A stretch of DNA of 64,000 nt. Source: Nereocystis luetkeana. Taxonomy: Eukaryota; Sar; Phaeophyceae; Laminariales; Laminariaceae. The DNA is taken from assembly GCA_031213475.1 (NCBI GenBank), contig JARUPZ010000017.1, forward strand, positions 6,526,167 to 6,590,166, written 5' to 3'. Positions 1-64,000 of the stretch are shown here, one piece after another (the first letter of the stretch is position 1; the number at the start of each line of letters is the position of its first letter). The notes beneath the pieces are model-generated. The model saw nothing but the letters and a program-made list of their open reading frames with translations. It did no database searches and was not told the DNA's origin. The translations under genes and the position numbers were made by a program.

Positions 1-655
1 TTCTGCCGGTAATGCTGGCGGCGGACGGGAAGGAGGGGCCGAACCGCCGTCGACCTGTCAGTTACCGGCGCGGAAGGTGCCTGGCTGGCGTCCGTTCTGG
101 TTTCCGCCCGAGTAATGCGAAGCACCGTATCGGGTCAACGAGGCGGGAGTAGCAGGGGCGATCGAACAACCACCGTGAAGGCCGGAGTGAGACTGTTGGT
201 GTCCTCGCTCCGCGTGCGAGTTGTAGTCGTCACCTTGTCTGTTCTGCTGACCCTGGGCGTGGTGCTGCTCGCGCGAGTGGTCGGAGCGACGCTTCTGTTT
301 CTTCTAGTTGTGTTTGTTGGGAAGTGATTTATTCTCGTGGCGGTGTATGACCATGCGTTCTTGCCAACGGCGAAACGCCTCGCCGTCGCCGCCAAGCGTT
401 CCGAGGTGGGCGTTCAAAACGCCGCTAAGGTTTTGAAAGGGGTGTCTACATTGTCTGAGGGAGTGTGAGTCTTCGTTGCAGTTCTAGCAGTTATCTCGGT
501 TTTTGCTGAGGGCGGCCGCGCGAGCGGACGATGAAAGTAGGCCGCTCCAGAGGAAAGGGTCCTCGGTCTGGATAGACATGCAGGCAGCTTGAATTTCAGA
601 GTAGTGACGTTCTTCTAGGGGCCAGCAGTTGGAAGAGGTGTCAAGCCACGGGTTA
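1..655 (-). pseudogene. LTR-retrotransposon Gag relic with zinc knuckle
   Basis: Read on the minus strand, one frame runs from about 655 to the window edge and contains a CX2CX4HX4C zinc knuckle (around 448-493: C-x-N-C, then NEDS-H-SLRQ-C). This is the nucleic-acid-binding motif of retroviral-type Gag nucleocapsids. A Q/H/R-rich hydrophilic tail follows, typical of Gag C-termini. The frame has an in-frame stop inside the knuckle and two more downstream, so it is a dead copy. It may be the same minus-strand element as the LTR-like sequence at 4860-5300, with later insertions between, but that link is inference. The knuckle is clear; the element family (Ty3 or Ty1) cannot be told from this fragment. 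Confidence 0.6.
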
Positions 656-850
656 GGGTTAGGGTTTGTTGCCGTTCATCACAAGCGGATTGTTGCGCGA
701 TCCCGTCTGCCGTGATGGTGATTAGGGAAGCGCCCGGCCCTGGCCGCGACCGCTACTGGCGGGCTGGGGCCCCGACGGGGCAGCTGACGGCACACCCGTC
801 GAAAACGCAGGCAAATAAAACTATTTTTCGCCGTCGATGGCAGGTGTCTT

Positions 851-956
851 ATTACGGGGGACCACAGTAAATAAGACCAAATATTATAGTAAAAATAGGT
901 AAATACATAGGTTTTTGTGTGTACCGTAGGTTCTATTTGATATGGCCCCCCGTAAT
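851..956. mobile_element. MITE family A, copy 1
   Basis: A ~106-bp element with terminal inverted repeats ATTACGGGGGACCACAGTAA and its complement ending CCCCCCGTAAT. The middle is AT-rich and contains a TTTTTGTGTGTACCGTAGG motif shared with the copies near 11.84, 12.70, 22.58 and 26.41 kb. It has no coding capacity, so it is a non-autonomous foldback-type element. Confidence 0.8.
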
Positions 957-1900
957 AGTAATCGCGAAAGTCTCAAACGCCAACCACATGGCGTCCAAAG
1001 TGCCGAACGGCCTCGAAACGGAAGCAACAAATCCCGGGTACGGTGTGGGAATCGAGCATGGGTGCTGCTCGTAAACCGTCATCCGAAGCACCTCCCAAAC
1101 AACCTCCACCCCCGGTGATAAACAACACCTTCAGACCTCGTCGCTGCCGACACCACCCCTCGAAATTCACGGCTAAAATCGGAAAAAGGGGGCCCCGTTA
1201 GGCACTCCGAAAATGGTGCAACTTGATTGCAGCCGGCCCCCGTGTCGGTGCGGTCGAAGCGGTTGCTCAGCAACCTCAGGAGGAGCGCGAACGGCTCCGG
1301 TCCCGTGGCTCCGGCTGCAATGGCGCGCGACACCTGTCCAAAACAATCACCCATCAACGTGGTGAAGGGGGCGGCCGTGCGGCTTGTCAGGCGTGATGAC
1401 ACACGCGAAGGGTTTCTTGAGCGGGTGCTCCCAACCTGGGGATCCAATCGGTAGAACTAAGGCCTTCATGGCTGCCTTCGTTGCTCATCATGAGAATATC
1501 AGACGCGGAGGCCTTTGACCGACGCTTATTGTGATCAAGGCTTGGACACTTTCTATCCCTGGGCAGGTTTTGCCTATTGACTTGGTACTCGTTGGCACTC
1601 TCACGTGTGTTGTTTGCTTAGATACATAAGAAGAGTAGCTCTAGTCCTTTCGTGCACACGCGGAGACTGAGAACCAAGCTCATGCCTCGCTGGGAAAACC
1701 CCTTGTTTTCCATCTAAGATACGCCTTCCAAGTACTACAACTACGATCCCAATACCTGAACCCTGGTAAGTCACTACCGGGCTTTCAGCCTCACTCAAGG
1801 CAGTATCATAACACTGTCACATATTTGTGAGGGCCACCGCAAATTGTGTTTTCACAACATTTATTTATCATTTTATAAGAAGCCTATGCGCCATGAAACA
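957..1900. other. No recognised gene
   Basis: Several short open frames of up to about 120 codons overlap on both strands between 973 and 1454, but none carries a recognisable domain and no splice-delimited exon stands out. The remainder to 1900 is unremarkable. Confidence 0.5.
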
Positions 1901-1919
1901 GGGCCGCTGGCGGATCAGA

Positions 1920-2640
1920 TCCAACCTCATGGGTCAGATCGGGTCGGGTCGACTCAGGTGACCCGACCTGATCCTTGAGAATTTCAGCACCTCCTGACCC
2001 GACCCGACCTGACAGACTCCGATATATTGTCTGTCGTGAGATCGTTTATCTCGACCCGAGGACCCCGGCCGTGACTCGACACCCTGAAAAAAAAAGGAAA
2101 TTTTCATATTTGCGCCCCGCACTGATATGTGACCTGGCTGCAGTGGATATGAGTGGAGATAGTCTACATTTGGCCGTGTTTTGATGCTTAATTATGATAT
2201 CGAGGACCATTGTTCAGTGTTGGTACGAGAAAAGCCTTTTGCTTTGGGCAGTGAGCGTTTTTTTTTTCAAGAGTCGGATGCGCGGGCCGGATGCGCGGGT
2301 CCGACCCGCGGGTCAGCAGAAAACAACTCGCGGGTCGTGTTGGCCCGACCCGCGAGTGACCCGCTTCTCACGGGTCATCATTTGACCCAACCCGTCAGCT
2401 TTATATCAACTCTTGACCCCACCCAACCGGACCCGTGATAATTGCAAAACTCTTAACCCGCCCTGATCCGAGCCGCGAAATATGAGAAGCTCTTGACCCG
2501 ACCCGACCCGACCCGGCCCGACCCGACCCGACCTGACCCGACCCGACCCAACCCGACCCGACCCGACCCGACCCGACCCGACCCACGAAGGTTTGAGCAC
2601 TTCCTGACCCGACCCGCGGGTCGGTTCATGACCCGCGAGC
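1920..2640. repeat. ACCCG pentanucleotide satellite and degenerate flanks
   Basis: A nearly pure (ACCCG)n tract lies at about 2491-2584. Degenerate GGGTC/GACCC motifs on both strands flank it out to 1920 and 2640, interrupted by A-rich stretches. Protein frames through it encode only low-complexity TRPDP or GSGRV repeats and are not genes. A weaker block of the same motif occurs at about 17570-17725. Confidence 0.9.
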
Positions 2641-2930
2641 AGCCGTGTAAGTGTTTTCAAATCAATCAAGAAAAAAAAAGTTGAAAGTTTATTCATATGA
2701 GCGGGCATGGAGCGGAGGACGACGAAAGTGTCTTCAACGGAAAACGGCATTGAACAAGCGGTGTTCACAATTGTCTCGGCGCTAGCAGGCCGGGCTGGTA
2801 GGCTAGTATTTGGTTTGCTCGTTTTGTGGTTGAGTTTTTTTTTTCTCCGCTGCTCCTTTGTCTTGTGCGTTTTGTTTCATGTTTCGTGCCCACGTTTTGT
2901 TTGGAGCACGGCATAAAACTGGCGTTTTTC

Positions 2931-3664
2931 CTAAGACCGTTGCGACCGGGAGCGCTGTTGCAGTTTTTGAAGAAACCGCTCTTCCTCGCCGCGGTTTAGA
3001 GCGCTAGTACGGGCAATGAGATATTGCGTGAAGATGACCTCAGAATTGTCAATTTTTTTCAAAGCTTTTGATCGACTCGGCGGGTGCCGTGCAGCAGCTT
3101 CATCGTTCGGTTGTAGCTCGGCGCGATTTGTTTCAAGTCTTGCGACGATGCTCTCCCTCTCGGGTAAATTCTCCCCCGGCCGGGCCATAGGCTCAGGCCG
3201 CCCTGTGCCTAGTCGATATGCGGGCTGTCATGCACCACATTGTGTTTTTTTTTTCATCAATCGACCCGGCTAAATCTGTGCAGCAGCTGCCTCGTTCGAT
3301 TAAGTTACGTACAAAATACTGTAGTTCTAAGGAAAAACTGCTTATAGTGTGTTTCGTGCCAAGCTTTTCTCCGAAGGCCATTGTCTCCCCTACGTAAGCG
3401 GTAGGCTGATACCACCGCCTCCTCCGCACAGCGGTCTTCATGCGTGTTACTTGTACCCGACCAGCCGACCACCCTTGATATTCTTCGCGCATTGGCCAAC
3501 ATTTGTAGGCACTGGCCGATTAGGTCTACCGGAGCCTTGTATGGAGGAATCTCTGGATCGGAGGCCCTTTCCGCGCCGGCTGAGGACGGCATGTTTTTAT
3601 CATGGCGATGCGGCAGCAGCCCTTTGGGAAATTTGCTACCATATTTCAGGGAGATTTGTGGCAC
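2931..3664 (-). pseudogene. Unrecognised decayed reading frame
   Basis: Three overlapping minus-strand frames (3664-3305, 3492-3193, 3188-2931) read as a protein broken by frameshifts. The last has a charged, helix-prone composition (for example RESIVARLETNRAEL) and ends in a basic tail. No domain was recognised. Its position between LTR-like sequence (4.9 kb) and a Gag zinc knuckle (0.5 kb) on the same strand makes an N-terminal Gag region of one retroelement possible, but this is a guess. It could also be chance open sequence. Confidence 0.25.
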
Positions 3665-4860
3665 CCCTTTGCCTGATTGACCAGGGTCGGCGGTGATGTC
3701 CTCCCTCCACCGCGATTGATCTTCTCGGGAGGAGGCCGGGTCAACACCCTCATGCTTCCGAGGTATGGTGGCTGCAGCAGCCGTGGTCTGCGGGTACCAC
3801 GAGAGCGACGGCTTTTTAAATTAACACACGACAAGTGTTTTGTTTTTGCCGGAGTGGGGCTGCGCACCTGCCATAAATGGCGCCTGAATTTGTTTCCCGC
3901 AGCCTTCTTTGACGGGAGCGAGAGGGGGGGGATCGTTCCCCCAACTACCCCCCCCCCCCCCGACGCTCTAGGCCACACGCAGGCTGCGTGTGGCAACGAA
4001 ATTGCCCGGGCGGGGGGCTAAGTTCACACAACAATCCGCTCTTGACGCGTGCACAATATTTCCATTTCAAAGGCAAAAAAGCGATGTTATTCTGGAAGCC
4101 CTCCTCCTTTTGTTTGTAGCGGTGATCACAGTCGGCGGTTTCGTCATTTACGACTGCGTGTCACATCCCTGCACGGAGCAGTACAGGAACGCCGAAAATG
4201 CTCGCCCTTGTTCAGGACTACCGCGCAGTGGACCTCATTTCGTCCTGGCCAGACCCCCGCTCTTCGGGCAAAACAGCATCGCTCACGGCGTGCGTAGCTC
4301 CGAATCCGCTATGAAGGACCACGCACGGGAAAGCGCCGTCCTCGCGGGCCTTTTTTGGTTGGTTTTACCTATTTCGCACACAATCTTGTGCCACGAAACT
4401 GCATCTTTTGAGACCTATCAGCAAAGCGGTTCGGTTGAAGCAAGCCCTCTTGACCTCAGTGTGGACAACCACTAAGCCTGCGACTGTACCACCTATAGGG
4501 AGGGAACAAATGTCGCTGTAACTCTCTCTCTTTTTTGGGCTCTTCCGTGACACCATGCGCGCGAGGGAGGCCGGCGGGGCGCACCCCGCCTTCTCTCACA
4601 GTTTCTTCACTCTAATTTCGTCCGGTTGAATCGACGAGATCATCCCAAAGCCGCCGCCGAGCCCTTTGGCTTCGGCTCGAGCTCGCTAAGGTTCTTCTTC
4701 TTCTTCGGATGCTCCGGCCTAGTTTCCTGGCGCGCCGACTGGTCTCAGCCTCGGGCTGGTATAGCTGGGGCCCACCCGGTGTCGACCGCTCCCGCAGGTT
4801 CTCGAAACGCGGCCTCTGCCTCGTCGGGGGCATGATTACACGAGTACCCTCGACAGCGGT
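3665..4860. other. No recognised gene
   Basis: Includes a C-rich run near 3948-3961 and overlapping open frames on both strands without recognisable domains. A short Lys-rich minus-strand stretch near 4640-4830 (PEHPKKKKN) could be retroelement-derived leader or Gag sequence next to the LTR. Confidence 0.4.
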
Positions 4861-5300
4861 TATTTTACTCTAGCAATCGCCATGCACGGCGAGCGAACGA
4901 TGGGCGCGCCATCTGGTTGCCTCGTGTTCTTCGACACTGGCTTCCTGTAGGCATTCATTCACCAGATGCGGGCTGGACCGCAATGCGTTCGATGGGTGCC
5001 ACCTCCGCTGTGAGCGTGAGCAGGGCTGCACGTCTCGACTCTATATGGGGTAGGTTTAGCGAACCTGCCTCCCCACAAGCTTCACCGGGCGTCCAGTTGA
5101 AACATCCTGGTTGTTTTCGAGCCGTTTTCGAGCTGACGAGCGAACGTGTTCCATCTCATTTATTCCGTGTTTTCCATCCCATTCATAGTGTTCGTCTTTC
5201 TTTGTCCTTCTCCCTCGCTAGTTACACATCAACACATCGATTCCCCCCCCCCCTCCCGACACGGTGTCGCGAGAGGGGTTTCACACTTTCACTTTCTCCC
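4860..5300 (-). mobile_element. LTR-like repeat, minus orientation
   Basis: About 400 bp that matches, in reverse complement, the sequence at about 11460-11818. Shared landmarks are a G-rich run after CCCTCTCGCGACA, the block GAACACGTTCGCTC, and the CCCCATATAG box. Both copies directly follow the same C-terminal coding stretch, so they are best read as 3' LTRs of two copies of one retrotransposon family lying in opposite orientations, not as terminal inverted repeats of a DNA transposon. Exact LTR ends are uncertain; shared sequence stops near 4912. Confidence 0.6.
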
Positions 5301-5633
5301 CTCTTCGACTAGCGTCGAAATGTGCGGCATGGGCCTGCGTGGTTTCCCTTTTTGGCGATGCAGCGTTCGGTGCTGATCGCGACGGCTGAATGCGTTTTCA
5401 ATGACGGCTTCTGCCCGCTCCCTGCAGTCTCGCCCATAGGGAAGTCGGGTATTTGGTGTTGGTTCTTCGATTTCCACGACTCGGACGGCGGGGTCCACCT
5501 GGTCTAGGATGGCGCTAGAGTGTGTACCCTGCCCGTCCCCCCGTCGTACGAGCCATCGCTGGTCACGGTCAGTTTGGCCCGCAGGTACGGTTCCCCAAAG
5601 CTGGTAGGTAATTTCCTCGTCGATGAGTATCAT
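5289..5633 (-). pseudogene. Retrotransposon polyprotein C-terminus (fragment)
   Basis: A 114-codon minus-strand frame ends just before the LTR-like repeat. Its last residues (GKPRRPMPHI, then an acidic and basic end) recur at 11400-11470 on the plus strand directly before the other LTR copy. That is what is expected of the end of a pol/integrase frame followed by a purine-rich tract and 3' LTR. The 5' side is cut off by the GAT/GAC microsatellite at about 5630-5720. No catalytic motif lies in the part preserved here. Confidence 0.5.
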
Positions 5634-5722
5634 GATGATAATGATGAATGACGATGATACTGATGCTGCTGATTATGGTGGTGATGACGATGACGACGAT
5701 GACGATGATGATGATGATGACG
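5630..5722. repeat. GAT/GAC trinucleotide microsatellite
   Basis: An imperfect (GAT)n/(GAC)n tract at the broken end of the minus-strand polyprotein fragment. Confidence 0.9.
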
Positions 5723-6199
5723 ATGACCATTTCGCCGAAATCCCGTAGTGCGGTTACTAGACGGGCAAACCGAAGAAGCGTCTCAACGGGAGAAAAAAAA
5801 ATGAAGTACAAACGACAGTCTTCATGCTGTCCTAACCGGACCTTCGTTTGGTTGAAATAAGTTTAGTCGCCTGCGGGTGGCAGGTGCTTCCCCTTGTTGA
5901 CGTTGCCGACGTCTATTCGGACGACCTCCTAGAAGTCACCCACGCCCGATTCCTTGCGCGTTCCGCTGCACGCCTTGGAACAGGACGCCCGCGAACCCGG
6001 CACTTCTTCCCGCCCACCGGCCGTACACCACGTCTCGGCCGTTTTGTGCTCACTTCTCGTAGCTGCGGCAGTCACGGGTTCGCCCTTGTCTGCCCTGTTC
6101 CAACGCTTGGTTCCTGATCCGGGGCTCCTGGCCAGCGCGCCTCGTTCCTTCGCGACTGGGCCCACCTTCCTTTCCATCTGCTAAGCATTGCGCTCGAGG

Positions 6200-7440
6200 T
6201 AAATGGCCGGGACATAATCCCTCTGGCCATCGAAAGGTTGGTCGACAATCACTGCGAATTTCTTGTGATCCCAAGGGGGATTGCTTCCCTTTTTTTTCTG
6301 CTGCCATCTGAGATTTAGGTCCCGGAAGGCAGGACACCTGACGCTTCCCGGCCCCATCGCATGAACCCAATCTTCGTAAAGAAAGTCGACACGACCCTGA
6401 ACCATTTCGTTGCGGCGGGTCTGATCCAGCACTCGACTTCGCCGTATGCCCATGCACTGATGGTCCTCTCGAACCAGTCTGGAGGTGTTCGGATCCTCCG
6501 TGGACTACAATAAGCTCAACAAAAACCGACAGCGTCGCCCAGCGGCCCTGCGTGGGTCAGGTTCTGGGCTCCTTGGTTTTTTCCCCTCTTCGATCTAGTT
6601 TGTTTGTTGCATTAAAAACACCAGGCACAAGGACACCGTTCTTCTCACAATCACTTCCCCCCGTACGGGCCTCTACAGGTGGCTCGTCCTGCCCGAGGGC
6701 AGCAGTCCCTCTCCTGGCTGGTTCGCCAAGGCGATCGATGAAGGCACCATAACATTTCAGGCAGCAGCCTACCCCGACGGCGTGATCGCGTTCACTGCCG
6801 ATCCGGCTGCTCACGTCAAGACGACACGTGTACTCTTCGAGCGCACGCACACGCACTCATAAGGCCGCGCTCTTTCCCCTCGGAGGCTGGTGTTTGCGTC
6901 ACGGACGCTGGTTAGCTTGGATCACTCCAATTTAGTCCACGGAAGAAGTGTCGGATGTGACCCACAAGCCCCCAATGCCTCAACCGACCTGAAGCAGTTC
7001 CGTTCCCTGTTCGGAGGTCTTTGGAGTACTACCGCAACTTCCTGCGTGACATATCTGACCGGTTTGGCCCGATCCTTCTCCTTGTTAGACACGGTCACAA
7101 TTTCGTCTTCGCCATCCATGCAAGCCATCGTTCGAGGAATACATGCTAAGTTCCCCACTCCTCCCAAAATGGGCTTCCTTGGCTAGGACTCCGTCGCCAA
7201 AGGTCCTCGCCCGTTTCACGTGTACCGTGGCGCCAGCATCGACGACCTTTGCACTGCGCTTTGACAAGAGCAGCCGGACGACTCCGTGAGGCCCATCGCA
7301 GAGGCCAAGCGGCGCTAATCTCGGGTACAAGATGCACCGAGTTCCGCTTCACGTGGACGCGCTGGTAAACACTTATCAAGCGCCTTCGAGGCTACCTTTA
7401 CTGCATCACAGTAGGTATTGCGAAGGTCGCCACATTACCA
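6200..7440 (+). pseudogene. Ty3/gypsy reverse transcriptase-RNase H relic
   Basis: Fragments in shifting plus-strand frames follow the order of a Ty3/gypsy pol. Near 6370-6470 is the RT entry segment with AGLIQHSTSPYAHALMVLS, then VDYNKLNKNRQRR after a frameshift at about 6500. Near 6655-6740 is the GLYRWLVLPEG block with a following GWFAKAIDEG. Near 6760-6850 is the catalytic-loop region, YPDGVIAFTADPAAH, where families have YxDD, so the second Asp is replaced by Gly. Near 6985-7085 is the RT/RNase H connector FRSLFGGL, frameshift, YYRNFLRDIS. Near 7230-7310 is an RNase H segment with EQPDDSVRPIAEA. At least three frameshifts plus stops make it inactive. An integrase was not recognised after it. 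Confidence 0.75.
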
Positions 7441-7479
7441 GTCTTCCGAGTATCGGTCAGTTCGGCTTTTTGCGCCGTC

Positions 7480-7905
7480 GGGCGTGTCGAGACTCAGTCA
7501 TTTCAGCCCCCTGGGAACGCCAGAAATTGGCGGAACCCAGTCAGTTTAGCCATGTAATACCCATGGGGCTAGAGGGACTCAGTCATTTCATCCCCCAGGT
7601 ACCCTCTTGTTACCTGCTGGAATCGGTCATTTCAGCTCCCCGGACACCCTCGGGGGTGGAGAGGATCAACCGTTGCAGCCCCCAGACACCCTTGGGACTT
7701 GCGAGACTCAGTCACGTCAGACCCTGGCTTCCATTGGGACTGGTGGGGCTCAGCCCTTTCAGCCCCCCAGGTATCCTTGTGCCTCGCGGAACTCAGCAAT
7801 TTGAGCCGCCCAAGCACCCTCAGGACTGACGGGACTAAGTCGTTCAAGCCCCCAGGATACCCTGGGGACTGACGGGACTCAGTGATTTGAGCTTCCCAAG
7901 TACTC
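7480..7905 (+). repeat. Minisatellite, unit about 45-50 bp
   Basis: About nine diverged tandem units built around GGGACTCAGTCATTTCAGCC, then CCCCAGGTACCCT and a GGGACT end. Open frames across it arise from the repeat and are not genes. Confidence 0.8.
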
Positions 7906-8490
7906 ATCGGGTTTCTCCAAAACGACTGGTACTGGCGAGTCATCGACTGAGTCCCGAGGACCGGTACTGGCACTCTGACGACTATTACAGTGTTGAACGT
8001 TTTCGTATCACCACAAGGCGCTACCTTGTACATGCTTTCGGCAAGGTCGGGGACCACAACACGCGTGTCCAGGACATCGCTCGAGAACCCTTTCGCGTTC
8101 GACTGTTCACTCGGGTGCCCACGAGGGAAGCACTATCGGTGCCGCTGGTTGAAGGAGGTACTCGCAGCAAATTCGGGTAGGTGTAGGTTTTGCATGCATT
8201 CAGGATTTCTTCGATGTTTCCGGGGATACGGTATGACGTAAGTATGTGTCCATATATTTCCATGGTACGGAACCCCTCTGGATTTTGGGTTACGCCGCAC
8301 GTTTACTTTTCGTGTGTCTCGGTTTGCATCGAGCATTCTGGATTTCTGACTTCTCTGACGACAATAATAAACAAGTTATCCACGGTCCCAGCACCGCCTG
8401 GTCTCTACACCACACCCCACACACATCCCTAGCACCCTCGCACGTAAACACCAATCAGGCTAGCGTTTGACTTTGTCCACGGATAAAGAC
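7906..8490. other. No recognised gene
   Basis: Short overlapping open frames without recognisable motifs between the minisatellite and the Helitron-related region. The left end of the Helitron may lie here, but I could not place it. Confidence 0.4.
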
Positions 8491-8492
8491 GT

Positions 8493-9330
8493 GTGAGGAA
8501 CGCTGCAAGAACCGATCATGAGCTCTCTCGACGAGTTCACGGCCGAACAACAGGCAACCATACCAGAACACATTCAACAACAAGTACAACAAGCACTGGC
8601 TCATGCCGAAGCAGCAGCCAAACGTCGACGGAGAAGCACAACTGGCGGGATCAACCCCAGCATCACCAGCCCATCGCGAAGGATCGCGTCCTTTCCCGGA
8701 TCAGGGAGAAGAATCACAGGCCGGCTCTCACGCCGAAGAACGGCAGCAGCCTGGCCTTTCCAACGACCCGACGATCACGGACCTCACAGCGGCACTTCAG
8801 GCACTCGGGGGTTAAGTTTCAAACCAACAACCAAGTACGTTTCGTGTACAGTCAGGGCTCAGATCCGCAGTTTTTGATGGGATACGTAAATCGGCGGGCG
8901 TACTCAAGGCAAACGGTGATGGTTTTTATTTTTCACATGGAACCATTTATCGATCAGGAAGGTCTCACAGAGGAATATGAGACCAAGGATCACGTTCCGG
9001 TCACCCAAAAAGGGGGTGAATATCGCCGATCAAAAAGGGGCTTTACGGGGAAGAGAGAATACTACGGGCTTTTCAGGCGTAGAATTTGCTGCTACATCAA
9101 GCTGCACACACGGCCACAGTCACACAAATGGTAGAGAATGGGAGTCCCAGCCAGCGGAGCCTGGCGGCTCTTCAAGAAATATTTCGAACCGCAGCAGGAA
9201 GCGGACACAGCTGGGTTGACGCGAGAATACTTTCGTCTAGAGATGGGCGCCACATAATCCCCACAAGATGTCATAGGGAGATCACATATACTCGGCAGCA
9301 AGCTTGGTTCCCATGGGTTTTTTCCTACTG
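8493..9330 (+). pseudogene. Possible Helitron Rep N-terminal region
   Basis: Overlapping plus-strand frames (8493-9134, 8518-8877, 9086-9331) precede the Rep domain on the same strand. They include a Gln-rich start and later a segment reading LHQAAHTATV. Helitron proteins have a poorly conserved N-terminus before the HUH domain, so position and strand support assignment to the same element. No motif proves it, and the frame is broken several times. Confidence 0.35.
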
Positions 9331-9539
9331 AGAAGCTGTGGTGCCGCCATCATCTTCAGGCACGAAGCTCTATCCGTTGCGCAGTTCAAACCACGGGGGA
9401 AAATGTCCGCTGATGTTGACGAAACATAGCACGTGTGAAGAGCAGTGATCTCATGTCGATGGCGGCGGGCCTTCAGCAGGGAAAACGTATGTACGCACCG
9501 CCTCCAGTGAGCATCCCGAGATCATCACGCTTTTCTTTG

Positions 9540-11270
9540 AGAACTCTGCGGGCTATCTCACCGGATTCTACGTGAACGTATCATGGGAGCACAAAACACG
9601 AACTGAAGCTACATCAATGATAATGCAACTGGGCGAGCCGTTTTTTTGTGAGGCGATGAGTCCGTCCGACCTAAACAGCCCACTCGTCATGAAGTACGGC
9701 GGCCATGACATAAATATTTCATCGACATGCCACGAACAGATGCCCGATTATGTTCCGAGCCTAACAACTGTTGCGGACGACCCTGCTGCATCGGCGACAT
9801 TCTTTCACGAAACTACTCAAGCGGTGTTTGACCATGTGCTGAGAGTGCGCGCTTCTGACGGCGACGGTGGAGCCCTGGGGAAAGTGCAAGCATATATTGG
9901 CATGACGGAGGAGCAATCCAGGCTGACTCTACACGCACATCTCCTGGTTTGGGTGTATGGATATAGCAGCCGGAATCAGCGCCGGGGCGATCTCGGCACA
10001 AATTTAGAAACACGCGTTGCTCTTGCCTAACACGTAGGCCGTATTATCTGCAATCAACTCATGTCAATTGAGGAAGTGGACTGTTGTCTTATGAATGGAT
10101 CATCACCCGTTTACTGCAGCAGCACCGACATCGTTCAGCAATCATCGAACAATGCCGACGACCTCGACGGTCACACCGATGATTGGCCAGACAGAGCACG
10201 AAGTAACCCGTAAGGCGAGAAAAAACAATTAAAAGGTGAGCTTTTGTCCGCCTGTGCCAGCGGCTAGGATTCAAGATATTTTCGGTGAAAATCCCGATTG
10301 CCTGTCTTGTATTGCAGACGATGCTTCAACTCTGCCGGAAGTAGCAAACCCGCTTCGATGTACACACTGTTGTGTGAAGTACGCCAAGAACGGGGATGAC
10401 GTCCAAGTTTTACCGGGAGCAGAATGCCGCTTTGGTTATGGAACCGACGGGGGATTTCAATTACCGCAAGGATCCGTCAAGAATGGCCAAATTCGTATGC
10501 ATGCAGATGACTCTGTTGAAATGGATATGTTCGAATGCCTATGGACGAGCATGCCGACCAACAACCTCCGCGGATTCTGAAGTTCTTCGTCCTACGCGCG
10601 CGCGAACGGCTGCGCGCAGGCCGGACAACCACCTGAAGCCGACGATGACGATTTATGGTCGGAGTCAGGCGTGGGCCAACCCACATCAACTCCTACAATC
10701 AGGCTGTTCAACAGTGTGCACGTTCCAATATGGACATCAACGTAATCCTTGGTAATGGCGACGCTCGTGGTCTTGTATTTTACATCTTGATGTCCACCAC
10801 AGAGTCGACTCGCACAGGGGGTACCGTTCTTCCTCTCTTGGCCGATGCTGTGTCTAGATTGCAAAAAGAGGGGGAAGACTTTCCCTCTTCGGAGCGTGCC
10901 CGGAAGATTGTACAGTCTAGTTTGTGCAATGTTTTATCGGGAAGAGAGCTCGGCGCGCCTGCTGCGGTGTGCAAAATCATGGGCTGGTCGGAAAGCATAA
11001 AATCTTATAAGCCTATATTGTGTTGCACGAGACCTGTTTTCGCGTGGATCAGATCTTCGCTCGCCGAAGAGGATCGTCGACAGGAAGAGTCAAGCGGCAA
11101 CGAAAGCTCCGAAGACGAGATCCTTGTCGCAGCTCGTGAAGGACGCCTCGCGGTTTCGACGAAAGTCCCACAAGACTACATTCATTCATCGCTGTGGCCG
11201 TGGTGATACTTCGCATCCGCTGTACGATCTCTCTTATTTCATGTACACGCCATTCATTGGTGAAGAGGGA
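9540..11270 (+). pseudogene. Helitron Rep (HUH endonuclease) relic, helicase missing
   Basis: Plus-strand frames carry the Helitron-like N/Rep domain in order. MSPSDLNSPL starts the fold (about 9650). LTLHAHLLVW (about 9925) is the HUH metal-binding motif that positions the nicking site. A Cys-pair zinc region ending in AECRFGYGTD lies at about 10360-10450. INSYNQAVQQCARSNMDIN with VILGNGDARG (about 10680-10770) is the core that precedes the catalytic Tyr region. RELGAPAAVCKIMGW lies near 10945 and QDYIH near 11170, then PLYDLSYFMYT after a frameshift. Stops or frameshifts occur between 10030 and 10236, near 10580-10655 and near 11190. Where families have YITKY, this copy reads YILMST, so the second catalytic Tyr region is damaged. 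The Pif1-type helicase expected downstream is absent: retrotransposon 3' sequence begins at about 11340. Confidence 0.8.
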
Positions 11271-11339
11271 AGATGTCAAAGGTGGATCTGTCTTATTGGT
11301 TGCCCTCTGGAGGGACGTCGCACACGTGGCGTATCCCCC

Positions 11340-11818
11340 GTTTGTTCCTCCGCCCGGTTGGGGGGTGAGTGTGCGGCAGCTCCGGCAGACCTATCTGAAC
11401 CTACCGGCAAACCACGCAGGCCCATGCCGCACATTTTGGCACCAACCAGTCGACGCGGGGAGAAAGTAATTTTATTAAACCCCTCTCGCGACATCGTATC
11501 GGCGGGGGGGGGGGATGTATGTGTGAATATCGGGGGAGAAGGACTTGAATGGGATGGATAACAACAAATCTAAGGAGCTGGAACACGTTCGCTCATCAGC
11601 TCGAAAACGGCTCGAAAACAACCAGGCGTTTTCAACTGGACGCCCGGTGAAGCTTGTGGGGAGGCAGATTCGCGAAACCTACCCCATATAGGGTCGATAC
11701 GTGCAGTCCTGCTCACGCTCAGCGGAGGTGGCATCCATCGAACGCATTGCGGTCCAGCACGCGTCTGATGAGAGCCTACTGGGAGCGAGTCAGTGTCGAA
11801 GAGCACGAGGCACCCACT
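11340..11818 (+). mobile_element. Retrotransposon 3' end and LTR, plus orientation
   Basis: Residual coding sequence with GKPRRPMPHI (about 11405-11435), a purine-rich tract, then about 340 bp of LTR-like sequence matching 4912-5300 in reverse complement. Together with the plus-strand RT/RNase H relic at 6.2-7.4 kb it could form one Ty3 element into which the Helitron inserted, but continuity cannot be shown. A MITE sits 20 bp beyond the repeat end. Confidence 0.55.
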
Positions 11819-11837
11819 CTATGAAAGAGAGAATAAT

Positions 11838-11945
11838 ATTACGGGGGGCCATAGTTAACAGGACCAAATATTGTTAGTAAAAATGGTTAAACATATAGAT
11901 TTTTATGTGTACCATAGGTCCTGTTAACTATGGTCCCCCGTAATA
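11838..11945. mobile_element. MITE family A, copy 2
   Basis: ~108-bp element with near-perfect terminal inverted repeats starting ATTACGGGGGGCCATAGTTA. It is the best-preserved copy in the window, flanked by AAT/ATT. Confidence 0.9.
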
Positions 11946-12697
11946 TTAATAATGTGCAGGCGCACGTATGTATTCAGATGTGAATGCATAAGAAGTAGTG
12001 GTTGAACGAACTAATGGTACTACAGCAGTGAATGGTGAATAAAGCGCCAGAAACAAAACGAAAGAACAAGAGAGACGTCGCAGCAGCGGTAAACCATAAA
12101 ACGCAAGTAGTAGTAGGCAACAAGAAACCGAATTTGTTGAACGCTAGCTAAAATTGGCATATCAATATATATATTTATATCTGTGTCATGATGCCTTGAA
12201 TACAGGCACGTACGGCGTCCGTCACTTGATTTGAGTTTGTACCTACCTGTTTTTGAGTCAAAACGTATACTCGTACACCAGCTATAATAATATTGTTTTG
12301 CTTGTCAAAATATGACTTTTTGGCGTTTCGGATCAATCTAGCTGGGAAAGAAACAAAATAACCCTACCGTGTCGTTTGTGCGGAACAGAAACGTTTTGAA
12401 ATTTGAAGAGTTCCACTTTAACTTTTCTGCACTTTAGGCTCCATGGTTGGGGCTGTCGCCTCTGTCGCCGGAAGATCGGAGAAACACCACACGTTCAAGG
12501 AGCGCAAGCAGTCAGAATTCAGAAAGCCCGATATGCACACACGTCAGCTGCCTCGCGTATGCCGACGAGAGCACGCCTGTTGTAGGTGTACGTGATACCC
12601 ACAAGACCACTTCCATCTGTATCTACTCTGCCGGGAGAATAATACTATAAAAGCTGAAGCATCATCTTTCTTCGCCTGGGGCTTATCCACGTGGAGT
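11946..12697. other. No recognised gene
   Basis: AT-richer sequence between two MITE copies. The small open frames here have no recognisable features. Confidence 0.5.
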
Positions 12698-12806
12698 TCT
12701 ACGGGGGAGCATGACAAATAGGACCTATGATACACACGAAAACCGGTATTTTTCGCTATTTTTTCCCAACAATAGTGGGTTATATTTAATACGCCCCCCC
12801 CGTAAT
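12698..12806. mobile_element. MITE family A, copy 3 (diverged, reversed)
   Basis: ~109-bp element starting TCTACGGGGGAGCATGACAA and ending CCCCCCCCGTAAT. Its internal motif ACACGAAAACC is the complement of the TTTTTGTGT motif, so it lies opposite to copies 1 and 2. Confidence 0.7.
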
Positions 12807-15727
12807 AGCAGTAGGACCCACAGGCTGGAATTGAGGGTGTGCTCCTACCCCGAGCATAAACCGAAACTGTAGGGTTCGGTACCCGGCTTATATCAGGGCT
12901 GGATGTGATGGGCTTGCGCGTGGGCTTATTCTAGCCAAAGGGAGGTCACGCTCGATCGAGGGGAGACATCGACCGCGTGTTAAGGCTCCCTCGTCGGCGA
13001 GGAGCATCTTTCGGGGCGCTGTTGACACTCTCTGAAAAACGTAAAACATATTTAAGGGTCGTTTTACGGTTGAGACACTTTTGATGGTAGAGGTAGCACA
13101 CTTACTTGCGGTACAAAGGTTTCTGAATGACGTGGTTCCTTGACCCAGAATGGTCGGAATGTCAATCTTGTTTCTAAAAAGGACGTTTTTTCTTTTCTTG
13201 AGCCATGGAACTAGTAGTTGGGATGCAACATGATTGTTTTTGCTGATTGCAATGTTCGGGAAAGGTACGGAGCTTCTTGAGTGAGGAGCCTCAGAAAACG
13301 TAGGAATGAAGCGCCTACTATGCTCGGCAAGGAATGAAGCGCCTATTTCGGCTACTTCGTGCCTATTTAAAGGAAGTGTTTACTGATGTAGTAGGGTAAA
13401 TCCATAAACAGGAACACATCGCGGATAGCTCCTGGCATGGATGGGTAGACCCAATTCGTCACGCGCTGACGAGGGAACAAAAAATGCCCAACCGTTCTCG
13501 GGATCAATAAGCAAGGCACACACATCCGGTACTTGCAAAGGGGTCCACGAAGATACTGCTACGTGGCTCCGGATCTGAGTCACCACCGTTGGTAGAAGAG
13601 AGCAGAGGGGAGAAGCTCGAAGTTAATAAATTGGGTGACATTTGTATACTGGTATAAGTACTCTTGTCGTACCCGGAGTACGAAGGAAGCTGTCGGGTTC
13701 ATACCGGGGTATCTCAAGCGTCTTTCAACTGCTAAGCTGACCGTTGGAACCCGACCTTTCACTCGTCCCACGGGTGGCAGAGGTTGCACTTTTCAGGCTC
13801 AGGGTTTCATGACCGGCTGAGCATCCCCGTGTGAGCAACTATAGGTATGTCGGCTAGGTAGTAGTATTCGGTAAAACGCTACAAATGTAATACCTGGTAT
13901 GGTTGTCAAGACTAGTACCGTGGCGCATAACACTATTTTAGTAAAAAGCTTGGTCGGGGCGCGTTGACGATATCATTCGAAGGAAAATTTCAAACGGATT
14001 TAACGAGATCCTCGTGTGAGAATCTTGGATAGTACCGTGCGCGACCCCCACCGGCATTGGGCCTTATTCAGAAGGGCAACGGCCAAATACAGCGGGCGAA
14101 AACCGTGGGATCCACCCCATAAAAAACGAGCCACTCTCCGAATCGACGCTTAAGTCCATATGCTGTGCATAAATCGTCGTCGACGGCCATGTATGTGTAT
14201 GTGTGTAACCTCGACACGCACCGACTCCAATAATGTTGCACCGGACAGAGAAAATCGATTTGGAGTGGGGACCTCCGCACCGGCAAAGGAGAGGTTGTCA
14301 TTTCGGACGGCGGTGGCTCGGCGCGTGGAATGAACTTCGATCTCCGGACTGGGTACCTCTTCGTTGCTTGCTCAAGCGCAGGTGATATCCGATCACGACG
14401 TAAAAGCTATTGCACACACGGCACAGCTCACGCGTTAAACCATCTTCCGCTTTAGATCCTGACCGATCGTTCTGAAATCCTGTGCAGCAACCGGGCACAG
14501 GTACAGTAGTACATACACAACCCAGGAAGCATAGTCCTGTTGCGTGCACAGTGGTCAATCATGACATATTTCACGGCTACTACAGGGGATGATGAGTCTG
14601 ATCATACCAGATCAGGGCCATTTCCGTCTTGAAATATCTCGATCACGACGTGGGGAACGGCGGCCTGTTCGAAGGTGTGAATTACTGGCCAGCAGCCGTC
14701 TATTGCTGCGAGTTGAGAGATTTTCTTCCATCTGTGAATGAGTTACGACGTCGGTGCTGCACATCGAGAAGGACCCTACGACTAAGAACCGATCAAAGAA
14801 CAGGAAGAGTAAAGTCAGGCTCATATTGCAGGGGGGGGGCTAAGGTTTTTCAGCTCCTATAATAGTGCTTAGAGGAGAGCGTCACAGAGATTCACACTCA
14901 GTTTTGCTGAGGCTGGAAGTTCCCCCCAAGGTATATTGCGGTCTATAGCGGGGACAGACCACAATTAATACGACTGATGTTTCGGATGTGCGAGGCGCTC
15001 ACCTTCGACACTTATATACAGATATCTCCGCGAACTGTGGTAGTGTATCTCCTTCACCTGCCGCCGGGTATGGACGCCGCGGTGTCTCAGAAAGTATACT
15101 TCCTGCATGTCATACTTCTTTCGCCGAATGCCTCCCTGCGTGGTAGATACGTTTGTTCACATATGGCCCAGACTCACTATTGTTCGCAGTTGTTGGTGTT
15201 CACGACGACATCTGAAGCCCGAAAGAGGCGCAATGAATGGGAGGAATACTCTTCCTAGTATCGCACGCAACTTGCAAACAGGACGCTCGGCGATATCCTC
15301 GACCTCCCGCTTGTTGTTCTTTGACATGGAGAACAAACGCTTCCGAGCTTTTATTCACATCGAGCGCTTCTTGTTGAAAGGCTCACGCCGTACCTTCATG
15401 TTGGGTCACGTCAAAGCCCTAAAAATGACAGCAATACGGTACCCTTTTTTTCCGTGTTTTTGTTTCGCAAAAAAACCATGCAACGGCACTACTAGGTATT
15501 ACTCTTCGCCAACAAAAACAAAACAAATATGTCCTCTTTTGAGTGACGTACAGGGCTGGCCCACGCAAAGTAACCTTGACGCGGCAGAGAAAAATGGGGC
15601 GAAGACATCTCGGGACAGGTATGGCATGAATGAATCCACATGTGGCAGCGGGATGTGGGGTAGGGGACGCCGGCGGTATCACCGTACGTACCAAACAACG
15701 AACAGACTTAACACATGATGCACACCT
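12807..15727. other. No recognised gene
   Basis: Short overlapping open frames only; the longest is 203 codons at 15107-15718 (plus) and no domain was recognised. The upstream exons of the beta-propeller gene (16.6-20.9 kb) might lie here, but the expected first-blade motif (PEG-type) was not found. Confidence 0.45.
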
Positions 15728-16127
15728 AACAGACAAATCTGAAAAATGGGAACGAAACAAAAAATGAGAACGGACGTTTTTTTGTAGAAAGCAAACCAAT
15801 TGTGTACAACTCCAAGAAAAAAAGTTGACAGTCCTGTGGGGCTGTACAGCAGCCTTCGAATGAGCTGTCGCTCAGGCTGGAAGTCCTCGGCATCGCCGCG
15901 GTAGCCAGCATCAGATTCTAGAGAAATCACAATAGAGTCAGCGTATATCGCTTTTTGCGCCCACCCGAAGGCACGAGATGGAGCATGACCGTTCTGACGA
16001 GCTCCTCTCACAGGGCTGGCCAAGGGGTTTCGCAGGATCATTTGGTTATCTGATACACCACATGGTTCTGGAGATACGGCTTGGTTCTCATTTTAGGCTT
16101 CGTTCCCATTTTTCCGATTTGTCTGGT
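15728..16127. mobile_element. Small inverted-repeat element, ~400 bp
   Basis: Two ~42-bp arms face each other: AAAAATGGGAACGAAACAAA near 15741 and its complement (CGTTCCCATTTTTC) near 16105. About 310 bp of non-coding sequence lies between them. This is a MITE-like layout; target-site duplications were not identified. Confidence 0.6.
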
Positions 16128-16360
16128 CCTGGTACATACAGTCACTGTGGTGGGTCGCCGACGTTGCTCTCTAACGTTGTTGGCGTTGATATACCCAGTC
16201 CCCTTATGATGACTTTGAGTCGTTGCCGTTCGAGGTAGCATGCGACGAGCAACAACGGTGAACGGGGATGCCATTATTTGCGTACAACAATAAATTGGAT
16301 GCTCTAGCTTTCGATTATTATCTCTCTTCTCAACCAATACGAGGATGCTTCCTTAATTGC

Positions 16361-16443
16361 TTTGGAACCGCAGTCTCGTTTTGGGGACAAACTACTTGAG
16401 GTTTGACTGGTTTGTCCCCACATTTGGGACTGCGGTTCTAAAA
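16361..16443. repeat. 83-bp foldback hairpin
   Basis: A ~32-nt arm beginning GGAACCGCAGTCTCG and containing TTTGGGGACAAAC is followed by a ~15-nt loop and the complementary arm GTTTGTCCCC ... GGGACTGCGGTTC. It is probably a tiny MITE or the stem of a larger element. Confidence 0.7.
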
Positions 16444-16599
16444 GGGTTAATTACTTTGGTCCATCGCCGTGCAAGATATCCTCCGCATATTACAGCGCTG
16501 GCAGGTTTGCTTGCAGGTAAACCGCCCTTCCTTCCCAATGGCTACGCATGCCTGCCCAAACCGGCACAGCTTCCACCCGCCAGCTCGTCTCGTGTCTAC

Positions 16600-19500
16600 G
16601 ACGACGAATTCAAGCTCGTCGCAGTGGTCGTCTTTGCTGACGAGGAGGACACGTCGCTGCTAGACGACGTGGATGTTAGCAAGACCGCGGCATACTTCGC
16701 GGACCCCGTCCAGTCTAATATAGGATTTACAAGGTACAGGGCACCTTTTAGCAAAACGGTATGCCCACACAAGACAGATCGCCGATGGCTACCACTGCAT
16801 CACCTACTACTACTGTGGATAGTTTTGACGGCGGGGATATTATCTGATGACGATATGGCCGTCATGTTGCCTGGTTGGGGGTGTGTACGTATACGGTTTG
16901 CAACATCATATGTAGCACATGCCCCTTGAGTTGGAAATCGTGCCGGTTGTTCAGACCCAGCATAATAGCGTACGACAGCGGCAAGTACACGTTTCAATCA
17001 GATATTATCTACATCGTGATCTGGCTGATGTGGCGTGCTGCGATGGGAGCAGCACCCTATAACCCCGCTAGTTCTGACTGGCACGGGGCTCCCCGTTGAG
17101 GGCACTGGGGAATCGCTGATGGATTTTAAATCATGTTGAACACTACCACTCACTGCTGCTGTTGTACTGTGTTGTTTATACCCACGTAGGTACGCCTCGG
17201 CTCTATTCATCCGGTAGCACTTTTCATAGTTCTCACGGTTAGGGTATGGGTGGGGTATTGAGCGGAACCAGCTGCGAAGAGCTCTTGAAATTCTCTGGTG
17301 TACAGAAAGCAGGACGAGGCTCAGAGGGTAGCTCTCAGGGTAGTGCGCGGGGTATCCATGTACTGTTACAGCAGATATGCTCCGGGTAAATATTGTTGTC
17401 GTCCAACTAATGCGTCGCATTTACGTAAAATAACCGCGTTTTTCCTCGCGAGAGTTAAAATTCCAAAACAAAGTACTGCAGGCAACCCTGTCACCGTTTT
17501 CCTCCATAGACAGCAGCTAGCTGATAATAGTCCTTATTTCCGAACTAAGCACTGCTGTTCACGGGTCACGAACCGGGTCGAATCGGCTCTAGTCGTGAAG
17601 TGCTCGAAGTAAAAAAAAGCCCGACCAGGTTGCGTCAAAAGAGCGTTCTAAAAAGCACGTTTCAAATCGAATCAGTCGACCCGTCTCAAGCCAACCCGAC
17701 CCGGGAGTTTTGACGTGACCCGTAGAGAGCAATGGAAATCAGCGCAAGTAGAGGACGGATAATCCCCACTTTGTTTGTCATAACTATACGAGTAGAAAAT
17801 TATTGTCCACGGCCGCCTAAATTTTGGAGGCTTTCGTTTGGACCAGGTGAAGCCGGAGATCCGCCCCGTCCTACCGATAAGCTCCGAGAATATGTGAAAA
17901 AATGTTTGATGTACTCCCTTTCGTCAAAGCGTAAACAACGAACGACCGATGATACGCATACCCACCTTTGCTGGCTGGACCCGGCGAAGCGAGAGCTTTG
18001 ACACAATGTATCAGATGCGCCATGTGTTCCGCTGCAGGTCGCCTCCCCACCAAAGAGCGCTGCAGGTCTATTCAAGCGACCAGTTTTTGCGTAGCCGTGT
18101 CCTCTCCCCCTGAACGACTCACGATTAACCATACGCGGCTAACCACGCCCAGGTCCCGCTTAACGTGTACAACGGGGAGTTAGCGGATCTGATGGTCCCT
18201 GACGCCAACAGAATCACGCTTAGCGAAATCTTCGGCTTCGAACCAACGGAGTTCAACGCGAACGGCATTGTGGTGAGCAAATGACGAGGCCAAATGAAGA
18301 GGATACCTTAGTTGTTGAAATGCGGCCACCAGGCGGGGTTGCGTCAAGTGTTACAAGCAGCATGGTATATATCACGAACTGTTTTGAAACACGACCAGGA
18401 CATGTGTCGGATCGTCAGGCCACCTGCAGCTGCAAACGAGAGCTACGCGCTTCGCTTCGATGCGCACGTGTTATAGTGTGGCGGACGCCAGAAGCTGACG
18501 CGCAGTGTATACTACAGGTACAAGAGAGGACCGGATACGCAATAATTAATTGCCTGAGGAGCTATCTACTGTAATAATAACAAAAACAATTCGGCTGCAA
18601 GTCACCGAAATGGCTGTGTTAGGGGATACCAGGTATACAGTAGATAAAAAGTGCAATCCGATGGGCAATCCAATGAGCTACACTTACCACTATTAGTAGT
18701 ACGTCATGACTAATAATATTATTGTGAACCCCTATGTATACAAAATATTGACGTTCCAGAAACTACATTCCGGGTAGCGACCTCAGTCAGTCAGAAATTT
18801 CTAGCTTCACACCAGAACCCCACTCGTAGAACGCCTCCCAAGTGTATGCAACACAACCCGACCGAGCACGAATTAGGCCAGCCTGATATATTGGCGGAGC
18901 CGAACAAATCCGGCGCCGTTGAACTGAATGGAATTTGGAGAAAGGCGAGAGCGTTACTTTTTGGAAACAAAAAATGAACTCCGATCTGAGCCAACTTTGC
19001 CGTGCTTCTACGACGTCTAGATAGTGCCGTATAGCCCGCCGAGTTCACACCGGGGTGCGATCATTTTTTCAGGTGCTCCAGTGATTTCAGAACAACTAAG
19101 GTTGCCAAAAACTCTACCGAAGAACGTAAAAAAACAACTGGTCGGGAGACGTACGAAAATACACGCGTTTGACGTTCAGCACCCTATTCATGTTATCCCT
19201 CCAACAAACTGTACGGGGGGTGCCTCTCTGTATACGCCAACATAATACTCTGCCGTAGTTCGCGAACACCCCTATTCATGTTACCCTTCCAAACACACTG
19301 TACGGTGCGTGCCCATTCGTATAGGCCAACGGAATACTCTGCCGTAGTTCGCGAAGTCGGGATGAAACTCACATCCTAGTGTAGAACACCACAGCGGTAT
19401 ATTTTACACGAACGCCGTGTTGGTTATTTAGGACCAGAGGTTGGTCTAGCCGTAGAGACGACACCACTGCAGTATTCTAATCCAAACGTTGAGTTGGTTG

Positions 19501-20890
19501 TATATAGGCTAATCGGAGGATCTAAAAGGTAGGTACTGTATAATCCTCAAGGAAGTGGTCGGACGTTCAAATCTCACCGGTTTCACGTTTGTGTTTTTTC
19601 GAGCGTACGGGCTGGAGACACTACATTCATTGTGAAGGATTTTGGCAGTGTGTCCCAGGAGGCTGTTACAGAGTCGTCGAGGTGCCACGAACTCCAAAGC
19701 ATTGATATATTTGTTTCTCGATCATGGAGCACCACTTGGTTGACCACCCAGTCAAACGTCGACGGGGTGGTTTAGCAAGTATTGCTACATTAATTCGAAC
19801 ACCGGGCCTTGACTTTCCGCCAAGAGCCATGCCAATATAGAGAGGCGTATTTTGAAAGGGGCTTTCGCATCATCACCTGAGGAAGGGACTGCTGACATAA
19901 ACAGGTACCACCTGGTAGATACGTGCAGATACCAGGCAATTTTTTTCAACTCTCTTTTGCCTATCTTCGACTGTTGGTTTGGTTGTTTTGTGCGGTGCTT
20001 ATCGATTCTCTTCTCCCTTAGAGTACACTGCAGTCCCGTTGAGGGCACACACCACGTGTGTACCTTGAGTGATTTGACTCTCAAACCGGGATTGTAGTCC
20101 TAACAGGGTCAAGGGAAGTCAAGTTTTTGATGGGCGAGGAATAGAGCTCCTCGGGTTAGCGGCCTGAAAACATTTAGATGCCCCCCCCGAACCTGCATCG
20201 GATTCAGAGTTGATGTGGCTTTGGAGTCCCGGATGCTGCGTACTCTACTCGGTATGGTTGGGGTCCTACCAGCCGGTGTGCTTTTCTCTCGTGTGACTTG
20301 AGGTATTTCCGGTTGTGCCTCAAACAGTAAGTACACAGTGTGCGACCTGGGTTAATAACTCCAGGCTGATTTAGTTTCCCGATTTGAAGGCTTCACAGCC
20401 AATACTTTGTACCAGTATGCTGAGCGAGGGAACGCAACTATTCATCCAATTGAATATAGCCTTTGGGATCGTATGTACTCTACGTTCACATCACATCCAG
20501 TCGCAAGCCTTATTATGTGGACAAAATATGAGTTCGTTTAGCCGCGGTCGTTTAATGTATAGCGCCTGTTTCACTTTACGATCAATTCGCGACATCTTTT
20601 CCCACCATGATGCCCGCTCTGTTACATTTACGTTTCAATGTTCAGGCCTGCGACGACGGCAAAGTTCTGATCGTGGCGAAATCCTACGCTGGCCAACTCT
20701 TCACGTTCGATCCTGCAACCGGCGTCGCCACCCCGATTAATCTGGGAAGTGTTTATGTTATTGTCTACGCAGACGGTCTGGTGGCAGTCTGTGCCTGTGT
20801 GCGGTATATGTCATGATCGTGGACCCCGCTACAGCATAACGTCGACACGATCACCCTGATGGATCTGGGAAGCGTTCTTGGCCGCGAAGA
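16600..20890 (+). CDS. SMP-30/gluconolactonase-like beta-propeller gene (partial, probably decayed)
   Basis: Four exon-like blocks on the plus strand follow the order of the SMP-30/gluconolactonase/LRE superfamily six-bladed beta-propeller (often secreted or lactonase-type proteins). At 16625-16733 is DDVDVSKTAAYF, matching the family's NDV-x-VT-x-AAYFTDS motif. At 18153-18272 is a 40-codon, phase-0 exon ending FNANGIV before a GTGAGC donor. At 20646-20792 is a phase-0 exon with GKVLIVAKSYAGQLFTF, then DPATGVATPINLG and ADGL. At about 20826-20890 is TITLMDLGSVLGRED before GTGAGA. Joining 18272 to 20646 gives FNANGIV-ACDDGKVLIV, as the family requires. Blocks three and four are out of frame with each other (TGA and TAA around 20811-20840), and neither the first blade nor the end was found. 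Substrate cannot be inferred. Likely a pseudogene, or an unusual gene with undetected exons. Confidence 0.6.
16625..16733 (+). CDS. Propeller exon with DDVDVSKTAAYF motif
   Basis: An open, GC-rich segment after a CAG acceptor (16622-16624). The motif DDVDVSKTAAYF-A-DP is the hallmark block of SMP-30/LRE-like propellers. The donor GTACAG at 16734 leaves phase 2, which does not match the phase-0 start of the next recognised exon, so a further exon lies between or the donor is wrong. Confidence 0.55.
17570..17725. repeat. Degenerate ACCCG/GGGTC block
   Basis: Scattered GGGTCG, CGACCCG and AACCCGACCCG motifs resemble the satellite at 1.9-2.6 kb in decayed form. It lies within the large intron of the propeller gene. 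Confidence 0.6.
18153..18272 (+). CDS. Propeller exon ending FNANGIV
   Basis: Exactly 120 bp between ...CCCAG and GTGAGC, phase 0 at both ends. It encodes VPLNVYNGELADLM, then ITLSEIFGF and FNANGIV. The final motif is the family's NANGIV strand, normally followed by a DGKTLIV-type strand, which is what the exon at 20646 begins with. Confidence 0.65.
19182..19357. repeat. Two-copy tandem duplication, 88-90 bp unit
   Basis: CCCTATTCATGTTA at 19182 recurs at 19270, and CTCTGCCGTAGTTCGCGAA ends both units. The copies differ by scattered substitutions. Confidence 0.85.
20646..20890 (+). pseudogene. Propeller blade exon(s) with DPATG motif, frameshifted
   Basis: The first part (20646-20792) encodes one full blade: DGKVLIVAKS, DPATGVATPINLG, ADGL. 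It is followed in a different frame by VMIVDPATA-stop and then, again shifted, TITLMDLGSVLGRED before a GTGAGA donor. The conserved order across three frames indicates small indels rather than a second intron, although a mini-intron starting at GTGGCA (20793) cannot be excluded. Confidence 0.55.
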
Positions 20891-20899
20891 CCGTTTGGT

Positions 20900-22333
20900 G
20901 AGAGACTTGTGTGTGCTACGTACCGTGGTCGTGGAAGCCGCTTTACGGCTGCACACCGCGGACAGGCCATGGCCTAGACAAATCCAACCCCTTACCCACC
21001 ACCGTGAGATTCTATGTACGGTCCGGAAAAGGCACAACTTACCCAGGAAAAACGTGCCTGATCTCTAATGCAGAATCTAATGGATATCGCCCGGTACCAT
21101 CAGCAATAATACTAGCATGCAGGAATAATAGGCGTACAATGTGTCTATCTTCCTTGAATGAGCTAGACCGTGGGGAGGTTATGGACGATCTCTCTCGGGA
21201 GGCGGCGCGCGCTGGAAAAAGGGTGTGGCACGCCCCGGCCGAATTATCCACCCTAGATATCACGGAACCGGATGCCTTACCCAATAATAATGCTGGATCG
21301 CCATTAAGGGCTTCTCAGGATTGTGCGTGACACCCCTCAGGCTTCGGCATTCCTCTCATCGGGTCGTACCTCTAGCGGTTCTAGAAAATATATTTTAAAG
21401 GTGATGTGCGTGGAGCTCATTGGGTTTACAACCTCAGGGAGAGTAGGCGTGACGTATAGTACCGTGGCGATGGCTCAGGTTCAAGTGCTAACGAGATAGC
21501 GCCTTCGACCACCTCAACGTGTAAATATGAGGCCCCAAACGGACGCATCCAGCACTAAGGATGCGCACACCAGCGGCGTTTTTTATTTCACCCAAACACC
21601 TGGCTTTCGCAAACAATGTACCCGGATGAATCCAAGAAGCGATCCCATAGTCTACCGTAGATATGTACCCTAATAGCGTCTTACGATAATTGTTGTGGTA
21701 TACCACTGTTTGGCGAAAAAGGTTCCTGACTGACCGAACGTCCTAACCTGATATCGTCAGAACACCGACAACTATTGTTGATCCGATGCTTCGAGATACA
21801 CCTGTACAGGCCTTGGGGTTGGTAGTTGGGTTGCGGTTCTCGCTTTTTCTCGAGATCCGGCTTTGGTGACTATAGAGCTCCTCGCTCGAGCACCTGCGCA
21901 ACCGCGTTTATGCCACTTGGACGAGTGCCTCCGAACCCCACCCAACGTTGGACTTGAAACGTTGATTTTAGGCGCGAAAGGGCTAAACAATACTACCGCG
22001 GTACACATCGCCCGATGAAAAAATACTTGAAAAAACATAAAGATACAGAAAAGGAATAAGGTATTCACTCGGCATCGAGTGACTTCGGGCGGCTGAACAC
22101 ACAATACCTGAACACCCCCCCCCCCCCACCGTAGCATCAGTCAGCAGCTGTCCAAAAACCGTATCGAAAACAACACAACGTTGGAACACTCCTCCAGTGC
22201 AGAAGCAAAAAGCGCCACCCATCAGTCCGAAAACGTTGTCGCATTAGCAAGGTATTAGTATGTGCCAGGGCAGTACCCCAGCCGCTAGGGGCGTCGATGG
22301 TCGGCGTAGGCGACGCGTGCTACAGTGTGGGAG
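20900..22333. other. No recognised gene
   Basis: Overlapping open frames at 20911-21330 (plus) and 21772-22137 (minus) have no recognisable domain. A C-run lies near 22115-22129. The left boundary of the giant inverted repeat may lie here, but its partner is outside the window. Confidence 0.4.
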
Positions 22334-22581
22334 TAACACGGTTTGGCCAACCTATTTATCACTACTGTTGGCGCTTTTCAACAGGGGAGCGAACCGACGA
22401 CAACTGGCTGAGGAACGAATTAACTACTTAGATTTATGGGTTCCTCATCATCAGGTTTAGCATATAATTGTATCAAAACCACGTTCTTTGTGGACATACC
22501 GAGCTCCTAGAATTAATAGTAGCCTCATACCGGTCGGTGCAGTAGACCCTATTGTAGCATGTGTTTCAACTGAGGAACTAG

Positions 22582-22684
22582 TACCGGGGACCGTAGATAA
22601 TAGAACCAAATATTGTTGGTAAAAATATCGACCAATACAGGGTTTTTGTGTACCGTAGCTCCTATTTATTATTGTCCCGCGTAG
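22582..22684. mobile_element. MITE family A, copy 4 (left arm)
   Basis: ~103 bp with ends CCGGGGACCGTAGATAATAG and complement, and the internal GGTTTTTGTGTACCGTAG motif. It is paired with the copy at 63651-63753. Confidence 0.8.
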
Positions 22685-22689
22685 TAATC

Positions 22690-24215
22690 AACTACACCCC
22701 TTAGATGTTTGCTCTTTTCTATAGGGTTGCCCATCAGATTTAGAGCACAAGTTGTATTTAAACAGGTCATTTGGGGATATAACGAGCTCTTCTAACTTTT
22801 ACGTAGCAGCTTCGGACAATTGCAGGAAAACCTACGGTAGCATGCTTCGCACCGCGGCATGCTTCCGGTGTCCCCGTGTGGTGAAACTGTGAGGGGGCTG
22901 AAACGACCAGACTCGTCATCCAAAACAGTACGAAGATGGTGCGCAGTACGTAGACTATACCGTGAGTTCGTGAATACACATGTCAGTAACGAGGCTTCGC
23001 TTCCGGCCATATCCTCGGAGGAATGGAGCTCTTGTTATAGCGTGACGAGTGTACGTCTTTTCGGAACCGCCCTGGTTTGCCCAAGATAACGCCAAATAAT
23101 AGCGTTCGAGGGAATTCCTGGCAATCGTGGAAATATGCCTTTGAGCTTTCGTAGTTTTAGGATTCGTGGTGCGTTTGTCGTCATCCTAACCGTGAAGACA
23201 AACCGTCTTTCATCAGCGACAGCACCGAAGCTTTGTGTCTTCCACCGGGATGTCTTTCGCTAGCGAATTGGTTCCCTTGTGCGGCTTTTCTTCCTGCCAC
23301 CCGTTCAGGGTTGGCAAGACGTCTGCCGCCAACCGTAAGCGAACCGTAAGCGAATACCACGTATCACCCGGTGGAAAAACTTGGCAACTCCTGTTCGAAC
23401 GACTTGAGAAGCCGAGTTTATCGCGAACCGGGATGACGCTGATTCCGTGCGATGTTTACATGGAACGATACGGACGAGGTACTACTACCAAAGTAATCGT
23501 TTTCGTTGTATGTGCTACCCCAATTGGGGAGGAAACAGCTTCGATATTTCTCTCCAGAGGAGGCATGATCTGTGGTGCTGTACAGTAATATCGGATCCTC
23601 ACCGTGCTACCCATCCCACTGTTGACTCCACACGGGTGTGTTGGTTGCCCTTCCCGTTCAATTTCTCCGTCTGTACACAGCTATGCATGGTATTAGTGTA
23701 GGCCTCGCTTAGACCTCGCGCTGTAGTGGGCTGGTGAGAGGGGCAAAGAAAAAGAAAAGGATACGGAGATTTTCGATCAAACGGCCCTTCAACATTTCTT
23801 CAGCTACAGACCTCCCACTTTATCGAGTCATAAAGTGAGCCGCTATCGAATATTCCAGGCGACTTCAACTCTGTTTTATCTCGTAACATATTTGAGGCCG
23901 CTCAAACAAAAATATTGTATACGACGCGTGCGCGCTCTTTTCTCTCTTACGCGAGACCACCCGGTACTGACATCGTCACTGCACGCGTATGTATGAAACG
24001 GACAGGTCCTGCGCGAGTACACACTGTGGGCTATAGGTAGGTATTGGCACTAACGCCGGCGGGGTGCAGCAGATCAGAGAGGTGCGTACAGAGCACGGCG
24101 GGACAGCAAGAACGTGTGTATGTTGACTGGAAGAAAACAACTTGGGCGGGGCCACTGCTGCAATATATTATAGTGGTGACGACGCACACAGGGCGGGGAA
24201 AGCTTCTGATCCATA
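22690..24215. other. Arm sequence without recognised gene
   Basis: Open frames of up to 117 codons occur on both strands and recur in the other arm (62.1-63.6 kb) because the arms are near-identical. No domain was recognised. A short AACCGTAAGCG direct duplication lies near 23333-23355. Confidence 0.4.
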
Positions 24216-24219
24216 GGGA

Positions 24220-24651
24220 TCAGGGTCTGCGCACACACTTGTAGCGTCTCCCTCGGAACTTGTTGTTGTTGTTGTGCTTTGACATAGAGGACACTCCCGC
24301 CGTGCGGGTTTCTCGGTCTGGCGGGCCGTAACTCTTCTGAATTCTGGCTATCGCACGATCAGTGATCTCCGTTGAGCGTTTCTTCCGATTCGGTTCTACT
24401 CCGGAACCATCTTCGGACTCTTGCTTCGAACCGCGCTGGGATTGCATGCTTGAAGCTAAAATCGTATCACTGAACGGCTTCTTCAACTTTCTAACAACCC
24501 AATACTGTTGGGTCGGATATGTATTCAATCCCGGGCTTCGAGCCTTCGTCAGCGTCGGGTGTTTAGGGTCCTCTAGTAGTGTGGAGGCCAAGGCAATCGA
24601 CGAGATTGTTTTCAACTCTTCGACCACGAAGCACGTGCCTTCAGTTTGTGC
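24220..24651 (-). CDS. Conserved basic open frame, left-arm copy (unknown)
   Basis: About 144 codons open from the preceding stop, ending ...KHNNNNKFRGRRYKCVRRP. The product is Ser/Thr- and Lys/Arg-rich with a stretch RSTEITDRAIARIQKSYG. No ATG lies near the start of the open stretch, so if real it is an exon, not a complete gene. The right-arm copy (61679-62110) differs by one residue in the part compared (Ile here, Phe there). Function unknown. Intactness in both arms is only weak evidence, since the arms are nearly identical overall. Confidence 0.3.
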   Translation of the reverse strand, partial: AQTEGTCFVVEELKTISSIALASTLLEDPKHPTLTKARSPGLNTYPTQQYWVVRKLKKPFSDTILASSMQSQRGSKQESEDGSGVEPNRKKRSTEITDRAIARIQKSYGPPDRETRTAGVSSMSKHNNNNKFRGRRYKCVRRP

Positions 24652-24659
24652 TTTAACCG

Positions 24660-26410
24660 GATACGACGCAGCATCCCTTCGGTGTGAGTATCATCACCTG
24701 GTCGTCGAGTGCTGAAGTACGAGCCTTCCTGTGCCAAGGCGCCGACTTAGCGCTTACGGTAACACATTTCCCGCTCCAGCCGGTAGTCAAGCCCAAACGT
24801 ATGAGCCGTCCTCCGCTAACGTTCTGACGGAGAGACTGAAATACACCTCCACCGTCCACTCCATGTGTGCACATATTATATCGCTTTCGGAAGACCTAAC
24901 GTGCGGCTGCGTTCTGCCTCGAGCTCTGACGAGTGATATGTTCGACGTCTCGACTACTACTGCGGTATTCCAGGACTAGTCGCTTTAGGTCGTTAAGGCG
25001 AAGCTCGGGGGGGTCGAAGAGGACATACCGATGGCCGAGTAAAATGTTAGGGTTATGGATCGCGACAGCGTGGAGTGTAGCTGCTCCTCGGCCTAGCTAT
25101 CTACTATATTACGTATATCAGACAACTGAGTATAATATCCCACGATGGACCCGCAAATAATAGACGAATTGTTTAGCTCCTCGAAGTTGTTCAGACGATA
25201 CAGCCGTCGAGCTGCTCTCGTTGTCTTCATTCACTGCGGCCGTTCGTCTAGCACTCTAGCACGCTAATAAAGCACCTGCACACATACATACATGCTGGCT
25301 GTGTAATAGAGAGAGGTCTCAGTGCGGGGGCACATATCGGAAAACGCCAACGGCGCCGTTTGTTATCGCATGGTCGACCATCGTTGGGCGCGTCCGCTAC
25401 GGCGGGAGCACCACACTTTGCCCTGCAAGGCAAATGGTTGTAACTGAAGGGGCTGCTCTTAACTGAGGAACTACCGGAGTCGCTGGAATACACCATGTTA
25501 ATGTACTTGTCTTGTAGGAAATATTGTTAATCGGGTGGCACTTTATGTTTATGTGAATCGCCGATCCTCGAAAACAATAGGGTGCACCTCTTTCGTGGAT
25601 AGCATGTCGGTACAAGACAAGGACAACAATACAAGTGACAATTAGGAGCAGGAAAACTGATACATGATGGATTTCATTTTTATTTGAGAATAGACACCTT
25701 CTTCACCAACATCGGTACATCGACTCCGGTTTTTTTCCCCCCCCGTCGATCTCAGCCTGTCTTTCTTCTTGCTCGCCTGTTTAATTACTCGTAGGTATCC
25801 TTTGTACCGTGCGTAGTGGTTTCTCCGGCGTTCATTGTGACAGCTGTTTTGGGGTTTCGAGCGTACACCGGCAAATCGTTAGTTTGTTGATGTCTTCGTC
25901 CGCTGCGGCTGTCTGTCGGTACCGTAGTAAGCTTCCTTGTGCCTCAAATCATTTTCGTGCCATACGTTTGTCTGATCTCCTTAAATGCAATGCCATCAGC
26001 CCACCCTGATAATCCAACCTATAATATGCAGATTCGGGCAGGATGTTGGCACCTGGTGTGAACTACATGCCTGCGTCCGGTGGTGAAGAATCAGCGTGGG
26101 TAATGGACGAGGTAGAAGATCACGGGTAAAGTTGAAAGCGAAAGGACGGTTGGGTTCGTAAAGAGCCCACAGACCCTTTTGGACCATCTGATCCAACTCG
26201 GCGAGCGATGAGTGATTGGAATCCGAACCGCCATTTGAAACAAAGCTAGAAAGGAACGAGAGGCGCGTTGGGCACTTGATAAGGCAATGGGCAGTGCCCG
26301 ACAACTGGGGATGCGTTCTGCGCCTGAGGTGGCGCATGTTTGGTCTAACTATTAAAGACTAAAGGGGCTCAGCTGAGGAACTGCCCGGAATCCCAACTGC
26401 GTCGCACATC
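24660..26410. other. Arm sequence without recognised gene
   Basis: Short open frames only, mirrored at about 59.9-61.67 kb. No splice-delimited exon or domain was recognised. Confidence 0.4.
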
Positions 26411-26520
26411 ATTACGGGAAACCATAGCAAGAAGAACCAACCATTGTAAGTGAATAAGGCGGAACATATAGGTTGTTGCGTGCACCGTAGGTCCTAATTG
26501 TTATGGCCCCCCGCACCAAT
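26411..26520. mobile_element. MITE family A, copy 5 (left arm)
   Basis: ~110-bp diverged copy beginning ATTACGGGAAACCATAGCA and ending with GTCCTAATTGTTATGGCCCC. It is paired with 59781-59888 in the right arm, and the right-arm copy is oriented as the mirror image. Confidence 0.75.
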
Positions 26521-26529
26521 ATTGTCGAG

Positions 26530-27750
26530 CGTCAGCGTTTGGTTGAATATGGAGCTCTTCACGTAACGTGTGAAGCCCCCGAAACAGCAGGCGCTACTTA
26601 CTTGGTACAACATACCAATGTCAAACGTAGGGTGCGCATGGAGGAGTCTACACGGTTGACCTGAAACGGATGTGTAGCGTTTTTCACTGCTGTGCGAGGT
26701 ACATAATTACACTGCCAATGTTATGAGCCAAGCCAGCCCGATGCTCGATGGCGTCCTTGGAGGAAACGTGTTTTGGTCGTGACCTCTTTGAGCAATTCCG
26801 TTTTGAATTTTCCTTCTCGGAGCAGTTTTCCGGATAGCTTAAATTAAATACGAACCACTCGTATATTTCAAGTTCCTTGTCTGGGCGTGAAACAGCAGGG
26901 AGGTTTCTTCGTCGATAATAACGCTGGTGCAGTTGTGGTGAACCTTGGCTGGCGGCCCTCTCCAATAGATACCTAGCATGCGTGGAAACTACCAATAGAT
27001 ATCTATCATGCGCTCGTGTTGTGTCCTACCTTCGGACTACGTAGGCACTTTCAGCCAGAAGAGCGTATGTATGTATATCGATCGGCCAGAAATCCTACAA
27101 AATATTCTTCCAAGTAAAAACGGTCAAGAGGATATTATTGTTGCAGTAGTTGTTTCTGTATTAACATAAATAGTAGTACTCATCGAGAGCATCCTACGGT
27201 GAGAGCATGTCAACAAGCACTTCGTTTGAGAACAAAAACATACAAACTGCCGGGGGAGTTATCGCTCTTGTGCCCCGACCCCAATCGAAATGAATTTCGG
27301 AACCGCTTGTCCCGACGACAACCACCCACTCAGGCTCCTGGACTACCGGCCTCCGCCCCAGGCTAATCGGGTTGCCCCAAAGGGACAGCCCGTATGTCAC
27401 CGGCGATGGAGATTGTATACGAGCGATCGTCCCGCGGGTAGGGCTGGGTCGCGCAGTGTGAAGAGCACGGTTCTGTTTAACCCGAAAGTCGGGCCAGACT
27501 GTGTGTATGTGTGTACGCCCTCGATTCGTGCGGCATACACGTCAGCGTAGGGAGCGGTATGAGACCATTTTGTTTTTTTTCAAGATTGGAGTTTGCTTGC
27601 GACGGGGGACAGACAGGTTTCGAATTTCCGACACGGCATAAGCTAGGTGGCTCACGGAATAAAGGGGTGCAAACGCCACCGGCCTGGAGCACACATACCA
27701 CAACCATTTGGAGAACCCTGCACCTCCTGGTACACCGGCCCGCTTCGGCC
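26530..27750. other. Arm sequence without recognised gene
   Basis: Open frames here (for example 26684-26995 minus and 27290-27550 plus) are mirrored in the right arm at about 58.6-59.8 kb. One arm-specific 4-bp indel (AAATTAAATA versus AAATA) shifts the frame of the 26684-26995 stretch, arguing against coding. Confidence 0.4.
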
Positions 27751-27759
27751 ACACGATGG

Positions 27760-28125
27760 CGTCTATGACAGCCCTAGCCCACGTGGACACACTCCGGTTG
27801 TTCACGTGTCCGTCCGAGCGGAGTGCGGCGAACGAGGTGATGGATTGGAGCGCTTGTATACAATACCGGTGATCGCCGAATGGTTTTATACGTCACCGGC
27901 CAAAATAAACCCCTCAAGTGTTTGACTCCTGGAATACAGAGTCGTGTCGGCTCCACCGTAGACGCCATGGCAGCCTTAGTTCATGCCAACACACTCCAGT
28001 TGCCCCCACCCTCATCCGTGATGTATTCCGACGAACGAGAGCCGGTGGTGCATCGAAGCGGTTTTATACGTCCGACGAACGAGAGCCGGTGGTGCATCGA
28101 AGCGGTTTTATACGTCACCGATGAC
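27760..28125. repeat. ~200-bp imperfect tandem repeat, plus a left-arm-specific 41-bp duplication
   Basis: Blocks containing GCAGCCTTAGTTCATGCCAA and CTATGACAGCCCTAGCCCAC, and the phrase GGTTTTATACGTCACCG, recur about 200 bp apart. The left arm alone has a 41-bp tandem duplication (GAACGAGAGCCGGTGGTGCA twice, at about 28036 and 28077); the right arm has one unit. Confidence 0.75.
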
Positions 28126-28571
28126 GTATATACTAGAAAACATCATTCGTGATGTATATTCATGTAGCATCACCGTTTTATTCTACTTAACGAGCAGGGT
28201 CCACACCTGTCTCGAGTGTACAGCGGTGAAACGTGCATAGGGTCGCTGATAGAAGAGGGAAGCTTTGCATTTCGGAGGCGCGCGTCATTCGAATACGGTG
28301 TTCCTCCGACTCTCCCAGTTGATAACCAAGGCACGGGTTTCCAAAGTAGGGTGCGTCTAGGGGGAGTGCGGCGAAACCGGAGAATCTGCCAGGTTATACA
28401 CGTGAAGATCATACACTATGTATAGCCAGAAGCAAGGACACGCAGCGTCAAATATATCACTTACCGTGACGCAGACATGCTGCACGGTGGCAACAGCCGA
28501 CGATCCCCGCTAGGGTGTTGTCTGTATAAGCTGCTTATCTCTTCAACAGTCCTGGGATCTTCCTGGAACAA

Positions 28572-28792
28572 TTAGCTGCTTTGCGCGACTAGTTTGCCGC
28601 CATCGGAAGCGACTACCACAGATACACCTAGCCAGCGATTCTTGTTCCATTTTTGTCTGCTGACGACCGCCTCCGCGAGCGCACAGGGTACTCCTGTCGC
28701 GCATTCCATAAAGGGCGCCTCCGCTTTGGCGGCTGTTGCTTCCGTAGATAGAGGGCTGTCGGTCGTTTCGAACTCGTTTGGGTTTGATGTCT
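28572..28792 (-). CDS. Candidate last exon, left arm (long Ala-rich C-terminus)
   Basis: After acceptor ...ATTCAG the 221-bp exon takes the phase-1 frame through TEATAAKAEAPF and RQKWNKNRWLGVSVVVASD to a TAA. Third positions are GC-rich like the certain exons. It contains TCTATCTA where the right arm has TCTA. The acceptor is my reading; the exon could belong to non-coding sequence. Confidence 0.4.
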
Positions 28793-31700
28793 CTGAATCT
28801 GATTAAAACTAGGATTGCGCAGCACTGGCCTCGAGCAACACAGCACCAGTGTACTATGAAATGCCGCTGGGGGGAACGAGGCCATGTGTGCGGCACACGG
28901 AGGACAAAGTTCCTTCATGATGTACCTACTCCTATCTACTTGTGACACTTTCACGGCAGATTTTCTTCTCCAACGGATATAAAACCGCCCTGTTCTTGCG
29001 ACACCATCCAACTTCCACTGCATATCCAATACAAAAACAAACTGCGAGGATATCGGGTTAACTACCCACTCTACAACCTCGATTGCAAGAAATGAGGTGA
29101 CGGAGAAGAACGTGCCCCACAGATGTGCTTGGTAGACAATATAACAGAACACAGACCGAAACGTTAAACACTGCACAGACGAATTATCCAACCTGGGGAC
29201 CAATCTACCCGAAGCGGGTAGCCAACCCATGGTATTTGTGTTGCCAAATACGGTGTTTCAGCAACCCACACCACGCACAGAAGATCACGTCACATTCGAC
29301 CCGCCAAGGGTCACCTTCCTACTATCGAAGAACAGATTTGAGCATAAGCAACCCCCAGCAATGAGAGCTACAGCCCACCGCAGGTTGGTGCACAAAGCTT
29401 AAAAGTGCGCACGATAACATGCGCTCTTGAGAAGAATGCCGTCATTTGTAGGTCGCCTTGGTTCCTTCAAACCGCACGGAAAACAACCCCGAAGCAACTA
29501 CCAGGTCCATCAAAGGAAGGACTTGAGTCAACCACGCTAACAAAACCCAAGAACTAGGAGGCAAACTGTCCTCTGACGACCAACGACTACATGTATACAC
29601 CATACCGAAAAAGACGACCCAAAGGAGCCCGTTTCTGCACAATAAAAATCCGAGAGCTTCATCACTCATGGCAATTGTTTATGGAACAGGAATCGCTAGT
29701 AAAACCATACTTCGCACAAAAATGTTCTACAAAAGTAATATCCAGACAATTCCACAGCGGTGACGACGGGTGTTTTAAGCCACCAGGTTTGGGGACACGT
29801 TTTTCCCCTACGCGGGTTACTATTCACGGAGATCATTGTGGATAGGCTAGTACCACCATGGCACGTCTTAGGGGAATGCGAGCTACATAGATGTAACGTC
29901 GCGCTGGTGCGCCGTGTAGCCTGACGCGAACACCAGTATACACCATCGCGGCGAGGCTCATCGCTATGGTCGTGGGCAAGGTATCGTCGACCTTCTTCTC
30001 GAACATGCTGAATGTCCCCACCGTTGATATCCATAACATTGGGCAAATGGCTTACTTTTAGGCGACTGTCCAACAGAAAACGCAACGGGACAGCACAAAG
30101 AGGGCGGGTGATTAGGGTTGCGATGATGTGCTCGCACCAACTCCTCTCATGCACGGCGGAGGGACTGTGCCACATCATCGAACTCCTTGCTATACAGCTT
30201 CAGGGGGGTCGTACAACATCGTACCAAATATTTGATCGAAGGGCTTACCGAATGAAACATTCGCCTCGAGGAATACATCCCGTTCGGTGATGGCCCTACG
30301 TGGCGAACAAACCTGTCAAACGTCTCAATGCTCGGTAAATGGAGAGCGGGCGCCGACAACCAGGTGTCCTACCCCTAAACAACACCAGGAACACCAGGAG
30401 CCTCCGGAATCTCACCGCACGTGTAGCCAGTCATTCCGCTCTGGCAGGACAGCCCATCGTCACAGAAGACCGCGTCGGCGGGAGTGCACTCTGCGCAGCG
30501 AAAAGCGAAAAGAAGGAGCGGACCATTCAGTAATTTGTGGACCTGAAATCCCCCTGAGCAACATAGAAAGCGACACGTTTGATATGGCACTGGCTCATAT
30601 ATACTCACGTGCGCCACGTGTGCGTCTCGATAATGACGAGCTCTTGAAGGCAAGCGCCAAGCGAAGGGTGAGGTGGGTACCCAATAAGGGGCCGTGCCGT
30701 TGTGTTTGCTACATCGGTGTACTCAGTACAAGTTTCTAAAACATGGTTACAACAGAAGCATAAACTATTTCTACTGTGTAGCAAGCATTTGAACGGTAGG
30801 AAAGACACTTTACGGGAAGCGTCATACCTCCCGAACCAGACCTGTGAAACATGTCGGACATACGTCTCAAGAAACATGTGATTCGCAGCAACTCTGTTTG
30901 TGCTGCTGCTTGATAATTTCGACGGATCCGAAATGAACGCAACCCCAAACACCCTAGAAAATATATTGGTCAACTCAAAAACGTACGAAATCTCGCCCCA
31001 CCGATGTTGTCCAACTTCGAACTCCGGCACAACGCCAATCACTCGGACACCGACCCATGCAAGCCCCTCACGGACGCCCACGTTCCGTAAGCCACGAGCG
31101 TCGCAACGAAAGTATTCCGGTTGAGGGCTGCGGACTGATGAAAATACACAAATAGCGTTGCGGGATGAAAAAAGGTACCTTGTACTAAGGCACACTTTTT
31201 ACTGATCTACGACCAGTATTTATTTCGTTCGGGAGATAGGACGCTCCCTACGATTAGCGCGCGCTTCTGTTTTACCGGAAATAGTTTATAGCTGTTGTTA
31301 CGGATGTATATTTTATTTACTAAAGAGGTGAGAATAAAAAACCACTTGTACTCGTAACGCATGAATATAATGTGGGCGGCGAGGCCCCCTTCAGCGAACA
31401 CGAACAAAACCTACGGGAAAACTCACCGCACGTGCCATCCGCAACGCCGTCGCTGATTCTGATGTCCGTAGCAGTGCTGATCATAACGAAACAACAGGGG
31501 GCGACGCAAGGGGTCTGGTCATGTGCCATTCGGAGGAAGACGGTGGACCGCTGCAGGACAAATCGCAAGCCAAAACCTTGATTTCCACAAGCGAGTCGTT
31601 CGAGAAAAAAAAACGAAAACGAGCACGGTAGTATTGCTTTTTGCTGCAACACACGTGAAACGCAGCGCGTAACACTCTCCATCTCAAAACGACACGGGGC

Positions 31701-33354
31701 AAACCAAAAACGAGGGGAACCGCCCACACATGCGTATAGGTCAGCAGTTCCAACTGGTCCGTATCTCTAGGCCGCCATTCTGGACTGAGCATCCAGATAA
31801 AAAAAGTTAATCTACTCGATCGTTGCCCATGATCGCGTCGTCGGTCAGGATTGTGTGGTGATAACGCATGCAACGTCTTGAGCAAGACGCACTCACGTGG
31901 AAGGGAGACACTGGAGCCCGTCGTTCTCAAAAAGCTTACTGCAGGTCGGCAAACCAAACGTGCAAAAAGGGGTCGGAAAAGGGGCCCATGACGCAAGCGA
32001 CGCGGACGTAAGGTGTTGGTTGAAGCACATTTACGGCGAGGCAAACAGCAGGCAACGGCTCTCTGTCAGTTAAACTTGAGCTGCACAAGGTCTATAACCC
32101 CTTTTAGCCGGAGGGCACGAAGCACAGGGTACACGGCCGACAAACATTACCGAACCTATACACGGAACCAAACCACAGCAGGGTCAGCCTCGGTAACTCA
32201 CAGTTGCACGAGGTTCACCAACGGAGAGAAGATGGCAGCAGGCAGGGTGGTCAGACCACACCCCTCGAGCTCTCTGATCAGCAACGGCAGACACAACGGA
32301 AAGCAAGACGAAAAAGCCGTTGGAAACCGGCAAACCGGCGCAAACTAAAACCACCGTGAGCGAAGGGCGGCCACCTTGACATGGATGAGCGCTCAACATT
32401 GCAAACGTCGACGGGGAAAAGAAACACAAGGTACTCCTCGAAGACGGCCATTTAGAACACCAAACGGATGAGGAGGGAACACATGACCGCCGCAAATGAA
32501 GCCACGATCACCTGGCCAAACTCACGCCAACTACGAAGCAGGTTTGACGAGTTAATCAACCGCGGGCAGGGTCAAAATGCCGGGATTCCGGTTTAAGTGA
32601 ATAATTTCTGGCCCACACAAACGAGCACACAAGCAATGGCTATTTGGACGCCTGGTGAAGCATGAGACCACGACGCAGGAGCAATACAACACCAGGCACA
32701 ATAACAGGGATGCACAATGACTCACAGTTCTTCCAGGTTCACCATATCGGAGAACACATCTTCGGTGAGCACCACATCGTTGAACCCCAGCAGCCTGCCC
32801 GAGTAACGCAGAGGCGGCGGTCAGGATGAAAACTCAAGCCCCGTGACTGAAAACATCCCACGTTTAGCTAAACAAACGACAGCAAATATATAACCGAGAT
32901 GCCTGTTTTTGGCACCTAGCAAGCGCCATCTATCGTTGAAAAGCGCCCTGACATCCACGCCGTCGTCCGCATCCTCGACCGCTTGTTTTAGGTTGCAGGC
33001 AGCACTGTTGGCGCATCTCGTTTGCCGAACGCCTCTACTCGCCACAATCTTTGCCAGGAAACCGCGTTCACGAACTGACTACAACCGCGACGCGCCCAAC
33101 GATGGTCCTTCTGCTTTATGGCCTACAATATACCTTCGCCGGTCGATAGAATCGATTAGCTAGACTCTTCGCTTTCGTAGTCATGCCTCGGTTTGGGCTC
33201 ACCATGTCACGCTCTCGCACCACGGCAGAGCAATCGTAGGACACACAAAAAAAGGCAGCAATCGCATCGTTCGCAAACTAAATGAACGCCCAGATCAGTG
33301 CATAATATAGGCGTAGCGTCTGGTGCTTTTCAGACCGTAACACGCCCGACCACC

Positions 33355-33870
33355 TCTGTTAAACCTCTCGAGAAAAAAACCATTAAAAAAACGAACGCGC
33401 TCGCGGATACCGCAGTAAAGCCAGACGAACCGGTGCTCAAAGAGTTGAGTCTCGCTCGGACGGACCCCAACCGCATTGTTCAACCCTCAAAGTAAGCATA
33501 GGGTGCATGGAGTAATGCCACGCTCGTTCGGGATACCACAAAGCGGCGGGCAGGGTTCAGGTTTCATTCGGGAATCGTACCAACACATAGTGTACGCCTT
33601 GCTTATTGCGTTTTTCAAACAGAAACAGAACGCACCATCTCTTCTGATTCTCTCGAGAAACTTCGGTCAACGTCAACGAATGTGTTCGCGGATGCCGAAG
33701 CAATGCCAGACCAACCAGTGCCCTAAGCGTCGAGTCTCACTAGGTCAGACACCAACTGCATTGTTCGAACCTCGAAACAAGCATATGCATGTAATGATTT
33801 ATCGCACGTTCGTGCGGCCGCAGAGCGACACGAAGGGTGCAGGTTTCAAAGATGACACGCCCGCAAACGG
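33355..33870. repeat. Two-copy ~286-bp tandem duplication in intron 12 (left arm)
   Basis: CTCTCGAGAAA at about 33365 and 33650 begins two diverged units. Both contain a GCGGATACCGCAGTAAAGCC or GCGGATGCCGAAGCAATGCC block and a phrase ending AGGTTTCA. The 172-codon open frame across it is repeat-derived. The mirror copy is at about 52490-53010. Confidence 0.75.
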
Positions 33871-34736
33871 CGCAAACAACGGTGCGAGATGTCCACGACA
33901 TTCACATGCCCGCTATAAAAAAAACGGCATGCCGGGTGCTGATGTCTCGGGGCTGGTATCATCAACCTGCGGCGGCATCGCGTACACGCAGTAAAGGCAT
34001 CCTACAACCAATGCTGGGAAGCAAAGGTACCCGGGGGGCGGGCTCACAGTTTGCGAAGCTCGGTCAGTCCCGATAGCGAAGTTCCCAAGTCCGTCAGGTT
34101 ATTGTCGGTCAACTCCCTACATGGGACGCAAACAGAAAAATAAGTTAGATCACAGCATAGTCGTATGAACGTGAACAGACTAAACTAGTGACAGATCAGC
34201 TTGCCCCTTCTTCAAGGGTGCATCACAAATGATTAGCTTTGATACGCAGGTTGCACCAGCAACCACCCCCAGACACACACGCGAAACAGATACAGTGCAG
34301 TGCGCATTGCATAACGTGCCACATCTATGAACACACAATCAGGATAACGGCGCAATGTTGTAGTACGAAGCTTAATCGATATATCACACAAATCCAAAAA
34401 GTAAACCCGACAAAAATACTGAGTTACAGGTTTACCTCGCTTTGGGCATACATTTGTTACCGTTGGTGGAGCCAGATCGAGCTAACTAGTGCACTCTCCG
34501 TCCGTATTCTGGGTACCTGGTCCATCAAATCCATCTTTCACCACCGCGCTCGACGCACACGCCACCAAATCCAGTCCCGGCGGGCTCTGTGCACGCACAC
34601 ACACGCAAGACACTTTCTCGTCCTGGTGGGGTGGAAAATCGTTCAAAGTTCGTCGAGCTAGGTGCGGCAACGTGTGTAGGCACGTCTGTGCTGGGCGGTG
34701 TTCAAAATACAAAATCATAACGGTTTTTGTGCCTGT

Positions 34737-34950
34737 GCCAACAGCAGCAGACAGCAGGCAGACTGTGCCTGTCCACAGCGTGCACACTGTGCCTGACCAC
34801 AGCAGACAGACTATGCTTGTCCACAGCAGGCAGACTGGGCCTGTCCACAGCAGGCAGACTGGGCCTATCCACAGCAGGAAGATTGAGCCTGTCCGCAGCA
34901 CTCAACAGCAGGCAGACTGGGCCTGTCCACAGCAGGCAGACAGACGGCTT
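34737..34950. repeat. 24-bp minisatellite
   Basis: About eight units of GTCCACAGCAGGCAGACTGG plus a short tail. The period is 24, so every frame encodes an 8-residue repeat (for example AGRLGLST). The outer units are more diverged. Confidence 0.9.
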
Positions 34951-35139
34951 TGTTTTTTTAGCTTTCTTCTACCTACGTACCAGGTAATAGCTACCGAAAC
35001 CCAACTACAAGTAGTCATAGATAGGCAGACTTCGCCTGTCTATCCACAGCAACGTTCGGGCCATGTGCTGCAGGTGATATTGTCAGGCCTACCCTCCTAC
35101 TGACGAGGGGACGGAGAAACAGGAGAAGATCTGCTGTAG

Positions 35140-35950
35140 TTGTACAGCAGTCAGTAGTAGTGGTGGCACCTGCTACGAGAACCTCTGTTGGATACATATA
35201 TGTCGTATCAGAGGTTGTAGATATTTCGTCTTCAAATTATGAGGGTGGAATCAGGAACCACACACACAACATCGAGTATGGTGTACAAAGGGCACAAGCC
35301 GAGCGTACTGCGACGCTGACCCTGGCCTCGTGGATCCTACTGCTACCTCTGCTGCTGCTTTGCTGCTGGAGAAGCTCTGATGTAGATGTTGCACAGCTGC
35401 AGTAGTTGTGGCACCTGCTACGAGAAGCTCTTTTGGGCATGCCATGTTCATGTTGTCGTCTCGAAAATATTATGCCGACTCTCGAGATGGGAAGCAGGAA
35501 ACATACAAAATACCGAGTGCAGGGTACGTACTACTGTAAATACAGTACGTATGTGTATATGCACGCGCACAAAGGGTGCAAGGGTTAGACCGACAAGCCG
35601 AGCGTACGGCGACGCTGACCCTGGCCTCGTGTGACCTACTGCTACTACTGGTGCTGCTGCTGCTGTTATGGTGCGGGAGGCGCACTGCTGCTGTATATGT
35701 CGTACATCAGTCCAAGTAAAGTTGTGGTGACACCTGTTGCGAAAAGTAAGCTCTTTCTGTTGGACAAAACATGTGAGATGCAGATTTTTATTGTGCTGAA
35801 TTTCAACCAGAAAACACTCTGCTGGACAAAACATGTGGAGTGTTGTGTGTTCTTGACTCTTTCTACCCGTCGACATCCAGCACCGCAGCAGTGTCCGTAC
35901 CGATTCCTCAACCCCTGATGTGAGATACAAGTTCTGTGGTACAGCAGTGC
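35140..35950. repeat. Tandem repeat, units of ~245-320 bp, three copies
   Basis: GTGGCACCTGCTACGAGAA occurs at 35163 and 35408, and a diverged form at about 35727. GCCGAGCGTAC with GACGCTGACCCTGGCCTCGTG occurs at 35298 and 35597. CTGGACAAAACATGTG occurs twice near 35760 and 35820. The reading frames across it are short and repeat-derived. Confidence 0.8.
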
Positions 35951-36757
35951 AGATTTCGTCTTCAAATCAGTTTTTTATGCCGGATTTCGAGGTGGAAACC
36001 AGGATACACACGACCAAATCCAGTACCAGGTACTTCTTCATATCAAGAGCCAGGAGAAACCAAGAACATTTACGAAAATTATTGAGATGCACCCACGACG
36101 GCGTACAGTAGTACAGTTATTTAGTAGTCGTACGTGGTAGATATTCCTTCGTGTTCGTTCGTTCAGCACAATACGAAATAATCCGTATGCGCCCAGCATG
36201 ATGCATCGCAGATATGACTACTGCAGGTATTACCGAGGTCGCACCTCATTACCACCAATTACTAGTATGACGTACTATTATTATTAATAGGTGGTAGCAT
36301 TCAGGGGAGTCACCGGCCAGTAATAGTCAATCGCTAGGGAAATAATGGAAAACGCGCGATCGGTTCACCTTACGCAGCTTGCTAAGTTGAGTATCGATCG
36401 ATCTGCCGATCGGTTGAACTCACAGCTGACGTACTCTTTTAGTTTCTTAAAAAATAATAGGTGTATTAGCTGTGGTCGAAGAATTGATTGGTAAAAGCTA
36501 CTCGATGTTTATTAGACACCGTTTTCGCGAGAAGATCCACTACTTAGTGCTGCCGCCGTATTTTATAAAATTATGAAATTCGACTGAGTTGATACTCAAC
36601 TTTGTTGCAAGCTGCCTGATTTTATTATTATGACTCGTCTACCTGGTACAAAAAACAAACAAAACAAAGTCAAATGTGAGAGAGAGGCATGAAACACCAA
36701 CACATACCTGGTAAAAAATAAGGGGGGTCCCAAACAAAAAACGAAACGTCACAACAG

Positions 36758-37144
36758 GTGGGAAATACCCCGACAAAGAACGAACACTTGCTGCTATATA
36801 TACGAGGCGAGAAACAGGGGGAAAAAAGTATCCTCACAAAAAGTCGGCCTGAAATTCTGCTGCGTCCAACTTCCTTCCTTCATGGTGTGTATCGCAGTAG
36901 CGGTATAACTGGTACGAGGTACCCACCTACCACGCGTCACACGGCAGTGTATACCAGGGATATATTCAGGAACGGTCTTGCCCTCATGCCTAGTGCAGCA
37001 GGAGCAGTGGTCGTCAGGTACACAGCTAATGATAGGAGTCCTGAGACTCTCCATGTTGGCGTGTCACAGGTGCCTTTCGTACGTAGTGCATGGAATGCAT
37101 ACTCGTACTCGTATTTTTTGGACGTACAGCAGTACTCGGTATAA
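36758..37144 (+). CDS. Open frame in foldback left arm (unknown)
   Basis: 128 codons open from a non-ATG codon just after ...CAACAG, ending DVQQYSV. The mirror copy (38124-38519) is 131 codons and differs by substitutions plus indels that keep the frame (TRYPPT versus NWYEVPTY; SYFLD versus SYFLLD). Frame preservation despite indels is suggestive of coding. The lack of an ATG suggests an exon following the CAG. No family recognised. Confidence 0.3.
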   Translation: MGNTPTKNEHLLLYIRGEKQGEKSILTKSRPEILLRPTSFLHGVYRSSGITGTRYPPTTRHTAVYTRDIFRNGLALMPSAAGAVVVRYTANDRSPETLHVGVSQVPFVRSAWNAYSYSYFLDVQQYSV

Positions 37145-37614
37145 TTACGAAATAGAATAATACCAGAGTAGAGTTCATCCATTATCCAGAGCTTCTTGGG
37201 TACATTGCGCTTGATTTCTGATACATAGGAACCGTCGTGAGGTTTGTGCGAGTCCTCTGTTCGGCCTGCTCAAGATGGCAGGTGCCTCCCACGGTTCTGC
37301 TGTACTGCCGTGAGACCAATCGAGCGCACGCCGGGGACGTGTGCTTGAGCGTTTAGTGCAAGATGATATACTTGGTACCAGGACTACCTGCTAAACCTGG
37401 GCCGAAACTCGCCATAAACGAGGCTACGCCGAGTTTGCATCGAACCAGGAAATTTCTCAGATGCCGACGACGATTCCGAAGTGCAGACCACGCTAGTCAT
37501 TTTTCAAGTAAAACACATCCCTAAAGATCCCTTCTCCCAGACTGCTAAACCTACTCCGCTTAATTTCTCCACCCGAATCCCGGACGAGTAAGGCCAACAT
37601 ACTCTCTAAACCGC

Positions 37615-37648
<34 letters not shown>

Positions 37649-38123
37649 GGTTTCTGGCCCCGGTCTCTGGCCTCGTGCACAGTTCATCGTAACGTCCAAG
37701 CCCTCTACCCCCTGACAACAACACGGTGAGACACAAGCAATGCAACGGTCGTTACTTTTCACACTCTTCTGCCGAGGTTCTGCGGCCACTCCTATATATA
37801 TACAGCACGCGCACAGATTGGTAGGCATCCTCCGGTATTGAGGGAGCAGATTGGATCCGAAATATCTCGGCAGGTAGTCCTGGTACCAAGTATCTTATCT
37901 TGCACTAAACGCTCAAGCACACGTCCCCGGCGTGCGCTCGATTGGTCTCACGGCAGTACAGCAGAACCGTGGGAGGCACCTGCCATCTTGAGCAGGCCGA
38001 ACAGAGGACTCGCACAAACCTCACGAGGGTTCCTATGTATCAGAAATCAAGCGCAATGTACCCAAGAAGCTCTGGATAATGGATGAACTCTACTACTAAC
38101 TCTGGTATTATTCTATTTCGTAA

Positions 38124-38519
38124 TTATACCGAGTACTGCTGAACGTCTAGCAAAAAATACGAGTACAAGTATGCATTCCATGCACCTCGTACGAAAGGCA
38201 CCTGTGACACGCCAACATGGAGAGTCTCAGGACTCCTATCATTAGCTGTGTACCTGACGACCACTGCTCCTGCTGCACTAGGCATGAGGGCAAGACCGTT
38301 CCTGAATATGTCCCTGGTATACACTGCCGTGTGACGCGTGTAGGTGGGTACTTCGTACCAGTTACCCGGTATACCGCTACTGCGATACACACCCTGAAGG
38401 AAGGAAGTTGGACGCAGCAAAATTTCAGGCCGACTTTTTGTGAGGATACTTTTTTCCCCCTTTTTCTCGCCTCGTATATATAGCAGCAAGTGTTTGTTCT
38501 TTGTCGGGGTATTTCCCAC
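38124..38519 (-). CDS. Open frame in foldback right arm (unknown)
   Basis: 131 codons, the mirror partner of 36758-37144 with the same ends (GNTPTKN ... DVQQYSV). All length differences between the copies are whole codons. Function unknown. Confidence 0.3.
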   Translation of the reverse strand: MGNTPTKNKHLLLYIRGEKKGEKSILTKSRPEILLRPTSFLQGVYRSSGIPGNWYEVPTYTRHTAVYTRDIFRNGLALMPSAAGAVVVRYTANDRSPETLHVGVSQVPFVRGAWNAYLYSYFLLDVQQYSV

Positions 38520-38999
38520 CTGTTGTGACGTTTCGTTTTTTGTTTGGGACCCCCCTTATTTTTTACCAGGTATGTGTTGGTGTTTCATGCCTCTCTCTCA
38601 CATTTGACTTTGTTTTGTTTGTTTTTTGTACCAGGTAGACGAGTCATAATCAGGCAGCTTGCAAAGTTGAGTATACCCTCAGTCGAATTTTATAAAATAC
38701 GGCGGCAGCATTACGTAGTGGATCTTCTCGCGAAAACGGTGTCTAATAAACATCGAGTAGCTTTTACCAATCAATTCTTCGACCACAGCTAATACACCTA
38801 TTACTTTTTAAGAAACTAAAAGAGTACGTCAGCTGTGAGTTCAACCGATCGGCAGATTGATCGATACTCAACTTTGCAAGCTGCGTGAGGTGAACCGATC
38901 GCGCGTTTTCCATTATTTCCCTAGCGATTGACTACTACTGGCCGCTGACTCCCCTGAATGCTACCACCTATTAATATTAATAGTACGTCATATAAATAG

Positions 39000-40250
39000 T
39001 TACGTACGTCAAAATATTCGTGAATAGTACCAGGCCGAGAAGGCTTCCCGTTTGTCGCACTGGATGCGATTCGGTTCAAAAACGTTTTTCGAGTCAAAAC
39101 GGAGACTCTCGCTCTTGGGGCTCGAGAGGTTGGAAAATAAATGTCAACTACAGAAAGTACGATGATTACAGACAGCATCGCGGATACGATTTCGGCCCCG
39201 CCCATCGTGTAGGGAATGGATATAGAACTATGATCACAACCCCTGAGCGTGCTCGGTTGGTGCATCCCTGGCCTCTCAGAGCTCCCACTTCCAAACCGCC
39301 TCCTTTCATGACTTACTTGCCGGACCTTTCCAGCAGTTCTTTGTTTTCTCGGTCCTTCGTTCCTTTTTTGTTCTTTCGTTTCGTGTGCGTGCGTGTTCTC
39401 CGAGCACGGCATCGCGGGAGGACCCGGCACCGTCGCGGGTGTCAGCGGGTGCTTGCGGGTAGAGGGGGGGTTGCAAGGAGCGCGGTCGCCGCTTTCGTGC
39501 CTAGGCGTCGCATGTGCCTCGAGACACGACAGATGCATTAACGGGCTTTGTCTGGGACCGATTTATGATTGTTGATAGAATATGTACGAGTTATGAAGGT
39601 CGTTCGGGAGGGCAAGATGATATTCAAGCGGTGCTTCTTTTTGCGACCACGCTGAAGTTGAAAGAGAGAGGTGTGCAGTTTGAATACCAACGTTATCGAG
39701 CTGTCGAACGGAGGCCACGGTGAGCACCGGACTTCACGCGAGGCGGGCAACGGGGCTGATTGTGGCAGAGAGAGATAAAAGCTTTACCCGGACCGAATCG
39801 GTGACGAGGTGGTCGCGAGAGGGGCGGGCGGCGTACGAGGCTGAGAGAGAAGCTCTTCTTTGCGATTTTTTTTTTTTTTTTTTTCGACCGGATGCAAGGT
39901 GCTCCAATCAGGCAGAACATTATTGTACGAGAGGGGATGGGGATTTTTTTTTCTTTCCGAATTTTAGGTTTAATTTATTATTAGGGTGTCTGCGCAAAAT
40001 AAAGAGTATTAGGAAATTTGCTTCTGTATTCCCCCGTTACCGACGACTAATCAAATATCGTAATCAAACTTGCATAAAAAGGACGAAGTTACGCATTTTT
40101 GGATAGTATATTTTGACTACAGTCATATTTGTAAGATATGAGATTCGACCGCTGCATTCTGTTGGCCGAAAACTCTCCGGACGCTTCGGATTGGCCAAAC
40201 TTGCCCCGAGAGTGATCTGGGGCCATGTCTGATACCGGCGGGGTTTTGCG
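39000..40250. other. No recognised gene; long T-run
   Basis: Overlapping open frames at 39020-39541 (plus) and 38921-39538 (minus) carry no recognisable domain. A plus-strand frame to 39723 (DDIQAVLLFATTLKLKERG) looks protein-like but was not identified. A T-run lies at about 39867-39884. Confidence 0.4.
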
Positions 40251-40254
40251 AGAT

Positions 40255-40695
40255 TTGCTGCCGCTGCTGCTGCATGCCTAATCTGCTGCCTGTTGCTGTA
40301 GCAATTAGGTGCTGCTGCAGCTGCTGATGCACGTCACAGACTACTGCTACTACGGCATGTAGTGTGCTGCTGCTGCTGCTGCAAGCGCGCACCCTTGCCG
40401 CCACGCTCCTGATGATTCTCGCCGAAATACCAACCCTTTTCGGGCAAAGCAAGAGAGGGAAGACAACAAAGAAAAAGGAGCGCGATCTTTTCGTTGTGGC
40501 GGCGTTGCTTGCACAGCGAGCGTCGACGAGCGCAAGTTTGATAGCACTGCTGCCTGCTGGTGCTTGCTGTGCTGCTTACTGATCCTGCAGCATGTCTATG
40601 TTGTGCTGCTGCTGCTGCTGCTGCTGCGATAGGTCTGCACTGCTCGTTGCACGTGCTCATTGGGTCCTGCAAAAGTGCTGCCGCTGCTGCAAGTG
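40255..40695. repeat. CTG/CAG triplet clusters
   Basis: Broken (CTG)n tracts at about 40255-40330, 40364-40383, 40600-40628 and 40675-40695. The poly-Cys, Leu or Ala frames over them are low complexity. Confidence 0.8.
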
Positions 40696-41157
40696 TTTTT
40701 TTTTAAAACATGAGAATCCAATATTTAGCTATTTATTCGTCCCCGACTATGCGCATGCCGGAAGGCTTCGATTGTGATTATATTTCCGACGGAAATCCCC
40801 GATACACAAAAATATTATGCGCAGACACTCTATTGTTTTTGCTGCTGTGTCGTGCTGTGCTTTCGGTTTCACCGTACATACGAGTACAGACATAGAGCAT
40901 ATCAAAAAAGAGGAAATAAGTACAGCGTTAGTACCCTACCTGGGGTATGTACGTACGTACGACATCCGCGACGCGAAGCGTATGTGGCGTCCGAGCTGAC
41001 GTCGGCGCTGTTTTTTCCGGAAGCATGGCGGCAGGACTCTTGGCGTTATCAAGTCGCCGGTTTGCAATTACGATCGTTAAAAAAAACTAAATTTAATCGT
41101 GGACCTCTGTTCGCTTCGCATAATTTGATGTCCTATTTTCCTTCCTGAGCGAGCGTA

Positions 41158-41179
41158 GCGGGCGGCGTAGGCCGCCCGC
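41158..41179. terminator. Perfect 9-bp GC stem with GTAG loop
   Basis: GCGGGCGGC-GTAG-GCCGCCCGC, flanked by GAGCGTAGCG and GGAGCGAAGCG. It lies just after an open frame ending at 41148 (ends LMSYFPS). It looks like an organelle- or bacterial-style hairpin, without a T-tract. A role as terminator is only suggested by shape. Confidence 0.3.
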
Positions 41180-41469
41180 GGAGCGAAGCGCCTTGTACTT
41201 ACGTATACGTGTCGGTCGCCCCGATGGTCTGTTTGTTATGTATGGTAGTGTACCCTCCAAGGCTACGAATACGAAGTAAGGATGATGGGTGAGTTCAACC
41301 CCAACGGCGGTTCCGTGGTGACATTTCAACTTTTTCTGCAAAATACTATTCATACCAGTATTTGGGCCAACCGCTGAGAGTGCATGGCGTGGCAAATCGA
41401 GAGGGAGGGGTGGACAGACCTTGACAGCAGTTGATCTTTACGGGGGGTTTGTGTTTGACGCCTGAAGCC

Positions 41470-41655
41470 GACCCTCCAACCCAAACCCAAAACCCAACCG
41501 TAACCCGAACCCTATGCCAGTGATCAGTGCTGGGATGATGTGCTTGGTAAGACTATAGGTTGGCTCGGCCGGCGTGGATGCTGAGCTTGGGAGACTCTAG
41601 GTTGACTCGGGATGCTGTGGCTGGATGCTGTGGCTGGGAAAGCCTCGAGTTGATT
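41470..41655. repeat. AACCC-like degenerate tract and ~45-bp tandem repeat
   Basis: CCAACCCAAACCCAAAACCC and related phrases at about 41478-41515 are followed by three diverged units with TAGGTTGGCTCGG, TAGGTTGACTCGG and GAGTTGATTAAGC, and GATGCTGTGGCTG twice. Confidence 0.6.
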
Positions 41656-41659
41656 AAGC

Positions 41660-44245
41660 CGCGTCAAACACACCCCTAGCCAATCAGGGTGCCTAATAAG
41701 CTACCTTAGAGGAAGATCTACTACCATGCTTTGTCCACTACTACTGCAATTCGATGCTATTGGGTAGACGCAATTCGACGCTACAAAAGTCAGACAAAGA
41801 AGAACTAAAATGTAAGAGCTGTACAACGTACGACACACACAGTAGTAGCGATGGTGGCATACCGTATATTTTTACTACTACACGCAAGATATCACACCGC
41901 CGGGAACAATTTTCAAGCACAATTCCCTCCAAAACATGGGGGGCACAAACAACGAAGAGAGTTGTGTCTTCGGAAATATTCGGTTGAGGAGGTTGCATAC
42001 ACTCATCGTCCTCTGTGGACGCCCTCGTCGTTGTCGAGGCCCCCAGCTAGCTTTGAAAATTGTTCGAGGGTGTGTGTGTTTATTATCACCCTATGAAATA
42101 GTGTGATAGTGTTATACGGTACTCTTACAGGTGCACGCTCTGCTTACTTCTTGCGGTACTAAATTAATACGCTTGGTACCTCCCTCGTACAGGACACCAA
42201 AAAAAAACCAGAAAGTATGACCCATGCTGTGTTTCTTACTCTAAATAATTTAATATAGAGAGGGGGTGAGTTCTAGACTAACTCGAGTATGGCGCCTCCC
42301 GACATTTTTGTTTTCTTGTAAATCTCAGCCTGGGTTTCTTATTGTTGTACGTTGTCCCGTGCTGTACGTAGACGTGTGATTGCGGTAACTCGCAGAAACG
42401 TACGCCGGTTGTACGCCGTATATACGTCCTTGTTTCCTTTTTATTGTTCGCCAGAAATAAGCCTGGAAATATCCATGAACATACAGCGGTATACGGCAGC
42501 ATGTATCGTACCAGGTATAAGGTTTCCGTTCGAGATGTCGTTGACTTGAAATCACGGGGGTTGTTGTTGTTTGTTGTTGTTGTTCTCACATTAACTCTCT
42601 GACGAAGGAGTCCGTGGTCACACAAAAGGTGCTGGAGCCCTAGGAAGATCCGAAAAACAAAAAAAAAAAAACGAAAATTCGGCTGCCTCAAAATACACGA
42701 GACGGAAAAAGCGCACACAAGATAAAACCAATGTGCAAAACTGAACTAACATGGCCGCGGGTATATCCTCTCAACTATAATATAGGGTGTCGCTAGTTAA
42801 AGGGGGGGAAAGCTTCATTTTTTTGTTTCTTTGTTTTTTCCGAGTACTACTGCTGCTGTGGTACTGCTGTGTGACAAGATGAGGTTCGACGACTTATAGT
42901 TAATTTCAAATTGCACGTAGAACGTGATAATAGTTGCATACATTACACGGGGGAACACTGCACACACATAAAACACCGAAAAACAAAACGTGGCTGTCAC
43001 CAGAGCCAGAATGCGAAGCTATTGTGCTGTTTTACCGCAGCTGGACTGCTTCTCCCGTTGTTGTGGTGTGTATCGTGGCTGCGCGACTGCTTTTGAAACC
43101 CCGAGGAAGTGTAGATTCGTACCGCCGTCCTGTCCCCTGCGCGGCACCCAATAAGAAGCACATTTGTTGATATCATGTGTGTGTCACCCAACAGATAACA
43201 CATAACACATTTAATTTGTTGAAATAACGCGTGTGTTTGTTCGCCCTTCTTTTATGCTGTAGGTCGACACGAAATAGGGTTCACACAAACACACACACCC
43301 AATACACCGTCCGTGGCCGTCACAAATGAAGAGCTCGATGTGCGACTGACTGCTGTTAATCCGTGGCTGCCACATGGTAGAGAGCTTGGGTGACAGTGTG
43401 TTGACGCCCTCATACGGCAGGGGCAGCCACCACCTTATCGAGAAAATGTTAAATAGCGGGATTTCCGGGTCTTGCTCGACTCTAGCTGGGCCGAACGCCT
43501 CTCCGCGATTACTTGCCATTCCCGAACTCGGAAGGCCCACAGGACGCGCCACGGAGCCCAGTGAAGATCCAGACTCACGCCGCAGTGTACACGCGATCCC
43601 CCGCATTAGAGTGAGACAGAAATCGTACCCTAACCCGAACAGAAATCGTGGCCGATGTATGAAAAAATCTACTGGGTAGATATTCGTGTCCAGATGACAT
43701 CTCGGACTACACGCCTTTCTTTGTAATCGTAGTCTGAAAACCTCCATTGTACCGACGAGTGCCTATGAATATGATACCCAAATTCTCCCCCGGTTGGGGC
43801 CTGCCCGGGTGAAATCGCGTAGAACAGTACCAGTCAGTGGATATATGTGTACCGTTATATTTCCCGTGGTGCAGCCCCGATCACCACACTGGTTTCATCA
43901 TTCCGCATCAAATACCTCGTGGGATAGTATGCCCGGAAAAAAAAAGCAGTCTTGGCATCGAGCCCAAGACGATGCCCGCGGAAATACCTGCCCTACTGAG
44001 CACACCCTTTAATTTTTTCAAATAGACGGAGCTTCACATTCTGGGCGACAAGAGATACCGCCAGGTAGCTGGCATTAAAAGGCATACCCGGAGCTTGGCC
44101 GGCATGCCTCCCAATGTGTAGTTGCCCAGTCATTTAATAAACCAGCTTCCCGATCGCTGCCCTTTGCCGCATTGCTTTTCAGCGGCACATCGCGTATTTC
44201 GCGCCCGTGTACAGAAATCCTACCTAGGAGCTTGCATCGCGAGGC
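41660..44245. other. Upstream region of the LRR gene; no certain gene
   Basis: The largest frame is 178 codons at 43211-43747 (minus), including a protein-like stretch SNRGEAFGPARVEQDPEIPL. Its family was not recognised. A pyrimidine-rich and AT-rich mix precedes the LRR start; no TATA box can be assigned with confidence. Confidence 0.35.
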
Positions 44246-44494
44246 ATGGTGCTCAATGCGGGGCGGGTCTCGGTATTTGGCTTGATGCTGGTCAGTGTCG
44301 ATGTTTCGAACGCGGCTCGGGAAACGTTGTCGGTGACGGAGGGCGGCGTCACGTTCACTGCTGTCCGATACGATGACGGCCGCAACAAGCCCTACAGGCT
44401 CAAATTCCGCCAGGACGACACGCGCTCGCTCTACATGTTCAACTCGGCGGCCCAAGTGACGAACCTTAAAATAGGCGAGGCGGAGAGGTACCAG
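44246..44494 (+). CDS. LRR gene exon 1: signal peptide
   Basis: ATG at 44246 opens 83 codons, phase 0, up to donor CCAG/GTGCGT. Residues 8-18 (VSVFGLMLVSV) form a hydrophobic core after Arg7, and Ala-Ala at 23-24 offers a cleavage site. This is a typical secretory leader and supports this ATG as the start. The mature part (VTEGGVTFTAVRYDDG, LYMFNSAAQV) looks like a beta-rich N-domain. Confidence 0.75.
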
Positions 44495-47400
44495 GTGCGT
44501 CGTTGTCGAATTCTGCCAAGCGAGTACTTCTAGGTGGCGCGAATGTGTAGTGATGTAGCGCTGTCGTGCGTTCCGCATGTATGTGTCCAATATTTTGCCC
44601 TACCGAGACGAACGTCGAAATAGCTGCACGCCGTATATGGAAATCACGTGCAAGGTAGCATTTTTACTTCAACTCTGCGAACATCCAAACGTGATTTGTC
44701 CACGTGCCACGGAAGATAACCGTTCTAATGTGTTATTGCATACTGTGTTTCTACGTTTTCAAATATGAACCATGTGGGCTCTCGTTGCGTCACTCTCCCG
44801 ACTACTGTTATGGCCTCAAGATACTCTACGACACTAGCGATAACCTGGAGAGCGTGGAACTGACGCCGCCTACCAGGCGAAGCCTCGCCGTGGAGGAAAA
44901 TGACGCGGCCGCGATTGAAGGCCGCCGTCTCGAGTTCGACGACTGTACCGCGTGCGAGGACGCCTGGGTCTCACTGTGCAGTGGCGCGTCTTCCGTGTGT
45001 GACCTGGTCGACCATGGTTCTCCGTTGAGCACCGCGGCTGCTGCATCCATCGATACCATGTGCGGGACGTTCGGAAGCGCATGCTCGATATACGAAGCTA
45101 GCGAGGCCTGCCAAGACCAATGCACCGACGAAGGTCTGTCCCACCAATACACGACTTTCCTTGGAAGTCCGTACATACATCATTGTCCGTCGTTACGTTG
45201 TCGCTGGTATTTTATGCAGATTCCTGACTCTCCAGGACTTTTCTGCTCTTGCTCGTTTGAGTAATCGCTGCAAGATTCGAACGTGTTTGGTTTGGGGGTT
45301 CTGTATTTGCGAGAGATGCGTTCGATGTGATACCTTCCGTGACTGGAACCATGTGTAGTCTATAAGCGAGCTGTGTGTGGTCGACGGTGGGCGATCGCGT
45401 TCGCCTCGATGATCGGGAAGCCTGGATGTCATAGCCTTGTCTCTTTCCGCCGGATAAAACAACATACTGGGGCGTTCCTCGGCTAGCACAATTTCGCACT
45501 CTAGCTTGTTTCGGCTTGATAATGACATGCTGGTTAATTCGTCCGCCAGTTCACATTCAGTTGATATTCGGTGCTATGGAGGTGCACGCACCCAAAGGGC
45601 TTGCTTTAAGACTCCATATTATTATTGTTATTGTTAGTACTAATATTTTATTTATATTTTTATTATTGTTATTATTATTATTGCACTACCCAACCGAAGT
45701 CATTCGTCGACCCGATGTAATAGCAGGGTTTCTGTATTTCAAATACCGCGAAATACCCACCCATGTGCAATGCACGCTTACAGACCACTGAAATGTCTTC
45801 CCTCTTGCGCCTGTTTTCTATCCGTGGGTATGTATCCCCAGTGGTCGGCAGCAGCAGCAACTCGTGCCTAGACCCCACCCACGGGGATTACAAGTGCACG
45901 TTCTCGGGTGACACATCCATGTGAGATGCTTTACGATTCAATGCAGATCATCTCTGGTTGGCAGTACGTTGTGAGATACTGTACGATGCGTTGCAATTTT
46001 TCTCTGGTTGGTGTTAGGTTTATCCATATGCTGTGAGGGCGATTCCTTGGTTACTAGGGAACCGCTGTGCCAATGGGAGGAGCACAGGGTGCTGCGTTTT
46101 CAGAGCAGATGGTCTGTCGATGCGCCCTGTCGCAGGTTCTCTCGGGGTGCCTTGGATGCCTCCATCTACCCGAGGCCGTACCCACACCCGCGTTCACGGT
46201 GCTTGTGCAACCATTGGTCGCTGTAGCGCAATGTCGCAGGTGTTATACGCGACCTGCGATGATATTTAGGACGGATACCCACGTTCTTGATAGCTACTAA
46301 GAGTTGGTCATGCGCCACCGTTCGTCGCGAGTGTTTATCTCAGCGATAGGCGAGTGTTTGAATTAGTACGATCCTCCCAGCCATAGGGATACGATTCGAT
46401 AGAACGGTCGGACGCTTGTACACGTATTTGATGCCCGCAGTGAAAGCAATCGCCCGCGGAGCACTACGTTTCGCCGTGGTAGCCAGATGGCGGCGCACCT
46501 ACGCGAACATGCTATCCATGGTCGTTTGATGCTGCAAGCCGCGCGACGGTATGCGCGCGGCACGAGTACACGTGCAGCTTGACGAGCTTTACGTATGGTT
46601 CCCGCGTTGCTTCTGTCTGCCTCTTTGTGCAGGGTGTTCACCGAGTGTGACCTAACCAACGATGACGTTCCGTTTTTGCCGGCATGCTTCGAGGAGTTCG
46701 GGAAAGCGAACATCGAAAGGCTGTGAGTGCCCAGCACGGCGAGTGACTCACTGCTGTGTGAAAGATACAAATTGAAAAGTTGTTTGTTCATCGGGATATA
46801 TACGGGTTTAGTCGAGCGACACTTGAAAATACATCCCGCCGTGGACGATAGAATGATTGAAACCCCCGCTAGGAGGCCCATGTGACGGCCGTCTACGTAA
46901 ATACGGAGAACGCTCTCTCCGATCTCGCTTTTTATAGCACACCAGAATCTAGATAGAAATGATACATGTTTGGAGACATGCCACGTTTGACGGATGCATG
47001 TGTACAGTACACGATGGCGGAATCGCTCCGGACCGAGGCTAGCATGCGCGGTGCAATGCGTTTAGCCCAAAGGGCGTACTCATCTTGTTACCTGCCTGAG
47101 TCATTTGACCATATACCACCCATCCCTTTCGAGACGGGACACCGTTCAATCTCCTAGTACAGACACCCCCAACGGTTGGGCGCTCGTCAACTTGTTTCCA
47201 CAGGTTACTCAAGAAACTGTAGCTACTCTTACCCCGTTCCTGTTTCGCCGACTGTGGCCACCGTCTATCTCCCAGGGTGGCGATTGTGTTCTCTCTCTCT
47301 GGTGTACCAAGCTTTTCCATGTCACGTTCTTCGTTTTTGCCTATCTTCTCCTCTAACACAGTCTGTTCCTCCTTGTGGATTTGATATTATCACACTGTGT

Positions 47401-50400
47401 GAGTTCTACTCTCTGATGTTCGCCACAAGGGCACATCGGTGCTTACTTCTTCCTCCTCGTCCCGGCTACTGGTTTACCTCGTTCGTTCTGGTAGGTCCAG
47501 GTACCCTATACGAAATCGCAGTTTCAGCGTTTCGGCGAAGTCTGTTGGGCCGTGCGAACACGTTTCATACTCACTCATCCTTTCTCTTTACCCCGCGGAT
47601 ATTGCTGAGTCTTGATCTTACCTGACCTTATTTCTCACGGGAGGGGGCACGAGTGGAACGGGTCCTGCTTGCACGTCATATGTATACAGTGGCTTAGGTT
47701 GGTTGCGCACTTTTGTCGTATCTCTGTTTCTGTTTGTGCTGATATAACTCCCGCGTGGTTTACGCCTTTCGCTGTCGCCGCGTTGGATTTTGTTGGTGTT
47801 CAGACTCCTCGATGCAAACCACGACGTAACATCATACGGGGACGGGACGTTCGCCGGCCTGTCCGAGCTGACGTTTTTGTGAGTGCCTGTCTCTCTGTGG
47901 ATCAGCATCGCGTTGGAAGGCACCCTATGCACCTCCTGCCGCGAGGCCAACTTAAAACAAGGATATCGGTGTTATCAGGGCATTCGATGGGATTAATTGC
48001 CCACAATCGCTTATCACGGTTCAACCACCTAACACTGTAGGGTTGCTCTTCGAATGCTGTTGTGCGTTTTTACCGCCTGTACCCGAAGGCGACTATATGT
48101 TGTATCGTTTTCTTCGACATGCTGTTCGTTTGTAGGCGAATTGCCGGGCGACTGCTCGCGTTTGACGATATGAGTCGTTCCTTCTTGCGCTCAACGAAAC
48201 AACAGACGTTGTATGTTTTACACCGCGTTGGGACCAAGGGCAAGCTCCGTCAAGCCCCGCTCGCCTCGAGAGGTTAATTTTTCTCTTGATGCGGCGATTG
48301 CCTGTGGCTATGGTGACGCACACGATTCTTTTATTTTAGGGCACCGTTTTGATGTCCGACGCTGTGCTCTGTTTGTGTTGATGCTTCTCTTGCGCAGGGA
48401 CCTATACTCCAACGGGTTGATAACCGTGTCGGACGGGCTGTTCGACGGCCTGACCAAGCTCGAGTTCTTGTGAGTAAGGAAGGCCATACTCGGTCGCTGC
48501 TCTCACTTGTAATATACGTACTACCGCAGTAATTGCTCGAGCGGCCTGGCCAATACTGCGGCAGACTATACCATGCCTTATACTGGGATCCACTGGCCTT
48601 CATTTGTACACGACCAGTACTGTTTGTGGTTCCCCGTGCTACCACCTTGACCCACGGTCACCTGGGCCGCCTTCCCCGAGCACCATCTACCTGAGCCTTG
48701 GCATACGTCCACCGCGATGGTTGGTTTTCGACAGTTTTTGACACCGCCACTACCGTTATGTTGCGTGGCGTGTGTCGTATGACGTCGTGTTCGTCCAGGG
48801 ACTTGGCCTTCAATGATCTGGTCAGCCTGTCCGAGGGAGCCTTTTCCGACCTTTCAAGTCTCCAGATATTGTAAGTATGGTGCAGAGGCACAACAGGTCG
48901 TTCGTGACCGAAACCCTCTAGCGGTAGTCGTTATGGCCACGGCGGGCCCTTGGGGTGCCGGAATGGCAGACAACGCGCCTCGCAGGCGGTGGTGTGGATA
49001 GCGGGCGTTAAATTGGGGCCGCAGATGCTCGTCGGGAGATTTGGCGGACGCGCATCCATGAACACCCACCGGCGCTACTGACGCTAACGTGCTATGTTGG
49101 GGTTGCTGTTTCGTATGCTTCGTATATTCCTTCCCTTATGAAAGGAGGGGGCCACGCTTTGTCTTAGGGCTCGAAGAAAAACCATAGGTTCTCCGGCAAG
49201 CACTGGCCCCCCTGCATTACTCTGGTATCATGATTATCAATGTGTACATAGTGGAAGAAGCGCCACAGTTTATCAACCTCCACTCCCGTTCCGGCTTTGG
49301 ATGATTCAGGCGGGCCTTCAGCAACGAGTTGACGCCCGAGACACTGCCCCTTGGTCTCTTCTCGGGAACTCCCCTACTGCAAGAGCTGTGAGTGCGCCTA
49401 TTAATGTGTAGAGGCTACGTTTGCAGGACTATTTGCCAAACGTTTCGACTCCCACGTGCGGGCGGTTTTGTGTTGACGACTACTCTGGCGGTTTCGTCTT
49501 CTAAAACAGTTGGTGCGGCGGTTCCCCCGTTGTTTGCCAAGTAACTCCAGGCATAGTGTTGGCTTTGTCTAGGATGCAACATGTTCACGTTATGGCCGAC
49601 GCGCTTATCAAGATAGCAGTTACCTTTTTTTTCTGTTGATGCTCTAACGACCTCGGTGCCCGCGAAGAAGTCATCACGGCGTGTCCAACCTTCGCGGCGC
49701 TCAAAGAGCAACGTTGGAGGGCACTCTACATGGGTGCCTATGGGTTTTGTCTTCTCCGCCCCCATGGTTGCTGCCTTACCCGCCCCCCAAAGATGATTTT
49801 AATTGATAAGGTTTCGCGAACACTAGACCAAAATCCATCACAGTTCCGATCTGTCACGAAAATAGCGGCAGTTCACTTTTGTCTACTGTTCATATCTCGG
49901 TATCGTAAACGTTAGCCTCCCAAAGTCGACTCACAGCAACACGGAGCTCAGCACACCTGTCCGAGTATTGCGTTGTTACGGCAGCCTACCCGTCTTTCCC
50001 CAAGACATACTTTCGTTATTATCGCACACATGGCCTGACTCACCCGGCACCCGTCGTGTTTCAGCAAGCCCTGCTTGCTTCTGCTGGCGCGCTTCCAAAT
50101 GCAGTAAACAAAACACACATACAACGTGCACTGCCTTTTGCACCGTTCGCTTGCACTCAAACCCGGATCTTGCCTCTGCCGCAGGCGATGGTAGCCGTCT
50201 TTAGTGGCGGGGTCATGACCGACGAGGCGTCGCCGATGTAGACGTCTATTTTCTTAAAACAATATGTTGGGCGCCCGTTCATCACATGCCGTCGCCTCCC
50301 TTGCGCTCGGAACGGTTTAGGTACCTTAGCAGCAACTCTCTGGGAGATATGACGGGTCTGGAGGGACTCTTCGATGGCCTCACGGAGCTCACCAGATTGT

Positions 50401-53400
50401 GAGTCACGCTAACCACCTTGCCTCCAACACGACTCTCTATGTACGACGGGCAACGCTGTTGAGGCAGCGGCCGGTTTGGAACAATCAAGCGCTCTCGCCA
50501 TCCGAACCATGTCTGTAGTGATGTCTTTTTCGTGCCATCACCACTACTTGTTTGGCGGCGGCTCACGTTTTCTTTCATCTTTGTTTTGGTTGCTGTTCCC
50601 GTGTCGTGACGCTTTGGTCGTCCTCCCAGAGGCCTCAGCGAAGCTGGCGTGCGGACGGTACCCGCAGGATTGTTTGCCGATCTCACCAAGCTGGATTATT
50701 TGTGAGTAATATTTTGTTCGCTGCCCTCTGCCTTACTCACAACCTGCAAGCAAGGGAGCTTGAAACGCCGTTTTTGCTGCACCTGCAAGTACGTAGGAGC
50801 ATTCTCCGGCCAGCTGAACCACTCGTGGGACCCGTGTCCACCGAGAGCTCGGCGAGCGCCGCAAGGGCTGAACGCGAACCGAAACACGGGCGTCGGTGGA
50901 AATATTTACGACCCGTCAGGATGTTGTAGTAGACAAACAGCTGGTTTGCTAGTGGCTGGTGGTTGCGGTAGCTCTGGCTTGCAGTTGAGGGAAGCTGTCC
51001 CCGTTCGTCGGTGTTGTTGCGATGCACGTGTTTGTTCACATGTGGTTGGAATCCCCAGAGGCTGCAATTTTTTGTTTCTCGCGTGCACGCCTGTGCCGCA
51101 CTCGGTATATTAGTGGTCACTGCGGGCCGCTCGACATATCGGTTAGCCTCGGCGTAAGGAACGAAATAGTCTCCGGATCAAATGGGTATGGGAACGAGTG
51201 TACCTGACCTCTGCCGTGCTGACGCTGGATCTGGCGGAAAACCATTGTGAGTCACTTTATTCGGTTCCGTTGTTTCTCTACTTGTATAGATTACGCTCTG
51301 GAGTATCTGTGCTTGCACATAGTGTGCGTCTATGTGGCCATCGACGTGGCGGATATTTTCCAACTGATTCTCAATCTCGTCGAACGCGTACGGAAATCAG
51401 AACTTGATACACGTCGGGTTTCATAGTGGTATGCAACAAAGATCACCATTCCATGATACTGAGTGCGTCCAGTTGATTCGAAAGTTTTTGCTCGTGGTTC
51501 TCCAGCTGAGCCATTCGTATAGAGTTTCCTTCTCATGCCGCATGCTATTGGAAACCGTAACGATTATATTTCCGCCCCGCTATCGCTCGACGTCTCGTTA
51601 CAATGGATTGCCAGGAGCTTTTGGATCAACAGCCTGTCCTCCTTGCCTGACGGGCTGCTGTCGCCCCTCACGGCATTGCGTACCCTGTGAGTTCAGTAGG
51701 AAACGCGCATGACATGCCCCGTCATTGTTTGGGTCCAAAACTTGCCGTTTGTCGAGTTCACTGTCGATTCGGCGAGGAAGCGACGACATAGTGTCGGTTG
51801 ACAGCGAACACGCTTGACCGTGTCGTGTCGAGACGGTCGTTCACCGCCAGAATACGGACGGATAGTGCACTAGTTAGCTCGATCTGGCTCCACCAACGGT
51901 AACAAATGTATGCCCAAAGCGAGGTAAACCTGTAACTCAGTATTTTTGTCAGGTTTACTTTTTGGATTTGTTTGATATATCGATTGAGCTTTGTACAACA
52001 TTGGGCCGTTATCCTGATTGTGTATTCATAGATGTGGCACGTTATACAATGTGCACTGCACTGTATCTGTTTCGCGTGTGTGTCTGGGGGTGGTTGCTGG
52101 TGCAACCTGCGTATCAAAGCTAATCATTTGCGATGCACCCTTGAAGAAGGGGCAAGCTGGTCTGTCACTATTTTAGTCTGTTCACGTTCATACGACTATG
52201 CTGCGATCTAACTTATTTTTCTGTTTGCGTCCCATGTAGGGAGTTGACCGACAATAACCTGACGGACTTGGGAACTTCGCTATCGGGACTGACCGAGCTT
52301 CGCACACTGTGAGTCCGCCCCCCGGGTACCTTTGCTTCCCAGCCTTGGTTGTAGGATGCCTTTACTGCGTGTACGCGATGCCGCCGCAGGTTGATGATAC
52401 CAGCCCCGAGACATCGGCACCCGGCATGCCGTTTTTTTATAGCGGGCATGTGAATGTTGTGGACATCTCGCACCGTTGTTTGCGCCGTTTGTGGGCGTGT
52501 CATCTTTGAAACCTGCACCCTTCGTGTCGCTCTGCGGCAGCACGAACGTGCGATAAATCATTACATGCATATGCTTGTTTTGAGGTTCGAACAATGCAGT
52601 TGGTGTCTGACCTAGTGAGACTCGACGCTTAGGGCACTGGTTGGTCTGGCATTGCTTCGGCATCCGCGAACACATTCGTTGACGTTGACTGAAGTTTCTC
52701 GAGAGATTCAGGAGAGATGGTGCGTTATGTTTCTGTTTGAAAAACGCAATAAGCAAGGCGTACACTATGTGTTGGTACGATTCCCGAAAGAAACCTGCAC
52801 CCTGCCCGTCGCTTTGTGGTATCCCGAACGAGCGTTGCATTACTCCATGCACCCTATGCTTACTTTGAGGGTTGAACAATGCGGTTGGGGTCCGTCCGAG
52901 CGAGACTCAACTCTTTGAGCACCGGTTTGTCTGGCTTTACTGCGGTATCCGCGAGCGCGTTCGTTTTTTAATGGTTTTTTTCTCGAGAGGTTTAACAGAG
53001 GTGGTCTGGCGTGTTACGGTCTGAAAAGCACCAGACGCTACGCCTATATTATGCACTGATCTGGGCGTTCATTTAGTTTGCGAACGATGCGATTGCTGCC
53101 TTTTTTTGTGTGTCCTACGATTGCTCTGCCGTGGTGCGAGAGCGTGACATGGTGAGCCCAAACCGAGGCATGACTACGAAAGCGAAGAGTCTAGCTAATC
53201 GATTCTATCGACCGGCAAAGGTATATTGTAGGCCATAGAGCAGAAGGACCATCGTTGGGCGCGTCGCGGTTGTAGTCAGTTCGTGAACGCGGTTTCCTGG
53301 CAAAGATTGTGGCGAGTAGAGGCGTTCGGCAAACGAGATGCGCCAACAGTGCTGCCTGCAACCTAAAACAAGCGGTCGAGGATGCGGACGACGGCGTGGA

Positions 53401-56400
53401 TGTCAGGGCGCTTTTCAACGATAGATGGCGCTTGCTAGGTGCCAAAAACAGGCATCTCGGTTATATATTTGCTGTCGTTTGTTTAGCTAAACGTGGGATG
53501 TTTTCAGTCACGGGGCTTGAGTTTTCATCCTGACCGCCGCCTCTGCGTTACTCGGGCAGGCTGCTGGGGTTCAACGATGTGGTGCTCACCGAAGATGTGT
53601 TCTCCGATATGGTGAACCTGGAAGAACTGTGAGTCATTGTGCATCCCTGTTTTTGTGCCTGGTGTTGTATTGCTCCTGCGTCGTGGTCTCATGCTTCACC
53701 AGGCGTCCAAATAGCCATTGCTTGAGTGCTCATGTGTGTGGGCCAGAAATTATTCACTTAAACCGGAATCCCGGCATTTTGACCCTGCCCGCGGTTGATT
53801 AACTCGTCAAACCTGCTTCGTAGTTGGCGTGAGTTTGGCCAGGTGATCGTGGCTTCATTTGCGGCGGTCACGTGTTCCCTCCTCATCCGTTTGGTGTTCT
53901 AAATGGCCGTCTTCGAGGAGTACCTTTTTGTCCCTTTTCCCCGTCGACGTTTGCAATGTTGAGCGCTCATCCATGTCAAGGTGGCCGCCCTTCGCTCACG
54001 GTGGTTCTAGTTTGCGCCGGTTTGCCGGTTTCCAACGGCTTTTTCGTCTTGCTTTCCGTTGTGTCTGCCGTTGCTGATCAGAGAGCTCGAGGGGTGTGGT
54101 CTGACCACCCTGCCTGCTGCCATCTTCTCTCCGTTGGTGAACCTCGTGCAACTGTGAGTTACCGAGGCTGACCCTGCTGTGGTTTGGTTCCGTGTATAGG
54201 TTCGGTAATGTTTGTCGGCCGTGTACCCTGTGCTTCGTGCCCTCCGGCTAAAAGGGGTTATAGACCTTGTGCAGCTCAAGTTTAACTGACAGAGAGCCGT
54301 TGCCTGCCGTTTGCCTCGCCGTAAATGTGCTTCAACCAACACCTTACGTCCGCGTCGCTTGCGTCATGGGCCCCTTTTCCGACCCCTTTTTGCACGTTTG
54401 GTTTGCCGACCTGCAGTAAGCTTTTTGAGAACGACGGGCTCCAGTGTCTCCCTTCCACGTGAGTGCGTCTTGCTCAAGACGTTGCATGCGTTATCACCAC
54501 ACAATCCTGACCGACGACGCGATCATGGGCAACGATCGAGTAGATTAACTTTTTTTATCTGGATGCTCAGTCCAGAATGGCGGCCTAGAGATACGGACCA
54601 GTTGGAACTGCTGACCTATACGCATGTGTGGGCGGTTCCCCTCGTTTTTGGTTTGCCCCGTGTCGTTTTGAGATGGAGAGTGTTACGCGCTGCGTTTCAC
54701 GTGTGTTGCAGCAAAAAGCAATACTACCGTGCTCGTTTTCGTTTTTTTTTCTCGAACGACTCGCTTGTGGAAATCAAGGTTTTGGCTTGCGATTTGTCCT
54801 GCAGCGGTCCACCGTCTTCCTCCGAATGGCACATGACCAGACCCCTTGCGTCGCCCCCTGTTGTTTCGTTATGATCAGCACTGCTACGGACATCAGAATC
54901 AGCGACGGCGTTGCGGATGGCACGTGCGGTGAGTTTTCCCGTAGTTTTTGTTCGTGTTCGCTGAAGGGGGCCTCGCCGCCCACATTATATTCATGCGTTA
55001 CGAGTACAAGTGGTTTTTTATTCTCACCTCTTTAGTAAATAAAATATACATCCGTAACAACAGCTATAAACTATTTCCGGTAAAACAGAAGCGCGCGCTA
55101 ATCGTAGGGAGCGTCCTATCTCCCGAACGAAATAAATACTGGTCGTAGATCAGTAAAAAGTGTGCCTTAGTACCAGGTACCTTTTTTCATCCCGCAACGC
55201 TATTTGTGTATTTTCATCAGTCCGCAGCCCTCAACCGGAATACTTTCGTTGCGACGCTCGTGGCTTACGGAACGTGGGCGTCCGTGAGGGGCTTGCATGG
55301 GTCGGTGTCCGAGTGATTGGCGTTGTGCCGGAGTTCGAAGTTGGACAACATCGGTGGGGCGAGATTTCGTACGTTTTTGAGTTGACCAATATATTTTCTA
55401 GGGTGTTTGGGGTTGCGTTCATTTCGGATCCGTCGAAATTATCAAGCAGCAGCACAAACAGAGTTGCTGCGAATCACATGTTTCTTGAGACGTATGTCCG
55501 ACATGTTTCACAGGTCTGGTTCGGGAGGTATGACGCTTCCCGTGAAGTGTCTTTCCTACCGCTCAAATGCTTGCTACACAGTAGAAATAGTTTATGCTTC
55601 TGTTGTAACCATGTTTTAGAAACTTGTACTGAGTACACCGAAGTAGCAAACATAACGGCACGGTCCCTTATAGGGTACCCACCTCACCCTTCGCTTGGCG
55701 CTTGCCTTCAAGAGCTCGTCATTATCGAGACGCACACGTGGCGCACGTGAGTATATATGAGCCAGTGCCATATCAAACGTGTCGCTTTCTATGTTGCTCA
55801 GGGGGATTTCAGGTCCACAAATTACTGAATGGTCCGCTCCTTCTTTTCGCTTTTCGCCGCGCAGAGTGCACTCCCGCCGACGCGGTCTTCTGTGACGATG
55901 GGCTGTCCTGCCAGAGCGGAATGACTGGCTACACGTGCGGTGAGATTCCGGAGGCTCCTGGTGTTCCTGGTGTTGTTCAGGGGTAGGACACCTGGTTGTC
56001 GGCGCCCGCTCTCCATTTACCGAGCATTGAGACGTTTGACAGGTTTGTTCGCCACGTAGGGCCATCACCGAACGGGATGTATTCCTCGAGGCGAATGTTT
56101 CATTCGGTAAGCCCTTCGATCAAATATTTGGTACGATGTTGTACGACCCCCCTGAAGCTGTATAGCAAGGAGTTCGATGATGTGGCACAGTCCCTCCGCC
56201 GTGCATGAGAGGAGTTGGTGCGAGCACATCATCGCAACCCTAATCACCCGCCCTCTTTGTGCTGTCCCGTTGCGTTTTCTGTTGGACAGTCGCCTAAAAG
56301 TAAGCCATTTGCCCAATGTTATGGATATCAACGGTGGGGACATTCAGCATGTTCGAGAAGAAGGTCGACGATACCTTGCCCACGACCATAGCGATGAGCC

Positions 56401-57723
56401 TCGCCGCGATGGTGTATACTGGTGTTCGCGTCAGGCTACACGGCGCACCAGCGCGACGTTACATCTATGTAGCTCGCATTCCCCTAAGACGTGCCATGGT
56501 GGTACTAGCCTATCCACAATGATCTCCGTGAATAGTAACCCGCGTAGGGGAAAAACGTGTCCCCAAACCTGGTGGCTTAAAACACCCGTCGTCACCGCTG
56601 TGGAATTGTCTGGATATTACTTTTGTAGAACATTTTTGTGCGAAGTATGGTTTTACTAGCGATTCCTGTTCCATAAACAATTGCCATGAGTGATGAAGCT
56701 CTCGGATTTTTATTGTGCAGAAACGGGCTCCTTTGGGTCGTCTTTTTCGGTATGGTGTATACATGTGGTCGTTGGTCGTCAGAGGACAGTTTGCCTCCTA
56801 GTTCTTGGGTTTTGTTAGCGTGGTTGACTCAAGTCCTTCCTTTGATGGACCTGGTAGTTGCTTCGGGGTTGTTTTCCGTGCGGTTTGAAGGAACCAAGGC
56901 GACCTACAAATGACGGAATTCTTCTCAAGAGCGCATGTTATCGTGCGCACTTTTAAGCTTTGTGCACCAACCTGCGGTGGGCTGTAGCTCTCATTGCTGG
57001 GGGTTGCTTATGCTCAAATCTGTTCTTCGATTGTAGGAAGGTGACCCTTGGCGGGTCGAATGTGACGTGATCTTCTGTGCGTGGTGTGGGTTGCTGAAAC
57101 ACCGTACTTGGCAACACAAATACCATGGGTTGGCTACCCGCTTCGGGTAGATTGGTCCCCAGGTTGGATAATTCGTCTGTGCAGTGTTTAACGTTTCGGT
57201 CTGTGTTCTGTTATATTGTCTACCAAGCACATCTGTGGGGCACGTTCTTCTCCGTCACCTCATTTCTTGCAATCGAGGTTGTAGAGTGGGTAGTTAACCC
57301 GATATCCTCGCAGTTTGTTTTTGTATTGGATATGCAGTGGAAGTTGGATGGTGTCGTAAGAACAGGGCGGTTTTATATCCGTTGGAGAAGAAAATCTGCC
57401 GTGAAAGTGTCACAAGTAGATAGGAGTTGGTACATCATGAAGGAACTTTGTCCTCCGTGTGCCGCACACATGGCCTCGTTCCCCCCAGCGGCATTTCATA
57501 GTACACTGGTGCTGTGTTGCTCGAGGCCAGTGCTGCGCAATCCTAGTTTTAATCAGATTCAGAGACATCAAACCCAAACGAGTTCGAAACGACCGACAGC
57601 CCTCTACGGAAGCAACAGCCGCCAAAGCGGAGGCGCCCTTTATGGAATGCGCGACAGGAGTACTCTGTGCGCTCGCGGAGGCGGTCGTCAGCAGACAAAA
57701 ATGGAACAAGAATCGCTGGCTAG
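44246..57723 (+). CDS. Secreted LRR protein, one repeat per exon (full gene model)
   Basis: Proposed exons: 44246-44494, 44821-45170, 46633-46722, 47804-47878, 48398-48469, 48799-48870, 49310-49387, 50321-50398, 50630-50701, 51615-51686, 52240-52308, 53560-53628, 54082-54153, 54879-54928, 55865-55939, and tentatively 57563-57723. All junctions agree in phase (0, then 2 throughout the LRRs, then 1), giving about 567 residues. Order: signal peptide, Cys-containing N-domain, LRR cap, ten LRRs of 23-26 residues, two Cys-rich exons, polar tail. No transmembrane, kinase or NB-ARC segment was seen, so a secreted ligand-binding or recognition protein is inferred. One-LRR-per-exon, same-phase design is known from brown-algal LRR immune candidates and permits exon shuffling without frame loss. 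Exons 1-11 lie in the spacer and the rest in the right repeat arm. The last exon is the least sure. Confidence 0.8.
44821..45170 (+). CDS. LRR gene exon 2: Cys-rich N-domain
   Basis: 350 bp from ...CCTCAAG to donor GTACAT, entering in phase 0 and leaving in phase 2, which fits exon 3. It contains eight or so Cys in motifs DDCTACEDAW, SLCSGASSVCDL, DTMCGTFGSACS and ACQDQCTDEG, suggesting disulfides outside the cell. An alternative donor at 45134 (GTCTGT) would leave phase 1 and put a stop in exon 3, so 45170 is preferred. Confidence 0.7.
45630..45690. repeat. ATT/TTA-rich microsatellite in intron 2
   Basis: An imperfect (ATT)n tract inside the long intron between exons 2 and 3 of the LRR gene. 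Confidence 0.8.
46633..46722 (+). CDS. LRR gene exon 3: LRR N-cap
   Basis: 90 bp after a strong pyrimidine tract and CAG (46630-46632), before GTGAGT. It encodes VFTECDLTNDD, then LPACFEEFG and ANIERL. The closing Leu codon is split CT/G as in all following LRR exons, so this is the repeat-like cap that starts the array. Confidence 0.75.
47804..51686 (+). CDS. LRR array in the spacer: seven one-repeat exons
   Basis: Exons at 47804-47878 (75 bp), 48398-48469 (72), 48799-48870 (72), 49310-49387 (78), 50321-50398 (78), 50630-50701 (72) and 51615-51686 (72). Each starts with one base finishing a split Leu codon and ends CT or TT before GTGAGT/GTAAGT. Consensus per exon is L-x-L-x-x-N-x-L-x-x-x-x-x-G-L-F-x-G-L-T-x-L-x-x-L, seen for example as DLYSNGLITVSDGLF-DGLTKL. 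Introns are 0.24-0.93 kb and unrelated in sequence. This is the extracellular, animal/plant-type ~24-residue LRR rather than the NB-ARC type. Confidence 0.85.
51147..51246 (+). pseudogene. Decayed LRR exon within intron 10
   Basis: Between acceptor GGTTAG and donor GTGAGT lies LRR-like sequence (LGVRNEIVSGSNGYGNE, then out of frame LTLDLAENH). At 100 bp it breaks the array's length rule, contains an in-phase stop, and would shift the frame if included. Skipping it joins 50701 to 51615 in phase. It is best seen as a dead repeat exon that kept its splice sites. Confidence 0.65.
52240..54153 (+). CDS. LRR array in the right arm: three one-repeat exons
   Basis: Exons 52240-52308 (69 bp; ELTDNNLTDLGTSLSGLTEL), 53560-53628 (69 bp; LLGFNDVVLTEDVFSD) and 54082-54153 (72 bp; ELEGCGLTTLPAAIFSPL). 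Phases and GTGAGT donors are as in the spacer array, so they join directly to 51686. All three are duplicated in the left arm. The first differs there by one amino acid; the other two are identical. Confidence 0.85.
54879..55939 (+). CDS. LRR gene Cys-rich C-cap exons
   Basis: Exon 54879-54928 (50 bp) converts phase 2 to phase 1 and ends DGTC before GTGAGT. Exon 55865-55939 (75 bp) encodes ECTPADAVFCDDGLSCQSG, then YTC before GTGAGA. Both end with the same ACGTGCG/GTGAG junction. The five Cys suggest a disulfide-closed C-cap typical after extracellular LRRs. Duplicated without change in the left arm (31476-31427, 30490-30416). Confidence 0.7.
57563..57723 (+). CDS. Candidate last exon, right arm (basic C-terminus)
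   Basis: From acceptor ATTCAG in phase 1 the frame gives ETSNPNEFETTDSPL, then KQQPPKRRRP and a Ser/Arg-rich end before TAG at 57721. Compared with the left arm it lacks four bases (TCTA), so the downstream frame is different: the left-arm frame is Ala-rich and GC3-rich. Either this copy is broken or the C-terminus is genuinely alternative. No polyadenylation signal was assigned. Confidence 0.35.
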
Positions 57724-58225
57724 GTGTATCTGTGGTAGTCGCTTCCGATGGCGGCAAACTAGTCGCGCAAAGCAGCTAATTGTTCCAGGAAGATCCCAGG
57801 ACTGTTGAAGAGATAAGCAGCTTATACAGACAACACCCTAGCGGGGATCGTCGGCTGTTGCCACCGTGCAGCATGTCTGCGTCACGGTAAGTGATATATT
57901 TGACGCTGCGTGTCCTTGCTTCTGGCTATACATAGTGTATGATCTTCACGTGTATAACCTGGCAGATTCTCCGGTTTCGCCGCACTCCCCCTAGACGCAC
58001 CCTACTTTGGAAACCCGTGCCTTGGTTATCAACTGGGAGAGTCGGAGGAACACCGTATTCGAATGACGCGCGCCTCCGAAATGCAAAGCTTCCCTCTTCT
58101 ATCAGCGACCCTATGCACGTTTCACCGCTGTACACTCGAGACAGGTGTGGACCCTGCTCGTTAAGTAGAATAAAACGGTGATGCTACATGAATATACATC
58201 ACGAATGATGTTTTCTAGTATATAC
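57724..58225. other. Right-arm sequence without recognised gene
   Basis: Short open frames mirrored at about 28.13-28.57 kb; nothing recognised. Confidence 0.4.
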
Positions 58226-58227
58226 GT

Positions 58228-58560
58228 CATCGGTGACGTATAAAACCGCTTCGATGCATCACCGGCTCTCGTTCGTCGGAATACATCACGGATGAGGGTG
58301 GGGGCAACTGGAGTGTGTTGGCATGAACTAAGGCTGCCATGGCGTCTACGGTGAAGCCGACACGACTCTGTATTCCAGGAGTCAAACACTTGAGGGGTTT
58401 ATTTTGGCCGGTGACGTATAAAACCATTCGGCGATCACCGGTATTGTATACAAGCGCTCCAATCCATCACCTCGTTCGCCGCACTCCGCTCGGACGGACA
58501 CGTGAACAACCGGAGTGTGTCCACGTGGGCTAGGGCTGTCATAGACGCCATCGTGTGGCC
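58228..58560. repeat. ~200-bp imperfect tandem repeat (right arm)
   Basis: Mirror of 27760-28125, with GTGACGTATAAAACC occurring at about 58214 and 58411. It lacks the extra 41-bp unit present in the left arm. A GTAAGT after ...AAATGGTTGTG (58610) resembles a splice donor but no gene could be built. Confidence 0.7.
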
Positions 58561-59780
58561 GAAGCGGGCCGGTGTACCAGGAGGTGCAGGGTTCTCCAAA
58601 TGGTTGTGGTAAGTGTGCTCCAGGCCGGTGGCGTTTGCACCCCTTTATTCCGTGAGCCACCTAGGTTATGCTGTGTCGGAAATTCGAAACCTGTCTGTCC
58701 CCCGTTGCAAGCAAACTCCAATCTTGAAAAAAAAACACAAATGGTCTCATACCGCTCCCTACGCTGACGTGTATGCCGCACGAATCGAGGGCGTACACAC
58801 ATACACACAGTCTGGCCCGACTTTCGGGTTAAACAGAACCGTGCTCTTCACACTGCGCGACCCAGCCCTACCCGCGGGACGATCGCTCGTATACAATCTC
58901 CATCGCCGGTGACATACGGGCTGTCCCTTTGGGGCAACCCGATTAGCCTGGGGCGGAGGCCGGTAGTCCGGGAGCCTGAGTGGGTGGTTGTCGTCGGGAC
59001 AAGTGGTTCCGAAATTCATTTCTATTGGGGTCGGGGCACAAGAGCGATAACTCCCCCGGCAGTTTGTATGTTTTTGTTCTCAAACGAAGTGCTTGTTGAC
59101 ATGCTCTCACCGTAGGATGCTCTCGATGAGTACTACTATTTATGTTAATACAGAAACAACTACTGCAACAATAATATCCTCTTGACAGTTTTTACTTGGA
59201 AGAATATTTTGTAGGATTTCTGGCCGATCGATATACATACGCTCTTCTGGCTGAAAGTACCTACGTAGTCCGAAGGTAGGACACAACACGAGCGCATGAT
59301 AGGTATCTATTGGTAGTTTCCACGCATGCTAGGTATCTATTGGAGAGGGCCGCCAGCCAAGGTTCACCACAACTGCACCAACGTTATTATCGACGAAGAA
59401 ACCTCCCTACTGTTTCACGCCCAGACAAGGAACTTGAAATATACGAGTGGTTCGTATTTAAGCTATCCGGAAAACTGCTCCGAGAAGGAAAATTCAAAAC
59501 GGAATTGCTCAAACAGGTCACGACCAAAACACGTTTCCTCCAAGGACGCCATCGAGCATCGGGCTGGCTTGGCTCATAACATTGGCAGTGTAAATATGTA
59601 CCTCGCACAGCAGTGAAAAACGCTACACATCAGTTTCAGGTCAACCGTGTAGACTCCTCCATGCGCACCCTACGTTTGACATTGGTATGTTGTACCAAGT
59701 AAGTAGCGCCTGCTGTTTCGGGGGCTTCACACGTTACGTGAAGAACTCCATATTCAACCAAACGCTGACGCTCGACAATA

Positions 59781-59888
59781 TTGGTGCGGGGGGCCATAAC
59801 AATTAGGACCTACGGTGCACGCAACAACCTATATGTTCCGCCTTATTCACTTACAATGGTTGGTTCTTTTGCTATGGTTTCCCGTAAT
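59781..59888. mobile_element. MITE family A, copy 5 mirror (right arm)
   Basis: Reverse complement of 26411-26520: starts TTGGTGCGGGGGGCCATAAC, ends ...TTTCCCGTAATG. Confidence 0.75.
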
Positions 59889-59889
59889 G

Positions 59890-61675
59890 ATGTGCGACGC
59901 AGTTGGGATTCCGGGCAGTTCCTCAGCTGAGCCCCTTTAGTCTTTAATAGTTAGACCAAACATGCGCCACCTCAGGCGCAGAACGCATCCCCAGTTGTCG
60001 GGCACTGCCCATGGCCTTATCAAATGCCCAACGCGCTTCTCGTTCCTTCATGGCTTTGTTTCACATGGCGGTTGGGATTCCAACCACTAATCGCTCGCCG
60101 AGTTGGATCAGATGGTCCAAAAGGGTCTGTGGGCTCTTTACGGATCCAACCGTCCTTTCGCTTTCAACTTTACCCGTGATCTTCTACCTCGTCCATTACC
60201 CACGCTGATTCTTCACCACCGACGTAGACATGCTCTGTGGTTACAAAGTACCGGACGCAGGCATGTAGTACACACCAGGTGCCAATATTCTGCCCGAATC
60301 TGCATATTATAGGTTGGATTATCAGGGTGGGCTGATGGCATTGCATTTAAGGAGATCAGACAAACGTATGGCACGAAAATAATTTGAGGCACAAGGAAGC
60401 TTACTACGGTACCGACAGACAGCCGCAGCGGACGAAGACATCAACAAACTAACGATTTGCCGGTGTACGCTCGAAACCCCAAAACAGCTGTCACAATGAA
60501 CGCCGGAGAAACCACTACGCACGGTACAAAGGATACCTACGAGTAATTAAACAGGCGAGCAAGAAGAAAGACAGGCTGAGATCGACGGGGGGGAAAAAAA
60601 ACCGGAGTCGATGTACCGATGTTGGTGAAGAAGGCGTCTATTCTCAAATAAATATGAAATCCATCATGTATCAGTTTTCCTGCTCCTAATTGTCACTTGT
60701 ATTGCTGTCCTTGTCTTGTACCGACATGCTATCCACGAAAGAGGTGCACCCTATTGTTTTCGAGGATCGGCGATTCACATAAACATAAAGTGCCACCCGA
60801 TTAACAATATTTCCTACAAGACAAGTACATTAACATGGTGTATTCCAGCGACTCCGGTAGTTCCTCAGTTAAGAGCAGCCCCTTCAGTTACAACCATTTG
60901 CCTTGCAGGGCAAAGTGTGGTGCTCCCGCCGTAGCGGACGCGCCCAACGATGGTCGACCATGCGATAAAAAACGGCGCCGTTGGCGTTTTACGATATGTG
61001 CCCCCGCACTGAGACCTCTCTCTATTACACAGCCAGCATGTATGTGTGCAGGTGCTTTATTAGCGTGCTAGAGTGCTAGACGAACGGCCGCAGTGAATGA
61101 AGACAACGAGAGCAGCTCGACGGCTGTATCGTCTGAACAACTTCGAGGAGCTAAACAATTCGTCTATTATTTGCGGGTCCATCGTGGGATATTATACTCA
61201 GTTGTCTGATATACGTAATATAGTAGATAGCTAGGCCGAGGAGCAGCTACACTCCACGCTGTCGCGATCCATAACCCTAACATTTTACTCGGCCATCGGT
61301 ATGTCCTCTTCGACCCCCCCGAGCTTCGCCTTAACGACCTAAAGCGACTAGTCCTGGAATACCGCAGTAGTAGTAGTCGAGACGTCGAACAGATCACTCG
61401 TCAGAGCTCGAGGCAGAACGCAGCCGCACGTTAGGTCTTCCGAAAGCGATATAATATGTGCACACATGGAGTGGACGGTGGAGGTGTATTTCAGTCTCTC
61501 CGTCAGAACGTTAGCGGAGGACGGCTCATACGTTTGGGCTTGACTACCGGCTGGAGCGGGAAATGTGTTACCGTAAGCGCTAAGTCGGCGCCTTGGCACA
61601 GGAAGGCTCGTACTTCAGCACTCGACGACCACGTGATGATACTCACACCGAAGGGATGCTGCGTCGTATCCGGTT
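59890..61675. other. Right-arm sequence without recognised gene
   Basis: Mirror of about 24.66-26.41 kb. It includes an arm-specific short insertion near 60215-60275. No recognised coding exon. Confidence 0.4.
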
Positions 61676-61678
61676 TAA

Positions 61679-62110
61679 GCACAAACTGAAGGCACGTGCT
61701 TCGTGGTCGAAGAGTTGAAAACATTCTCGTCGATTGCCTTGGCCTCCACACTACTAGAGGACCCTAAACACCCGACGCTGACGAAGGCTCGAAGCCCGGG
61801 ATTGAATACATATCCGACCCAACAGTATTGGGTTGTTAGAAAGTTGAAGAAGCCGTTCAGTGATACGATTTTAGCTTCAAGCATGCAATCCCAGCGCGGT
61901 TCGAAGCAAGAGTCCGAAGATGGTTCCGGAGTAGAACCGAATCGGAAGAAACGCTCAACGGAGATCACTGATCGTGCGATAGCCAGAATTCAGAAGAGTT
62001 ACGGCCCGCCAGACCGAGAAACCCGCACGGCGGGAGTGTCCTCTATGTCAAAGCACAACAACAACAACAAGTTCCGAGGGAGACGCTACAAGTGTGTGCG
62101 CAGACCCTGA
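61679..62110 (+). CDS. Conserved basic open frame, right-arm copy (unknown)
   Basis: Open for 144 codons from just after a TAA at 61676. Protein-like composition: EELKTFSSIALASTLLEDP, RKLKKPFSD, KKRSTEITDRAIARIQ, and a basic Asn-rich end. It has no ATG near the start. Mirror of 24651-24220 with one residue difference in the part compared. Its strand is the same as the LRR gene, about 4 kb downstream. Not identified. Confidence 0.3.
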   Translation, partial: AQTEGTCFVVEELKTFSSIALASTLLEDPKHPTLTKARSPGLNTYPTQQYWVVRKLKKPFSDTILASSMQSQRGSKQESEDGSGVEPNRKKRSTEITDRAIARIQKSYGPPDRETRTAGVSSMSKHNNNNKFRGRRYKCVRRP

Positions 62111-62114
62111 TCCC

Positions 62115-63640
62115 TATGGATCAGAAGCTTTCCCCGCCCTGTGTGCGTCGTCACCACTATAATATATTGCAGCAGTGGCCCCGCCCAAGTTGTTTTCTTC
62201 CAGTCAACATACACACGTTCTTGCTGTCCCGCCGTGCTCTGTACGCACCTCTCTGATCTGCTGCACCCCGCCGGCGTTAGTGCCAATACCTACCTATAGC
62301 CCACAGTGTGTACTCGCGCAGGACCTGTCCGTTTCATACATACGCGTGCAGTGACGATGTCAGTACCGGGTGGTCTCGCGTAAGAGAGAAAAGAGCGCGC
62401 ACGCGTCGTATACAATATTTTTGTTTGAGCGGCCTCAAATATGTTACGAGATAAAACAGAGTTGAAGTCGCCTGGAATATTCGATAGCGGCTCACTTTAT
62501 GACTCGATAAAGTGGGAGGTCTGTAGCTGAAGAAATGTTGAAGGGCCGTTTGATCGAAAATCTCCGTATCCTTTTCTTTTTCTTTGCCCCTCTCACCAGC
62601 CCACTACAGCGCGAGGTCTAAGCGAGGCCTACACTAATACCATGCATAGCTGTGTACAGACGGAGAAATTGAACGGGAAGGGCAACCAACACACCCGTGT
62701 GGAGTCAACAGTGGGATGGGTAGCACGGTGAGGATCCGATATTACTGTACAGCACCACAGATCATGCCTCCTCTGGAGAGAAATATCGAAGCTGTTTCCT
62801 CCCCAATTGGGGTAGCACATACAACGAAAACGATTACTTTGGTAGTAGTACCTCGTCCGTATCGTTCCATGTAAACATCGCACGGAATCAGCGTCATCCC
62901 GGTTCGCGATAAACTCGGCTTCTCAAGTCGTTCGAACAGGAGTTGCCAAGTTTTTCCACCGGGTGATACGCGGTATTCGCTTACGGTTCGCTTACGGTTG
63001 GCGGCAGACGTCTTGCCAACCCTGAACGGGTGGCAGGAAGAAAAGCCGCACAAGGGAACCAATTCGCTAGCGAAAGACATCCCGGTGGAAGACACACAGC
63101 TTCGGTGCTGTCGCTGATGAAAGACGGTTTGTCTTCACAGTTAGGATGACGACAAACGCACCACGAATCCTAAAACTACGAAAGCTCAAAGGCATATTTC
63201 CACGATTGATTGCCAGGAATTCCCTCGAACGCTATTATTTGGCGTTGTCTTGGGCAAACCAGGGCGGTTCCGAAAAGACGTACACTCGTCACGCTATAAC
63301 AAGAGCTCCATTCCTCCGAGGATATGGCCGGAAGCGAAGCCTCGTTACTGACATGTGTATTCACGAACTCACGGTATAGTCTACGTACTGCGCACCATCT
63401 TCGTACTGTTTTGGATGACGAGTCTGGTCGTTTCAGCCCCCTCACAGTTTCACCACACGGGGACACCGGAAGCATGCCGCGGTGCGAAGCATGCTACCGT
63501 AGGTTTTCCTGCAATTGTCCGAAGCTGCTACGTATAAGTTAGAAGAGCTCGTTATATCCCCAAATGACCTGTTTAAATACAACTTGTGCTCTAAATCTGA
63601 TGGGCAACCCTATAGAAAAGAGCAAACATCTAAGGGGTGT
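62115..63640. other. Right-arm sequence without recognised gene
   Basis: Mirror of about 22.69-24.22 kb. Open frames on both strands up to 117 codons without recognisable domain. Confidence 0.4.
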
Positions 63641-63650
63641 AGTTGATTAC

Positions 63651-63753
63651 TACGCGGGACAATTATAAATAGGAGCTACGGTACACAAAAACCCTGTATT
63701 GGTCGATATTTTTACCAACAATATTTGGTTCTATTATCTACGGTCCCCAGCAC
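63651..63753. mobile_element. MITE family A, copy 4 mirror (right arm)
   Basis: Reverse complement of 22582-22684, starting TACGCGGGACAAT and ending CTACGGTCCCCAG. Its presence at the matching position shows the insertion came before the inverted duplication. Confidence 0.8.
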
Positions 63754-64000
63754 TAGTTCCTCAGTTGAAACACATGCTACAATAGGGTCTACTGCACCGA
63801 CCGGTATGAGGCTACTATTAATTCTAGGAGCTCGGTATGTCCACAAAGAACGTGGTTTTGATACAATTGTATGCTAAACCTGATGATGAGGAACCCATAA
63901 ATCTAAGTAGTTAATTCGTTCCTCAGCCAGTTGTCGTCGGTTCGCTTCCCTGTTGAAAAGCGCCAACAGTAGTGATAAATAGGTTGGCCAAACCGTGTTA

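Follow-up and report, generated by a model that had tools for sequence, protein, structure and literature searches.

The window, by which we mean the whole stretch of 64,000 nucleotides of Nereocystis luetkeana DNA analyzed here (C17:6526167-6590166, placed by a search of the 465-Mb assembly), is likely to owe its structure to an inverted segmental duplication whose left copy carries a fragment of an LRR gene (gene A) devoid of its 5' part, with gene conversion between the copies since then and occasional inversion possible. A 41-kb block, from intron 11 of gene A to about 37 kb past its 3' end, would have given rise to a second, inverted copy 17.3 kb upstream. Of the two, the right one would be the original, since the gene is whole there, and the left one a 5'-truncated and probably silent fragment. 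The copies would then have swapped sequence by gene conversion, which would have kept parts of the arms nearly identical. An occasional crossover outcome may also invert the locus, in which case gene A would normally keep its 3' exons as it turns over, leaving its protein unchanged.

Anatomy of the inverted repeat

Self-BLAST of the window and of an extended stretch of the chromosome delimited a left arm on the minus strand (C17:6519792-6560678), which occupies window positions 1 to 34512 entirely and extends 6,374 bases leftward past the window, and a right arm on the plus strand (C17:6578013-6619257), of which positions 51847 to 64000 are found in the window. The window edge falls inside the right arm, which extends to the window-equivalent position 93091. 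Between the inner ends of the arms (34512/51847) there is a spacer of 17,334 bases (34513 to 51846). With the window only, BLAST gave 98.2% identity between the arms, with 116 substitutions in 12,101 alignment columns, and a repeat of 12 kb at 98% is beyond chance. The full arms measure 40,887 bases (left) and 41,245 bases (right), that is, about 41 kb each, and differ by 670 substitutions in 40,176 aligned columns (1.67%). A preliminary description of this DNA had proposed a check with reads exceeding 12 kb; the inverted repeat that it described is real, but the arm size of about 12 kb that such reads imply was that of the part seen in the window.

The homology of the arms stops on both sides, and the outer flanks differ. 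When 23.6 kb of the left flank and 30.9 kb of the right flank were compared, the sole similarity outside the arms was a stretch of 0.6 kb at 84% on the same strand. As assembled, the locus therefore has what identifies an inverted segmental duplication, namely, two long, near-identical copies in opposite orientation with defined ends within unlike flanks.

Some other repeated or possibly mobile sequences were observed in the window. The spacer contains a 1.1-kb inverted repeat of its own (36266-37391 and 37870-38992; 94.6% identity), perhaps a transposable element, and the left arm codes for a Helitron-like N-terminal domain at 9449-10030 (Pfam PF14214, E value of 1.2e-14).

Structure of gene A and its paralogue

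Gene A, an LRR gene with no fewer than 16 exons, lies nearly complete on the plus strand (44.25 to 55.99 kb). Its homologue P0001 maps to it exon by exon on that strand, from 44249 to 55938 (tblastn), and this mapping confirmed the earlier placement of exons 1 to 11 within the 17.3-kb spacer and of exons 12 onward within the right arm, with the arm boundary inside intron 11. Exon 1 (44246 to 44497; start codon chosen by eye, end approximate) encodes a signal-peptide-like start and the first N-terminal part, and exon 2 (44821 to 45132) a Cys-rich part; both were delimited by tblastn with P0001, as was exon 3 (45847 to 45921), the ends of exons 2 and 3 being approximate. An exon-phase script together with tblastn gave exon 4 (46633 to 46722), which precedes the first LRR, and the LRR exons 5 (47804 to 47878), 6 (48398 to 48469), 7 (48799 to 48870, also by comparison with gene B, described below), 8 (49310 to 49387), 9 (50321 to 50398), 10 (50630 to 50701), and 11 (51615 to 51686), the final one in the spacer. 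For the exons of the right arm, comparison of the arms was added. The script and tblastn gave LRR exons 12 (52240 to 52308) and 14 (54082 to 54153); LRR exon 13 (53560 to 53628) and exon 15 (54417 to 54458), where the LRR part ends, came from tblastn with ends set by eye, and exon 16 (55865 to 55986), which encodes a C-terminal Cys-rich part, from tblastn. Within intron 4, the stretch 47072-47565 (ca. 494 bases) recurs genome-wide at about 79 to 80%, with at least 42 other matches from the 40 of 3,554 candidates that were scored, nearly all of them to this stretch.

To the right of the inverted repeat, on the minus strand, we found gene B (C17:6625647-6638145; L012 and L013). It is paralogous to gene A and nearly complete, its exons follow one another as in gene A, and counterparts of exons 11 and 12 lie within this one gene. 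Genes A and B are an older, convergent pair, facing each other. Over 657 bases from nine exons (the other seven being omitted because of gaps, shortness, or unclear ends), dN was 0.099 and dS 0.557; the resulting dN/dS of about 0.18 is a sign of purifying, not diversifying, selection on average in those nine exons.

The 3' end of gene A can be read in two ways. The last exon matched by P0001 covers 55864-55938, and exon 16 is either read through to a stop at 55984-55986 or spliced from a donor at 55940 to a further last exon. A donor directly after the exon 16 Cys codon is kept in both paralogues (GTGAGA in gene A and GTAAGT in gene B), and no last exon resembling that of P0001 was found downstream of it. 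Between exons 15 and 16, a further small exon has probably been overlooked: residues 509-525 of P0001 had no tblastn match in gene A, and the two exons, as read, have mutually incompatible phases.

The gene A product and its LRR exons

The product of gene A looks like a secreted protein, to judge from the order of its predicted parts: a signal-like start (judged by eye), N-terminal and Cys-rich parts, LRRs, and a C-terminal Cys-rich part. P0001, with 553 residues, was 60% identical over a 322-residue query. The protein search, in which 7,996 candidates were scored, listed at least 113 matches; those to named algae include Ectocarpus, Undaria, Laminaria, and Scytosiphon. The Undaria protein P0006 matched the N-terminal part of gene A (tblastn), and, taken with the exon pattern, these matches point to a brown alga. 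A Pfam scan of 250 LRR residues returned LRR families only, the same scan of the exon-2 reading frame returned no family, and the matches listed for P0001 in searches of NCBIfam and PDB were all generic LRR ones. In the structure prediction of P0001 (mean pLDDT of 74.3), blocks of residues 201 to 490 reached 85 or more.

All nine bounded LRR exons (5 to 12 and 14) could be read as one LRR per exon in phase 2, the only phase that the script sought, and five of them (6, 7, 10, 11, and 14) have a length of 72 bases, the rest measuring 75, 78, 78, and 69. One LRR per exon, phase 2, and often 72 bases is the brown algal pattern given in the portion of PMC11378527 consulted here, which cites Zambounis 2012 and mentions 15 non-ROCO Saccharina japonica sequences with such exons. 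Gene A resembles the brown algal ROCO genes, as presented in that portion, in its phase-2, one-LRR exons, five of the nine having the 72-base length given for ROCO genes. However, ROCO genes have ROC-COR domains, whereas the N-terminal part of gene A is Cys-rich, the parts scanned with Pfam (the 250 LRR residues and the exon-2 frame) contained no ROC-COR, and P0001 lists only LRR domains. For lack of ROC-COR in these parts, membership of gene A in the ROCO group was rejected.

The left-arm copy of the 3' exons

As had been described, the left arm bears the same 3' exons on the opposite strand. By tblastn and comparison of the arms, copies of exons 12 to 16 were located on the minus strand at 34048 to 34116, 32726 to 32794, 32202 to 32273, 31897 to 31938, and 30369 to 30490, respectively; those of exons 13, 14, and 15 are identical to the right-arm exons. 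Exon 12 has a C at 52305 in the right arm, within a Thr codon, and an A at 34051 in the left arm, within a Lys codon, so the Lys/Thr difference reported earlier was also found here. A difference at 55978 in exon 16 places the left-arm stop two codons earlier if this exon is read through, and a further one is located at 55858, just upstream of exon 16, near its acceptor. The splice sites of exons 12 to 16 are alike in the two arms except for a base of the exon 12 donor (GTGAGT/GTGAGC) and one base near the exon 16 acceptor. Only one amino acid difference between the two 3' ends is supported, Thr/Lys. The site corresponds to residue 446 of P0001 (S446), predicted to open a short strand in the LRR sheet; the strand face of LRRs commonly serves in binding.

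The preliminary description had also claimed that a TCTA indel changes the frame of the last exon. The indel exists (57602/28752), but the frame change was rejected, as the indel falls outside any homology-supported exon. Similarity between genes A and B ends near 56.63 kb, and beyond it, around the indel, there is only an 18-base match at chance level; P0001 gave no match there (tblastn). A 169-residue query covering exons 10 to 16, used to look for transcripts or alleles joining exon 11 to exon 12, retrieved two weak and distant matches among 254 candidates.

Divergence between the arms

The divergence of the arms is patchy, ranging from 0 to 4.4% per kilobase. The arms are identical over as many as 1,246 consecutive bases, a length attained in none of 2,000 shuffles, whose longest runs averaged 420; there are 52 identical tracts of at least 150 bases and 37 of at least 200 bases. 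This mosaic suggests past gene conversion between the arms, although it could also stem from mutation that was uneven along the arms or from a patchwork of old haplotypes. In the window, the 1.4 kb adjoining the spacer diverged by 2.36%, compared to 0.78% elsewhere. A special decay at this edge was considered and dropped, since 8 of the 42 one-kilobase windows of the full arms, the edge one included, reached 2.9% or more.

We used gene B as an outgroup for 40 substitutions between the arms in the 3' part of the gene: it sided with the right arm in 11 cases, with the left arm in 4, and with neither in 10, the remaining 15 falling in gaps. By this comparison, the left arm is derived at 52305 and 55978, and the right arm at 55858. 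The polarity leans weakly toward the right arm as the conserved original. Intron 11 of gene B matches that of gene A well only up to 51835 and weakly beyond; as the good match stops 12 bases before the arm boundary, it does not suffice to prove the right copy original. The duplication history has against it, among other points, the weakness of this 11-to-4 polarity and the fact that, in a search of the assembly, the right inner junction was matched by C17 only.

Possible exchange between the arms and its effect on gene A

When inverted repeats cross over, all of the sequence from one exchange point to the other is inverted. Because this whole stretch turns over together, the spacer keeps its own inner arm, and what happens to gene A depends on where the exchange lies. 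Of the 39,506 matched columns, only 445 (1.13%), within the 458 bases adjoining the spacer, separate the Thr/Lys codon from the spacer edge, and those before 55982, approximately the end of exon 16, number 4,082 (10.33%). An exchange past exon 16, where nearly 90% of the matched columns are found, thus inverts gene A whole and leaves its protein the same. The longest identical tract before the Thr/Lys codon has 100 bases, while all 52 tracts of at least 150 bases are beyond it. Exchanges simulated at six points, with the sequence rebuilt by script, agreed with this geometry: at arm offsets 101 and 353, exons 1 to 11 gained Lys; at 473 and 2,153, Thr was kept and the left-arm base was gained in exon 16; at 4,253 and 18,153, both right-arm bases were kept. 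The earlier expectation that each orientation would contain a whole gene is upheld. The accompanying one, that recombination would put exons 1 to 11 before the left-arm exons, holds for an exchange in the first 0.4 to 4 kb but not elsewhere in the 41-kb arm.

Inversion at this locus is plausible. Crossovers between the arms may occasionally flip it within the species, mostly without altering the gene A protein, as a neutral polymorphism; this reading supplements the duplication and does not replace it, and we give it somewhat less than an even chance. The long and close arms, their mosaic identity, and the 37 identical tracts of at least 200 bases are in its favor, as are, by analogy, the Saccharomyces flip/flop (PMC9731477) and human inverted repeats (PMC3961182), to the extent that the parts of these sources used here describe them. 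However, no inverted allele or second orientation was seen in the single assembly. A more ambitious proposal is improbable: that the arms recombine in living algae, that both orientations segregate, and that conversion or inner-edge crossovers sometimes put the Lys exon 12 on gene A. If true, a brown algal LRR protein would gain genomic, template-driven variation of one predicted binding-face residue.

Other explanations of the locus

An assembly artefact, with two haplotypes joined head to head, is very unlikely. A divergence of about 1.7% does fall in the range for alleles, and two small redundant contigs, C628 and C1050, indicate an imperfectly reduced assembly. But the two copies have unlike outer flanks, which alleles should not have, they are separated by the 17.3-kb spacer, and not a single N is present across 154 kb of locus and flanks. 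Moreover, the redundant contigs, which span the outer right end of the inverted repeat with right-arm sequence, fit the right-arm side at 99.7 to 100% and the left arm at 96.9 to 97.7%, where compared.

Both contigs are near-exact repeats of C17 at that outer right end. For C628, the first 20,000 bases show one mismatch and four gap openings and the last 9,587 are exact, this comparison covering all but the 1,999 bases in between; C1050 has no mismatch and two gap openings over 24,627 bases. Across its first 20,000 bases, C628 exceeds C17 by 55 bases. The right arm also contains an apparent tandem array with a period of 50 bases and staggered self-matches (ca. C17:6609511-6610390, across L010 and L011), and the left arm is gapped there.

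The preliminary description interpreted the locus as a genomic switch for a recognition protein, in which the spacer inverts when the arms recombine and exons 1 to 11 thereby acquire the left-arm 3' half. Such a switch would alter what the protein recognizes. The presence of exons 12 to 16 in both arms, with splice sites shared apart from two bases, would suit such a switch, and so would the position of the Thr/Lys site at the start of a predicted LRR strand, whose face often binds. By analogy, a working inversion switch exists in Hansenula polymorpha (PMC4238957, as far as the part used here goes). Nevertheless, the interpretation fails on the exchange geometry. Exchange does not as a rule alter the product, with so few matched columns before the Thr/Lys site or the end of exon 16 and no identical tract longer than 100 bases before that site; one supported residue differs, and the assembly contains one orientation. 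The model would require the arms to recombine at their inner edge, e.g., through a site-specific enzyme, and we consider it extremely improbable. Equally hard to credit is a conversion cassette, with the left fragment as a silent donor that rewrites exons 12 to 16 of gene A: the mosaic identity of the arms would fit, but such a donor differs by one or two residues and has almost nothing to write, and the dN/dS between genes A and B in nine exons carries no sign of diversifying selection.

Comparison with known systems

Diversification of brown algal LRRs through somatic recombination has already been proposed as a possibility, in a paper according to which no recombined ROCO locus had been reported (PMC11378527). 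The duplicated locus offers a test site for somatic LRR recombination, while its geometry and near-identical 3' ends weigh against a working switch. As a general lesson, where a long inverted repeat has its inner end inside a gene, inversion gives that gene a different tail solely when the exchange point lies between the spacer and the tail. A literature search covering the titles and beginnings of abstracts listed found no description of such a repeat, which is not proof of absence.

In the parts of the published accounts used here, three systems are comparable. In H. (Ogataea) polymorpha, inversion switches the mating type, with ca. 18 kb between two MAT loci; the gene copies have all but their ends in common, and outside their first 24 residues the two a1-like proteins do not differ (PMC4238957), from which we infer that gene parts sit inside the repeats. 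The locus described here is alike in having inverted repeats that contain gene parts, but the H. polymorpha repeats are just over 2 kb long and their inversion has been demonstrated, is raised by starvation, and makes expression dependent on position (PMC4238957), whereas here the arms are 41 kb and no inversion was seen. Among human inversions that lie between inverted segmental duplications, several exchange exons or are expected to have no effect on the mRNA (PMC3961182); genes overlap the repeats there too, although those inversions have been genotyped in people and the present locus is known from one assembly. The flip/flop region of Saccharomyces chromosome XIV has 4.2-kb repeats 24 kb apart, and its inversion is proposed to be a by-product of conversion, while about 53,800 mitoses and 950 meioses yielded no flip (PMC9731477). 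The spacer is of similar size in both, and the repeats would be alike in homogenization by conversion, which for the algal arms is our reading of their mosaic; in Saccharomyces, both orientations have been shown in populations (PMC9731477), compared with one orientation in one assembly here. Inversion between inverted repeats that overlap genes is already known, and this locus is a new instance of such repeats, one that would work at most like the Saccharomyces flip/flop region.
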